From Coptis chinensis (lineage: Eukaryota > Streptophyta > Magnoliopsida > Ranunculales > Ranunculaceae), in assembly GCA_015680905.1 (NCBI GenBank), contig CM027381.1, positions 84,035,501 through 84,099,500 of the forward strand: a stretch of 64,000 nt of DNA. Direction: 5' to 3'. Below are positions 1 through 64,000 of this stretch, piece by piece; the first letter of the stretch is position 1; every line of letters begins with the position of its first letter. The position numbers and the translations under genes were made by a program. Below the pieces are notes generated by a model. That model was not told where the DNA came from, made no database searches, and saw nothing but the letters and a program-made list of their open reading frames with translations.

Positions 1-316
1 ATTGACTGAAATATCCTCGTCCTGATAATCGTTGTGAAAATAAATTTTGTAATTCTATGACGACTGAGGTTTCGAATTCAACTGCTCCATCCTCCATCTG
101 GTATCACAAATTCGAAAGTTTAATCCAGTAAAAGGAGCGATGGATCAACTCGTCTTCAGATTTATAGTTATCATTCATAACTCATCAACATATATGAGAA
201 ACCCTACCCATCCCACGTGTTGAGACTTAAGCGAGAAGAAAAAATAGAATGGAAGACTAAAAAATAGCGGAGTGATGGAGGACTGCTAGTGGGAAATACA
301 TTAACTTCACTTTTAA
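1..316. other. Unassigned AT-rich flank
   Basis: I see no gene, no family-like reading frame and no clear repeat boundary here. The stretch ends where the left terminal inverted repeat of the next element starts. Confidence 0.5.
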
Positions 317-1259
317 TTTTAATAGGGTATTCAGCGTGCGTTTGGATCAATTCATTTTTGGCCCCAATTCTATCAGACTCAACTTTAACCGTTCGTATGT
401 TTTGCTCCTTATGATTTCAAAATCCCCACACACACACGGTTAGCATCCAAGGGTTATTAGCTACTAGCCGTTGGAGTTTTGAATGTTGCTCCCATAGTCC
501 TTTAATAAAAGAGGAGCTAAAAGCTTAAAAAGTTTTGTCAAAATAGAGGCCAAAAATAAAAATATTTTTAAATTGAATATTTTTTTTTAAATATACTAAA
601 ATCTCCCAATTCAATAGACTTCATAGTGTTTATTTTGCAAAATATAACCCTAATTGGATAAAACTCCTAATTTGTTACGTGTAATTAGGGCCAATTTATC
701 TTTAATAATATACACAGTATAACCTTAATTTGACGAAAGCCCCTATTTGTGTACATGTAATTGGGGCCAATTTATGCACAATATACACAATAGAAATCTA
801 ATTTGACAAAAGCCCCAATGTATATAGTATAATTTGGGCCAATTTATATTCAATTTTACAAATAAATTATAATTGGAAAAAACCCCCCAAATTTTATAAG
901 TAATCTTAAACCCTAGTTGTTAGGGTAATTGTTAATTAGTCATTTTAATACCCTAATTATAAACTAATTCCTTCTTGACTTCTTGTAATATGTAAAAACT
1001 AACATCCAACCCGTCGATTTTTTAATTTAGATGGTCATTTAAATTGAAATCAACGAAATGAAATTGTATTGGAATCCAAGATCGAAATAAATCGAAACTG
1101 AAATTTACAAGTTCCATGTGCAAGTCACATGAAAGGTAAAATTGTCATTTTAAAAATATGATACGGAACAGTTAAAGTTGACTCAGTCAACTAACAGAAT
1201 TGGGGCCAAAAACGAATTAAGCAACTTACAGGAACCAAACGCTGAATACCCTATTAAAA
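317..1259. mobile_element. Non-autonomous TIR DNA element
   Basis: The left end (317-393) and the reverse complement of the right end (1166-1259) match over about 75 bases with small indels. Both begin TTTTAATAGGGTATTCAGCG, continue through a GGCCCCAATTCT block and end near CAACTTTAAC. The interior is AT-rich and has no transposase-like frame, so this looks like a MITE or short non-autonomous element that depends on a transposase elsewhere. A short TAA/TTAA target duplication is possible but not certain, so I do not assign a superfamily. Confidence 0.7.
640..912. repeat. Degenerate tandem repeat inside TIR element
   Basis: Three to four diverged units of roughly 70-80 bases follow one another. 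Each carries a core like AATTTGACAAAAGCCCC, then a variable spacer, then AATTGGGGCCAATTTAT. They lie wholly inside the 317-1259 element and probably arose there by slippage. Confidence 0.6.
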
Positions 1260-2089
1260 ATGGGGCCAAAATCGAATAAACTCTATTTTTTGTTTGTTTA
1301 TATGGAATACTTTTATACTAAGGCACGTGTTTTTGTCCACTTCCAAAGTTTCAGACTTTCAGCCGATATCTTTGACTGTTGATTGATGAAATAGATTATA
1401 GAATACTTAAATGTCCAATTTATCCTTCACATTTTATTTTATATATTAAACATATAGGGATATATGTGTAAATAGCCAAAATTAAATATATATTATAATA
1501 TATTAGTATATAAGTCGGATTAGGTCGGTTATTTTCAGTTATCACAAATCAAAACCTAGCACCGAACCGACCTAGTCGGTTTTAGCATATTTACAACTGA
1601 TCCGAACCGATCTAAATGGATAACCGACCTGTATGGCACGGTTCGGATCGGGTCGATCGGTTTTGTCGGGTTGAACAGATTTTTGCACACTCCTAGAGAA
1701 CACAAAGAATTTAGAGCGGTTTATGGGGGCACTCCCTGGCCAAGTTAACAAATTGAAGACTTTAGGCCTACTTTTTCAGTTTTTTCAACCCGTGGAGCAA
1801 AAAAAAAAGACCAAACCCGAAACAATTGTTCTAATTAAAACTCATAAAACAGGCCCGTAGGACAAAATTGCGTTTTAATTTTGCTTCTAGTTTGGTTCCG
1901 CAAATAATTAAGGCTCAAGGACAAATCAGGTTGACCACTGCTGAAAAACAATATTACCCTTATTTAAGTTGTTATCAGTTAAATCAAAATCAAAATATTG
2001 TGGCTATTGGGGAAAACTCTCACGTGACTTTTCAAGCACACTCACATTTTATGTTAGGACTAACATGAAAATTTTAATTTATTTCATAT
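1260..2089. other. Intergenic, no gene recognised
   Basis: AT-rich sequence with a (TATA)-rich patch near 1480-1510 and a short cluster of CCGACC/CGGTT words near 1520-1660 that looks like repeat debris. The short reading frames near 1868-2068 resemble no family I know. Confidence 0.4.
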
Positions 2090-2340
2090 TGTACACATGC
2101 ATAGTGGTGTTTGCATGTTTATTGAACACATGCATATTGGTGGGTGTGTGCATGTGTGGTAGTAATGTTTGCATGTTTGTCACACACATGCATAATGGTG
2201 TGTGCATGTGTGGTATACACATGCATAGTAGTGTTTGCATGTTTGTTATGCACATGTATACACATATATACTGTTTGCATATGTGTTATACACATGCATA
2301 ATGATGTTTGCATGTGTGCTATACACATGTACAATAATTA
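2090..2340. repeat. Minisatellite of ACACATGCAT-type units
   Basis: About eight diverged units of around 25-33 bases, each joining ACACATGCAT to a (G)TGTTTGCATGTTTG-like half. ATGCAT is palindromic, so both strands read similarly, which explains the overlapping Cys/His/Met-rich reading frames on the two strands. I regard those frames as non-genic. Confidence 0.85.
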
Positions 2341-3381
2341 AGAGCTAATGTTGATTACGTGTTTTTATGTATTTCAGGCAGTAAAGTCAATTATGTGCAG
2401 AAATGTGCCACTTTGGCGAAATAAAGGAGCAAGGGTTGGTTACTAAGAAGTTATGTGATAAAAGCCAAGATTCAAGGAGACAAAGCCTTTGTAAAACCCA
2501 ATCAAAAGCTGAAAAGTCAACACGGGCAGAAATAGAGCACAAGTCAGCAGAATTTCCGAAGACCATATCTTTGGACTCAGACCTCGGATTTTGGCCTACC
2601 TTACATCAAAACGACCGGCTTGGAAAGAGCTTTCCAATGGTCCAAGCCTTGACCTGATCAGAGGAGCAAAAGTGGATGAAAAATCTGATGAAGTCAAAGC
2701 CAGCTGAAACGGGCTTTGTGGACTGAAGAAATTGGGCTTTGGGCTCGATTTTCTGGCCCAAAACATGGCTCCTCAGCCCATGCATGAAATTGTGGATCTG
2801 GTCTGCTCCCTTACAATAAAGAAGGCTTAGCTCTTAAGTTAGAGTTGGTAGATAATCTAGAATAGAAAAGTAGCCATTAAAATAGCTTGTAGATCTAGTT
2901 TTTCTGAATTCAATTAGTTAATTAATTAGTTTCATACATTGTTCTAGATTAGTTATTTGAATCATTATCCTTCATTAGATAAATAAAATAGTTTATTCTT
3001 GATCATTTCGATTTTTGTCATTTAAATTTGTTTAGATCTAATTTCAATTGTTATTATTCAATTCTTAGTTATTAATTTAGATTTCAATTATTGTTTAGTT
3101 AAATTTAATAAAGTTATAATCTTTATATTACGTCTAGTTTTAATTCATATCGTAGTATAATTCTCACCATTGCTCTCATTAGACTTTGGATAGACTAGTC
3201 AATTGTAGAAAACTTGAATGCTAAAGAACTAGGAGTGGAACGAACTTTTTACTCCACTCTATTTCGATATAATTGAGAGTAGATATCTTTGATAATCGAG
3301 CATCTAGTTCAGTTTAGTTTTACTTGCGTTTTGAGTTTCATTGTTCAATTCGTAGGTAAACTATTCATTTTACGTTTATCA
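2341..3381 (+). repeat. Left LTR remnant of a decayed retroelement
   Basis: This stretch aligns in the same order with 5640-6841. Shared blocks include the one around GTTGGTTACTAAGAAGTT, CATATCTTTGGACTCAGACC, AAAACGACCGGCT, a TAGATAAATAAAAT block and CTAGGAGTGGAACGAA. It ends TTTATCA at 3381, the inverse of the TGATAAG that starts the right copy. The 5' end is lost into the minisatellite. Divergence between the copies is obvious by eye, so the insertion is old. Confidence 0.7.
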
Positions 3382-5573
3382 GCTAGTCTAGCAAGATCCT
3401 ATAGTATGAGGCATAAGTACATTCTTATGCTTTTTTTTGGTTTGCCGCGTCATGTGCTTTTTTTTCCCTCGATTTACGTACCGCTACACGGGATTGGGTT
3501 GGGGTGAAATTATGAGACCCACCAATTCGTTGTTCATTCGCTTTAGGTGTTATGACTTGGCCGGATGGAGGTCTGCAACCTCAATGGGTTGCTCTTTACA
3601 CCCCATCGCATCGAAAGTAACGCTTTGACAAAGTTAGCACGGGTTAATGAAACATAGAGAAAGTCTTGACAAGTTATCATGGTGTGGCAGGACGCAAAAG
3701 AACCTCGCTTCTATATAGAAGAGGAGGATAACCCCTAAATGCTGGATATGTGGTAAGTTTTATTTTTTTTGTTCGTGGCTGCTTATGTCCAAAGCAATTT
3801 GATTTTTGTTATCCCCATAACAGGTGGAACTCATATAGAGTTGTGTCTGTTTTTATTTATCTCTATTAGTATGTTCTAATTTGTTTTGCAAGTGTTCCAA
3901 AATTTCACGCGTTTCCATGGTATTTTCTATCCTTCTTATTTTGAATTACTTTGAGGACAAAGCATGCTTTTGTTTGGGGGGTGGCATTGAAACACACGTA
4001 ATTTAAGGCACTTATTAGTATATATATGTATAATATGCACTTGTTTTCTAGTAAAAAAAATTCAAAAAAATTCAAAAATATAAAAAAAATAAAAGTTTAT
4101 GCTATACACTTAGAAATACTGGTATTGTTTCTTTTTCTATGATGATAATAGTCTAGAAGTTTCACGTTAGCTCTAAATTAGAATAGTTTTTAGAAACTTA
4201 GGTTAATACATAGGTAATAATCATTGCATATTTCTATAAATATATTGTATGAGCATCTATGTTTGTATTGGCAGTAAGTTTCTGAAATCTAGGCTAGTAT
4301 ACTTATTCTACAAATCCGGTGAGAATATAGCCTAAAAACCTTATATGAGTTAAATGTTTGAGAAATGACATAAGGGAGAAGTAAATTCCGAATAGAGAAG
4401 TCACACGTCCACTTACCTGATCACTATGCCATGTCCTAAGAGAGAATTTAGGCCCTTTTTGGATCGATATAGCTAAAAATTCAAACCTATATGAAATTAT
4501 TTTCCGCTAGTTGCCCCTCTGAGCCTTTATTTAGCCTTTCATAAACCACAATTCCTTTACCCTTTTACAAAAAACAAAACAAAATAAAAATCAGCCTACC
4601 CATATTTGAATGAGTCTGAGAATATAGATGAAGAAAAGAAAAGAGAAAAACCGGTGAAACTAATAATTTGTTAATTGCTTCAAATAAGAAAAGAAAAGAA
4701 AGTTTTTATCCAAAGAAAAGAAAAAATATATATATAAATAAATAAAATAAAAAGTTAGAACTCCAAAAAATAGAATCAAAGGAGTTAAAAGCCAAAGAAA
4801 AAGAAAAAAAATGGCTAATGATGAAAACAAAGCATAGAAGCAAAGTAAGAACAAGGTTTTCTCTAGTTACATAATATGAAGACTATATTATCTCATACTC
4901 GTCCTTTTAAATATCCATTTCCTTCATTCTTAAAACCATCACCTAATCCCCGCAACACCTAATAAAGACATCTAGCTCAATTAGGAATAGGTTAGTGTGA
5001 TAGTAAGTGGCAGATGTGTTTGATCGACTTCGGCTTCCTTGTGTGTCATTGAGATTAAGGGTAAAGTGTGCCTATCGCACACTTGAGTAAAGTTTAAACT
5101 TGAGTGGAAAAATCAGAGTGGTTTTTGTCTTGACATTTATGTGAGGACCTACTTAAGGACGCTATTCCAAAGTTTCAGAAATGGACCTGTAGTGCATTTC
5201 ATAGCATAGTTCATTATATATATGTTTATCTAGATGATTGATTATTATGCACATATTAGCTCAGGTTTCGACTTGATTATTCTGTATTCATTGCAAGTGA
5301 GATGTATAGATATCTGAGAATAAATAAATAAATAATAGTTATATTTCTTAGTCGTTGTAGTATAGATAAAGTTTGTGAGTATCTTCACTGGAAAACTCTC
5401 ACGAGGCTATAACTCGTCCACTAGGGAATTCCTAGTGGTTTAAGGCCTTGTTACATATGGTCAATGCAATCGCACTAGGCGAAACGAGATTAGTTAGAAC
5501 TTTATTTTTTGGTCATTTATTTTAATTTCTCATATTTGCTTGAGGCCAAGCATAATGCTGTTTGGTGGTGGTT
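3382..5573 (+). mobile_element. Internal region of LTR element lacking gag-pol
   Basis: Between the two LTR copies lie about 2.2 kb with no gag, protease, integrase or reverse transcriptase similarity in any frame. The 3' edge has a purine-rich TTTGGTGGTGGTT tract directly before the right LTR, as expected for a polypurine tract; a similar tract (GTTTGGGGGGTGGCATTG) sits near 3970. The layout fits a large retrotransposon derivative mobilised in trans. The A-rich patch at 4620-4850 gives a spurious Phe/Leu-rich frame on the minus strand. Confidence 0.55.
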
Positions 5574-6841
5574 TGATAAGAGCCCAAAACTGTAGTTTTA
5601 ACCCCTTAACAATATTACTTTTAGACCAATTATGTGATTAATAAATAAGAGTTAGTGCTATTTACGTGTTTTTGTATATTTCAGGCATTGGAGTCGAATA
5701 TGTGAAGAAATATGTCCCTTTCGCGAGATAAAGAAGCAAAGGTTGGTTACTAAGAAGTTCTATGATTAAAGGCCAAGATTCAAGAAGAAAAAGCCTTTTT
5801 AAAGCCCGGTCAAAGCTGAAAAGTCAAAGTCAACGCATACAGAAATAGCGCATAAAAGTCAACAGAACTTCCGAAGGCCGTATCTTTGGACTCAGACCTC
5901 AGAATTGGGCCTACCATATGTGAAAACGACCGGCTCGGAAAGAGCTTTCTAATGGTCTAGGCCTTGACCCAATCAAAGGAGCAAAAGTAGGCAAAAAGGC
6001 TATTGCAGTAATTTCTAGCAGAGAAACCTTTTTTGGACCGAAGTAATCAAATTTTGGGCTCGATTTTATGGTCGAAAACTTAGATTTTAATACTTAGACT
6101 TAGTTTATAATTCAGTACTTAGTTTACACTCCTTGATTAGATTCATAATATAGATTAGACTTAATTATTTTAGTCAGTACTTGGTTTTTAATACAGTTTT
6201 GAATCATTAGACTCTTTTCCATTAGATAAATAAAATCCAAGTTATTGTTCTTTATTATGTCTTCTTCTTATTTCTATATTAATGATAGTTTGATGAATCG
6301 AAGTTAAACCTCCATTATAGGGGTTTGGTGAAGCTTTAATAAAAACTTAATGTGTTAGTGTAGAAATAGTTGTAATAATCTATTCCACTCTAGAAGGTAG
6401 TTAATTCACATACTAATTATTAGTTGGTAGAGATTGTCATGAATAATTAGGGATTAGAAAGACACAATCTTTATGTGAAAACATAAAGATTACAACAAAT
6501 CTATATTAGTTTATCAAGGTGGAATCAAATTCCCCTAATTCCTCTCTCCATATTCACATCTTAGTATTAAATTACCGTAGTATAAGTTAGAACATTTTAA
6601 TTAGTATTCAATCACCACATTAGCATAATCTCATTTCATTACTCTCATCGATTTGGTTAGAATTAATTAACTAGGAAACCTTACATCTAAACAAGCTAGG
6701 AGTGGAACGAATTCTCTACTCCACATATTGTATTGATATAACGAGAGTAGAACTTTGATCACCGAGTAAATTGTTGTGTTTTACTTCTGTTTAAGTTTAA
6801 TTAGTTAAGTAGGAGTAAACTATACTTTTTATGTTTTATCA
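5574..6841 (+). repeat. Right LTR of decayed retroelement
   Basis: A 1,268-base copy beginning TGATAAGAGC and ending TTTTATCA, with short inverted ends typical of plant LTRs. It is preceded by a purine-rich tract and is collinear with the remnant at 2341-3381. No clear target duplication is seen, because the left boundary of the partner is damaged. Confidence 0.65.
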
Positions 6842-6881
6842 TTATGTGTACTCCAACAAGTTGGGTACACAACACACAATA

Positions 6882-7336
6882 CTAGCCTATACTTACAAAT
6901 TTGCTATATTGGTTTTCCCATCGGATAAGCCATGAAGGCTTTCCTTCAGTGATGATCGAAGAATTTTCTTGCAAGCTTGCACCTATTTTTGACAAGATAT
7001 CAGCTGCAACGTTGGCCTCTCTCCATGTGTGAGTAATGGAGAGGGATTGAAGTTTTAGCCGACATGCTTTCCATCTTGCTTGTAGTTCCCAAATGATTTC
7101 TCCGCTAGTGAAAGAAGCCACTGTTGCAGTAGAATCAGACTCTACCCAAATTTTTAACCAACCTCGTGCAATCGTCGTTTCCACGCCCAAAACGATAGCA
7201 TGACACTCTGTTTTGTAACTGGTGCTGACACCTAAGTTCTTATGAAGAGTAATAAGAAAATCACCAGTAAAGTTTCTGAAGGTTGCACTTATACTTGAAA
7301 GACTAGGATTGCCAAAAGAGGCACCATCAGTTTCTG
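6882..7336 (-). pseudogene. LINE-type RNase H domain fragment
   Basis: Read on the minus strand from about 7336, the frame encodes an RNase H domain of the kind found at the end of plant LINE polyproteins (RVT_3-like). It starts TDGASFGNP with the first catalytic Asp, continues with ECHAIVLGVE (Glu), WVESDS (Asp) and a late HTWREANVAADILSK motif. The frame is open for roughly 150 residues. It lacks a start, reverse transcriptase and endonuclease, so it is a truncated insertion and not a host gene. The sequence upstream of 7336 partly repeats the preceding bases. Confidence 0.75.
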
Positions 7337-7463
7337 AAGGTTACACCTATACATGGGCCCCTCTCATTAGGTCATGCTATGAGAGAATCATCTGACGAGA
7401 GTAATAATATGACACGTGTATTATGGGTTGTAACATATTTAATATTTAATGTTATCTTGTATT

Positions 7464-7640
7464 GAATTGAATTAAAGTCTTTGAATCGGCAAATCAATCC
7501 TTGAATTGAATTGAAGTCTTTGAATCGGCAAGTCAAACCTTGAATTGAATTGAAGTCTTTGAATCAACAAGTCAATCCTTGAATTGAATTGAAATATTTG
7601 AATCGGCAAGTCAATCCTTGAATTGAATTGAATTAATGAT
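7464..7640. repeat. 39-bp minisatellite, four copies
   Basis: Units begin at 7464, 7503, 7542 and 7581. Each contains GAATTGAATTGAAGTCTTTG followed by AATCGGCAAGTCAATCCTT, with few differences, and a partial fifth unit follows. Because 39 is a multiple of three, the minus strand keeps an open frame with a 13-residue repeat. I take that frame to be a by-product. Confidence 0.85.
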
Positions 7641-7717
7641 AAACTACTATATATGAGTAATACTAAATCGACTTTGGAGACTCCTCCGTAACCCCTAGTT
7701 TGAAGTTTTATTGACTT

Positions 7718-7834
7718 GAATTGAAGTCTTGACAGGTCGATACTTGGATAAGGTCTCCGACATGACAAGATATTGAATTGAATTAAAGTCTTGGCAGGTC
7801 GATCCTTGGATAAGGTCTTCATCCTGACAAGATA
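7718..7834. repeat. Two-copy ~58-bp tandem repeat
   Basis: Two units (7718-7774 and 7775-7834) share the GAATTGAA start of the neighbouring 39-bp array, then a CAGGTCGAT..CTTGGATAAGGTCT core and GACAAGATATT. They look like an expanded relative of the same minisatellite. Confidence 0.7.
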
Positions 7835-7839
7835 TTGAC

Positions 7840-8954
7840 TGGTAACGACTCGCTAACTGCAATAGCTCTATAAAATATGTGAGTAGGACATAGCAGAAAC
7901 CCTAAGTTGGAATTTGATCATTATGATCTGTTGGTTGTTGCTGCAGTTGGTCATTTCAATAATGCAAGTGGAGATGAAGTTAGGTGAAAGCTTGGTCTAA
8001 AGCAACTCCTATTGCAACATGGAGCAATAGTATCCTACCTCGATTGGAATAAATATCCTACTACAGTAGGTGCTAATTGTCATTATGTACCAATACTTGG
8101 AGCTAGAAACTTATGAACGAATCATCGATTGTTTTGGTAGTTTTTCTACCAGTACGTCTTTTGTAAATCCAGAATCTCTCATGTAAGACTTTCACCATTC
8201 TTGAAATCCGAAGATCTTAAGCATTTGAACTACTGTGATGTAGTCAGTACCGTACCCAATGCAAAACCATAAGAGTCTAATAAGACTACGAAGTGTTTCT
8301 ACTGCAACAATTGGGTGAACTAGTTAGTAATCTTGCACATACTTGATTTATGCACAAAAAATTTGGTTGGGTGACCTGCTAAGGAGGGAGTTGTAATGTA
8401 CGAAAAGAAATAAGTAATATCGATTTGCATGGATCATTGAGCTTAAATCACAAATGAATCGAACATGCACAGGCATATGACAATATCTAACCCCAATTTG
8501 AGATGGTTGTCGCTAGCCCCACCCCGTTTCTCGAGTGTAAGCAACCTACAGTCAACCCTTGAAGGAACGAGATGTACATAAAGAAAATAGTATCAAGGAG
8601 TGTACTTAAAATTTGAATATATAAGCTGTTTTTTTCTTTTCACATGCTTTTAAAAATAATCGGGGAAAAATGAGGCACTCCATTGCTCTCTCAAGATTTT
8701 TTAAACTATAAGCTATTAGGCTGTGGCGATGATGTAGAACGTGCAGCTAGATAGCATTACCATGGAAGCAGAACAGTATTCAATAGCAACTAGAACTAGT
8801 ATTTTCCATAATGAAATATTGATTTTATGTCAACTTTTGTTGTTTGGTTACTTTGGTGTTTAGCTGGGCGCTTGCCTAAAGACAACAATGTGTCATAGAT
8901 AGGGAATTCTGGACTTTCAGACGGGAACGTGAAGGGTGGACTCGTAGGCGGATA
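7840..8954. other. Intergenic, no gene recognised
   Basis: No reading frame that I can assign. Fragments on the minus strand at 8130-8310 are faintly reminiscent of F-box proteins but too short and broken to call. Confidence 0.4.
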
Positions 8955-9790
8955 GAGTTAATGACTATTTAGTACCACGAACTTTCACATTTTTTCCTAA
9001 ATGGTACCCGAACTTTGTTTCTTGCCTATTCGTACCACAAAGTTTCAATTTTTTTCAATTTAGTACCTCAGTTAATTTTCCATCCAATTCCGTCCAATTT
9101 CACTAACGGCGTTAGCACTATTCACACAGCACTATTCATGTTAATACTATTCACACAGTACTATTCAAGTGAACAGTGTTTTCACTATTCACATTAACAT
9201 TGTTTTTTTTTTAATTCAAATTTTGAAAAACACTATTTACGTGAATAGTAAAAACACTGTTCACATATTTTTTAAAAAAAATCTTTAATCAATCTTAAAA
9301 ATTAATTCTTTAATAAAAAATAATAAAAAAAACACTATTCAAGTGAGCAGTGTTTTTGCTATTCACGTGAACAGTGTTTTTTTTTATAATAATCTAATTT
9401 TTAAGATTGATTAAAGATTATTAAAAAAACACTGTTCACGTGAATAGTATTTTTTTTTTCATTAAAGAATTAATTTTTAAGATTGATTAAAGATTTTTTT
9501 TTGAAAAAAAACTGTTCACATGAAAAGTGAAAACAATGTTCATGTGAATAGTGTTTTTTTGAAAAAACAATGGTCACGTGAATAGTGAAAAATTGTTCAC
9601 ATGAATAGTGCTGATGTGAATAGTGTTAACGCCATTAGTGAAATTGGACGGAATTGGATGAAAAATTAACTGATGTACTAAATTGAAACAAATTGAAACT
9701 TCGTGGTACGAATAGGCGAGAAACAAAGTTCGGGTACTATTTAGGAAAAAAAACGAAAGTTTGTGGTACTAAATAGTCATAAACTCTAGA
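8955..9790. mobile_element. Long-TIR hairpin MITE
   Basis: The first 250 or so bases and the reverse complement of the last 250 match closely, starting around TATGACTATTTAGTACCAC and including GTACCCGAACTTTGTTTC, CAATTCCGTCCAATTTCACT and a GGCGTTA block. The element is flanked on both sides by CGGATA (8949-8954 and 9791-9796), a likely 6-bp target duplication. The interior is built of many CACTATTCACGTGAA / TTCACGTGAATAGTG words in both orientations. No transposase frame is present. A transcript would fold into a very long hairpin. Confidence 0.8.
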
Positions 9791-9796
9791 CGGATA

Positions 9797-10331
9797 TTAT
9801 GAAGTAGGGGAAAACTCAAAGCTCCATTTTCCAATGGCTTTCTCCATGACCATGCTTTCGGTTGAGTGTGATTGAATCGGAAAAAAAAAATATAAAGCGA
9901 TAGACGAGTATGATCATGTGAGGGAGCTTATCAAATGGGGAATAAATTACTTACTGCTGCCCTTTAATTTCTCTGCTACAATCATCGACCAAATTTATAG
10001 TCAGGTACCATGACCAACAGTTTATATAGATGTACTTAGTTACTTTAAATCACATCTACCTAACATTTATTATACTCTCTAACTTTAAATCACATCTATA
10101 GTTTGATCATGTTGTTATATATAACGGTTTCAAAATCAATCAAAGTGATAAATATATTTATTATAAAAATATGGATGGAATTTGTGTTATGATATGTTTA
10201 CACAACTTCATAGTTGTCACTATATTGGCTAATTTAACTTGACTTAATTATCAAAATGCCACCTATGCCACTAATGATCAAAATATTTTAATATTTTTGT
10301 GTGTCCAAGTTGGTGGAGCTCAAAATCTGAC
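9797..10331. other. Intergenic, no gene recognised
   Basis: AT-rich sequence leading to the endoglucanase fragments. I see no promoter or exon that I can defend. Confidence 0.4.
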
Positions 10332-10560
10332 ACAAAATGGTGACGACTAGAAATGTTGGCAACGACCGGAAGATATGCGGTATGAGCGCCCGGTCTAAAT
10401 AACTACACAAGGGTAGCAGCTTTGGCAGCTGCTTCCCTTGTCTTTTAAGACGATATTGAGTATTCAAAGAAACTCTTGAATGGTGTCAGTTCCCTCTATA
10501 GCTTTGCTAATGACAAAGGCAAGCGTTGTTCTTATAGTCGCGATAATTAAAATATCCCCG
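10332..10560 (+). pseudogene. KORRIGAN-type GH9 endoglucanase fragment, copy 1
   Basis: Broken relic of a membrane-type glycosyl hydrolase family 9 endo-1,4-beta-glucanase (KORRIGAN class; intact members act in cellulose synthesis at the plasma membrane and Golgi). Readable pieces, in family order, are CWQRPEDMRYERPV (the family has a CW.RPEDIDYDRPV-like motif), VAALAAASLVF, and a YS..LL..A.. stretch leading into a SLYSFANDKGKRCSYSRDN-like piece. In-frame stops occur just before the CWQRPEDM motif, after RPV and after SLVF, and the segment between RPV and VAAL is shortened. It matches copy 2 downstream closely up to about 10553 and then diverges. Only a small part of a family protein of about 620 residues is present. 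Confidence 0.7.
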
Positions 10561-10776
10561 GCAGCGGCGCCATTTGACATTTGTAAAAAGTGGGATTGGG
10601 TTTTGTTGCTCATCTTAGACCATTTGTTAGGAGGAATGATTTTGATGGTTGGAAAATCTCTTTCTAAACTTTTCTAACCTTTCTTTAACTTGTTCTTGAT
10701 GTTAAATGGTGGAAACACAATTAAAACTATGGATTGAAATAAAAAAACATGTATGGAAAGGGTTGGTAAGATGGCA

Positions 10777-11235
10777 GGGCAGCTGCTTCCATTGTCTTTC
10801 AAGACGATATTGAGTATTCAAAGAAACTCTTGGATGGTGCTAGTGCCCTATATAGCTTTGCTAATGACAAAAACAAGCGTCATTCTTATAGTTGTGATAA
10901 TTCAAATATTGCACGATACTATAATTTAGCGGGCTATTGGGACGAAATCATTTGGAGTGTGGCATGGATGTTTTTTGCGAGTGGAAATGTTAGTTATTTG
11001 GAACGTGCAACCGAAGATACTGTAGCAACTTATGCGAAGGCATTTAGTCGTATTCCGGATCTGAGTGTGTTGAGTTGGGACAACAAGTTGCCTGCAGCAG
11101 AACTCTTGCTAACAAGATTGAGGATATTTTTGGACCCTGGTTACACTTATGAGGGCCTATTGAGAAGATATCACAATGAGGCTGACCGTAACATGTGTTC
11201 TTATCTTCGACAATTCAATGTCTTCAACTGGAAAA
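10777..11235 (+). pseudogene. KORRIGAN-type GH9 endoglucanase fragment, copy 2
   Basis: A longer and better preserved copy of the same endoglucanase region, open for about 150 codons. Recognisable blocks are AAASIVFQDDIEYSKKLLDG, YSFANDK, GYWDEIIWSVAWMFFASGN, LSWDNKLPAAELLLTRLR, FLDPGYTYEGLLRRYHN and MCSYLRQFNVFNW. These correspond to the middle of the GH9 domain, including the YWDE.IW..AW and SWDNKLAGAQ signatures. The frame is not interrupted by introns that I can see, but it starts mid-domain and ends in an A-rich run, and the C-terminal catalytic part is missing. It is a truncated duplicate of copy 1 with no promoter evidence. Confidence 0.8.
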
Positions 11236-11289
11236 AAAAAAATGAAAAAATATATTTTCATTTGAAAAATGACATAAACAACTAACATT

Positions 11290-12095
11290 TAAAATTCAAT
11301 GGATTTGTTTTCACTGTTGAACCACCACCTGTCAAGGCAATCGTAGCTATGGAACCACCTAGGTTTAGTGTAAATTTCAAAATTAAAGATTTCATATCTG
11401 CCACTTTCTATCCATCATCGTGACCCCCATCACATGCCTTTTTCAACCTCTTCGAAATCATGTGATTTTGTTTCATATCTATTCAAATAGTGATTGTTAA
11501 TTACTTTTTCATTATAATTTTTTTTTTCTAAGTTAGGAATATTTTTCTCGACTTTTATAAACTAATTATATGAATTGTGTTCATTTTTATAAACTAAAAC
11601 TTATATATCATATAGTTCTAAAACCTATAGTAAATTATTAGCATTAATGTGCTTTTGTGGTTAAACTAAATGTGCCCTCCCTCTCTCTCTCAACGCGTTT
11701 TGGTTTTTAGAAGACTTCTAAAGATTTTTTTTTCACTTATTAGGGATTAGGTTGGAATGTTGGATTGCTTTTCTAATTGGTTTAATATATCAAATAACAG
11801 TGTAGTGCAACAAAAGACTTCAATTAATGTCCGAATATTCCCTTTTTAGTGCTATAAAAGATTTTGAACACGTTTTTTTTTTATTAAATTAAGTGGAAAT
11901 TTTATTGATAACGAGTTTTGTTGTTGTTTTTTTATTTATTTATTTTTTATAACGAGTTTAAAATATAGATATAACCATGCCCTAAAAACTGGCCCTCATC
12001 TCTCTAAAGCTATGCCTATCAATTTTCGATCTATGTCACTTGAAAACTCAATTAAAACAGCCGTACATTCGTTCCCATCTAGACGGCCTACAACT
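11290..12095. other. Intergenic, no gene recognised
   Basis: AT-rich sequence with CT and poly-T patches (near 11675-11690 and 11870-11955). No supported exon. Confidence 0.4.
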
Positions 12096-13974
12096 ATAAC
12101 ACCCCAAATTTTCAGAATATTTAAAATAGGGAAATATCGAAGATATAATTATCTCAATCGTCACCCTATTCAATCATCTGAAAACCAAGGATGAAACGAA
12201 ACCCTAATAACATATTATCAACAACGATATTAAAATATGAGATCAAATTTAAAACCAAAAAAGGCGATCCTTCTTCAATCACATTATTAAACTACTGAAA
12301 AAACTAACCAACTCTATTACATCTCGCCGAAAAAAAACAAAACCGCATACACTTCGGAAAAACTTAAACCGTAAGACTCCAAGAGTAAATCCAAATCACG
12401 TGTTTGTATCGCTCCGTGATTTTTTTAAATAATGTGATTTTTCTATTTTATTAATTAATTAATTATTTATTTATTTTCAAAATTGGTTTGATTGGACTCG
12501 GGATACGTGGCCCGTTTTGGTTTTTGGTCGAAGGGGCGGTGTTGGGGACCCAAGATATAAAACACATTTTTCTAAAAATAGGGTTCGAGAAAAATAATAT
12601 ATTAAAAAAATGGAAGCATATAGTGGTTTCTTTTTGAAGGGTGGAAGCACGACGATTGATTCGGACCCCGGAGAATTCGAGGAAAGGCGTGAATACAGGT
12701 GAGTAGTTCGTTCTACTTTCACCGTATACAAACAACATTTTTATCGTCCCATGTTTTCTTTCAATTCGTTACTGTTCATTATCTTTGGTGTCCTGTTGAA
12801 CTGTTAAAACTAGGTAAGAGTAGTATGCCATTTTTGCGTAGTTATTAAACTGTCGAAACTACGAAGGGGCTGTTGAGGGCGGCGCACCCGCCCAAACTAA
12901 CTTTGTATTGAACTCGTTTTACTGTTGTGCGTGGGTGGGTTTGTTTTGGGTTGTATGATGTCGGGGGAGGGAGTAAGGGATTGTAGGTTTGGCTATGGAG
13001 GTTTGCTTGGGTGGCCTGTTGGAGTTCTGTCGCGGCTTGGACGAGCTGTCGAAGCTCTGTTAATGGCGGCAGTAAGAAAAATCGCCATTAAAAATATAGG
13101 TGAACTGTGATTGTTGTTTTTTTTGTGTTGATTGAACATTGGGGATGATGTTTGGAGGGATTTCGATTGTTGATGTTGAACGAGCTGCTAAAGCTTTGAG
13201 GGAAGCTTTAATGGCGCCGACCGCTTTACTGTGATACTGCAAGTTGCGTTTTTGTAGTTCCAACGGTTTTGGTTGGGATTTTGAATTGTTGATGTATGGT
13301 GGTAGTTGGGTTGATGTTGAGTGGGCTGTTGGAAGCTTGAGGCCAGCCATTAATGGCGGCAGTAAAACTTTTAGATCTAGGTTGAAGAAAAATATAGATT
13401 GAATGTTTTGGGGATTTTGTTTTTAGTAAAGTTATTAGGTTTTTCATTTGGAGTCAAACCGATGTGAGGGGGAGGTGAGATAGTGGTGGCCGGATTTGGT
13501 GGCTGGTGGAGGAGAGAATTGGGGAAGAAGATGACACTGTTGACGGTTTGGGCTTTGGGCCTTGGGCCAAAACCATAAGTTTTTGTTTTGGGCCGGTTTT
13601 GTTTTAAGTGGTTGGGCCATTTTTCTATATGTTTAGATTGTTGGGCCAGTTCTAATATTTGTATTGTTGGACCAGTTCTAGTATTAGTCTATGGGCCCGT
13701 TTCATTTGTTTTGTTGGGCCGGTTTTGGTTCAATTTTCAATTTTCGCTTCGAATCTTGTTTTTAGCCAAAGATAATCGTTTTGGGCCCGTTCTAATATTA
13801 ACTTTGGGACCACCCATTCGACTTAAAATAGATCCGTTTGGTTTTCCAATGTTTAAACTTTCGGGTCTAAGGTTGGGCTCGGGTCCGAATCACGACCGAA
13901 TCATGAGCTACGAGCTACGACCTTTGCTGCCTTTGCCATGACCTTAACCCGCCGAACACGAAAACGATAGTTGA

Positions 13975-14200
13975 GTTTGACTTTGACTTGGACAAATTGA
14001 CTTTTAGACTAGATAGCTTTGACTTTGACCATCGACCGTTGACTTTGACGGTTGACTTTGACATTTGACCATGGACGGTTGACTTTCACCTTTGACTTTG
14101 ACCGCGACAGTTTGACTTTGACCATGACATGTTGAGTTTGACCTTGACCATGAGGTGTCAATGGCCGATGGACCGCTTGACTTTGGCCGATGATTTGTGA
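13975..14200. repeat. Degenerate GTTGACTTTGAC array
   Basis: About a dozen imperfect repeats of a 12-18 base word, GTTGACTTTGAC with CAT/GGT-type spacers, fill this stretch. They create two overlapping low-complexity minus-strand frames rich in Ser, Lys, Val and Gln, which I do not regard as genes. Confidence 0.75.
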
Positions 14201-14884
14201 ATGTTGACTTTTCCAGCTTTTCATATGTTTGTTTATATGGATATATATAGAATAAAATAATCATCGGATATTGATAACTTGGTTTGGTAAATTATCTAAT
14301 TTAGATTTGACGTGAGTAGTGTGTAAAAGCATATTGGGCTTTGATTGATGGCGATCATGATTTTAATTTCACGCTTTATGCAGATATTATATGGACACAT
14401 ATAGTAATAAAATCTTTGTGGAAGCTAAGATATATTTGGTGGTCATTATCTAAGAAAAGATTTGACCTTGATGTTGTGTATTTTTGACACGCGTGACGAT
14501 ATTGAGACATTAGGAGATACTATATTCTTAATAATGCTATAATAAAAATGTATGTGATACGTTGAAGATTATGACATGATATCATATGTTGGGATATTTA
14601 TATTAATCGCAATATCTTGGAGAAATGTATATACACCCATTATTTTATATGTGAGATGCTAATATAAAGATTGGTGAATATTTCTACCTGAGTGTGGTGT
14701 AGTCTGATAAAGATATTGACGCGTTAACGAAAAGAAAGACTATGAGATATAATCGGTGATATTTTTAGATATTATGGCTTAAAATGCAATAAGGTAATTG
14801 ACCGCATGATATAGTAGAAATGTTTATGAGTCATTAAGGTATTTACACCGAATAAATTACATAACGAAAATCCTAACCCCGACT

Positions 14885-15000
14885 ACCACAACTCATGCTG
14901 ATTGGCCTTTCCTACGGCGCTTCGCGAATCTGAATGGCGCTTCGGGCGCCCCTTCCTGCGCTTCGCTTAATCCGAATGGCGCCGGGCTGACCCTCCCTAC
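14885..15000. other. GC-rich patch in AT-rich surroundings
   Basis: A sharply GC-rich block with reiterated CGCTTCG and GAATGGCGC words, including GGCGCTTCGGGCGCC, which can form a stem-loop. The flanks are AT-rich. It lies inside the long LTR-like repeat and codes for nothing recognisable. Confidence 0.5.
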
Positions 15001-15955
15001 AGAAATTAATAATTAAAACTTGATTATTCCGCTCAAAAAATAGACGATGATGCATAATATTTTATCTTAGAATAGTGGCGGTGCTTACATAGATTTGGCT
15101 TCCGTGTGAGGATTTACGCGGTGTCGGCATCCCGCCGGGTGGTTACGCACCGAGTGGCTCATTATGTAGGAGGCATGTGGATGTACATGTTCGGCGTTGG
15201 GTTGCGATTGTGGTAGCCAGAAACTAGGTAAAAGACATAGATACGACGCGATTTTAGGGACACGCAAAGAAAGCCCCAAATAATCTAATTATGGTAATAT
15301 GTTTGGTTGGTTATTTGTTTAGTTAGAACCTAACTTCGAAATTCGATGGAGGAACTACATGTCTTATTTATGATGTGTATAGTTTGTTGTGTGGTTAGTG
15401 GGAAGTTAAAGGCGCCGATTGGAGGAACTACACCGCCTAGATTATTGAACTTAAGGATGTTGTATTAGTCGTTAAAAGTTAAAGCCTCGATGGAGGAACT
15501 AACCGTATGGATTATGTATGTATATGTATAATTATATGTTGTATTTTAGGGCTACTCACACCAAAGATTGTTTATAATGTCGATCCGATTTGCATGTTTG
15601 CTTATCGGGGTGTGTTCATTAAATGAACATAGTTGATAAGTCTTGACAGGTTTAGTGATGAAGAAGATTGGTTCTTTGCCGTGGTTTCGTTAAGCATTGC
15701 ATCTCGTGTTGTGTTTTTGTTTTCCTCGAGGTGATATAGATTTTCACCGAGATAATATTATTTGCATTTTCATTTTGTAAATTGTTTTATAATGAAGAGG
15801 ACTTTGTATAAGTTAAAATTTTTATTGGTTTTAATTATCCGCATATTTTAAAACCGCTTTATGGGTTTTTGGGAGTGGAGAGTCGTCACACTCGAATCGA
15901 AGAGTCGGAACAAATAATGTTTTTCCGAATTTCGTCGAAATTCGGTGTGACACGG

Positions 15956-16150
15956 TCCTCATCCACCGTGACTCCACCATCTATGTTTCAAGAACACACC
16001 CACGCTGCAAAACAAAGCAAACATGGGTCAAGAAATTCAAGAGTAAATCCAAATCACGTGTCCTCATCCACTCGCGACTCCACCATCTATGTTTCCAAGA
16101 ACACACCCACGCTGCAAAACAAAGCAAATATGGGTCAAAGAAATTGAATT
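15956..16150. repeat. 105-bp tandem duplication
   Basis: The segment starting TCCTCATCCAC at 15956 is repeated from 16061 with very few changes, including ACACACCCACGCTGCAAAAC and ATGGGTCAA. It sits at the junction between the two opposed LTR-like repeats. Part of it (GAGTAAATCCAAATCACGTG) also occurs at 12380-12402. Confidence 0.85.
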
Positions 16151-19100
16151 TGGTTTGGTATGAAGTAAGACTAAAATAAAACAACATGTTCAATATTTCA
16201 AATAAAGGAATATACTAAGATAATCATTTCAACTTGAAGACAAGTTAGTTACGTTTTCTCAAAACGGTATGTAGTTTCTTCCCCAGTAATATTTCACCCA
16301 CAATATACAATTCCAAAAATCTCATATAACAGTACTCATCATTCCCACATTCTAAAATAACTCACAACATAAATACCACTTACATTCCACTTATTAAATG
16401 CACATATGATAACCTAATTAAATATGAGTTTGATACACCATACCTTTAAGCCAACACGTCGTCTTAAGGTAAGATATTTACGTCCCTGCATAAAAGATTA
16501 ATAGATTCTATCCTCCTACAAAATAGAGTTAGACATCACAATAAAATGATTTATCTCAGCCAGTCAAATTTCCATTCATAATCAAACCTCATTTAAGACA
16601 TTTAAGTCTAATTGATACAACCTGGTTCGTCCCGCATATTCGGGGAATACTACTTATCATAATACATATATCAATGGTAGTCATTCACATGACATCATTA
16701 CGTCATAAAGTTTTTGCGTGCATAACCATATATCTCAAACTATTACAAGTCATTAATATTTTCGTAATAACATATCAAGTTATAGTCATTTCGCAATCAC
16801 ATAAAAGATCACAAACATTTACTAATATTATTTTCAATCACACTTCACATCCATAACATCACACAAATTCACATACTTTTTGTTCATTCAATTCCACAAT
16901 GTATCTTGTTTATTAATCACTTATTTCGGCCTCATCTTTAGTTCCTACTCCACGATTTGCACTTCACACATTTGCTAAATCACACATTCTCGTGTGCCTC
17001 TCTCTCTCATACCGAAAATACCACTACAAGACATATGTCCTAAGTGGGGATATCGCCTCCAGAACATATTTGCATCTTGCAAACTCGTAAACTGTGAGTC
17101 ACGACCATCTCCTCGGCTTTCCATTCAAGATAATCACAAATTTTATGGGCATTCAATATCTCAGGTCATTCATGGCACATTCAATAAATACCTTAGGTCA
17201 TTCCCGCCATATTCAAGGAATACCCATCATACATTAATAGGCCATTCATGGCACATTCAATGAATATCTTGGGTTATTCCCACCACATTCAAGGAATACC
17301 CATCATAACATTAACAGGTCATTCATGGCATATTCAATGAATACCTTGGGTCATTCCCGCCATATTCAAGGAATATCCATCATAACACTAACATGTCATT
17401 CATGGCACATTCAATGAATACCTTGGGTCATTCCCGCCATATTCAAGGAATATCCATCATAACACTAACATGTCATTCATGGCACATTCAATGAATACCT
17501 TGGGTCATTCCCGCCACATTCAAGGAATACTTTCCTATCACATGACATCTCAAGTCATAATATATCATTACCAAATCCTGAGGTGTGGAGAGTTCTAAAG
17601 GTGTGGTCGACTCATTGAAAATATTATTCTCAGCTCACTTATCATTGTACTAGTATTAATCATGCATAACAATTGATCACATGTGCAGAAAGTTATTTTC
17701 ACGCATCAATGCAAATCAATCATGTATTTAAATATCATTGAACGCAATACGAATGGTCCTCAATCAAATACAATTCAAACAGCTACAATCACGTACATAA
17801 TTAAATATTAACATTATATACATATAGTTATCACAAAAACTAATATATAATATATAATATAGTGGCTGCACCTTTACATAAGACTACCTACGTATCCAAT
17901 CTTTCAAGATTAGAATCAAGCCAGTGATTTAGCACTTAACCAACATAAATATCAACATCCTTGTATGTACCTTTAAGGAAAACAACAATTTATACTATCT
18001 AGAATCACACACAATAAGTTTAAAATACTCCCACAATCATATACATAAAGTTTCATACCCAGAAATATACTATGAATCTTTAAATCCAAAAACTCACAAA
18101 TGGATATTTCTCTACTTTTGATTAATAAAAAAACTATCTTATGAACCATGTCAGTTCCAAATAAAACCACAGTCTAAAATTAGTCTACAAACACTATATA
18201 AAACACCCAAGAATAGTTTAAGAGACTCTTAGTTCATTACTAGACATATTTCCCAAAACAAAGTTCATGCACATAAAGGATAACACTCTGGGTTTTCTAA
18301 CCAACTTGTCAATGCTATAGTTTTTCATATATTCATCCAAATGACATGTAACTGAATTATTTAGAAAATAGGGTATGTAGACTTAGTTTTTCATGTATAA
18401 CTCGAAGTCCCAACCTTAGCCCCATCTAAAAGAAAACTTAAGTCGAAAACGGTAAAAATCTTAATTTTCAGCAAACTAGATTTCTAACGGACTATCTTCT
18501 GAATGACACAACTCTTTCTACATGTATCCAAATGCATCGAGGCTTTTTGCGTTGAAAAGCTAACACACAGACCATACTTTCTTATGTTTTACAAAAATAC
18601 TCAATCTCATTCTAAATGTGTGAATACTAGGCTCGAACACAGTGCTCAGAAACTGATTTTTGGCGAGTTGTTTTCTGCCAATCAAACTTCCAGATACCAT
18701 AATTAATTAATTCCATGGGACTCGGAATGTGATGAGGCCGATTGGAATAGAAAGAAGACTTCCAGATCTTACTTTTTAATGTTTTCCTAAAAATCTAGTT
18801 CAAACTCTAACTAAATCAAAATTTAGTTCGAAATCAGACCAGCGCTAAGACATCTAAAGCACGCCAAGGGTCAACAGGTTCTAAACCCATCTAACCCAAA
18901 CCAAAGACTAAGGCCCAAAAGTCTTTAGCCTTCCCCAAGCCCAACTTAAACAAACTTAAGCCCACAAGTTCTATTTCTTAAAAACAACTCAAGCCCACAA
19001 GTTCTATTTCGGCCCAAGCCCAACTAAAAATTAAAGTCATCGTATTCTCCTTCTTCTTCCTCAAACAGCTCACAACCTCCACCGATCAGCTACCATCAAC

Positions 19101-20058
19101 CACCAACCTTTGTCCACTCTAAACCCATCGATTTTAATCCTCACTAAAAACCTAAACTTTTGACATAACAAAAAAAACAATTCCCTCACTCCTCACAAAT
19201 CGATTTCGACGCCATTAATAACCTTTACAGAGCTTCAACAACACCCAAACAAACCACCAAACACCACCAAACAGTTTCTATTTTGATCACCAACCAAAAC
19301 CCAACACTATGATATAATCAAAACTCGATTCCCCTCACTTACCTAAAATCGAAGTTCGACTCCATTAATAACCTTTACAGAGCTTCAATGGGTTCAACCA
19401 AAACAAAATTCAACATACCCAACTCAATCAACAACCAACTGATACAAATCAACAACCCATATGATATCCAAACAATTCAACAGTTTAACAAATCAATTTC
19501 TCAACAGTTAACAATTTTTAATAATTTGACAGGATAATCGATAGTAGATAAACCCAACCATAGCCAAAATCAATTAATATTCGACAAGATGCTCAACAGT
19601 ATGTATTCTAATTCGACAACATGTAGAATAAGCATTGAAGAGAATGAGCAGAAAAATAATGAGCAAAAACCTTATGTATTTGACAGTAAAGTTTTTAAAC
19701 AGACGTAAAAATCTAGGTTTAGTGAAAGATAAAATTATCTACTCACCTCTCGTATCCCGCAAAAAGAATATATAAAATATAATGCCAAAAATCCAATCCA
19801 AGGCTAGCTAAGAAGTGCACAAATCCACCCCTTTCTCTTTTCTTTCCTCTCTGTGTAAAACTCTCCGAGTGAACTCCTCTCTGTGTTTATATTTTCCCCC
19901 CCAAAACCTCTAAAAACAGGGAAGATGGTTTATCCTCTTTACCCACGTTTTCTCTTTCCACTAATCTTTATCCTATTTGTTTTATTTTCTTTTTTCTTAT
20001 TTTTCTTTTTATAGTACTAGGAAATATAAAAATATATATATACTGGGTGTTATAACAA
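16151..20058 (-). mobile_element. Long LTR-like repeat, minus-oriented copy
   Basis: Read on the minus strand it starts TATAACACCCAG near 20058, then shows two ATTAATGG(C/A)GTCGAA blocks with AGCTCTGTAAAGG (about 19390 and 19220) and a GGGCTT/GGCC-rich segment (19020-18840). This parallels the plus copy at 12097-15951. It contains the 77-bp minisatellite. Divergence is considerable, no coding domain was seen, and the inner end is not clearly defined. Confidence 0.4.
17163..17530. repeat. 77-bp minisatellite, about five copies
   Basis: Units start near 17163, 17239, 17316, 17393 and 17470, and the last is partial. Each has a GTCATTCATGGCACATTCAA half and a GGTCATTCCCGCCATATTCA half, so there is also an internal half-unit periodicity. 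Units three to five are nearly identical, pointing to recent homogenisation. Confidence 0.9.
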
Positions 20059-20059
20059 C

Positions 20060-22098
20060 AGACGTGTGACTTAAAACCAACTAAAATATTTCCTCTTTGT
20101 TATAAAATTTCATTTATTTTTCGTAGATCCCAATGTGGAAGTTTTTTTTAGATCCCATTTTACAATTCATTTAAACTATTTTGACTTACACATACTCCTA
20201 GATCTCTTTAGGGTAAGTAGAACTAAAATCATAGACCAAAAGATGCGGATATAGACAAATAGAAGAGGTGCCGCCTAAACATCCTCATTTTCTCACGCTT
20301 CAAGGTAAATGTTTTCTTTCTTTGTTTTTTAATTTTTATTTAACATCAATATAATTGCTATGTCACAATGATTTATTATATGTTTTCTACATTCACTTTT
20401 ATTTCAATAAGTATGGAAAATGGGTTTGTCCTCTTTCAGCAATATTTCCAAAAAAGTGGTTAAAGACTTTGAATGATGTTTCACCATCCATCCTATTATT
20501 ACTATTATTATTGCCCTTTAGCAAATTTAAGGGTTTGCATTCTAATACAAACCAATGGTATATTTATATGTTAGGTCATTCATTGAAAATCAACATAAGT
20601 CTGAATTGAGATGCTTTATTGATGTATAATGCCAATTGAATAGTATGTGAAACTCATGCAATGGATATAATGTGCAAAGATGGAGCCAAAACGTGACATC
20701 AAAGGCTGAAAATACTTTCGCTCCACGAGATTATATTTATGAGAATTTTGGTTATGAGAATTATACGTAGTGTTCATTGTAATCTTTCATCCTGAGAATT
20801 ATAGTTTATGCTCCTCATCTTGAATGACTAATTGAATAACCTCGCTGCTTACTCAGATACTCGCTTGCCAGTAACCCATGCTTATATCATATGTATCGTG
20901 GACATCAAACCCATCAGGCATATCCATCTACGCACTCCACCATACTACCAGCAGTTAGATCATAACTACTAGCCATTGTTTTTATTAGGCCTTCCATTGG
21001 AGTGCATGTATGAATATCATTACAAGTAGAAATTTTCATTGGATATAACATGTACATGCAATTGATTTTTTGTCAACAATTTATGTCATTCACACGAAGT
21101 ACTTGACTAATAGGGTCAGATAGTTATGTGATTTCTTTTCTCTTTTGACAATTTCTCAAGACCACTAACATGAATGTTGTTTTCTTCAATAAATTAATAC
21201 CTCAAAACTCTTGCATTTTGCAAATATTGTTCTTCACAATGGTCAGAGAACATGCAATTGGCTCCAATGTGCAATTTATCTAAGGTATGTTGCTTATTCG
21301 ATCCACACCCTTTTTTCTTATGGAGTATATTTTTTTAGCTCCTTCTCCATTAGTTTCTATTATAAATTGTGTCTATGAAGAGCATGATGTTGCACTGCAT
21401 TTTTGTACTGATAATTTGAGGTACTATAATTATGTTGGTTTTGTGATTGGGATACTCTAAATATGATGTTTTGGTCAAGTTGCTTGACCTCATTTTGGAG
21501 CGAAATATCACTATTAATTCATTTAAAGTTTGGATAAAGTAGGTGTCTTTACATAAGGTTATATCATTTTTGGCTTTAATATTTCAATGCTGATTCTCAA
21601 AATTTAAGTTGATAACTAATTCCATGAGTTTCGCTTATTCACCACATCTAATTTATGCGGCTCTTTTGGCTAATTAAATAATTAAAAAGGCAAAACAACT
21701 CCAAACCTTCGTCAAACACCCCAAACTATGTAAAAACATCTCTCTAATCTCTCTAAGATGAACGAAGAAGGATCACTAAAGAGAAAATGGAAACCAAATC
21801 TCACCATCACCTACAGATTCATCTCTCGCTTGATTCTTCTCGGGAAACTCTCCATAGCCTTCTCTTTTCTTCTTCAAACCAAACCTAAAAAAACAAAAAT
21901 TCAAAACTTTGGCTGATTTGAAGTTTACCTAACAATGGGAACACTTCACATTAATTTACAAGGTTCGGAGATGAAGGTTGTTTAATTTTTATGGCTACCG
22001 CAAATGCTCCCGTCATTATGAATTAATGAGGCGTTAACTGTAAGTCACCATTTCATTATAATCTTATTATCATAATTCAATATTTTATCTAATTGCAG
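20060..22098. other. Intergenic, no gene recognised
   Basis: AT-rich stretch upstream of the phosphatase relic. I looked for the N-terminal phosphatase motif (DYDGTL type) in this region and did not find it. Short frames near 20355-20609 look random. Confidence 0.4.
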
Positions 22099-23030
22099 GA
22101 CTTTTGCACACTTGAAGAGCAAGTCAAGTCTATTCTTAAAGAATATCGTAGGTTCCATTTGACAAGGAGTAGAAAGGTATGATTAAATTAATACTTCAAA
22201 TGATGATTTTGGTTAGGTCTTAAAACTTACAAGTCTGTACAAGTTATTATAGTGTTGTAATTACGCAAGCCTTGCTTACACAACTGTTCCTTTGTATTTA
22301 TTCTGAATAGCTTTTGGAGATACACCCATCTATAAAATGGGACAAGGGTCATGCTTTGGATTATATACTTAATACTCTAGGATTTGGAAATTGCCCTGAC
22401 GTACATAAGAGACGATCGAACTGATGAAGATGCTTTCAAGGTATGAATATATTTAATTAATGAATAATGTCTAGAATCTTTGAGTAATGCTTAACAATTC
22501 AATTAAAAGTAATGTGCAAGATGGAAGACACGTGTACATATAATTTATGCTTGAAACAATTCATTAATTACACACTAATTCCCTAATATTAAGCTTAGCT
22601 TAGTGAAGTGTGTGTGTGTGTGTGTGTTGAAGGTGTATGATGTGGTATCTGTCATATTTAATACCGGATGATCCCGAAGACTTGGATAAGTGACCAACTT
22701 AAGTGTTATTCTTTTGTTGCATATTGGGTCTAAAGTTGCGCTATGTAATTTGTTATAAAAGTTTATGGTTTGCTCGCACCAATGAATTTGAACATTTAGT
22801 AACTAATCTTTTCAGAGAACCCTCCTTTTGAATGCAAGTTTAATCATTTGCATATACTTGAACCATTGCAGGTTTTGGTGACGTAAGGGGCAAGGTTATC
22901 CTATGATATATAGTGTCTTCAATCCCAAAGGAAACCAAAGCCTCTTACTTTCTCCAAAACTCGCCGAGGTGATGTGCTTCCTAATGCGGCTTGCAAGAAG
23001 CCAATCATGTTTGGTCCATAAAGTTCACGC
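22099..23030 (+). pseudogene. Trehalose-6-phosphate phosphatase (TPP) pseudogene, 3' exons
   Basis: Three exon-like blocks with plausible splice sites match the C-terminal third of plant trehalose-6-phosphate phosphatases (HAD superfamily; they convert trehalose 6-phosphate to trehalose). Block 22099-22176 reads LEEQVKSILKEYRRFHLTRS. Block 22311-22440 reads LLEIHPSIKWDKGHALDYIL, then after a frameshift DDRTDEDAFK, the conserved motif III region. Block 22872 to about 23030 reads GQGYPMIYSVFNPKGNQS and EVMCFLMRLARSQ, but only in a frame with a TGA just upstream. The N-terminal DxDGT part is missing. With a frameshift and stops this cannot make an enzyme. Exon order and introns are kept, so it is not a processed retrocopy. 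Confidence 0.8.
22608..22627. repeat. (TG)n microsatellite
   Basis: About ten GT/TG dinucleotides in an intron of the phosphatase relic. Confidence 0.9.
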
Positions 23031-23049
23031 TTATTTACATTGTTATATA

Positions 23050-26000
23050 ATGTTTTCCTCGAAAATAGTAGTGATGCTTATGTCCTTCTCGGCTTATTGC
23101 TACAATGATGGTCAAAGTATCTCGCAGAGTTTCTAGCAAGTGAGTTACTCTTAACACAATCGCTTAACTTTTGTATTTGATTGGGAATTAAATGGAGAGG
23201 AAAACCATATTAAATAAGGAGACAAAATATAAGGTGTATTGTATGTATCCTTACCGCGACTTCGCTTTTGATGCACTACTTTTATCATACTTGCATTATA
23301 CTTTTATCTCTTTTTCAAATGTTTCTTGTTTCTTGTTTAGTTTAGTTTGTAGTTAGGAGCATGCTTGGTTAGTGACAATGAAGTTTAGATACAAGAAATA
23401 TTATAGATAATGTTCAATTTCTCTATGTTATTTCATTTTTTCATTAGTGCAAGGGAAAAACAAAGATATACAAATTGGTTTATGTAGGCCCTATGTTTTA
23501 AATTCCAAGTTGGTCTGTCATGGGTGCTTGCTAATCAAAAGTTGGTGGTGTGTATATTCAAAAAATATTTGATCAATGTTAAACATATCGAGAAAAGTAT
23601 GATTTAGATCAGAAAGTGTAATAGAGCTGAGAAGAACTTGAAAATTTGGGTGTCTAATTAGTCCAAGAGGAAATCTTGAAAGAGGTACGAATGACATGGC
23701 ACTTGACTGGTTATGGGTTGCTTCAGATTCTTGGGCGTTAGAATGATTGAGTGATGTGATTATTTAGTTGGGATTGGGTTGATATTAATTTCTAACTCGC
23801 GTTTGTATATAGATAGAGTACGTATATTATGGTAATTTAGGATTTTTTTTTGGGTAAGTTTGTTAAGAAAATGGCCCTTTCCTTATGACCAATTTCTTAT
23901 GCTCTCTTTTTCTTTATCTTCGCTGAAAAGTGAAGATTTGTTTCTTCATATTAAATAATAAATAAAGAGCAGAAAACACATGTCTTTCTCCTTCGCTCAT
24001 GACTTCTTCACATTCAATATACAACACCATGGTAAGGTTAGGTTGCACAGTTGCTTTTAAAGTATCATCTCCCACTCTAATGTGACATATATGATTTCTT
24101 TAACAATAGCCAACCCTGTTCTTTGAGAATAGAAACATGTTTTCTTTTCCATGTCAAGGTTAAGACTACGATTACATCATTGGATTCCTCCTTGATTCAA
24201 GTCTTTCTATAAGCACAGTATGTTGTGTCCCATACTGTTGATAACTCATATAGTCATTTTTATCTTGAATGCTAATCTGCATGTTACGTATAAAGTCATT
24301 ACATCGTTGGTTCTGTTGTGCATCGTACTGTACCAAAGCATTTTTCGTCCTCACTTTTACATGTATTTGACGTTGCTAAGTCTTGGTCATTTTATGCGTG
24401 CTAGGCATTAGTGGTTTCTTATGTTAATTATTAATTTTTTTATTACATATATTTCTTAAAACTCTTCAAAGGATAACCTAAGGAAATACAACAATGCCAT
24501 CACTTTTGCTTACCAACAAATTATATGACTAGGAGATGGAGGATTTATTGTCTAGCATCCGTGGTGTTTTCCGCGACTACCACCAATTCCACATGTTTGA
24601 GTCAGGAGTGCTAAGAGGGAACTCAGTTGTGAGTTTCACACATACCACATTAGTAGAACCTGCACTTGGGTCTCTTTCAAAACCAAAGAGTTCATTTGAA
24701 AAGTAGGATCTTGAAGGTGATTCTCTCTCCCCCCTTGCTCCAAACATTGCATATATCAATCATGATAGGTGTTTTGATGATATTTATACACAAGATCATT
24801 TCAGGTTCTGTAGCCAGCATAGTAAGGTTATACGCCATGATATATAAATTTTTTATTTGTGATCTAACAATCCAATAATGTTGAATTTGATATGGTCACT
24901 TATTATTGCATTTATCATTGAAACATAAAGTTATGACTAATTTAAAGATGAAATGGGCAGTTTGAAGTTGTGCCTTTGTAAGGATGTTAAGCAAAAACTA
25001 AATGTGAGAATTACGAAGCAACCTACTTCGGTTTAGAAGGGGAAGAAGTCACAAGCTAGTACATGAGTTCCATGAGTATTTATATATCCTCCTAACAACA
25101 AGAAGAATAACCCATGTATTAGGCCTATTCAATGCTGAATATATATAATATGTGCATAATGCTCAGCCTGATTATTTTGCCTGTTCAATAATGCGGGGTC
25201 ATTTTATAATTATTTTCTATCCATGGCTCAAAACCCTATCTGTTTTGAGCTCTTAACTATTTTCTCCTCAATTGATTGATGGAATAAGTCAACAACTAAT
25301 GGACTTGAGCAAGGTTGAGAAGCAGATTGCATGTGACTTGCAAAGGATGCTCATGCATGTATTCTTCCTGCAGTTGTAAATGTAAGTTTATTATTTTATG
25401 CCAAATTATAAAGTGTATGCCACAATTTATTGGATTGGAATTGGTTGGGACATTCCAAATAATAATTAATATTGATTCTATCAAATGCTTAACCTTATAT
25501 AGAGTTAACAAGCCTAATTGTTAGTCATTAATCTTATAGCATGTACCTTTTGGCATATAGGATGACAAGTGTTTTAACATGAATAACCCTGCAACTTTAA
25601 CCCAAAAACTTTCCCCTGGGTTGGGCTTAGATGAAGAATCCTCTTTGATGACTAAAGCTTCTTTTACTCAAGATGTTCTCCTCGAAGGTGATCTTTTAAT
25701 TTCTTGGATAGTTGCGGGGTTAAAGTTTTTGGTATATGATTATATTATCTGCCCTCCTCGTAGGGAAAGCTTAGCCTTTTCCAGGAGTTACCATCTCACT
25801 TTTTTCTAATAATAATCCGTAATGTGTAAGATTTGTGATCTATGTAAAAAACAATATTAAGGCTCAATCGTCCCTTTGGAAGCCTAGGATCTGTTTTTGT
25901 TATATAATCAGTAAGTATTACATAATTTTGGCTTAGGTCATTATTTTCTTTACATAAACGATGTTATTTACACAATCATCTCGAGTACGCATTGCTCACT

Positions 26001-28359
26001 AGATTTGTGGTATAAAACCTCCTCATCGGCTGGATCTACACAATTGGCTATTATACCACCTTGAGTAAATCAACGGGAGATTAGAAACTTGATACAAACG
26101 AATTGAATCAATTTTAAAGCACCCAAGAGGTTGAGAATATTAGTTGTAGAATATGTAGTGGGAAAGTCTTAACATCAATTAGGGATGGTATTATTGAAAA
26201 AGAAAGTCTCACCAACAAGTATAGTTAATTAGTTATGCATTTAAAATGGTTTTTGTCTCTTTTCATCTAATTGGAACAAAATGTGAACCAAACTATCAAA
26301 CAAACATAGTTTAAGTAATTACATAATTCCACGTAGAACATTTTTCATCAAACTCTAATATTTAACGATACCCATTTCAGTGATACATGTTCAGTGAATG
26401 GGCATGGAATCTATGTTCTTAATACCATCAAAATTATGATGAGAAGAAGTATATCATATAAAAGCCGCTATTTTTTTAATTACGTAAAATCATGTAAGAA
26501 ATAATCAAAAAAGAATATCACGTAACGACACTCGTCGTCTGTTGAAAATTTTCTTTATGTTATTTGAAAGCAGAGCGTATTGTTGTTAATTCCTCTTGCT
26601 GTGGGGACCGAGTAAGTCATTTTATATGAGGAATGATTCTTTGTCGCATTACATTTTAAGCTTCCACTTAGGATTTGAACTGTTTGGAATCTTCATCTTT
26701 CTAATGTGGCTTCTATAGCCCATTGTAGCATCAGGTTTAAACATTCCATGGTAAAATTTTATACCATTCCATTAAATTTTATAGTTAACAGTAGCATTGC
26801 ACTTTGGCTAATCAATTATTGCAATAGATATATATGGCATTAATAATACTTTTTTTTAATAAGGATTTTGTTTTTTTTTTTTTTTTTTAAATATAAAAAT
26901 AGTAGGGTGATGATCGACTAAGGCATTATATGTAAAGTGTTGGGAACTTTGAAGCTTTTAATGAGTTGTCTTTGATTTAGTATTTCACGTGTAAGGAGCT
27001 AGCTAGAGGATATAGGGAATCTGTATTGTCATGTTAATGACAAAAGGTATGGAGCACAAAGCACGATGATGACCTACAAGCTTTCTCGACATGCTGCAAA
27101 ATTGCATAGCTTCTTATGTTTCTAAGCATAGAACTACATCTTCCTCGATCCAAATGGATGGCCGCCATCTTAGGATAATAAATCTACTTCTATATATGGT
27201 ACTCAACCAATGGTTTTGCGGTTGAGCTAGCTTCCCGGGGGTGGTTTCTTGCAGTTTGGAGCTCCCCTTCTTTGGTTGGATGTGTCCCAAAATGCCAAGG
27301 GTTGTTGATGCTAAATTACAAAACCGTGATCTTGTCAACCAAAAAAGAAAGAGAAGAGCAAAGACTAATCAACAGGAAAAACCCGCCTCAAAGGTAGCTT
27401 CAATTCAACAACTTATCACATTGCAACGCCAAAATAAGCATTATATCAAAAGTTGCAAACAATAAATTGTAGCTAATTAGTTAAGATGATACTTTGACTT
27501 CATGTTCATGTAAATCTTTTCAAATACTCAATTCTCCTCGACAGCTTATCCGCCTATTATAAAGGTGTCGATTGCTATATGTATTCTTCATAGACCACTT
27601 GGGAAACATGGTGGTTGGAGGAAGAAGCCTGAAAAGTTGTGAAGCACAAAGAACACATGATTCTACCTATAGGCCTTCTGACATGATTATATCAAAAGCT
27701 TCTCACTCTTTGAACCTTTCTCGACCACCCACCCAAGCATCAACGATGACATCCGGTGGTCGGGCCGGATATGCCGGGCCACCTCTTTTAGAACGAGGTC
27801 TCTTTTAAGAGCTCTCTCCTCAGAGGCAACAAAAGCTTGTACTTGGCTGGAAGTGTTGGATCTCGATCTAGCGATAGATCTGTAAGTTTATTATCCAAAA
27901 GATTTGTTTGGCTCAATTATTCATTGCTCATGGGTAAAGATGGTAGGTTTGGAAATCCTTCCGAGATTGGGTTGTGTTGATGCTTGGCTCCAATAGTGTG
28001 GTCGCTCTTGGAGTTTCGGCCGAGCAAAGGTTGGATTTGGTTTGTGAACTTACTAAAGTTTGGGACTTGAATCAATATTTAGTTTGGCTACAAACAAGTG
28101 AGGCGTAGCAGCTAAGGGATGCATTCAACAACCGGGTTTCTATGGGTCGATATTGTAGATCAATTGGGATTGTAAATGTATTTCTTGCCTGATGAGCATT
28201 GAATTGAATTGTTTGTTGCCTTGCGATGGGGAAGAACCAACTTAGGCACTGGTGCTGGCGGGTAGAGATGGTGGAGTTCGGGTCACCCGCATCCATCCGG
28301 TGATATCTTGGGCCTGAACATGTTAGGCTGGTAGACATGAAGTCTTGGGTTCTTTTCGT
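23050..28359. other. Long gene-poor interval
   Basis: More than 5 kb without a gene I can support. It is AT-rich with poly-T runs (26850-26890). Two plus-strand frames of about 75 codons, at 25579-25809 and 27241-27465, are not random-looking in composition but match no family I recognise. A minus-strand frame at 28072-28338 is likewise unassigned. Confidence 0.4.
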
Positions 28360-28570
28360 CTTTGGGCTTGGCTTGGTTGGTTGCTTATGGGCTTGTTTCT
28401 AGCGTAGGAAAATAGCATTTGTACGGTCCAATTTGGGCATCCTCTAGATAATGATTTATATGCCTATGTAAAAGAGGATGCCAGTGAACTTGTCTATGTA
28501 AGAAGTTCTTGATTTTAATACAGGTGAGGGTATACCTAACCCTAGTTTAATTTTTTTTCAAAAAAAATTA
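28360..28570 (+). mobile_element. Possible LINE 3' end
   Basis: The stretch resembles the 3' untranslated end of plant LINEs: a GTAAGAAGTTCTTGATTTTAA-like segment followed by GTGAGGGTATACCTAACCC and then a T-rich and A-rich tail near 28550. No reverse transcriptase frame was found upstream, so it would be a 5'-truncated copy. Family-level support is weak. Confidence 0.3.
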
Positions 28571-30179
28571 AGGTTAAGCCGGATTTCTCCTATGGTGTGA
28601 ACAAGTTGATCAACATGACAAGTATGACCTCGATTGCTTTCCTTTGTGGGAACAATGAAGAAACATGATAACCATCCACTGAGCTTATGCTAAATAAACA
28701 AAGGAGAAAAGATGGGCATACATGACGTATCAGCTAATGTTATGAAAAATTGGCTTAGTTTTCTAGCTAGAGCTCTTTTAGATGTTTTGTAGTTCTTTTA
28801 CTTCTTATTTTCAAAGAAATTAAGTACAAAACCTTCATACTAATAAATGGTTACAACTTCTCTGACTGTACTATAGTATAAGAAATGATCTGCTTGAGTT
28901 AACTACACACTGCTAGCCCATCTACGCCTCCACGGTTATGCATGCTCAAATACAAAAGCTACAGACAGCCAGTACCATATCATGACTTAAGCAGCTACCT
29001 TGCGTATCCCCAGCCCATTTTTATTACACAAAGTTTATATGTATCTACACAAAAAAATATACCTAGCAAAATAACTAACCTGTACAAGCACTTTGGACAT
29101 AAACCCATATTAAGCCTTTCAATTTTGGTTTTGGAAGCCATCTTGAAAATGACTACATTTGGACTAAAGAATTCATAGTAGTAAAATCTATTTATTGATA
29201 GGTAATTAAGTGAAATGGAGCTTAACGCTCAGTTAAAGGGGGTCTGTGGCCAAAATGTTATGTGGTTGGTTTCTGTCTGTCCTCGTCTCTTCTCTCCCTC
29301 TTCCTCTCCCTCTCTCTCTTCCTCTCTACTCTCCATTCCACCCTCTCCCTCTCCACGCCTTTTCAATTCTCTGCTCACGCCCCCATACTGTACAGTATAC
29401 TAATTAAGTATTTTGCAAAAGTAATAGCATTAATTTAACCAAATTGATGGGCTTTCAATTAACAACAAAAAATATTATGTAAATTAATTTATTTAACGGA
29501 ACCGTTAATTTAGTGGTGCAATATTAGAATGTAACAGTTGCAATTAAGAAAATTAAGAATCTATGGTTTATTTATACTTTGGAAATAATATTTTTGATAC
29601 ATAATAATAAAAGGTATCCAAAAGACAAACGGCCCCTAACCTTAATGCACGACCACGTGGTCAAACTCGCCAATATATATAAAATGTTTCTATAATCTCT
29701 CACACGAGAAACGAGAGAACCTGGCCAACAAAAAACCGAGGATCAACTTGATTATGCTTTGTTGGAGGAACTGACTGCAATCTTATTTTTCATAGACAAC
29801 TTTTCTCAAACAGTTAGTAGGCATTAATATGTGGCATTTGTGTTTGCAGAAAAGATGTAGTGATGGTGAAGTTATTTACTTTTTGAAGAATTTAAATCAG
29901 TTTGGTAATACTAGGGCCTTGTCATTGTTGATTCTATGATTGGACGATTGAGAGCTGCTTATGAGGAGAATTTGTTTGCTTCAAGATCTGTGAGTAAAAG
30001 ATGGTCGGTATGAGCATAAGAAGAGAAAGAGACCCACAACAACAACAAATTCAACATCCCAAGTGGTTGATGGTAGTGGTAACAAGAGACTGCAAAGTTT
30101 GGGGGCAAGGTTCCATTTAAAAGACCATATTAAATTAAACAATTTTGCAGTACTTATAACCGTTAGGTATTTCAAACTT
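28571..30179. other. Intergenic region before the Agenet cluster
   Basis: It holds a CT-rich run (29283-29350), a CCACGTGG G-box-like palindrome (29653-29660) followed by a TATATATAAAA TATA-like word (29671-29682), and a Lys/Arg/Thr-rich stretch around 30000-30100 that I cannot assign. The G-box/TATA pairing could be an old promoter, but no gene with a convincing frame follows. Confidence 0.35.
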
Positions 30180-30373
30180 TCTTCTCCCTCACTGATGACC
30201 TTCTCTCTTCTAGGAGCTCAACTTTACGCTTAAGATCACCTGTACTTATTTATGTAATACTTCTAGGATCTTGACTTAGCTGCAATTCAGTGCTACAATG
30301 GTCATTTTGTCCTATTTTTACCGATTTCCGTCTCACTTTTCCCTTCTTAAATGTCAACAAATACTTTGGGCAG

Positions 30374-30677
30374 ACTAAAGAGAGCAACAAGAAGCATCCT
30401 GAGGATGCACAAAGAAGTGTTCTCTATCAAAAGGAGATGCTTGCCGGGGGTGGCAGCAGCAGAAACAACTTTGGGAATCAGAATAAGCAAGAAGATCCCA
30501 TGGTGATAGCTCTGAGTTCTGCCTCACCAAGCCCTCAAGTGACCTTGCCTCTTCTGGCACCACTACAACAACCTCGAAAAGAAGAATAACAATAACAATG
30601 GTGGGAATTCGGAAGAGCATAAAACCAGTAAGAAACGGTTCTTTGAAGGAGGTGCATCATCCGCAGCATCAAAGAGA
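30374..30677 (+). pseudogene. Agenet-DUF724 gene 1: isolated exon 2 relic
   Basis: This matches only exon 2, the linker between Agenet pairs. It starts after a CAG acceptor with TKESNKKHPEDAQRS, runs through GGGSSRNNFGNQNKQEDPMV and SSASPSPQ, then shifts frame near 30575-30590 and ends at SAASKR with a GTATGT donor. The intact homologous exons are in gene 3 (41596-41934) and gene 5 (54509-54961). No Agenet exon lies upstream and no exon 3 downstream. The bases before it (about 30180-30270) resemble the late part of intron 2 of the other copies, so the order is shuffled. It cannot encode a functional protein. Confidence 0.75.
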
Positions 30678-31575
30678 GTATGTATATATCTTCCTCATGT
30701 ACTAATCTCATTTTATGGTAGCAGGTTCAACTTACAAAATACGTTGGCTTTACACCCTTAACATTTAGGTTGTGCCTTGCTCTAGAGGCAATCCCTGGAT
30801 ATAATAATCCTTACATATGCTGATTAAGTCTGATTTCCATGGGTAAACTTAGTAAAGATAGATTGAATAGGGAAGGTGAAGTGAACTGGAAAGAAAAAGA
30901 GACGGCTGGGTAACTTAAGCACGATCTCCTTCCTTTTATTATTACATATACACTAATGTACACACTTCATAAAAGACTAAACTGCCCCCTAGTCTATTTA
31001 AGGATTAACATCCTCTCTAAAAATTTCTTCCAACACACATGAGCGTAAGGACTAAAACACATGTTGAGTTACTAACATTATTAGTAAATATATATTAGTT
31101 TTTGTAGTGAGTGACTACATGAAAGTTAGGATTGCAGTAACTAGAAAAGAAACTAAAACAAGTGAAATATTACAGCACATTTGTTAATGACACTTATACC
31201 AAATAACATGGGAAGACAAACTAAATGTAATTACAAATGAAAACATGGAAATTATGCAGGTGAAGCTGAAATCAATTTAACTTGGTGTTAGGAATGGCTG
31301 AAAAAAAGACACTTAGGAATGGCTGAAAAGCAGAGGCACTCTCAGGAAGATCAGAGTAACACTTGATTAAAGATGATGCAAACCACTGGTACATGGAATG
31401 CCTATGTATGCTTATTAAAGTCGACTGTCTTATTCAACCTGATTCCCCTTGGTAGATTTGATTTCAGACCACTTTCTAGAGATATTTGTTTGGACATGCA
31501 TGTTGGTCATGTCAGTGTTAAGGAACGGTTGTATCATGTACACTCACTAATATTTTTAGGTGAGACATTATTTTT

Positions 31576-31720
31576 CATGGACACGGATACGAAGTGTCTG
31601 ACAAGGTAAAATAACAAAATTTGAGGTAAATCACATACAATGTGTGTCTGATGTGTGTCCGACACGGACACGTGGATACGTATCCGACACAGATTTGTTT
31701 CAAAATACGGCGTGTCCATA
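31576..31720 (+). mobile_element. Short MITE-like repeat, copy 1
   Basis: A 145-base segment with inverted ends (CATGGACACGG .. CGTGTCCAT) and several ACACGGA/TCCGTGT words inside. It matches 49070-49239 in opposite orientation along its whole length, including GGATACGAAGTGTCT. It lies in sequence derived from an intron of gene 1. Confidence 0.7.
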
Positions 31721-32824
31721 TAACCTAGATTATTAGCCACGCTGCTCACGAGAGCAAGTAAAATAGAATTTTTGTTTTGTTCATTACACTTATCACCAAA
31801 AGTAAGTCAAAACGTATAAAACTACTCAGACCATTCTCTATAAAGAGGTATAGCAGTCAGCCTCTCTGTCACTTTTACGCTATACGCTATTGCTGTAAGT
31901 AAAGCTGAGGCTTATACGCGTGTGCCTATCATATGTGTGGTCATTACAAAACTTCAAAAACACAGTCTTCATTCGACAAGTAAAAAAAGTTTTGCCGTCC
32001 ATAAAACGAAATCAAATTGGCTGGTACTAAATTTTGATTTGTCACAGCCGTCCAAAAAACGCTGACGGTTCACAGCCAATTATAACAACGGGCGTTGATG
32101 ATGCTCTAAATTGGCCACTCCCTTGACAGTTGATGGCACCGCAACCAAAGCCCCACCAGCAAGTAAACAAATAAAAGAATACAAGGCTTATTCCAAACGT
32201 GATCTAGGACGAGAATGATGAGCATCAAAACAAAAGAGGATTGTACTTAAAATCAGACCCCAAGAACAAGTAAGACCAAAAAATGGAGTTTGTTAGAGAA
32301 GCAGAAGGAGGGTTTAAAGACAAGTGGTATGCTGCAAAGATCATAAAAATATTAATAAATGGAACAAGTAAGACCAACGTTCTAGTTGAGTATAATAAGC
32401 AAAAAGAGCCCATGGTGCTAACTCCGAGTTCTGCCACACCAAGCCCTCAAACGATCTTGCATGCACTGCAACCGCTAAAACCTCCTCAGTCAGAAGCAGA
32501 AAAGAAGAAAAAGAACAAGAATGGCGAGAATATGGAAGACAATCAAACGAGTGAACAATGGTTCTTTGAAGAAGGAAATAGTGCTCCATCATCATCGGCA
32601 TTAAAAAGAGTGTGCAGATCTTCCTTCTCCGAATCTCAATTTATCATAGCAGAAATTTGCTCTTTTCTTTTTCAGCGTAGGAAAATACGTATGATACGTC
32701 CCTCATCACTTTGACATTTTGGTGTAGACAATCTCTGCACATAATGCTTACATATGTTGATTAAATCTTTACTAATAATATTAGTCCTTAAGCTCATGCG
32801 TGTCAGAAGAAATTGCTGTAGGAA

Positions 32825-32829
32825 CTAGG
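32825..32829. repeat. Copia target-site duplication, left
   Basis: CTAGG directly before the left LTR, matching CTAGG directly after the right LTR (37467-37471). The paralogous intron of gene 3 (about 42147-42165) shows the empty site. Confidence 0.9.
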
Positions 32830-33047
32830 TATCAAAGGGGGTTCTTCTTAATATAGCACACCTGCCAGCATATCCCTAGATTCTCTAGATTTGTTTGTAT
32901 TCCATTCCAAAATAACCTAGAGAATATCTTGTAAATATCCTAGAAGATATATTGTAATATCTTGTAAATATCATTTGCTATTCTATAAAAAGGGACATAG
33001 GTATCTCAAGGAGAATACCAATTCACAATATTCTTGAGTCCTTGACA
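32830..33047 (+). repeat. Copia left LTR
   Basis: 218 bases, starting TATCAAAGG and ending CCTTGACA. The start is a TG-to-TA variant of the expected inverted end and is shared by both LTRs. It contains a CTATAAAAAGGGAC TATA-like promoter word near 32984. Confidence 0.95.
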
Positions 33048-33059
33048 TGGTATCGGAGC
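33048..33059 (+). promoter_or_regulatory. Copia primer-binding site (initiator tRNA-Met)
   Basis: TGGTATCGGAGC directly after the left LTR. Plant copia elements typically carry TGGTATCAGAGC, so this copy differs at one base. Confidence 0.9.
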
Positions 33060-33259
33060 CCTTGTTTTAAAAAAAAAAAATTTTTCTTTTTTTTTGTTTT
33101 CTTAGCGCCAAGGTGGTTTCGCTTTCTTGGTATTGTGGTTGAGCCTTTCACGACAGTCCTAGGGTTTTCGCTTTTCTTGGCGTTATTGTATTTTCTCAAT
33201 ATGTCTTGTGAGAAAAGTGATTTTATTTGCATTCGCTCACCGGGAAGAACTATTCTCGC

Positions 33260-34200
33260 CTAGACCTTTCAATTCGCTATTTGTAAAGGAAAGGAGCTTC
33301 TTGGCCATCCGATGGCACTATCACGCCTCGATGTCGTGGAAAGAACCGCCAAATTCACTTCTTGGGATACCAAAGATGCCAAAATTATGTCTTGATCCTT
33401 GATCCGTGGAACCCCGTGATTCTCCTCGAACTCGCGCCTCTACAAGATGCGGCTCATGCAATGTGGACTTACTTTGAAGACCATCTACCATCGGGCCTAA
33501 TATCGCCTCGTCGGTTTCAAATTTTGAATTTGAAATGGGTAACTACTCTCAAGGTGCGTTGTCCATTGAAGAATTTTATTCGTTTTTCCAATTTGTGGGG
33601 CGAATATTCGTGATATTATTTCACGCGACTCTTCCTACTAATGGGTTGGATATTGTTCAACAAGTACATGAGATTAGCAAAAGGGATCGGTTTTATATGA
33701 AACTTAGGTCAGAATTGAACCTGTGGAGGTCTCAAGCAATGAACAGAGATCCCGCTCCTTCTTTGGTTGTGTGTTTGGGGATCTATTTCGTGAAGAATGA
33801 GACTACTCACTCGAGCCTCTATGGAACAAAGAAGCTCAATTGCCACTCCTCAGTCGCCTATAGTGCTCAACATCGATCCAAGAGATGGGATCCAAACACT
33901 ACTCAATGCTTCACCAAGGATTTTGGCCACATAGCCAAAATTGCACTAAGAAGTTTTGCAACTATTGTAAGGAGTCCGGTCACATCATCGCGAGTGTCGG
34001 ATTCGCCACCAAGAAGGAAGGGTATCGCTTCTTCAAGTTGCTAATTCCCCGTTCCCCGCCCTATTGTTCATGCTCATGCCGCCACATCCTCACCTCTCTC
34101 GTGACATGTTACACCAAATTGTTTCTCGCGACTCTCGGCTTTAGGCTTCTCGTAACAAAAATCATCCTCTCAACCTTGGTATCTCGACTTCGGGGGCTTC
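33260..34200 (+). pseudogene. Copia gag, broken
   Basis: Gag pieces in several frames. FYMKLRSELNLWRSQ and NRDPAPSLVVC (about 33690-33770) match the UBN2-type capsid region. HSQNCTKKFCNYCKESGHII (about 33930-33990) is the CCHC zinc knuckle, whose last Cys is lost. No frame covers the domain. Confidence 0.75.
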
Positions 34201-34615
34201 CAATCATATGACAAATAATTCAACTTCTCTCTTAATCTCAAATCCTATGTTGGTCCTCTTAAAATTCACACGCAAAATGGTAGCTCTCTACCTATTATCT
34301 GCTGTGGGTGACATTTCTCCCATTATAAAAATGTCTTGGTTTCTCCCCAATTATCTACTTAATTTGATTTCGTTGGTCGCCTTTGTTGATAATAATTGTA
34401 ATGTGATTTTTCTTCGTCTGGTTTGTGTGGTGCGGATCAAATGTCACGTAAGACAATTGTGAAGGGTCCTAAGGAGGGGCGATCGCTTTCCATTGGTCAT
34501 ACATCCCCAATCTAGTTCTTTTCATTTCTGCATGGTCTTCTTTTGTACTAGTTCTAATTTATGCCCCGAGGATTGGCATCGGCCTAGGCCATCCTAATCC
34601 TCTGCACTTCATACA

Positions 34616-35400
34616 TTGTTTCAATCTGGTTTTCTATACAATAAAAACTCGCTTTCCCTTGATTCGTTGTCTTTTGATTGTTCTTCTTGTAAACTAGCTA
34701 AGAGCAAAAGTCTACCTTTTCTCGGCCCGGGTTCACATGCTTTCAAATTTTTTGATATTGTGCATAGTGATGTATGGGGATTTCTCCTATCATCTCTTAT
34801 GCACAATACAAATATTTTGTAACCTTCATTGATGACTATAGTAGGTTTACTTGGATTTATTTCTTTTTGCGTGCTAAAAGCCGCAGGTTTTCAATCTTTA
34901 AAAATTATCTTGCACTCATTAACAATCAATTCAATTCCTCTATCAAGAGTCTTCGATCCGATTCAGAGGCTTAATATCCGTCAAATGAGTTTCAACACTT
35001 TCTTCAAGAACGAGGCATTCTTTTCTCAACGATCTTGTCCAGCCTACTCCACAACAAAATGGAGTGGTCGAACGTAAGAACAGCACATCTTCTTGACATG
35101 GTTCGGGTTTTACTTCTAGAATCCTCTGTTCCTCCTCGCTTTTGGTGTGAAACTTTATCTACCGCTTATCTCATAAATAGACCGCCTACTCCCCCTCGCT
35201 TGATAATGTTTCACCATATTTTCGCTTTATTTGGGAATCATCCTCGTTATTCTAATCTGCATACATTTGGTTGTGTTTGTTTTGTTCATCTTCCCCGCAT
35301 GAAAGAACTAAGCTTTACGCTCAACTGCGAAATGTGCATTTCTTGGTTATAGTTCTCATCGAAAGGTTTTTATGTTATGATCCCGACGCCATCGCTTACG
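34616..35400 (+). pseudogene. Copia integrase, broken
   Basis: Integrase read across three frames: a zinc-binding CSSCKLAKSKSLPF segment, FDIVHSDVWG with a catalytic Asp, FIDDYSRFTW, SLRSDS, then LLLESSVPPRFWCETLSTAY and FGCVCFVHLP. The order and spacing are those of Ty1/copia integrases. At least three frame changes and one stop interrupt it. Confidence 0.85.
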
Positions 35401-35832
35401 ATTTCACGACATGTTGTTTTCTTTGAAAATCAAAAGTTTTTCTCTCTCATACCGGATTCTCAAGCTTTCTATATATTCTATTCTTCCCCGATTTTTCCCC
35501 CCTCGCTAAACCTACAAATCGATTTCAGCCAGTCTAGTTTATACTAGACGCCTCGCCTTTTGGTTACTCCTTCTCTCTGACCCTCCCGCGACGATTGATC
35601 CGCACCCTCTCCGCGCTTGTTCCTAGACGATCTACCCGAAGTTTCTCATTCTCCTAATTGGTATGGTTTTTCCTCACATATTTCCATGACCGCCACTCTC
35701 CTCTATTTCCATTCCTAATTTTATAAACAAATGTGGCACATGAATGTTGGCAAATGCCATGCAGTCAACTCGATGCACTTGAGCAAAATCAAACATGGGA
35801 TGTAGTACCTTGTCCTTCCTTGGTGAATCCTA

Positions 35833-36640
35833 TTGGTAGTAAGTGGGTGTTTTCTCGTTAAGCTTCGCCCGCTGGATGGTTCTTTGGAACGCTACAAAGC
35901 TCGATTAGTAGCCCCGGGCAACCGACAAGAGTATGGCATAGATTATGATGAGACATTTGCCCCTCGCTGCCAAGATGACTACAGCTTCGGGTTCTTCTTG
36001 CCTTGGCTGCCTCACATTCTTGGCAGCTTACACCAAATGGATGTTAAGAATGCTTTCTTGCATGGGGATCTTAAGGAAGAGATTTACATGAAACTTCCTT
36101 CCGGTATGACACTTCCTACCCCTAACTCCGCTTGTGTTTAAACGCTCTTTGTATGGTCTTAAGCAGTTCCTGTGGCATGGTTTGAAAAGTTTCGAGCACA
36201 CACTACTCGGTTTTCATTTACCCAAAGTCAATATGATGCATCCTTATTTTTCACAAGAGTAAAGATGGCATGGTCTTTCTATTGGTGTATGTGGATGATA
36301 TTATCATCTCGGTTCGATGTGACATTTATTACAAAGCCGCAACAACATTTACATACAGTATTTCAGATGAAAGATCTTGGGGCACTCACTTATTTTCTTG
36401 GTTTAGAGATTCGCCTCAACCACATGGGTTGTTTCTTAATCAAAGACAAGTATACACAAGATCTAGTCCACCTTGCACGGCCGGAAGACACCACTTCAGT
36501 TGATACTCCTCTTGAAGTGAATGTAAAATTAAGAAAGGATGAGGGTGACCTTCTTGATGATCCTACCTTATATCGACAATTAGTAGGGAGTCTAATTTAT
36601 CTCACTATTACTAGACCTCGACATTTCTTATGCAGCTTCA
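35833..36640 (+). pseudogene. Copia reverse transcriptase, broken
   Basis: RVT_2-type reverse transcriptase. Recognisable are ERYKARLVAPGNRQEYGIDY, ETFAP, HQMDVKNAFLHGDLKEEIYM, the LLVYVDDIII catalytic box (about 36273-36303), LGALTYFLGLEI and LYRQLVGSLIYLT. The YVDD box is intact but lies in a different frame from the following block. Confidence 0.9.
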
Positions 36641-37180
36641 TACTTTAGCGTGTTTATGGCTTCACCACGACATCTTCACATGGTAGCCGCTCGTCGGATT
36701 GTACTGGTATCTTTTGGGGACTCCCCATCGGGATTATTTTTTCCACATGGCAAAGCACTCAATCTAGTATCATACGCTGATGCCGGACAAGGTGATGTCC
36801 GATTCTCGGCGATCTACAACCGGATGGTGCGTTTTTGGTGATTCGCTTATTTCATGGAAATGTAAGAAACAAGATTGTGTGTCAAAATCATCTATCGGCT
36901 GAATATCGGGCCATGTCGGTCCTCCTCCTTTCCGTATGGTCCGCTTCGTGGGATTCTCTCTCGAAAGTTAGGTTTTCCTCAAACCAACCCAACTCCCTCC
37001 ATGGCGATAATACTAGTGCTATACTGATTGCCGCAAATCCAAAGGTGTTTCATGAGAGAACAAAACATATAGAGGTTGATTGTCATTATATCCGCGATGC
37101 CTATGAAGCAAAGGTTATTACTCGCCTCACATTCCTACCGAACATCAGGTCGCTGATATTTTTACTAAGGCAATGACAAG
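36640..37180 (+). pseudogene. Copia RNase H, broken
   Basis: Copia-type RNase [20 protein letters not shown], then after a frame change [28 protein letters not shown] and KHIEVDCHYIRD. Frameshifts separate the parts. Confidence 0.85.
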
Positions 37181-37237
37181 ACAACGACATCAGTTCCTTG
37201 TTAGCAAATTGATGCTTGTTGACTCACCAACATCAAT

Positions 37238-37248
37238 TTGAGGGAGGG
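37238..37248 (+). promoter_or_regulatory. Copia polypurine tract
   Basis: TTGAGGGAGGG directly upstream of the right LTR, the normal plus-strand primer of copia elements. Confidence 0.85.
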
Positions 37249-37466
37249 TATCAAAGGGGGTTCTTCTTAATATAGCACACCTGCCAGCATATCCCTAGAT
37301 TCTCTAGATTTGTTTGTATTCCATTCCAAAATAACCTAGAGAATATCTTGTAAATATCCTAGAAGATATATTGTAATATCTTGTAAATATCATTTGCTAT
37401 TCTATAAAAAGGGACATAGGTATCTCAAGGAGAATACCAATTCACAATATTCTTGAGTCCTTGACA
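37249..37466 (+). repeat. Copia right LTR
   Basis: 218 bases. I found no difference from the left LTR on reading the two side by side. It is followed by the CTAGG target duplication at 37467-37471. Confidence 0.95.
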
Positions 37467-38829
37467 CTAGGAAGAGTGTGTGCAAAGAATAGTCTGTAGG
37501 AATTGGTCTGGAACCAAGATATGCTCCTTGGGGATACTACGTGAGTTAGTGTACGAAAATTAATGTTGCAGTAAATTTGAAATCAAACTATAGATTGTTA
37601 GCGACAATGCCCATGAGAGCACATAAATTAGAGTGGCTATTCTCTTCATGACGTTTATACCAAATAGCAACTGAAGAAATTGTAATGATAGAACTGCTAC
37701 TAAATGTTTCCTTAAATCAAAATATGAAAACCCATTTTAGTTGGCTTTAGGCCCTTTATCATTTTGACATTTTTCTTCACGCCCTGCTCTAGAGTCACTC
37801 CAGGAAGAGCAGACTAAGACTTGACTTGAGATGGTGCAAATCACTGGTACACGGAATGCCTACATATGTTTATTAAAGTAGACTGTCGAACGAAACCGGA
37901 TTTTCATGGGTGTATCTTGATTTCAGATGCCTTCTAAAGACATGTATAGAAATATAGTAATTTATCCTTTGTTATGTGAGAACTTTTCCTTTTCCCCACT
38001 GATAACCTTCTTTCTTCTTTATGCTTAAGATCACCTGTGCTTATTTAATGTAATACTTTCGTCAGCCTGTAGTTTATTACCAACCTGATGATTTGATAAT
38101 ATAGAGCCAGCTATTCGATACGTCCTCCTTAAAGGCCGTATCGTCAACTATTAATGCTCTAAAATAGTTTCGTCATTGTTATACCTGAATCGAGCAATCC
38201 TAAACCGATCGGGCATCCCATGTATTCTCAGTCTTTGTTTCACAGCACTTGGCGAAGTCAAACACTCAATCTCCTTGTGAAGGAGGTCCATGTTTAAGTA
38301 GAAGGTTGATATATTTGTTCAAATTTTATGATCTCCACACCAATCATGAAAACCTAATTCCTCATGGTTAGTAACAAAATTGCACTTCAATTCTTTGTAG
38401 AAGGCAGCTGAGCCAAGCTTTACCAACGGAACACAAGTAGAAGTCAGCCTTCCTGATAAACACTGCTGTGGTGCATGGTTCCCAGCAACAGTAATCAAGA
38501 AAACCAAGAGTGACTCGTTCTTCGTTCCGTATAATAGCTTGAGATTAAGTGTTGCAGCAGGGCTTTTGAGAGATATTGTGCATGCTAAACATATTCGACC
38601 TTCCCCTCCTGAGAATTTCAGAGGAATTCCTTTCTATGTGGCTGATAAAGTATATGTTTTTTTTTTTATTATTATTTTGGCTGGTGGAGCGGAGTAATTA
38701 CTGAAGTTCTTCCCTGTAACAAGTACACGGTCCAGTTCCAGCATCAGAGCAATAGGAGAGCATTCAACCAAAATGAGTTAAGGTGCCATATCGAGTGGAT
38801 CAATGAGGAAATGGTTCAGCAGTCAAGGG

Positions 38830-39750
38830 TAGGAAATGAGATGGTAGACCCACAGTAATATCTCAAACGCGTCTAATTTTGTGTATCCTAGAATACCCCT
38901 GCTTGTGCAATACAGCTCTCTGTTTAAAACTTGAAAACACTTCTTTGAAAGATAAATTAGGAATTCCAACCTGTATTTGCGTTTTGCGTTTGGATTTTGA
39001 TATTTCCCTCCAAAAAGAGGATATGATATGATAGTCTATTGATTCTTGCATTTCAGCTAACTTTTTTTTTGCTGCCTTTCATGTAGGCTTTTTCCTCGGG
39101 TTCTCTTACTCTTCTCAAGCATAGAATATGATAAGAACATTGATTTCCCAGGTTGAACTTGATAGTTCTTTGCAAAACTCCGTTAGTATTAATAAGATAT
39201 CGCTTTGTTAGTGGCTTAAGTTTTGAGTATTAATAAGATATACCAAGTTAACTTCCTGCAAAAAAAAAAAATTTGCTGTTTAATCCTCAGCGCACATACG
39301 TCGTCTATGTTCCAATAACGTCTTTCATAAAAATTTGAGCTAGACTCTCATCGCCGAGCTTGAGCACCCTGGTACTGGACACAAATAGCTGGATGACCAG
39401 AGCCCTACTCGAATATCCTTTTCAGGCATCACTTTAAAGTTGAAACAAGTCAAACAAGTCACAAGCCTCGACTAAAAATACCACGCTCCCGCATTTGCCC
39501 AAAAAAAATCTGTTCAGCTAAATCAAAGATTGTACATCAAGTCCAAACATCACAATAGATAATACTAATCCAACCCATTTTTACAGTCACACATGGCAGC
39601 ATGGAACGACTATATTTGTGCATTGTTTTCGTACTTACGTTAATAAGATTTTTAATTGATTACTTAAAACAAAAAAAACCAGGGTCATTTTGGACATTAA
39701 CAGTCAAAACACCAAAATAACATGTCGCAGACTCTCAGAACTCTTTCATA
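38830..39750. other. Relic intron and spacer upstream of gene 3
   Basis: The first 400 bases match intron 3 of gene 3 (about 42880-43320) and then the match stops near 39255. Homology to the gene therefore ends inside intron 3, which dates the loss of exons 4-7 of gene 2. The remainder is spacer. A TTTTGGACATTAACAGTC block near 39688 resembles one upstream of gene 5 (53413). Confidence 0.6.
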
Positions 39751-39795
39751 AAAATGGCTTTTACTTAAAACTGGTAGCATTTCCAGCTGCTTCCT
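39751..39795 (+). promoter_or_regulatory. Shared upstream block, gene 3
   Basis: AAAATGGCTTTTACTTAAAA followed by CTGGTAGCATTTCCAGCTGC, 132-176 bases before the gene 3 start codon. The same block occurs before genes 4, 5 and 6. It may be core promoter or 5' leader. Confidence 0.5.
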
Positions 39796-39926
39796 CTTTT
39801 CTCCATCACATTCCTCTTAAACACACTGCATCCCTTCTCATTTCACGCTTACCCACTTTACCACATTCTTGTCACTTTCATTCAAACCAACCCAAGAGAC
39901 AGTGAAGTGATCAAGAAGAAAAGATA

Positions 39927-42900
39927 ATGGAAGAAGCAGGGTTTAAGGAAATGCAACAAGTAGAACTTAGAGGAGAAGATGAAGGGTATAAAGATACATG
40001 GTATACTGGAAAGATAATAAAGTTTCCAAACAGAAAAGCTAAGACATGGATATTTGTTGAGTATGACAAGTTGTTGGCAAGTGATGAACATGGAACAAGA
40101 AAACCACATCGGAAATTTGTTAACCCTTGTTCTATAAGACCATTACCAGTTAAAATGCCAAATGAGGTCGTTTATGAGTGTTATCAACAAGTTGACGCTT
40201 TTTATAATAATGGGTGGAAGAAAGGTTTAATCCTTAAAGTTCATGATAAGTTGCCTAGGAGGTATACTGTTTATTTTCCTCTTTCGAAAGAACAAGTTGA
40301 TTTTGGAGCTGAGATGCTGAGAGTTCCTGTTGATTGGGTTGATGGAGAATGGGTTAAACCCCAACCCCAGGTAGATTTTATTTTGTTTTGTTTTCAGTTT
40401 ATGTGATAAGGGCTTTTGGTCTAGCTTGTTTTCACTAGTTAGTGTAAGAGTTTAGGATGTTTCCCAACCTGATTTTATTAATAAAAAGTCATTTAATGTA
40501 CAAAGTGGCATTAGCATCATTAGAAATGAGCTGGATATGCCCAAAAAGGGTTTACAAACAACAGAAAATGTCGCGAATTGGTCGGCCACTCTATGGGCTT
40601 CCCTGGAAATATGCTTATAAGTATGTTATCAGAAGATGATATGAGGATCTTGTTTGATTTACCCATACAATTAATTTCATGAAGGGAGGATTTCTCCATT
40701 GAGTAGTCTGGTTGTTTGTAAAAATAATGTTTGCATTTCAGAGGAATGTCAACCTCTATACCCTCACAAACAGCAAGCTTTTTTAGAAAGAATGTTGAGT
40801 GGTTGTTAGAACGCCCATAGTAAGCCATCGCTATCTGTCCAGCTCGATTTCTAATAGCACCACCATAGCCTTCCTTATGAGTAAGGAAGCACCAATGTAT
40901 AACACCAACCAATTATCAAGCAGGGGTTCCCATGTCGTTGTCCCTTGTCGGGGCATGGTGAGTCGATTCAGGTGTCCAGCTTTTTCAGCGGCATCTTATT
41001 TAAATGATTACCCCTGAAGTGAAGGGTAGTGGTCTCTGTCCTTGTCTTGCCATAGACATCTCTGATTGTAATTGCGTCATGTACTCATGTGTGGCTTGAC
41101 GTACATCCCTTTTTTTTTTGGTATTTATGTTATGTTTATGTTTTTGTTTCTTCACCATGTGCAAAAAATGTCACCTTCCATCATTTCATCACCCCCTTTC
41201 TTTTTGTATTTATGGGTCCAGTTTAAGTGTTGACATGCGTGTTCTTCTAGCTTTGGCAATGTCATTCTCTGTTTTTTTCTTATAACATTATATTATTATT
41301 TTTATTGGTAGGGTTACATAATATGTTGTTTTGCTTTCCTTGTCTTGGACATCAACTCTCATAGCTTGAATTCTTCTCCAAAGAAGATATGTTTGCTTTG
41401 ATCATCTAGTGACAGTAATAATTTCACCCTCCTTTCTGTGGGTGCAAAATACTGGGCATGCTTTTCAACGAACTGTCAGATATTACCTGTTATTTCTGTT
41501 TATAACAATATGCAGTAGATTCCAATTTGTACAAGTATAACGTGTCTTGATAACTTTTTATGTTCAAATTGCTAACCATCAACAAGTACTTCAAGCGGAT
41601 GAAAGAGAGTAACAAGAAGAATGCTGAGGATGCAAAGATTTGCCCTCAGATCCATCAAACAGATGTTTTCTTTCAAATGAAGATGCGTCGCAAAGGTGGC
41701 AGCAGCATCAGTTACTTTGGGAATCAAAATAAGCAAATGGTGATAACTCCGAGTTCTGCCACACCAAGCCCTCAAATGATCTTGCCTGTACTGCAACCAC
41801 TACAGCCTCCTCAGTCAGAAGCAGAAAAGAAGAAAAAGAACAAGAATGGGGAGAATATGGAAGACAATCAAACAAGTGAACAACGGTTCTTTGAAGAAGG
41901 AAATAGTGCTCCGTCATCATCAGCATTAAAAAGAGTATGCAGATCTTCCTTCTCCAAATCTCAATTTGGCATAGTAGAATTTTTTTCTATTTCAACTTAG
42001 AAAAATATGTATGCTACGACCCTTATCACTTTGACATTTTGGTATGGACAATCCTTGCATATAATGCTTACACATGTTGATTAAAGCTTTACTAATACTA
42101 TTAAAAATTTAGTCCTTAAGCTCATGTGTGTCAGAAGAAATTCTGTAGGAACTAAGAAGAGTGTGTGCACAGAATAGTCTGTAGGAATTGGTCTGGAACC
42201 AGGATCTGCCCCATGGGGATAAGACATTATTTATCATAGTGAGTTAGTGTACGATACGTCCTCCTTAAAGGCCGAATTGTGAACTATTAATGCTCTATAA
42301 TTGTGTTGTTATACATGAATCAAGCAATTCTGATTGTATTAAGGTCCATGTTTAAGTAGAAGGTCGATATATTTGTTCAAAATTTATAATCTCCATGCCA
42401 ATGAATACCTAATTTCTCATGGTTAGTAACAAAATTGCACTTCAATTCTTTGTAGAAGGCAACTGAGCCAAGGTTTATCAATGGAATGCAAGTAGAAGTC
42501 AGCCTTCCTGATAAACATTGCTGTGGTGCATGGTTCCCAGCAACAGTAATCAAGAAAACCAAGAGTGACTCGTTCTTCATTCAATATAATAGCTTGAGAT
42601 TAAGTGTTGCAGCTGGGCTTTTGAGAGATATTGTGCACCCTAAACATATTCGACCTTCCCCTCCTGAAAATTTCAGAGGAATTCCTTTCTATGTGGCAGA
42701 TAAAGTAGACGTTTTTTTTTATTATGGCTGGTGGAGCGGAGTAATTACTGAGGTTCTTCCTTGTAACAAGTGCACGGTCCAGTTCCAGCATCAGAGCAAT
42801 AGGAGAACATTCAACCAAAATGAGCTAAGGTGCCATATTGAATGGATCAGTGAGGAATCTGTTCAGCAGTTAAGGGTATGAAATTTCTGTCACTTTTAGT

Positions 42901-45772
42901 CTTATATACTTGTATAAAAGATATGGCAGAGCCACAATAATCTCTCAAACGCCTCTAATTTTGTATCTCCTAGAATACTCCTGTTAGTTATATTATTCAC
43001 AGTACAACTCTTTGTTTAAAACTTGAAGACGACTTCTTTGAAAGATAAAGTAGGAATTCCAACCTGTATTTGTGTTTGGATTTTAATATTTCCCTCCAAA
43101 AAAGAATGTGATATGCTTTTAAGGAAATAAATTAAGTCTATTGATTCTGGCATTTCAGCTAACTTTTTTTTCGGTGCCTTTCTTGTATGTTTTTCCTCGG
43201 TTCTCTACTCTTCTCAAAGCCGTAGAATATGATAGTAATATCAGTTTCCCAGATTGAACTTGATTGTCTTTTGCAAAACCGCTGTTAGTATTAATAAGGA
43301 TATCGCTTTGTTAGTGGCTTAAGTTTTGAGTGTTGCTCTGATCTTTTTTACTTTTTGTTTTGTTGCATTGATTATCATGTATCACTGCGTAGTGGTGTTA
43401 TTCTGATCGGAGTGTTTAAATGTGAAAAAAGGCCAGTGGAGCTTCCTGTCCATCTCTACTGTATTTGCGGCACATGAACTAACCCTTTATGATGTACTTG
43501 ATCTGATTGGATGAGATAAAATTACTTCAATGAACATATGGGTTATCATTTTAGAATGATGTGCCAGATTGGATGATTACGATATAACTTCTGGTGATTT
43601 GGTCAAGTTGGATTATTTTTGTTGATTAGTGTGCTCTTGATGTGGTACAGTGGTAGGTCGTGATATGTTCAGATTTGTTTATGTCTGCATTTTAGTTTTT
43701 TGGAGCATACATATACATAATAATATTCATGGCATCAGGAGACTTGCAAATTCCATATAAACAGATGGATAATCTGACCAGGATTTATTTTTTCAGGACA
43801 TAGGCATGCAATGTAATCAAGGTGATGTCAGACAAGCTGATCAGGCACATATGTGCAGAACTTCATTAAGTACAGATATTGCTGCGCGAAAATTGGAAGA
43901 TATTACATACAACTCCAACAAGTAAAGCCGATTTGGCATCACCTTGCAAGAAGTTTAATAAAGGAGAAGTGACAGTGCAAACCATGCCTCAGTCGGGGAT
44001 ACATTTCAGTTCTGACACCCCAAACCCAGCAAGAGAAGATCTTCGACGAAAGGAGGACACAAGTCATAATTTGACTGATATCATCACAAGTCCTTCAAAC
44101 AGATGCAGTGGCCACCCTACACTCAATTTTTGTCAAGAGAAACTGAGAAGTCATTTTGATTGTGACAGATCTGGTGCTCAAACAACGGTTGCTGACTCTA
44201 GGTTTTCATCTCTTTCCAAAATCAGAGGAGAACCATGTGATTTGTCTAGGAGTCAATTACAGCACTTGCAAAACAATCTTACTTTTCACTCCTCAGCGCA
44301 TAGCATAAATAGCATGGCTGGCAATGTAAGTCTCGCTCCAATAATTTCTCTTCTTTGGCTGAATGATTTTGTCATAACATGTATGTTTTCCTTGAGTAGG
44401 GAATTAATCATCAAAAAGAAGAAACAGTAGGTCATTCAAAACAAAATGTTTCAGAAGGTTCAGCAGGAGGTATGTAGTAGTTTAAATGTTTCATGGATAT
44501 GATTCCTATTAGTAGCATATTAGTAATTAACAAACAACATTAGGAAGACCTCTTACATTTAGACTGTGTCTGGTTCTTTGCCAGATGAACCCCTGGAATG
44601 TATTGCTTAGCAGGCCTGATTTGTGTTGGTTTAAAAAACATCCCCTTTATATGCCTTAAACCATATAATGGTTTTCTGAAGTAACTCTGATGCCGTGTTG
44701 TTTGATCAACATCAGTAATGTCTCTGTTGGAAGTGTTGAGGTTGGGATCTACAGAGCGTGATACATCAAAAGAAACTGCATTAGTTTTGGAAGAAACATT
44801 GAGCAACGTTGAAGATGTGCCACCTCTTTCTGTGTGGATTGAAGGTTCGCATTCTCCTGCAATGATTGGCAAAAGTAAGTTAGAATCAGTTAATGATTGC
44901 ATTTAGATATTATAATGTCCATTCTACTTGATCAATACTTCATTTCTGCAGGAATTTCACCAGATAACCGACTTACATCTTCCAGCACGGCAGTCACATT
45001 GAGAGAAGAATCAGTGGCGGGCAATCAATTTGAAGAGCCCTTGTATGTGGATAAATGTTCCATGAGTCTGGAAGTGGCTAAACTAACTGGTGACCATTGT
45101 GACATGGATGTAGAAGATGGAGGGAATGAGATTGTTATGGAGTTAAATCACAACAGTGACAAGCAAACTTTGAACAATGAAAACATGCCCTTCACTAAGA
45201 GCTATCCTGTATGGAAGGATGTGGAGTCCATGGAAGTATTTCGCTCAATACGTCAAAAGCCTCATTTTCGACCCTTAAGTTCACGTTCTGAGTATTTCCA
45301 TGAAGGAGATGCAGTGGGGTTGATGCTAAACTTTGCTAATGTTGTGGAGAAAATAAGGGGGGCTCAACTTAACGACCCTAAATCCGCTTTAGAAAGTAAA
45401 TTAGAGGCTCTTAAGTATTTTGAGGACTTCGGGTTCAATGTTCAACCAATACGAGCTCGTCTAGAGGAGTTGCTAAGAGTCCAAGATAGCCAGTTACAAC
45501 TTGCTGGGATTTCGAAGCAACTAGAATGGCAGATCACTGAGGAAAGGAACAAAGAACAATCACTGAATTCACAAGTTGATGAACTGAATGAGACACTTAG
45601 GGAGCTTCAAGAATCCCTGAACCAGATTAGCAAGGAGAGGAAAATGGTTGAAATGGAAAAACAGAAGAAAGGCTCTAGCATTGCCTTACTGCAACAAAGA
45701 CTTAATGATATCAAGAAAGACATTCAGAGGACCAAACTTAATTTTACTTGTGTAGCAGCTGCTCCTTGGTGA
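39927..45772 (+). CDS. Agenet-DUF724 gene 3, probably intact
   Basis: Plant DUF724 protein with four Agenet (Tudor-like) repeats. Such proteins are thought to bind chromatin or partner proteins; the exact role is unknown. Exons: 39927-40370, 41596-41934, 42456-42875, 43876-44325, 44400-44469, 44716-44874 and 44952-45772 (TGA), 900 aa. Residues 1-148 hold Agenet 1-2 (VELRGEDEGYKDTWYTGKI; YQQVDAFYNNGWKKG), 149-261 a Ser/Pro/Lys linker, 262-401 Agenet 3-4 (VEVSLPDKHCCGAWFPATVI), 402-627 linker, and about 628-900 DUF724 with a C-terminal coiled coil ending AAAPW. All junctions agree in phase. Oddity: the ancestral exon 4 acceptor (CAG before 43797) gives a frameshift and stop near 43921; a weaker CAG at 43873-43875 restores the frame. 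Otherwise the protein would stop after the fourth Agenet repeat. Confidence 0.85.
40450..40990 (-). mobile_element. LINE RNase H fragment in intron 1 of gene 3
   Basis: A minus-strand frame (40912-40520) reads THKEGYGGAIRNRAGQIAMA and KKLAVCEGIEV, the start of an RVT_3-type RNase H as in plant LINEs. The first catalytic Asp region is degraded and the later part is replaced by unrelated residues. The segment is absent from intron 1 of gene 5, so it is an insertion into gene 3. Confidence 0.65.
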
Positions 45773-46810
45773 ATATGTCGTCATCTTCCTAGAAGCAAGG
45801 TATGCAAATTTTGTATCTTACACTATTTTAGTTCTATCTAGTTTAACAACTTGTTTACTATGTGTCTATGTGGTTATGCAAGGAATCTGTCACCACTTGT
45901 TGGAATGCCATTTTACTCGAGCTCTTTGGTATGAAACTCATTGCCATCTCAGGCTAACTTAGTTCCAAAATTTGCAGGTAATCCCCCTTCAAGCATTGGT
46001 ATATTGGTATATATGGATTGCGCATTGCCCAATCTATCCAAAGTGCTCTCTGTCATCAAGTGATTCTTTGACGGACCAGAACATTTGGTCACCAATTCCC
46101 AGCATCAATTCCACTGAAATTCTTTCTCTTAAAATTTCTATAGAAGCTCGTTTTATTTGCTGATTTATTTTTGCAGGAGAAGCTGGACTGTAAAGGACTT
46201 GTCATATGCTCATCAAATGGTGCATGAGATTCAACTTCACCCATCTAGTATTACAACTCTTTTGGAGCAGAAACGTTAAAAGTATATCACATGATCACGA
46301 AGGCTCATTTTTATCTCTTGCAGTAAACAATCTTCAGCCGTTCCGTTTGCTTCTATTTGTATTGTCAAGTTTTATCCGTATCTTTTGCTACTTAATTCTA
46401 GTATAATTAATGATGATTACGACAAAAGAAAAAGTAATCAGAAACTAGACTAACATCTATGTTTGCGCCTTTTAAGGAGCTCTACTAGTCTACGATCCCC
46501 TGACATTTTGTCTAACGTATCCACAAAACTAAGATTGGGTAACACTAGTTAAAAAAAATATATATATATATATATATATATGATCCTTTCACAATCTCCA
46601 ACCTTAACACAGATTTTCATAGCAAACTCGTGTTGTCAGATAGGATTTCAAGGAAGATAGCCCCCACAAAAAAAAACACACGCATAAGCACAGATGAAGT
46701 GATTGAGATACCATTGTCTATACAAATAACTCAATAACCAAAATAACAGAGTAGCATTACCAAAGTAGAAAAGAATAGCATCACTAAAGTAGAAATGTCA
46801 TCAAAGCATG
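45773..46810. other. 3' flank of gene 3 and spacer
   Basis: Likely 3' UTR follows the stop. AAG|GTATGC near 45797 and several CAG sites suggest that an intron in the UTR is possible. A (TA)n microsatellite lies at 46559-46581. No other gene is recognised. Confidence 0.4.
46559..46581. repeat. (TA)n microsatellite
   Basis: About eleven TA units between gene 3 and gene 4. Confidence 0.9.
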
Positions 46811-46855
46811 AAAATATGTTTTGAACATAAAAGCGGTAAACTTTGAACTGCTTCC
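46811..46855 (+). promoter_or_regulatory. Shared upstream block, gene 4
   Basis: AAAATATGTTTTGAACATAA then AGCGGTAAACTTTGAACTGC and TTCC, the most diverged copy of the block upstream of genes 3, 5 and 6. It lies about 200 bases before the gene 4 start, partly because a 49-bp duplication was inserted between. Confidence 0.4.
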
Positions 46856-46913
46856 TTCATTTTCATTGTCCACTTTCCAAGCAAGTTCTCTAAAAATTTG
46901 TCCATGCATTTAG

Positions 46914-47011
46914 TCTCCCTTGCTCAGATCACTAAACTACATTAAAGAAGAAAAGAGTTTTATCTCCCTTGCTCAGATCACTAAACTACATTAAAGAAGA
47001 AAAGAGTTTTA
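46914..47011. repeat. 49-bp tandem duplication upstream of gene 4
   Basis: Two identical 49-base units starting TCTCCCTTGCTCAGATCAC, at 46914 and 46963, ending 39 bases before the gene 4 ATG. A GAGAGAGAG(TG) run follows. It probably lies in the 5' leader. Confidence 0.9.
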
Positions 47012-47050
47012 TCTGTAGAGAGAGAGAGTGTGTGAGTGTGAAGAAGGAGA

Positions 47051-50000
47051 ATGGAGCTTAAGGAAGGGCAAGAAGTAGAGGTTCTAGATGAAAAGAACGG
47101 GTTTAAGGATACATGGTATCATGCAAAGATCATAAAACTTAACAGAATGATACTAGTTGAGTATGACAACTTGTGGGCAACTGATCAACAGGGATCACAA
47201 CGACTTCGAGACTTTGTTAAAAAGTGTTCAGTAAGACCATTACCACCTAGAGAGCCCAACCAGATTTTTGAGTGTTATCAAGAAGTTGATGCTTATCATA
47301 ATGATGGGTGGAAGAAAGGTACAATCATTGAAGTTGATAAGAAGTTGTTGAGGTTTACTGTTTTTTTTACGGTTTTGAAAGAGAAAGTGGATTTTGGAGC
47401 TGAGAACTTGAGAGTTCATGTTGACTGGATAGATGGGAAGTGGGTTAAAAACCAGCAACAGGTAAAACTTATTTACTTTTCTTTCAGTTTCTGTCATAGC
47501 TAAATTTTTGACAAAAGGGTATTTCTAATTTTGATGGCGGATCTAAGATTATAAGTGGTTTTCTGTGTGTGTGTATGTTCTTTAAGCTTATGCAATTATA
47601 TTCTCTGCTTAGATTTTTTTCTTGTTAGATACTAGGCCGGAATCAAAGATTGGATTGTTTGATTAGATAAATTATAAATTCACTCTCGTTTCCTATGGCT
47701 GTATAGATTAAGCATGCATTTCGACGAGAATTATTAGATTTTTATGTTCATACTAATATGGAGAAGTGTTATATGTCATAATAACTCTGTTTGTTTCCTG
47801 AGATATGTTATTCCCACCTAATGTTTCTGTCCTTTCGTTTTGAAATATTACCATATACAAGCTATGAGGGGGCTTCCCCATATTTCTAGTGGCGTGTGTT
47901 TCTGCGTGGCGGTACATCATTATCTTTCTTTTAGCTAAAGTGTGCATCATTATCAGCATTGAAGAGTATGCATAGATCTTCATCTTTTTCAAATCTCATA
48001 TATGATAATAGAAGATGAAACTTTTCTGTTTCAACTTAGAAAACATGTTGGTTCAGACACTTTGGTTGTGCCCTTCTCTTGAAGCGGCCCGTGGATATAA
48101 TAGACGAGATGGAGCAAATCAGCATTTCGTGCAATGCTTACATACGTTGATCAAGTCCGATTACCCTGGGTAGATCAGTAAATCTGAATCATTCGCTAGA
48201 GACAATTCTTGGGCTTTTTTCTTATTTTTTTCTAGGTAAGTGGAAATTATATTAAAAAAGTGAAGAAAAAACTGCACTGGAGAAGGATAGCTCATAGCTA
48301 ATCCATTCGATAAAACGTCAACAGTTCTTTAGGCATGCATGATAACTCTAACTAGCCTTAAGAGAGGACGAAAGGTCAAAAACACGTATACACGCTCACT
48401 AATATTATCAATATATTAGTTTTTGTTGAAAGTGACTAATAAGAAATAGTGTTGCAGTAACTAGAAATGAAACCATGAGCATAAAAGAGAATGTTAGCCA
48501 CGTGCCATATCACATAGGTCAGAGTGGTTCGTTCTGTACACAACACTTACACCAAATAGTTAGGCACGAAATGATGTTTGTTGGCGGAACCTTCAACAAT
48601 GGTTAAACATCAAGAAATCAGAATGATAGTACTGAAACTAAATGTAACCATAAACCTAAACAAAACCACTTGGACTTCACTTAAATTGAGTTAACGAAGA
48701 TGGGTTATCCTTCTGAATATCAGGGAGTCAGTGTCCAATGAGTTTGAATGTGATTGCCATATTTAACACCGACTGTGAAGAGACTACAAAAACATGTTAA
48801 GTTCATTCATTCTGAGTTCCATTCCATTGGCCGTACAGGACTTAGAGACCTTATAGCACTTATGACCCTCTGGTATTAGTCCGCTTTTAGTCTCCATTCT
48901 TCTAGGAGCTTGACTTTAGGCTAAACATCACCTACGGATTATTTATTGTAACACATCTTTTCTGCTAGTGGTTTGATGATCAATCCATTGAGATATCACG
49001 AAAAGGTTATAAAACTATAAAAGAACATCCAGAAAACGTTGCGACAGTGATATGTCTAAATCTATGTTACATGGACACGCCATATTTCAAAAATAATCCG
49101 TGTTGGATACATATCCATGTGTCCGTGTCGACACACATGGACACAAATTGTGTGTAATATACCTCAATTTTATATTTTTCTCCATGTTAGACACTTCGTA
49201 TCCGTGTCAGATACGGACACACGTATCTGTGTCAATGTAACTTAGGTCTAAATGCAGTGGCAGTAACCTATCTAGAACTTGAGATGCATGATTCATGCAA
49301 TTGAGACTGTTCAGTTTCATGTCTAAATAAGACGTTCATACTGTTTTACATTTTTTAAACCTCCACATAAGTTAATATCTAGTCTCTCATAGTAGTAAAA
49401 TTGTCCTTGTTGCTAGCGATGGATGAGGGGTTTATCACAGCAGGAACACCAGCAGAAGTCATCCTTCGTCATAAACATTGTAGTGGTGCTTGGTTCCCAG
49501 CAACAGTGCTCAAGGAACTCAAGTATGGCTTATTCTTGATTCAGTACTTGAGCTTGAAGTTAAGTGAGGTGGAGGGGTGTTTAAAAGAAGTTGTGCACAC
49601 TCTAGATATCCGACCAACCCCTCCTCGAAATTTTGAGGGAAAAGAACTTGGTGTGACAAGTAAAGTGGATGCTTTTCTTGATTTTGGATGGTGAACTGGA
49701 GAAGTGATTGAAGTTCATGCTGGTAACCAGTACATGGTCCAATTTCAGCATAAAAAAAAAGGAGAACATTCAGTCAATTCGAGCTAAGGTGCCATAGGGA
49801 ATGGATCAATGGGGAATGGGTTCAAGAATTATTTGTAAGAAGGTTTGGCCTACTTTTAAAAGCTATGTGGTATTGATATATCATCTTCCATATTACATCA
49901 AGAACACAGAAGCCCCAAACAAACAAAAGAGTTCCCAGGCCACCAGTGGCTTCCACCATACCCTACTTCTCCTCCTCATCATCCAAGCCCTACCCAGCAT

Positions 50001-52684
50001 CTGAGCAACTGAAAATTAGATGATCATCCTCCTCATCTAGTTTTTTCCTTATAATGTTTCGTTGGTATTGATTATCATGATATTGTTTGTCGCTCACATT
50101 TGTCTTTGTCTTGTATTTTGTAGTTCATACGTGTTTATATTCGACTCTGTTCTGCATAGGTTATGATGTTTTACTGGGTACTTTATGTTATTCTCATAGG
50201 AATATTTGAGCTTGTTTTACTTGTTTGTGTTGCATTCTGTAATTGCCTATACGAGTGAAAGATTTATCGTCTCAAAATGATGTCTCGGTTAGAATGTTTA
50301 AGATGCCACTTCTGGTCACATTCACCTTGAAATATGGGTTGTTTTTGTAGAATTCTTTTACTGCCAATTCACTCTGAAATTAAGTTTTGGTTATCTGCAT
50401 TTGGTGTGGGCAATCTTTGTGTTCAATGTGATCGAGTTTAAGAGATTTTCCTTCTATGTATTTATTCCCATCCGTGATATAGCATTTAGGAGTATACATA
50501 CTATACATTCATAGCACCGCAGATATCCTATCACACTAGTTATGTATCTGACCAGGAGCTTCTGTTTCAGGATTTAGGCACAAAGTGTAGTCAAGGCAAG
50601 GTTGAACAAACTCAAGCACAGCTGTTGCAAGCCCGTAACACTGCTCTCAATACTGATATAACCGATGAATCACATAGAAGAAAGAGAAAAATCGAATATG
50701 CAGCTCCTGGCAGCAATTCCCAGTTTCCACCACCTAACAAGAAGTTAAATAAAGGAGAATCTACACTGGGCTCCTTGTCTCTTATAGAAGAAACCACAGG
50801 AGCAATGCCTACCAGAACCATGCCTAAGTTAGGGTCATTCTCTAATCTGAACAGCCCAACTGCAAAGGGAGACGGAGTTCTCTTTGAAAAGAAGAAAGTC
50901 GATAGTCAAAATTTGAATAATAGTTTCACATGTCTATCGGACCGGTCGATCGAGCATCCTACACTGCTTATTTGTAAAGAGAAAGTTAAAAGTGATTTTG
51001 GTTGTGACAACTCTGTTACTCACAGAACAGTTGCTGACACAAGCTTTTCATCTCTTTCCCATATCAGAATAGAACCATCTGATTCGTCTAAAACTCAATT
51101 GCAGTACATGCAAAACAATCTTCCTGTTCATTCCTCAGCACATAGCATAACAAGCTTGGGTGGAGATGTAAGTTTAAGCTCCAATTAGTGTTTGTCTTTA
51201 GCTGATCGAATGATCTTGTTATAATATGATTTTTAAATTGAGCAGGAATTCATTCAACAGAAAGAAGGGATAGGAGAACAAACAACTATCAATTTGGAAA
51301 CAGGAGGTCAATATATTTCAGAACCTACAGAAAAAGGTATGCAGTAAGTCAGATTCTTTCGTATATAAGATTTTTTATTAGTATCAATGGGCAAACAACT
51401 TTAGGAAGAACAAAGGTCCTTTAACACATGCATAGCCACTCGAACGAATGGCGAATGGTACTAAATGAAAATACATTCTTTTTTCAACCTGTGTTCATCA
51501 TAGCTTTTCAATCCCTTGAAAACCTTTTCCATATAAACTTTGTTAAGTTTGATGCCTTAATATTTCCTCAAAATTATTACTTAGTTGGACTCACATTGAC
51601 TTAACACTAAAATTGAGGAAAGTGTTTCATTGATCCCAAACTGTACACTTCCAACGGAGACATTAGTGATGTCAATCAAACAACACATACATCGAAAGAA
51701 GCTGAGATTAATTTGGCAGAAATATTGACCAGTTGAAGATTTGCAACCTCTATCTATGTAGACCGGGGTTTCGTTTTTCTTGCAATGATTGATAAAATTA
51801 TGCTATATGAATAATTGAATGCTTTTATGGAATTATTGTATTTATCATTCAAGACTTGCGCAGGAAATTCCCCAGATAACCGACTTATATCGTCCAGCAT
51901 GGCAGTCTCCTTGAGAGAAGAACCAGTGAACGTCAATCAATTTCAAGAGCCCTTGTATGTGGATAACTGTTCCGCGAGTTTGGAAGTGGATAAAAATACA
52001 GATGACGAAAGTGACAGGGATGCAGAAGATGGAGAAATTGAGATAGCTATGCAGATTGATCACAACAGTGATGAACAACCTTTGGAAAATGAAAACTTGC
52101 CCTTCGCTAAGAGCTTTTTTCTATGGAAGGAAATTGAGTCCATGGAAGCATTCCGTTCGATACGACAGAAGCCACATTTTCGACCCTTAACTTCACGCCC
52201 TGAGTATTTCCGTGAAGGAGAAGCTTTTGGTTTAATGATGAGCTTTGCAGGTTTGGTAGAGAAAACAAGGGAGGCCCAACTTAATGAACCTAAGACCGAT
52301 TTTGAAATCAAACTAGAGGCTCTTAAGGATTTTGAATTGTTTGGGTTCCATGTTCAGCCAGTACGAGCTCGCCTAGAGGAGTTTCTTAGAGTCAAAGATA
52401 GCCGCGTACAACTTGATGAAAATTTGAAACAAGTTGAAGGAGAGATCAAGAGCGAAAGGAATGATGAACAATCACTGAAGTCTAAAGCTGTTGAAATTGG
52501 TGAGAAACTTGGGGAGCTTCGAGAATCAGTGACCAAGATTGAGAAGGAGCTGAAAATGGTTGAGATGGAAGAGGAGGCCAAAAGCTCTAGCATTGCCTCA
52601 TTGCAAAAAAGGCATAATGATATTGTGAAAGAGCTTCAGAAGACCAAAGTTAATTTCACATCTATAGCTGCAGCTCCTTGGTAA
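47051..52684 (+). pseudogene. Agenet-DUF724 gene 4: second Agenet pair ruined
   Basis: Exon 1 (47051-47461; MELKEGQEVEVLDEKNGFKD, YQEVDAYHNDGWKKG) is intact with Agenet 1-2. Exon 2 is reduced to a stub near 47938-47965. Exon 3 (about 49417-49837; AGTPAEVILRHKHCSGAWFP) has lost its normal acceptor, has TGG to TGA at 49692 inside Agenet 4, and a one-base loss in an A9 run near 49752. Exon 4 (50571-51167), exon 5 (51246-51336) and exon 7 (51864-52684, ending AAAPW with TAA) are open and in phase. Exon 6 (about 51633-51796) has lost frame and donor. Exons 1+4+5+7 join in frame to 639 aa: one Agenet pair plus DUF724 with coiled coil. A shorter functional protein is therefore possible; the full-length form is not. 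Confidence 0.8.
49070..49239 (-). mobile_element. Short MITE-like repeat, copy 2
   Basis: Inverted counterpart of 31576-31720, about 170 bases, in intron 2 of gene 4. Ends are CATGGACACG and TGTGTCAATG. The two copies are similar along their whole length but differ at many sites, so the insertions are old. Confidence 0.7.
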
Positions 52685-53541
52685 ATATGTCTTCATCTTC
52701 CACGAAGCATTGTACAAAAAGTACTAACTAATTCAACACCTTGTGATCCTATAATAGTGGTAATTTGTTTTCTCTTAATTGTGCTGAACCCCTTGAATCT
52801 GACCGTCCACATGATATATATGTATGATATTTTCATACACATAATATGAATTCACTCAAGGATCAAGGCAATCATTTTGTGTTTGTATACTCTGATTAGG
52901 ATAACTCTAAGCTGATAAATCTCTTGTACCAGATTACCAAGCCAGCAATGTCTTTTTGAGTCTGTCAAGGCATGTGGAGTGCGGTACCATACCTGTTACC
53001 ATGTTCATGAATTCTTCCAGAAGTTATACTTAAAATTTTTCTCTAGTTCAATCGAATGTAAATTCTGTAATTCATTTGTCACCGCAACTTTTGTGCAGAG
53101 ACTAGAGTCTAGACTCTAGAGACAATGGTTTTCGTGGAATAGGGTGGTTGTTTTTGTTACGTTTACTGGACAATAGTTATGTTTTTGTAAACTGAATTTG
53201 CCTATTAAGAGTCATTTGTCCCTGCAATACAAGAAGGTTAAGAATATGTTCTTAGCCTTTGATGCCTCTTGGCACTAGTTACTAGTTAGCAGTGTACTGG
53301 TTTGCTTATTCAACCTGAGCATTAGTTCTCTGACCTAGAAACTGATTTGAGAGCAGTATTGCAGTACCATATTATCACAGTAATCACAAAGAGTAGAGAA
53401 ACAAAGAAGGGCATTTTGGACATTTACGTAGTCAATAAAGAAGGGTAGTTTTGGTCTTTTGGACAGTCAAATACGTCAGTTCCGTAACACACAAGAATAG
53501 CAAGTGTTGAGTACTACTTAATATAACGCGCCAACTTGAAG
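52685..53541. other. Spacer between gene 4 and gene 5
   Basis: 3' flank of gene 4 and upstream region of gene 5. A CATTTTGGACATTTACGTAGTC block (53411-53432) resembles one upstream of gene 3. No other gene seen. Confidence 0.45.
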
Positions 53542-53585
53542 AAAATGGTTTATACTCAAAACTAGTAAAACTTCCAGCTGCTTCA
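53542..53585 (+). promoter_or_regulatory. Shared upstream block, gene 5
   Basis: AAAATGGTTTATACTCAAAA then CTAGTAAAACTTCCAGCTGC, about 141-184 bases before the ATG. It closely matches the gene 3 and gene 6 blocks, and GCGCCAACTTGAAG just upstream resembles CCGCCAAACAAG before gene 6. Confidence 0.5.
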
Positions 53586-53725
53586 GTCTTTTCATAACCA
53601 TCATTTCTCTCTCATTACAAATCTAAATCTCTCAGCTCACCAAACCACTTTAAAACTTAAACACATGCACTCTTTCCTTGAAAGCAAATAAGTTGCATTG
53701 CTAGCTAGAATTGAAGAAACAAACA

Positions 53726-56700
53726 ATGGAGTTTATTAGAGAAGGGCAAGAAGTAGAAGTGAGTGGGGAAGCAGAAGGAGGGTTTAAGGACAAGTGGTAT
53801 ACAGCAAAGACCATAAAAATATCAAATGGAACAAGTAAGACCAACGTTCTAGTTGAGTATAATCAGTTGAAAGCAAGTGAGCAAGGTTTGAAAAGATACC
53901 AAAACAATGTTAATCCTTGTCATGTTAGACCATTACCTCCTAAACAACCAACTCAGCTTGCTTTTCAGTATTATCAAGTAGTTGATGCTTTTCATAATGA
54001 TGGGTGGAGGAAAGGTAGAATTGTTAAAGGTATTGATGGTGAGTTGGCGGCGTTGAAGATGTTTAAAGTACACTTTCAACATCCGGATGAAAAGATTGAT
54101 TTTGGAGCTGCGAAGTTGAGAGTTCATCTTGATTGGGATAATGGAAAATGGATTGATAACAATCAGTACCAGCAGGTAGTTTGTTTACCTTTTTTGTTTT
54201 TTGTTTTTAGTTTATATTTATTTCTTCTAGGACTAGCTAGCTTGCATTGTTCTTGTGAATGGGTATTTCCAATTTTCTTTGTATTTCTTTCCTTTTCTTG
54301 TTTTTAACATTTTGCAGTATAGCTAGGCTGTTTTCTTTTACAAATGGGCATTTCTAAATTTCTAACATATCAGATTTTCAACTGAAGAAGAATTATATAG
54401 AGACAGTATCTTGTTTATATATCTTTGCTGAACATTGGCATTTTGGTATCACAATTCTATATCTAACTTTTTACCTTGAATTGGTTAAACGTCAACAACT
54501 ACTTCAAGGAGAAGCATGTTGAGGAAGGGAATACTTCTCTTCCTTTTCATCAAACATCAGTTCACTATCTAAAGAATATGCGTGCCGGTGGTGGCAGCAG
54601 CAACTTTGGGAAACAGAATAAGCAAGAAGATCCCATGGTAACATCTCCAAATTCTGCCACGTCGACATTTTCTCCGCTGCCAGCACTACTACAATCACAT
54701 CAATCCTCAGAAGTAGAAAAGAAGGAAAACAATAAGAATGGTGGGAATCGAACCGTTAAAAGAAGGTTCTCTGAAGAAGGCAAAATTGCCACACCAAGCC
54801 CTCAACCATTCTTGCCTCTGCCACTGGTACTACAACCGCTTCAGTCCTCAGAAAAGCAGAAAAACACTAATAGCGGTGGGAATATGGAGGAGCGTCGAAC
54901 TGTTAAAAGAAGGTTCTCTGAAGAAAGAAATAGGGGTGCATCACCAGCAGCATTGCAGAAAGTATGCATACATCTTTCCCTTCTCTGAATCTCATTTTAC
55001 AATAGCAGATAAAGTTTTTCAACTTAAAAATATATGTTGGCCTTAGGCTCCTCATCAGTCTCACATTTTCGTTGTGCCCTGCTCTGTTGATCCTAGGGTA
55101 AAATAGACTATACTGAATATGGTGCAAATAATTTGTTTAAGTAATGCTTACATTTGGAGATTTAGTCCGTCCCCATGGGAAAAATCCTGATTCCAGGCCA
55201 AAGGTATACTATTTTCAAAGTGAGAGACTACTTAAAAATTAATGTTGCCTGTAAACACAGGAAAGATTTTTAACCACAATAGCCATGAGAGCACAAAGTA
55301 GAGTGGTTGTTCTGCTCATGACACTTATACCAAAGAGCTACCAAAGAAATTGTAATGATAGAACTGAAATTAAAGTAACCATAAATCAAAGTCAGTGTCC
55401 AAGTCATTCTAATGTGGTTGCCATACTTAAATCTGAGTATGAAGATGAAACTGCAAACCATGGTGGAGTTATCCATCTAAAGTTCCATTCCAATGACCAT
55501 ATAGAGCTAACCAACTTTATAGAACTTGTGAACTTATGGTATACGAGTCTTTGTCCAATAACAACCTTCTCACTTCTAGGAGCTCAGCTTTAGGCTTTCT
55601 ACCCCTATTTATAAGAACACATACTTCCTGCAACATTTATGGTGCAATATCTGCTTTTTAATTGAGCTTACTGATTTTCATAGATTTTGGAAAATATTCT
55701 GATTCTCTTAAAATTGTTATTGATTTAATGCCCGTTCTTTCCGCATAAAAACCTCCACGTCTTCTTCTGAACCTATCTCCTTTGCTCAGTGTTTCCTCTG
55801 CTTGATCAGTTTGTGACCTTGCACTTATTTATTGGTGTCGAACTTTCCAGCTAGAGATATCTCTGCAAGTAGAACTCTCCACTGCAGACATATAGAGAGT
55901 GTGGTGTGATGATAAATCTATTGATTGACTTAACATATCATAGTTATATGTCTAAGATAATATGGGAGGAATCATGACTGCCGTATTATACTTTAAAAGT
56001 GGTTTGCTCCAGTAATTAACAGGTATCCCTTAAAGCTTGTATCGTCTCTGAAAGTAATATTTCTTATTGCACGATTCACGCAATTGAGACTATGTTCACT
56101 TTTATGTCTAAATAGTTGATACAGTTTTTAAAATCCTGCAACCTCCATATCAGTTAATAACTTAATGTGATAATATCTAGTTTCTCGTGGGTTAGTAATG
56201 CAACTGTACTTCAATTCCTTGTAGCAAGCAATGGATCAAGGGTTTAGCACAGGAACACCAGTAGAAGTCAGCCTTCCTGATAATCGTTGTCGTGGTGCTT
56301 GGTTCCCAGCAAGAGTGCTCAAGGACATCAAGAATGGCTCATTCTTGATTGAGCATTCCAACTTGAAATTAAATGAGGCAATGGGATGTTTAAAAGATGT
56401 AGTGCATGCTCCACATGTCAGACTCCCCCCTCCTCAAAATTTTAGGGGTAAAAGTTTTGTTGTGAAAGATAAGGTGGATGCTTTTTGTGATTTTATCTGG
56501 TGGAGTGGAGTAGTGATCGAAGTTCTTGCTGGTAACCACTACTTGGTTAAGTTTCAGAATCAAAAGAGAATGAGAACATTCGATCGATTTGAGCTAAGGT
56601 GCCATATGGAATGGATCAATGGGGATTGGGTTCAAGAATTAAGGGTAGGGAATTTCAGTCTTCCATTTAATAAAATTAAACATCACCTTGTTTGTGGTTT

Positions 56701-59080
56701 AGGTTCTGAGTGCTTTCCTTGATCATCTGTACGTGTTTATATTTTCCTCTTTTTGCTTCCCTTATGATGCCTTTACTGGGTAGTTTGTGTTATTTTGGTA
56801 GGAATACATAACTATGAAAACAGGACAGTGGATGCTTCCTGTCTGCCTCTGCTGTATTTGTGGCACATATTGACTACCCCTAGCTTCTTGTTGAAGTTGA
56901 TCTGACTGGATGAGTTTAACCATTTAATATGTTGCATACCAAAATCACTTAAATGAATGCATGCTATATCATCCAATGATGATGTCACAGATTTGCTGAT
57001 TAGGATGCCACTTCTGGTTGAATTCAGCGTGGTGTTCTTGTTTTTGGAGGATGCTTCTTCTGATAATTAATTCTCAAATTAAATTTTGGCTATCTTCACT
57101 TGTTTGTGCTGTATAAGACAGAGTCAAGATATTTTTTTCTCTAGGAAACTGGAATATACGTACTTTATATTCATGGCATCACAAATATCATATAAGTTAA
57201 TATTATATCTGGTCAGGAGGTTAATGTTATATCTGATCAGGAGTTTTTGTTTCAGAATATGGGCATAGAACAAGCACAGCTGTTGCAAGTCGGTAAAACT
57301 GCTCTAAGTACTGATGTTACAGATGAATCACTAACAAGAAAGAGAAATATCAATCATACAACTCCTACCAGTGATGCCCAAAGGTTGCCACCTAACAGGA
57401 AGTCGCATAAAGGAGAAGTGAGTCAAGCAACAATGGGCTCCTTGTCTCTCACGGACGGGTCCTGTGATCATCCTAAACTGCAAGTTTGTCAAGAGAAAAC
57501 TAGAAGTGGTTTTGATGTTGATAGATCTGGTAATCAGATAAAAGTTGTTGACTCTAGCTTCTCATCTCCTTCCACCGTCAGAGGAGAACTATGCTCTTCT
57601 ACAATTCAACCACAAAACAATTTTGCTATTGCATCCTCAGCACACAGCATAGAAACCTCGGGTGCTCATGTACGTCTATGTTCCTATCTATATGGTCTTT
57701 CTCTTGGACTGAGTATTATTTCAATGATATCTTATTTTATTCATGTAGGATATCAATCAACAGAAAGGAGGTGTAGCAGGCCGTCAATCAAAAGAAGATA
57801 TTTCAGAAGGTATAAGTTCAGGTTATTTCGTGAATATGAATTTCTACAAGTAGCACATGTTGTTGATAAAAAAAACACTAGCACATACCATTAGGAAGTT
57901 CAAAGCAGCATAACCACTGAAACCAAGTAATAGTGAATTAGTGATAATTGAAGACACGAATACTTGTGTCTCTTTCATAGCAAAGTGTTTTTTTTCTGAA
58001 AACCATTTCATTTTCATGTCTTGTTATCTCTAATCTATACACCTCATATCTAATGATGTTACCCTCTTTGGTGCTTTGTAGATCCCAAACTTCACATTCC
58101 CTGCAGTGAAGTCAATGATGTTGTTCATACAGTACTTACATCCAAAGGAGCTGACATAATTGTGACAGGAAGCGACGTAGAAACTGTGCAAGCTCTATCT
58201 ATATGCTATGGCGATTCTTCTTGTCCTGTTGCAATAATTGATGACAGTAAGCTAGAATCAACTAGTGAATGCTTTTAAACAATAGCAATAAGGAAAAGAA
58301 TGCTTTAAGATACTACCTAGTTTAGTTAATCCATCCTTGTTTTGCACAGGAGTTTCAACTGATAACCAACATACATCTCAATCAATAACCTCTATCAAAG
58401 CATCAATTGAGAGCAAGGAATGTCAAGATATTGTCATGACGCCTCTCTTGAATGATCACAACAGTTACGAGGATATTTTGGAGAGTGAAATCTTGCCCTT
58501 CATGAAGAGCTCTCCATGTTGGAAGCATGTAGAGTCCTCAGAAGCATTTCGCTTAATGCTGCAGAAGCCACATTTTCAACCATTAGAGAAACAACATGCA
58601 TTTCTTCGTGAAGGAGAAGCTCTAGGTTTGATGGTAAGCTTTGCAAATTTGGTGGAGAAAACAAAAAAAGTCCACCATGATGAACTTAAGTGCGTTCTTG
58701 AAGACCAATTAGATCTTGTTTCCTATTTTAAACCCTTTGGTTTCAATGTTCAACCAATACAAGCTCGGCTAGATGAGTTGTTGAGAGTCAAAGAGAAGGA
58801 AGTGCAGCTTGATGGGGAGTTGAAGCAAGTTCAAGGAAAGATCATGAATGACAAAATTGAAGAAGAAGCACTGATATTGGATATTGATAAATGTGATGAA
58901 AAGGTTAGGGAGCTTCAAAAATCTATTGACGAGATCAGTAAGGAGCGGGAATTGCTTATGAAGAAAAAGCAGACCACAGGTTCTATGATTTCCTCGTCCC
59001 TAAACATGCATAACGAGATTGAGAAAGAAATGCAGAGGATGAAAGTGATGTTTGATAGTAACACAACAGCCCCTTGGTGA
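53726..59080 (+). CDS. Agenet-DUF724 gene 5, intact
   Basis: The best-preserved member of the cluster, 897 aa. Exons: 53726-54175, 54509-54961, 56225-56644, 57256-57669, 57749-57809, 58082-58246, 58350-59080 (TGA). All introns are GT..AG and all phases agree (0,0,0,0,1,1). Residues 1-150 hold Agenet 1-2 (REGQEVEVSGEAEGGFKDKW; YYQVVDAFHNDGWRKG), 151-301 a linker with a duplicated basic KRRFSEE segment, 302-441 Agenet 3-4 (VEVSLPDNRCRGAWFPARVL; KVDAFCDFIWWSGVVIEV), 442-654 a polar linker with a TRKR patch (possible nuclear localisation), and 655-897 DUF724 (SPCWKHVESSEAF, REGEALGLMVSFANLVE, FGFNVQPIQARLDELLRVKE) with a coiled coil and the terminal APW. Agenet repeats are Tudor-like readers; DUF724 members are plant-specific. 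I chose ATG 53726 because the Agenet homology starts there and gene 2 begins alike. Confidence 0.92.
54700..54932 (+). repeat. Internal duplication in gene 5 exon 2
   Basis: Two in-frame units (about 54700-54785 and 54839-54932) share the order TCCTCAGAA.. AATGGTGGGAAT/AGCGGTGGGAAT and GTTAAAAGAAGGTTCTCTGA. The protein thus has the basic TVKRRFSEE motif twice. Genes 1-3 have one unit, which explains the longer exon 2 here (453 versus 339 bases in gene 3). Confidence 0.8.
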
Positions 59081-60801
59081 ATATGATTTGATCTTTTCTG
59101 CACTTGCACTATGTAAGTTCAGGCTACTTACTACTCCACCACCTTATTGTCAGTGCCTTATTTTAAAAATGACTCTGTAACTGATTTGACCCTTAAATGT
59201 GGTTTATTTGTTTAATTGGTACATTTGAATCGACACTTGAAGGATTATGGCAATCATTTTATTTTGGTATTCTTGATTAGCATAATTCTCTGTTAGCTGT
59301 TAGTTGGTAAAGTCTCCGGTTCTCGGAGCTCATTCTTTTCTGAGATGCCACAGAGGTGTATTGTGGATTGTCTGAAATGCATAATGTGAGTCCACTGGAA
59401 AACTTGTAGGACTCTGCACAAACGGATATGACCTATTCTTTGCACAGGGCAGTGGCATAAATCGGCGGTTGAGTAAATATTATTTCACATGGTCTTTCAG
59501 TGATGTTAATTCGAGTCATGGTGTCCTCTGCGACTGGTGTCCAGCAAATTTTATTTAGCAAAGTTGGTGAGTGTGTCCTCTTTCTTCTATTATGTACAGA
59601 ACAGAGCAAGATGAAGTTGGACTAAACTTTGCCGGTACTAATAATATATATATTTTTTTGATAATTAAATTTTATGAATGGAGGACAAAGATCAGAAAGG
59701 CCACTACAAGTGGTGTATACTCACCTGTATCAATTATCAAGGACAACCTAACAGCGGTTTGCAACTTTGCAGTGTTCATAAACACATACAATCTAGAATA
59801 CAGATATGAAAGGAAGATGTATACACACAATTTAGTACTGAAAAACTGTCATCAGGCAAAAGTGTGTGGCTTCCAAGAGTGGTTATGCCTATATTATACA
59901 CGATGCTTCTTCAAGCCTGTTTGGTAAGCTAGACTAATAAAAGTATAGAACAACAGAGAAAATTGTTGTATAGAAGAACTATAGATTCATCTTCAAGTCC
60001 ACACATGGGAGATTCATTCCTCTTCTTATCAAAGGATGTTGTTACTGTTGTATAGTTTCATTATTAACCATCCAGTCATCTAAACACTATATAAACTATC
60101 TAAACCTTGCTAATTCTTGCGGAATTACTGATGGAAGTACCATGTCACAGACCCTCTCTCTAACATTAACACTCACAAAACCGGTCCTTAAAAAGTTAAA
60201 ACTAGCATAGCGGTCACTTCACAGCATCAGACATGGTGATGTAGATTTAAACTGGTGGAAGTTTCAGTTTATTAAATCTACTATTGAATTAAACAAAACG
60301 AAAAAACCTAAAAAATGGCTCTTTTATTGAATATCACAACTCATAAACTTCAACACTGAAGAACCCTAATTACAAGTCCTTTTATTTATACTAAACCTAG
60401 AACCCAATAAACCAATAGAAAACAGACAGACGTGTCAACAACTAACTAATGGACTCCGTCATGACTATGGACTTGGACTCGACTAAGGGGCGCACTCAAC
60501 ATCAACAAGACACTAATGTTTTACATCACATTTGGTTCACCGTCTCATAAATTAAAAATGTTGAACAGAAGCAATGATAACCATCATCAACTACTGCAAA
60601 TGTCCCCCTAATTAAATTGCACTTATTATAATAGATGTATTATGGAATTGCCAACTACCCAACCAAATATGTTTTCACTTGCATTAGTGAATAAGTGGAG
60701 TCTGTCCTCCTTGCATTCAAAACCCAAGGCCATTTTCGTCCACCAAAATATGACTTTATCACCAAGAGTCAGTACTCACTACACAAACCCGCCAAACAAG
60801 A
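59081..60801. other. Spacer between gene 5 and gene 6
   Basis: 3' flank of gene 5 followed by about 1.5 kb with no supported gene. A 118-codon plus-strand frame at 59571-59927 resembles no family. The stretch around 60270-60540 (many ACTAA/CTAAACC words, GTGTCAACAACTAACTAATG) looks like repeat debris, but I cannot name it. Confidence 0.4.
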
Positions 60802-60840
60802 AAAATGGTTTAAGCTAAAAACGGTAACATTTCCAGCACC
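60802..60840 (+). promoter_or_regulatory. Shared upstream block, gene 6
   Basis: AAAATGGTTTAAGCTAAAAA then CGGTAACATTTCCAGCACC, 59-97 bases before the ATG. A reading frame runs through it into exon 1, but the homologous genes show no coding here, so I treat it as upstream sequence. Confidence 0.5.
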
Positions 60841-60898
60841 ACAACTGTACTGTGTTCATAAACCAAACCACTTCACTTTCACTGGAAGCAAGAAAAAA

Positions 60899-63800
60899 AT
60901 GGGAAAAGCAAAAGGTGACAGTGAAGTGTCATTATTCAAGGTAGGTGATGAGGTAGAAGTAAATGGTGAGAATGAAGAGTTTAAGGATACATGGTTTACA
61001 GCAAAGATTATTAAACTAACAAACAAGAAGTCTGCAAAGATTTTGATACAGTATGAAATATCAAAGTATAGAAAGTTTGTTAATCAAAATGGTATAAGAC
61101 CATTACCACCACCTAAAGAAGCCAATGAAGTTTTTGAGTGTTTACAAGTTGTTGATGCTTTTTATAAGAATGGGTGGAAGAAAGGTAGAATCTTTAAGGT
61201 ACTTATAAATAAGAATGTGAGGTTTACTGTTTATTTTCCGGGTTCGAATGAGAGAGTAGATTTTGGAGCTGAGATGTTGAGAGTTCATTATGATTGGGTT
61301 GATAGCAAATGGAGAAAATCTCTTCACCAGGTAATTTCATTTCATTTGTTTATCTTTTTAGCTTAGTAGCCCTACTTTGGGAATCAAAATATGCAAGAAG
61401 ATCCAATGTTGATAGGTCCAACTTCTGCCACACCAAGTATATTGCCTCTGCTACCACCACACCAGCCACCTAAGTCCTCAGAAGTAGAAAACTAGAAAAT
61501 TGATAAGATTGGTGGGAATGTAATTAGTAAACAAGGGTTCACTGTAGGAAGTGCATCATCCGCAACATTGAAGAGGGTATGCAGACAGTAGTACTCCCTT
61601 TTAACTTATACAAATACGTTGGTCTTATGCCCACATCACTCCTAAGATATAATGCTTAGTTGCTTACATATGTTGATTAAGTCCAACTCCCAAGGGGTAG
61701 ATTCTGGTTCATGGCTTTTGCTAGAAAAAGTAGTTTGACATACGAGATTGCCTTTAAGGAAGGAATACAAAACATGTAGACTCACTAATATTGCCAGTAA
61801 ATGTATTTTAGTTTTTATAGTGAGTGACTATTAGAATTAGTGTGCAGCACCCTGTTGTTCTGGAATGAAACTAAAACATAGGATAGATTACTAGCCACAC
61901 TACCCATGAGTGATGAGACTACGAGAGCACATAAACTAGAGTGGTTGTTCTGTTCACGACACTCAAACCTAACATCAAGGTTTCAATGTGGTTTCTGTAA
62001 TTAAACTCAAGTATGAGGAGACTGCAAAGCATGGTGAATTTCATTCCAAATAGCATTCCAATGATTATATAGAAATAACAGACTTCATAGTACTGTTGAC
62101 CCTCTGATATTTGAATCTTTTCACCTGCTGATAACCTTCTCTCTTCTAGGAGCTTGACTTTGGGATTAAGATTACCTACCCTTGTTTATTGTTACACATC
62201 CTTTCTGCTAGTGGTTTGATGATCCATCTAATGATTGACTTTACATAGTATATTTTTGTGTCGAAGATAATATGGAAGATATCATGACAGCCATTTGATT
62301 CAGTAAACAGCTTATATGTCTAAGATGCTCTGTAAGTAATATGATTAGATGAATGATTCATGCACCTGAGTTTGTATTCAATTTCATGTCTAAATAAGAT
62401 GTCGACACAGTTTTTTAAAATCTAGTGATCTCCATATCAATTTCTGTCTAGTTTCTCTTGGGTTAGTATTACAATTGTACTTCCTTGTAGCAAGCAATGG
62501 ATTGAATGTATCACAGGAACATCAGTAGAAGTCAGGCTCTGTGATAAATTTTTCTGTGGTGCTTGGTTCCCAGCAAGAGTCCAAAGGGAACTCGAGTATG
62601 GCTCGTTCTTGATTAATTAAGTACTCAAACTCGAATTTAAGTGAGGTAACGGGGTGTTTAAATGATGTTGTGCACACTGCACGCTCCACATATCCGACCC
62701 TCCCCTTAAGAGAAAAGAATTTGGTGTGACAGATAAAGTGGATTTTTTTTCGATTTTGGCTGGATTATTTACAAAGTTTGTGCTGGTAATCAGTACATGG
62801 TCCAATTTCATCATCAAAAGGAAAGCAGAACCTTCTATCTAGTTGAGCTAAGGTGTCATATGGAATGGATCAATGGGGAATGGGTTCAAGAATTATCCTT
62901 AGGAAATTTCAATCTACTTTTGTGTTAATCAAATTGAACTGTACATTGTTTGTGGCTCACCTTTTTGAGTGCTTTCTCTAATCTTCCATACACCATTATA
63001 GTTTCCTCTTTTCGCATTGGCTTTTTTGATTTACTGGGTTGTCTGAGTTATTTTAGAAGGAACATATGATGATATGAATATGGAAAGAGGAGTCTGCAGG
63101 CATTCTGTCTGCCTCCACTTCAGTTATTGCGAGTGAACTAACCCTTCCCGATGAAGCTGATCTAACTGGAGGAATTTAACAGTTTATTATGTTGCATTCT
63201 GCAATTTTTAAAATGAATGCATGGTCTATCAACTATCATATCAAAATGATGTCTAAAATGAATTGATTAAGAGGCCACTTCTAGTCAAATTCAGCTTGGG
63301 TAGTTGGTTGTTTTTGTAGGATGCTTCTACTTCAAATTCACCCTGCATTTTAGTATTCGTTATCTGCTCTTTTCGTGTGTGCAATGTTTGTGCCACATTC
63401 AATAAATTATTCCTTCTCCGTGTTCACTGCTATTCGTTGTATAGGATATAGAAGTATATATACTTTATATTCAAGGTAATATGGCATTGCAGACATTATA
63501 TCACTTGGTGATATATCTGACCAGGAGCTTTTGTTTCAGGAAAGAGGCATAAAATGTGATCAAGGCGAACTCCAACAAACAGATCAGCCACAGCTGTTAC
63601 ATGTCGGTAACACTGCTCTTAGTCCTGATACTGCTGATGAGTCACATTCAAGAAAGAGGAAAACCAAGAACACAACTCCTAGTGGCGATGCACAACTTTC
63701 ACCACCTAACAAGAAGTTAAATGACGGAGAAGAAACAGAGTGCTCCTTGTCTCTAATAGAAAATCCCACAATAGCTATGCCCACCAGAACCATTACCGAG

Positions 63801-64000
63801 TCAGCTACTTTTTCTGATGTAGAAACCCCAACCAGAAATGCAGACGGAGCTCTTCTTCTCCAAAAGAAAGTTGTTAATCAAAATTTGGCTGATCTTTTTA
63901 CAAGTCAATCGAATGGGTTGAGCAATCAACCTTCACTCAAATTTTGTCAAGAGGAAATGAGAAGTGACTTTGACTGTGACAGATTTGGTGATCAGACAAA
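60899..64000 (+). pseudogene. Agenet-DUF724 gene 6: damaged exons 2-3, runs off window
   Basis: Exon 1 (60899-61330; LFKVGDEVEVNGENEEFKDT, LQVVDAFYKNGWKKGRIF) is intact with Agenet 1-2. Intron 1 has shrunk to about 40 bases and exon 2 (about 61371-61577) has a TAG after EVEN, where Lys is expected. Exon 3 (about 62492-62900) has a TGA three codons after its normal start (AMD then stop), a TAATTAA insertion near 62614-62620 and missing segments, so Agenet 3-4 is lost. Exon 4 (from 63540, after TTTCAG) is open to the window edge with SHSRKRKTKNTTPS and PPNKKLNDGEE. Exon 1 and exon 4 are both phase 0 and can join in frame, as in gene 4. Exons 5-7 lie beyond the window, so I cannot say whether DUF724 is intact. 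Confidence 0.75.

Follow-up and report, generated by a model that had tools for sequence, protein, structure and literature searches.

The window analyzed here, a 64,000-nt stretch of the Coptis chinensis genome (C5:84035501-84099500; genome size 936 Mb), ends within a tandem array of Agenet–DUF724 genes. Pfam matches across the same genome place a parallel array with identical gene order on C8 (26.887-26.921 Mb) and a third, partial copy on C5 (83.87-83.89 Mb); our sequence sample comprised 20 stretches around the arrays and four further loci. The two-pair plan is represented by gene 5, in which Agenet pairs 1 and 2 are encoded by exons 1 and 3, the DUF724 domain by exon 7, and linkers by exon 2 and exons 4-6. 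Exons 2, 3, and 4 of this gene have phase 0-0 and exon 6 has phase 1-1, so that each can be omitted without a frameshift. The features of gene 4, the comparison gene 5, and gene 6 are as follows:

47051..47461, + strand: gene 4 exon 1, Agenet pair 1, open, Lys at the cage-Trp position
47942..47982, + strand: gene 4 exon 2 remnant, with the 3' end alone recognizable in the C5 and C8 copies
49412..49838, + strand: gene 4 exon 3, dead; acceptor AG changed to TG, TGA at 49692-49694, 1-nt deletion near 49755, donor intact
50571..51167, + strand: gene 4 exon 4, open, phase 0-0
51246..51336, + strand: gene 4 exon 5, open, phase 0-1
51637..51815, + strand: gene 4 exon 6, dead; both copies with a 2-nt deletion, a stop, and loss of the donor, the C5 copy also being without the acceptor AG
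51864..52684, + strand: gene 4 exon 7, DUF724 domain, open to TAA
53726..59080, + strand: gene 5, the intact two-pair comparison gene, seven exons, 875 aa
60899..61330, + strand: gene 6 exon 1, Agenet pair 1, open, Lys at the cage-Trp position
61366..61576, + strand: gene 6 exon 2, dead; 5' end missing, in-frame TAG common to the C8 copy
62494..62903, + strand: gene 6 exon 3, dead; +4, +7, -11 (-14 on C8), and -1 nt, common to the C8 copy; donor lost
63540..64000, + strand: gene 6 exon 4, open, running on past the window to 64139
up to 65540 in window numbering, + strand: gene 6 exons 5-7, beyond the window

Several other features were observed in and around the array. An open frame at 10770-11282 is one that we take to resemble a fragment of a plant glycosyl hydrolase of family 9. 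The gene 2 region contains a Copia-like element (32828-37466; type judged from the translated frames) with two 220-nt repeats that are 100% identical; the near-identical C5 copy at 83.87 Mb lacks this element, which is thus young. Pieces of the segment 27237-47717 are 95.9-99.2% identical to C5:83.868-83.886 Mb, stopping in gene 4 intron 1, and this similarity is due to a recent local duplication; in the duplicated copy, gene 4 exon 1 carries a 3-nt change, an insertion of 1 nt, and a deletion of 1 nt. Exon 2 of gene 5 includes an internal duplication of ~125 nt (54575-54961; 70% identical).

Joined together, exons 1, 4, 5, and 7 of gene 4 yield the continuous 639-residue frame that had been predicted from the window sequence (1920 nt, 639 aa plus stop), and the exon 1 end/exon 4 start coordinates given there, 47461/50571 for gene 4 and 61330/63540 for gene 6, proved correct. 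The C8 copy of gene 4 is also open across exons 1, 4, 5, and 7, with no stop and with AG/GT retained. When gene 6 on C5 is read past the end of the window, exons 1, 4, 5, 6, and 7 form an open frame of 2037 nt encoding 678 aa. All live junctions of genes 4 and 6 on C5 are GT/AG, and an origin by retrocopying was ruled out because introns are present and these junctions are in place.

The original prediction described exons 2 and 3 of both genes as carrying stops, frameshifts, and broken splice sites. Both exons are indeed broken in both genes, by different lesions, except that gene 4 exon 2 is mostly absent rather than just stopped, with only its last ~40 bp being recognizable and the remainder missing. 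At exon 3, each gene has one damaged splice site: exon 3 of gene 4 on C5 has lost its acceptor and still has a good donor (GTAAGA), and exon 3 of gene 6 retains its acceptor and has lost its donor. In the C8 copy of gene 4, exon 3 retains both acceptor and donor and so may be included, not skipped; on C5 this exon is out of frame by 1 nt, and on C8 by 5 nt. The 2-nt deletion in exon 6 of gene 4 is scored by comparison with genes 3 and 6. A count by eye gave six or seven inactivating lesions in gene 6, all in exons 2-3 and none in the 2037 nt of the C5 live exons, a clustering with a chance probability of 3.8e-5 (seven lesions) to 1.6e-4 (six) for precisely exons 2-3, 0.0017 to 0.0044 for any two internal exons, and 0.019 to 0.042 for any two exons. 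In gene 4, where six lesions fall in three exons, the corresponding clustering is weak (chance probability of 0.018 with internal exons considered and 0.34 with any three exons). Gene 6 is itself broken on C8, with frameshifts in exons 4 and 7; thus, the short form was not retained everywhere.

The preserved phase of the flanking exons had been read as a sign of useful skipping. Exons 2 and 3 of the intact gene 5 are 0-0 as well, indicating that phase compatibility was inherited and is by itself no evidence for a short form, and we rejected this argument. Breakage is also found elsewhere in the arrays: in gene 3 on C5, a run in exon 4 (43797-44325) is longer by one base, whereas the copies of this gene on C8 and at C5 83.88 Mb stay in frame at this exon; gene 3' (C8) lacks 16 nt in exon 7, and gene 5' (C8) has deletions of 13 nt and 1 nt in exons 1 and 2, respectively, although some of the array frameshifts are single bases in runs, for which assembly error is possible. 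Overall, the short frame is open in three of four copies (gene 4 on C5 and C8, gene 6 on C5), and the two-pair frame in one of four (gene 5 on C5), with shifts in gene 3 on C5, gene 3', and gene 5' and with gene 3 exon 2 left out of the count.

The lesions in exons 2 and 3 of gene 6 are common to C5 and C8, and this loss is therefore older than the split of the two arrays. In gene 4, the near-complete loss of exon 2 and the damage to exon 6 precede the split, and the 1-nt deletion in exon 3 may also be shared by the two copies, with four more nucleotides subsequently lost on C8. Comparison of the two exons 3 revealed none of the gene 4 lesions in gene 6 and none of the gene 6 lesions in gene 4, so that the losses look separate, in agreement with the proposal of two independent events. 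The exon 3 tree places genes 4 and 6 together (support 0.83), and an unseen common first step may lie behind both exon 3 losses.

Divergence between the arrays was gauged against sites outside the modeled exons, where C5 and C8 differ at 394 of 14,993 aligned sites (2.63%) and by 82 indels; because these sites still include untranslated and unmodeled parts of genes, this yardstick is, if anything, too slow. By this measure, the four dead exons compared (3 and 6 of gene 4, 2 and 3 of gene 6; 1214 nt), with 28 substitutions against 31.9 expected and 6 indels against 6.6, have evolved at the neutral rate since the array split. The live exons of gene 4 (1920 nt) show 33 substitutions versus 50.5 expected and a single aligned indel versus 10.5, located in the A-run of the stop codon, which is TAA in both copies; no indel changes the frame. 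This deficit is most pronounced in exons 4, 5, and 7 (18 substitutions versus 39.7; Fisher, 2.6e-4). In the live exons of gene 6 (2022 aligned nt), there is no deficit of substitutions (51 versus 53.1), and five indels are present where 11.1 are expected; the four frameshifting ones all belong to C8 (exons 4 and 7), with zero frameshifts on the C5 branch against 5.6 expected indels. Gene 5 shows 44 substitutions versus 68.7 and 4 indels versus 14.3. The strongest deficit is that of gene 3 (31 versus 59.6 substitutions and 2 versus 12.4 indels over the five exons modeled), a gene with one shift per copy, so that such deficits speak for selection during most of the period after the split rather than for present function.

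Between the copies of gene 4, NG86 omega is 0.41 for exons 4, 5, and 7 (p 0.077), 0.94 for exon 1, and 0.59 for all four exons (p 0.19); between those of gene 6, it is 0.29 for exons 4-7 (p 0.001) and 0.72 for exon 1, and for gene 5 exons 2-7, it is 0.86. Under one-omega models, values across the whole family are high (exon 1, 0.58; exon 3, 0.84; exon 4, 0.73; exon 7, 0.71), and the per-exon branch likelihood ratio tests gave no significant improvement (p 0.16 to 0.54), for which reason we place weight on indels and lesions, not on omega alone. On the C5 branch of gene 6, exons 1, 4, and 7 fit best at an omega of 0.15-0.3, with omega=1 worse by 3.1 lnL. When gene 4 and gene 6 are combined at their C5 tips, omega 0.2 is preferred in exons 1, 4, and 7 (1.0 worse by 3.22 lnL; 2 delta lnL ~6.4), and omega 1.0 is preferred in exon 3 (0.2 worse by 4.6 lnL), on a coarse grid of 0.2, 0.5, and 1.0 and with few changes behind the result. 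Thus, the contrast that the original prediction had proposed to look for, selection on exons 1, 4, and 7 and neutrality of exon 3, is found in the C5 copies, with neutrality of the live exons disfavored at approximately p 0.01 on these few changes. For both gene 4 tips together, omega=1 is not rejected (difference of 0.56 lnL), and the branch of the broken C8 gene 6 is also below 1 (omega 0.5; 1.0 worse by 2.05 lnL).

The DUF724 domain is full length in both genes (PF05266; 4e-45 in gene 4 and 3.3e-44 in gene 6, profile positions 2-188 of 188), and each has one Agenet match (PF05641; 7.9e-16 and 1.4e-10). The exon 1 pair is homologous to the tandem Agenet domains of ADCP1/AGDP1 (PDB 6ie5, 5zwx). 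The methyl-lysine cage of ADCP1 is described as consisting of Y301, W306, and F323, with Y/W double mutants lacking binding (PMC6318295), and the account of AGDP1 agrees with this cage (PMC6208443). When aligned to 6ie5, all four exon 1 pairs on C5 have a basic residue at the W306 position (K, R, K, and K in genes 3, 5, 4, and 6, respectively), and on C8, exon 1 of gene 4, exon 1 of gene 6, and a further pair likewise have K. W occupies this position in the exon 3 pairs of genes 3 and 5 and of the C8 gene 4, and also in each of the two pairs of a gene at C8:26.47 Mb. The retained pair has an incomplete Tyr, Trp, and Phe set in its second Agenet (H, K, F in gene 4; Y, K, F in gene 6), an argument that depends on alignment to ADCP1, with the Tyr301 position being variable in many pairs. 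The codon of the cage tryptophan in exon 3 is the TGA of gene 4 on C5, and in gene 6, it is removed by an in-frame 9-nt deletion that is common to C8. Judging from the alignments, the lost pair 2 is the one with the cage tryptophan, and the retained pair 1 has lysine in its place. Genes 4 and 6 thus appear to be short forms that lack a standard methyl-lysine cage.

In the stretch read, four DUF724 loci outside the arrays (L037-L040; four read out of 34 DUF724 matches listed) have an exon for a single Agenet pair and, after it, an exon for DUF724, which makes tolerance of a short form unsurprising. All four have W at the cage position, unlike genes 4 and 6. A single pair therefore appears to be ordinary in this genome, but a pair without the cage tryptophan is not what these four loci retain.

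We favor, with moderate confidence, the interpretation that genes 4 and 6 on C5 are shortened, still selected members of the tandem Agenet–DUF724 cluster that lack the cage and act mainly via DUF724. Exons 2 and 3, together with exon 6 in gene 4, have decayed while the remaining exons have held their frame and splice sites and, in exons 4-7 of gene 4, also their sequence. The broken exons are predicted to be skipped because a splice signal or the bulk of the sequence is gone from most of them, and because the ancestral phases join exon 1 to exon 4 in frame. The resulting product would consist of exon 1 with Agenet pair 1, a linker, and the C-terminal DUF724 domain. Given that pair 1 has no cage tryptophan in any cluster gene examined and that pair 2 is lost, the short proteins would no longer read methyl-lysine in the manner of ADCP1; they may instead serve as partners or modulators of full-length relatives, with histone reading altered or absent. 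A more specific scenario, in which the cluster has been shedding methyl-lysine reading, first through loss of the pair 1 tryptophan and then of pair 2 separately in genes 4 and 6, leaving selected DUF724 decoys that pair with the full-length relatives and hold them in check, is speculative and seems to us rather unlikely.

Exon 1 is the weak point of the favored interpretation. Between C5 and C8, its divergence reaches 3.65% and 3.3% in genes 4 and 6, respectively, above the noncoding 2.63%, versus 1.35% and 1.14% in genes 3 and 5. Of the 411 sites of gene 4 exon 1, 15 are different, against an expectation of 10.8; polarized against genes 3, 5, and 6, nine fall on C8, three on C5, and three are ambiguous, with ~5.4 expected per branch. 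Hence, the exon is fast on C8 and near neutral on C5, with substitution constraint seen in neither copy, and an earlier impression from tree branch lengths that it is conserved on C5 was dropped after this polarization. Gene conversion from another copy or selection may account for the fast change on C8. Such drift would be expected if the DUF724 half (exons 4-7) alone were used, via an internal start or another promoter. The C5 and C8 copies of gene 4 also differ directly upstream of exon 1 (L017:5144-5365 on C8 is unlike C5, and ~100-150 nt before the ATG are absent), and wheat DUF724 genes without Agenet motifs have been described (PMC10531524). Yet genes 4 and 6 each have an open exon 1 with its donor retained on C5 as well as on C8, and the C8 gene 6, the start codon of which lies inside a 13-nt deletion, has a new in-frame ATG; we regard exclusive use of the DUF724 half as improbable, albeit worth keeping in mind.

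Neutral evolution across all exons, which would make the two genes plain pseudogenes, is not what the live exons of gene 4 and the lesion pattern of gene 6 on C5 show; yet gene 4 exon 1 alone drifts, and recent death is possible, with exons 1, 4, 5, and 7 open by luck because too little time has passed since selection ended. The cluster is in a state of birth and death, with gene 3 on C5, gene 3', gene 5', and gene 6' all shifted, the deficit of the broken gene 3 is as strong as that of gene 4, and the gene 4 branch omega is indistinguishable from 1. However, such luck would have to extend to 1920 nt of gene 4 without a frame-changing indel and would leave the substitution deficit of exons 4-7 to be explained; in gene 6, exon 3 has four shared frameshifts and the C5 live exons none, indicating that selection outlived the loss of exon 3, though it may since have ended. 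We consider recent death of both genes a minority possibility. It is far less plausible that exon 3 was never fixed as coding in these genes or that its lesions are assembly errors. Some of the differences are single-base changes in runs, but the gene 6 lesions of 4, 7, 9, and 11 nt recur on another chromosome, the TGA and acceptor loss in gene 4 are substitutions, and over 114 residues, exon 3 of gene 4 still matches its gene 5 counterpart at 58% identity. Restoration of the live exons by gene conversion is unlikely as well, considering that gene 4 exons 4 and 7 share only 36 to 65% protein identity with other array genes. Overall, the suggestion that the short form is tolerated or useful holds above all for exons 4-7, which are constrained while the dead exons are neutral, and not for the unconstrained exon 1 of gene 4 or the broken C8 gene 6.

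Evolutionary loss of symmetric internal exons is a general phenomenon, and genes 4 and 6 share with it the broken phase 0-0 internal exons between open flanks, with skipping being predicted here. The shortened proteins envisaged above would resemble the Agenet–DUF724 proteins of Arabidopsis Agenet/Tudor class II, such as AIP1/DUF7, in having an N-terminal Agenet part and a C-terminal DUF724, but differ in that they became single-paired through internal exon decay and retained a pair without the cage tryptophan. For AIP1, the DUF724-bearing C-terminus is described as binding partners in yeast, AIP1 as binding itself, and the full-length protein as lacking in yeast one interaction that the C-terminus shows (PMC4634149). 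The H3K9me2 readers ADCP1/AGDP1 are described as having three tandem Agenet pairs homologous to the exon 1 pair of genes 4 and 6, where W306 is replaced by Lys; the term DUF724 does not occur in the main text of either report (PMC6318295, PMC6208443). Wheat DUF724 group II, characterized as lacking the Agenet motif and having few or no introns (PMC10531524), offers a likeness in the reduced Agenet part, genes 4 and 6 still holding one pair. Among titles in the literature on DUF724, Agenet, AGDP3, and the aromatic cage, none concerned the loss of an Agenet pair in DUF724 genes.

Genes 4 and 6 constitute a natural experiment in which the same reader module disappeared from two members of one array through different lesions, and the second, slightly diverged array copy allows the losses to be dated. 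The case is a modest one among known kinds of change, the odd twist being which half was retained. If the short proteins are made, DUF724 would have a selected role without the pair bearing the standard methyl-lysine cage, which, if true, would bear on the function of what is still a domain of unknown function.
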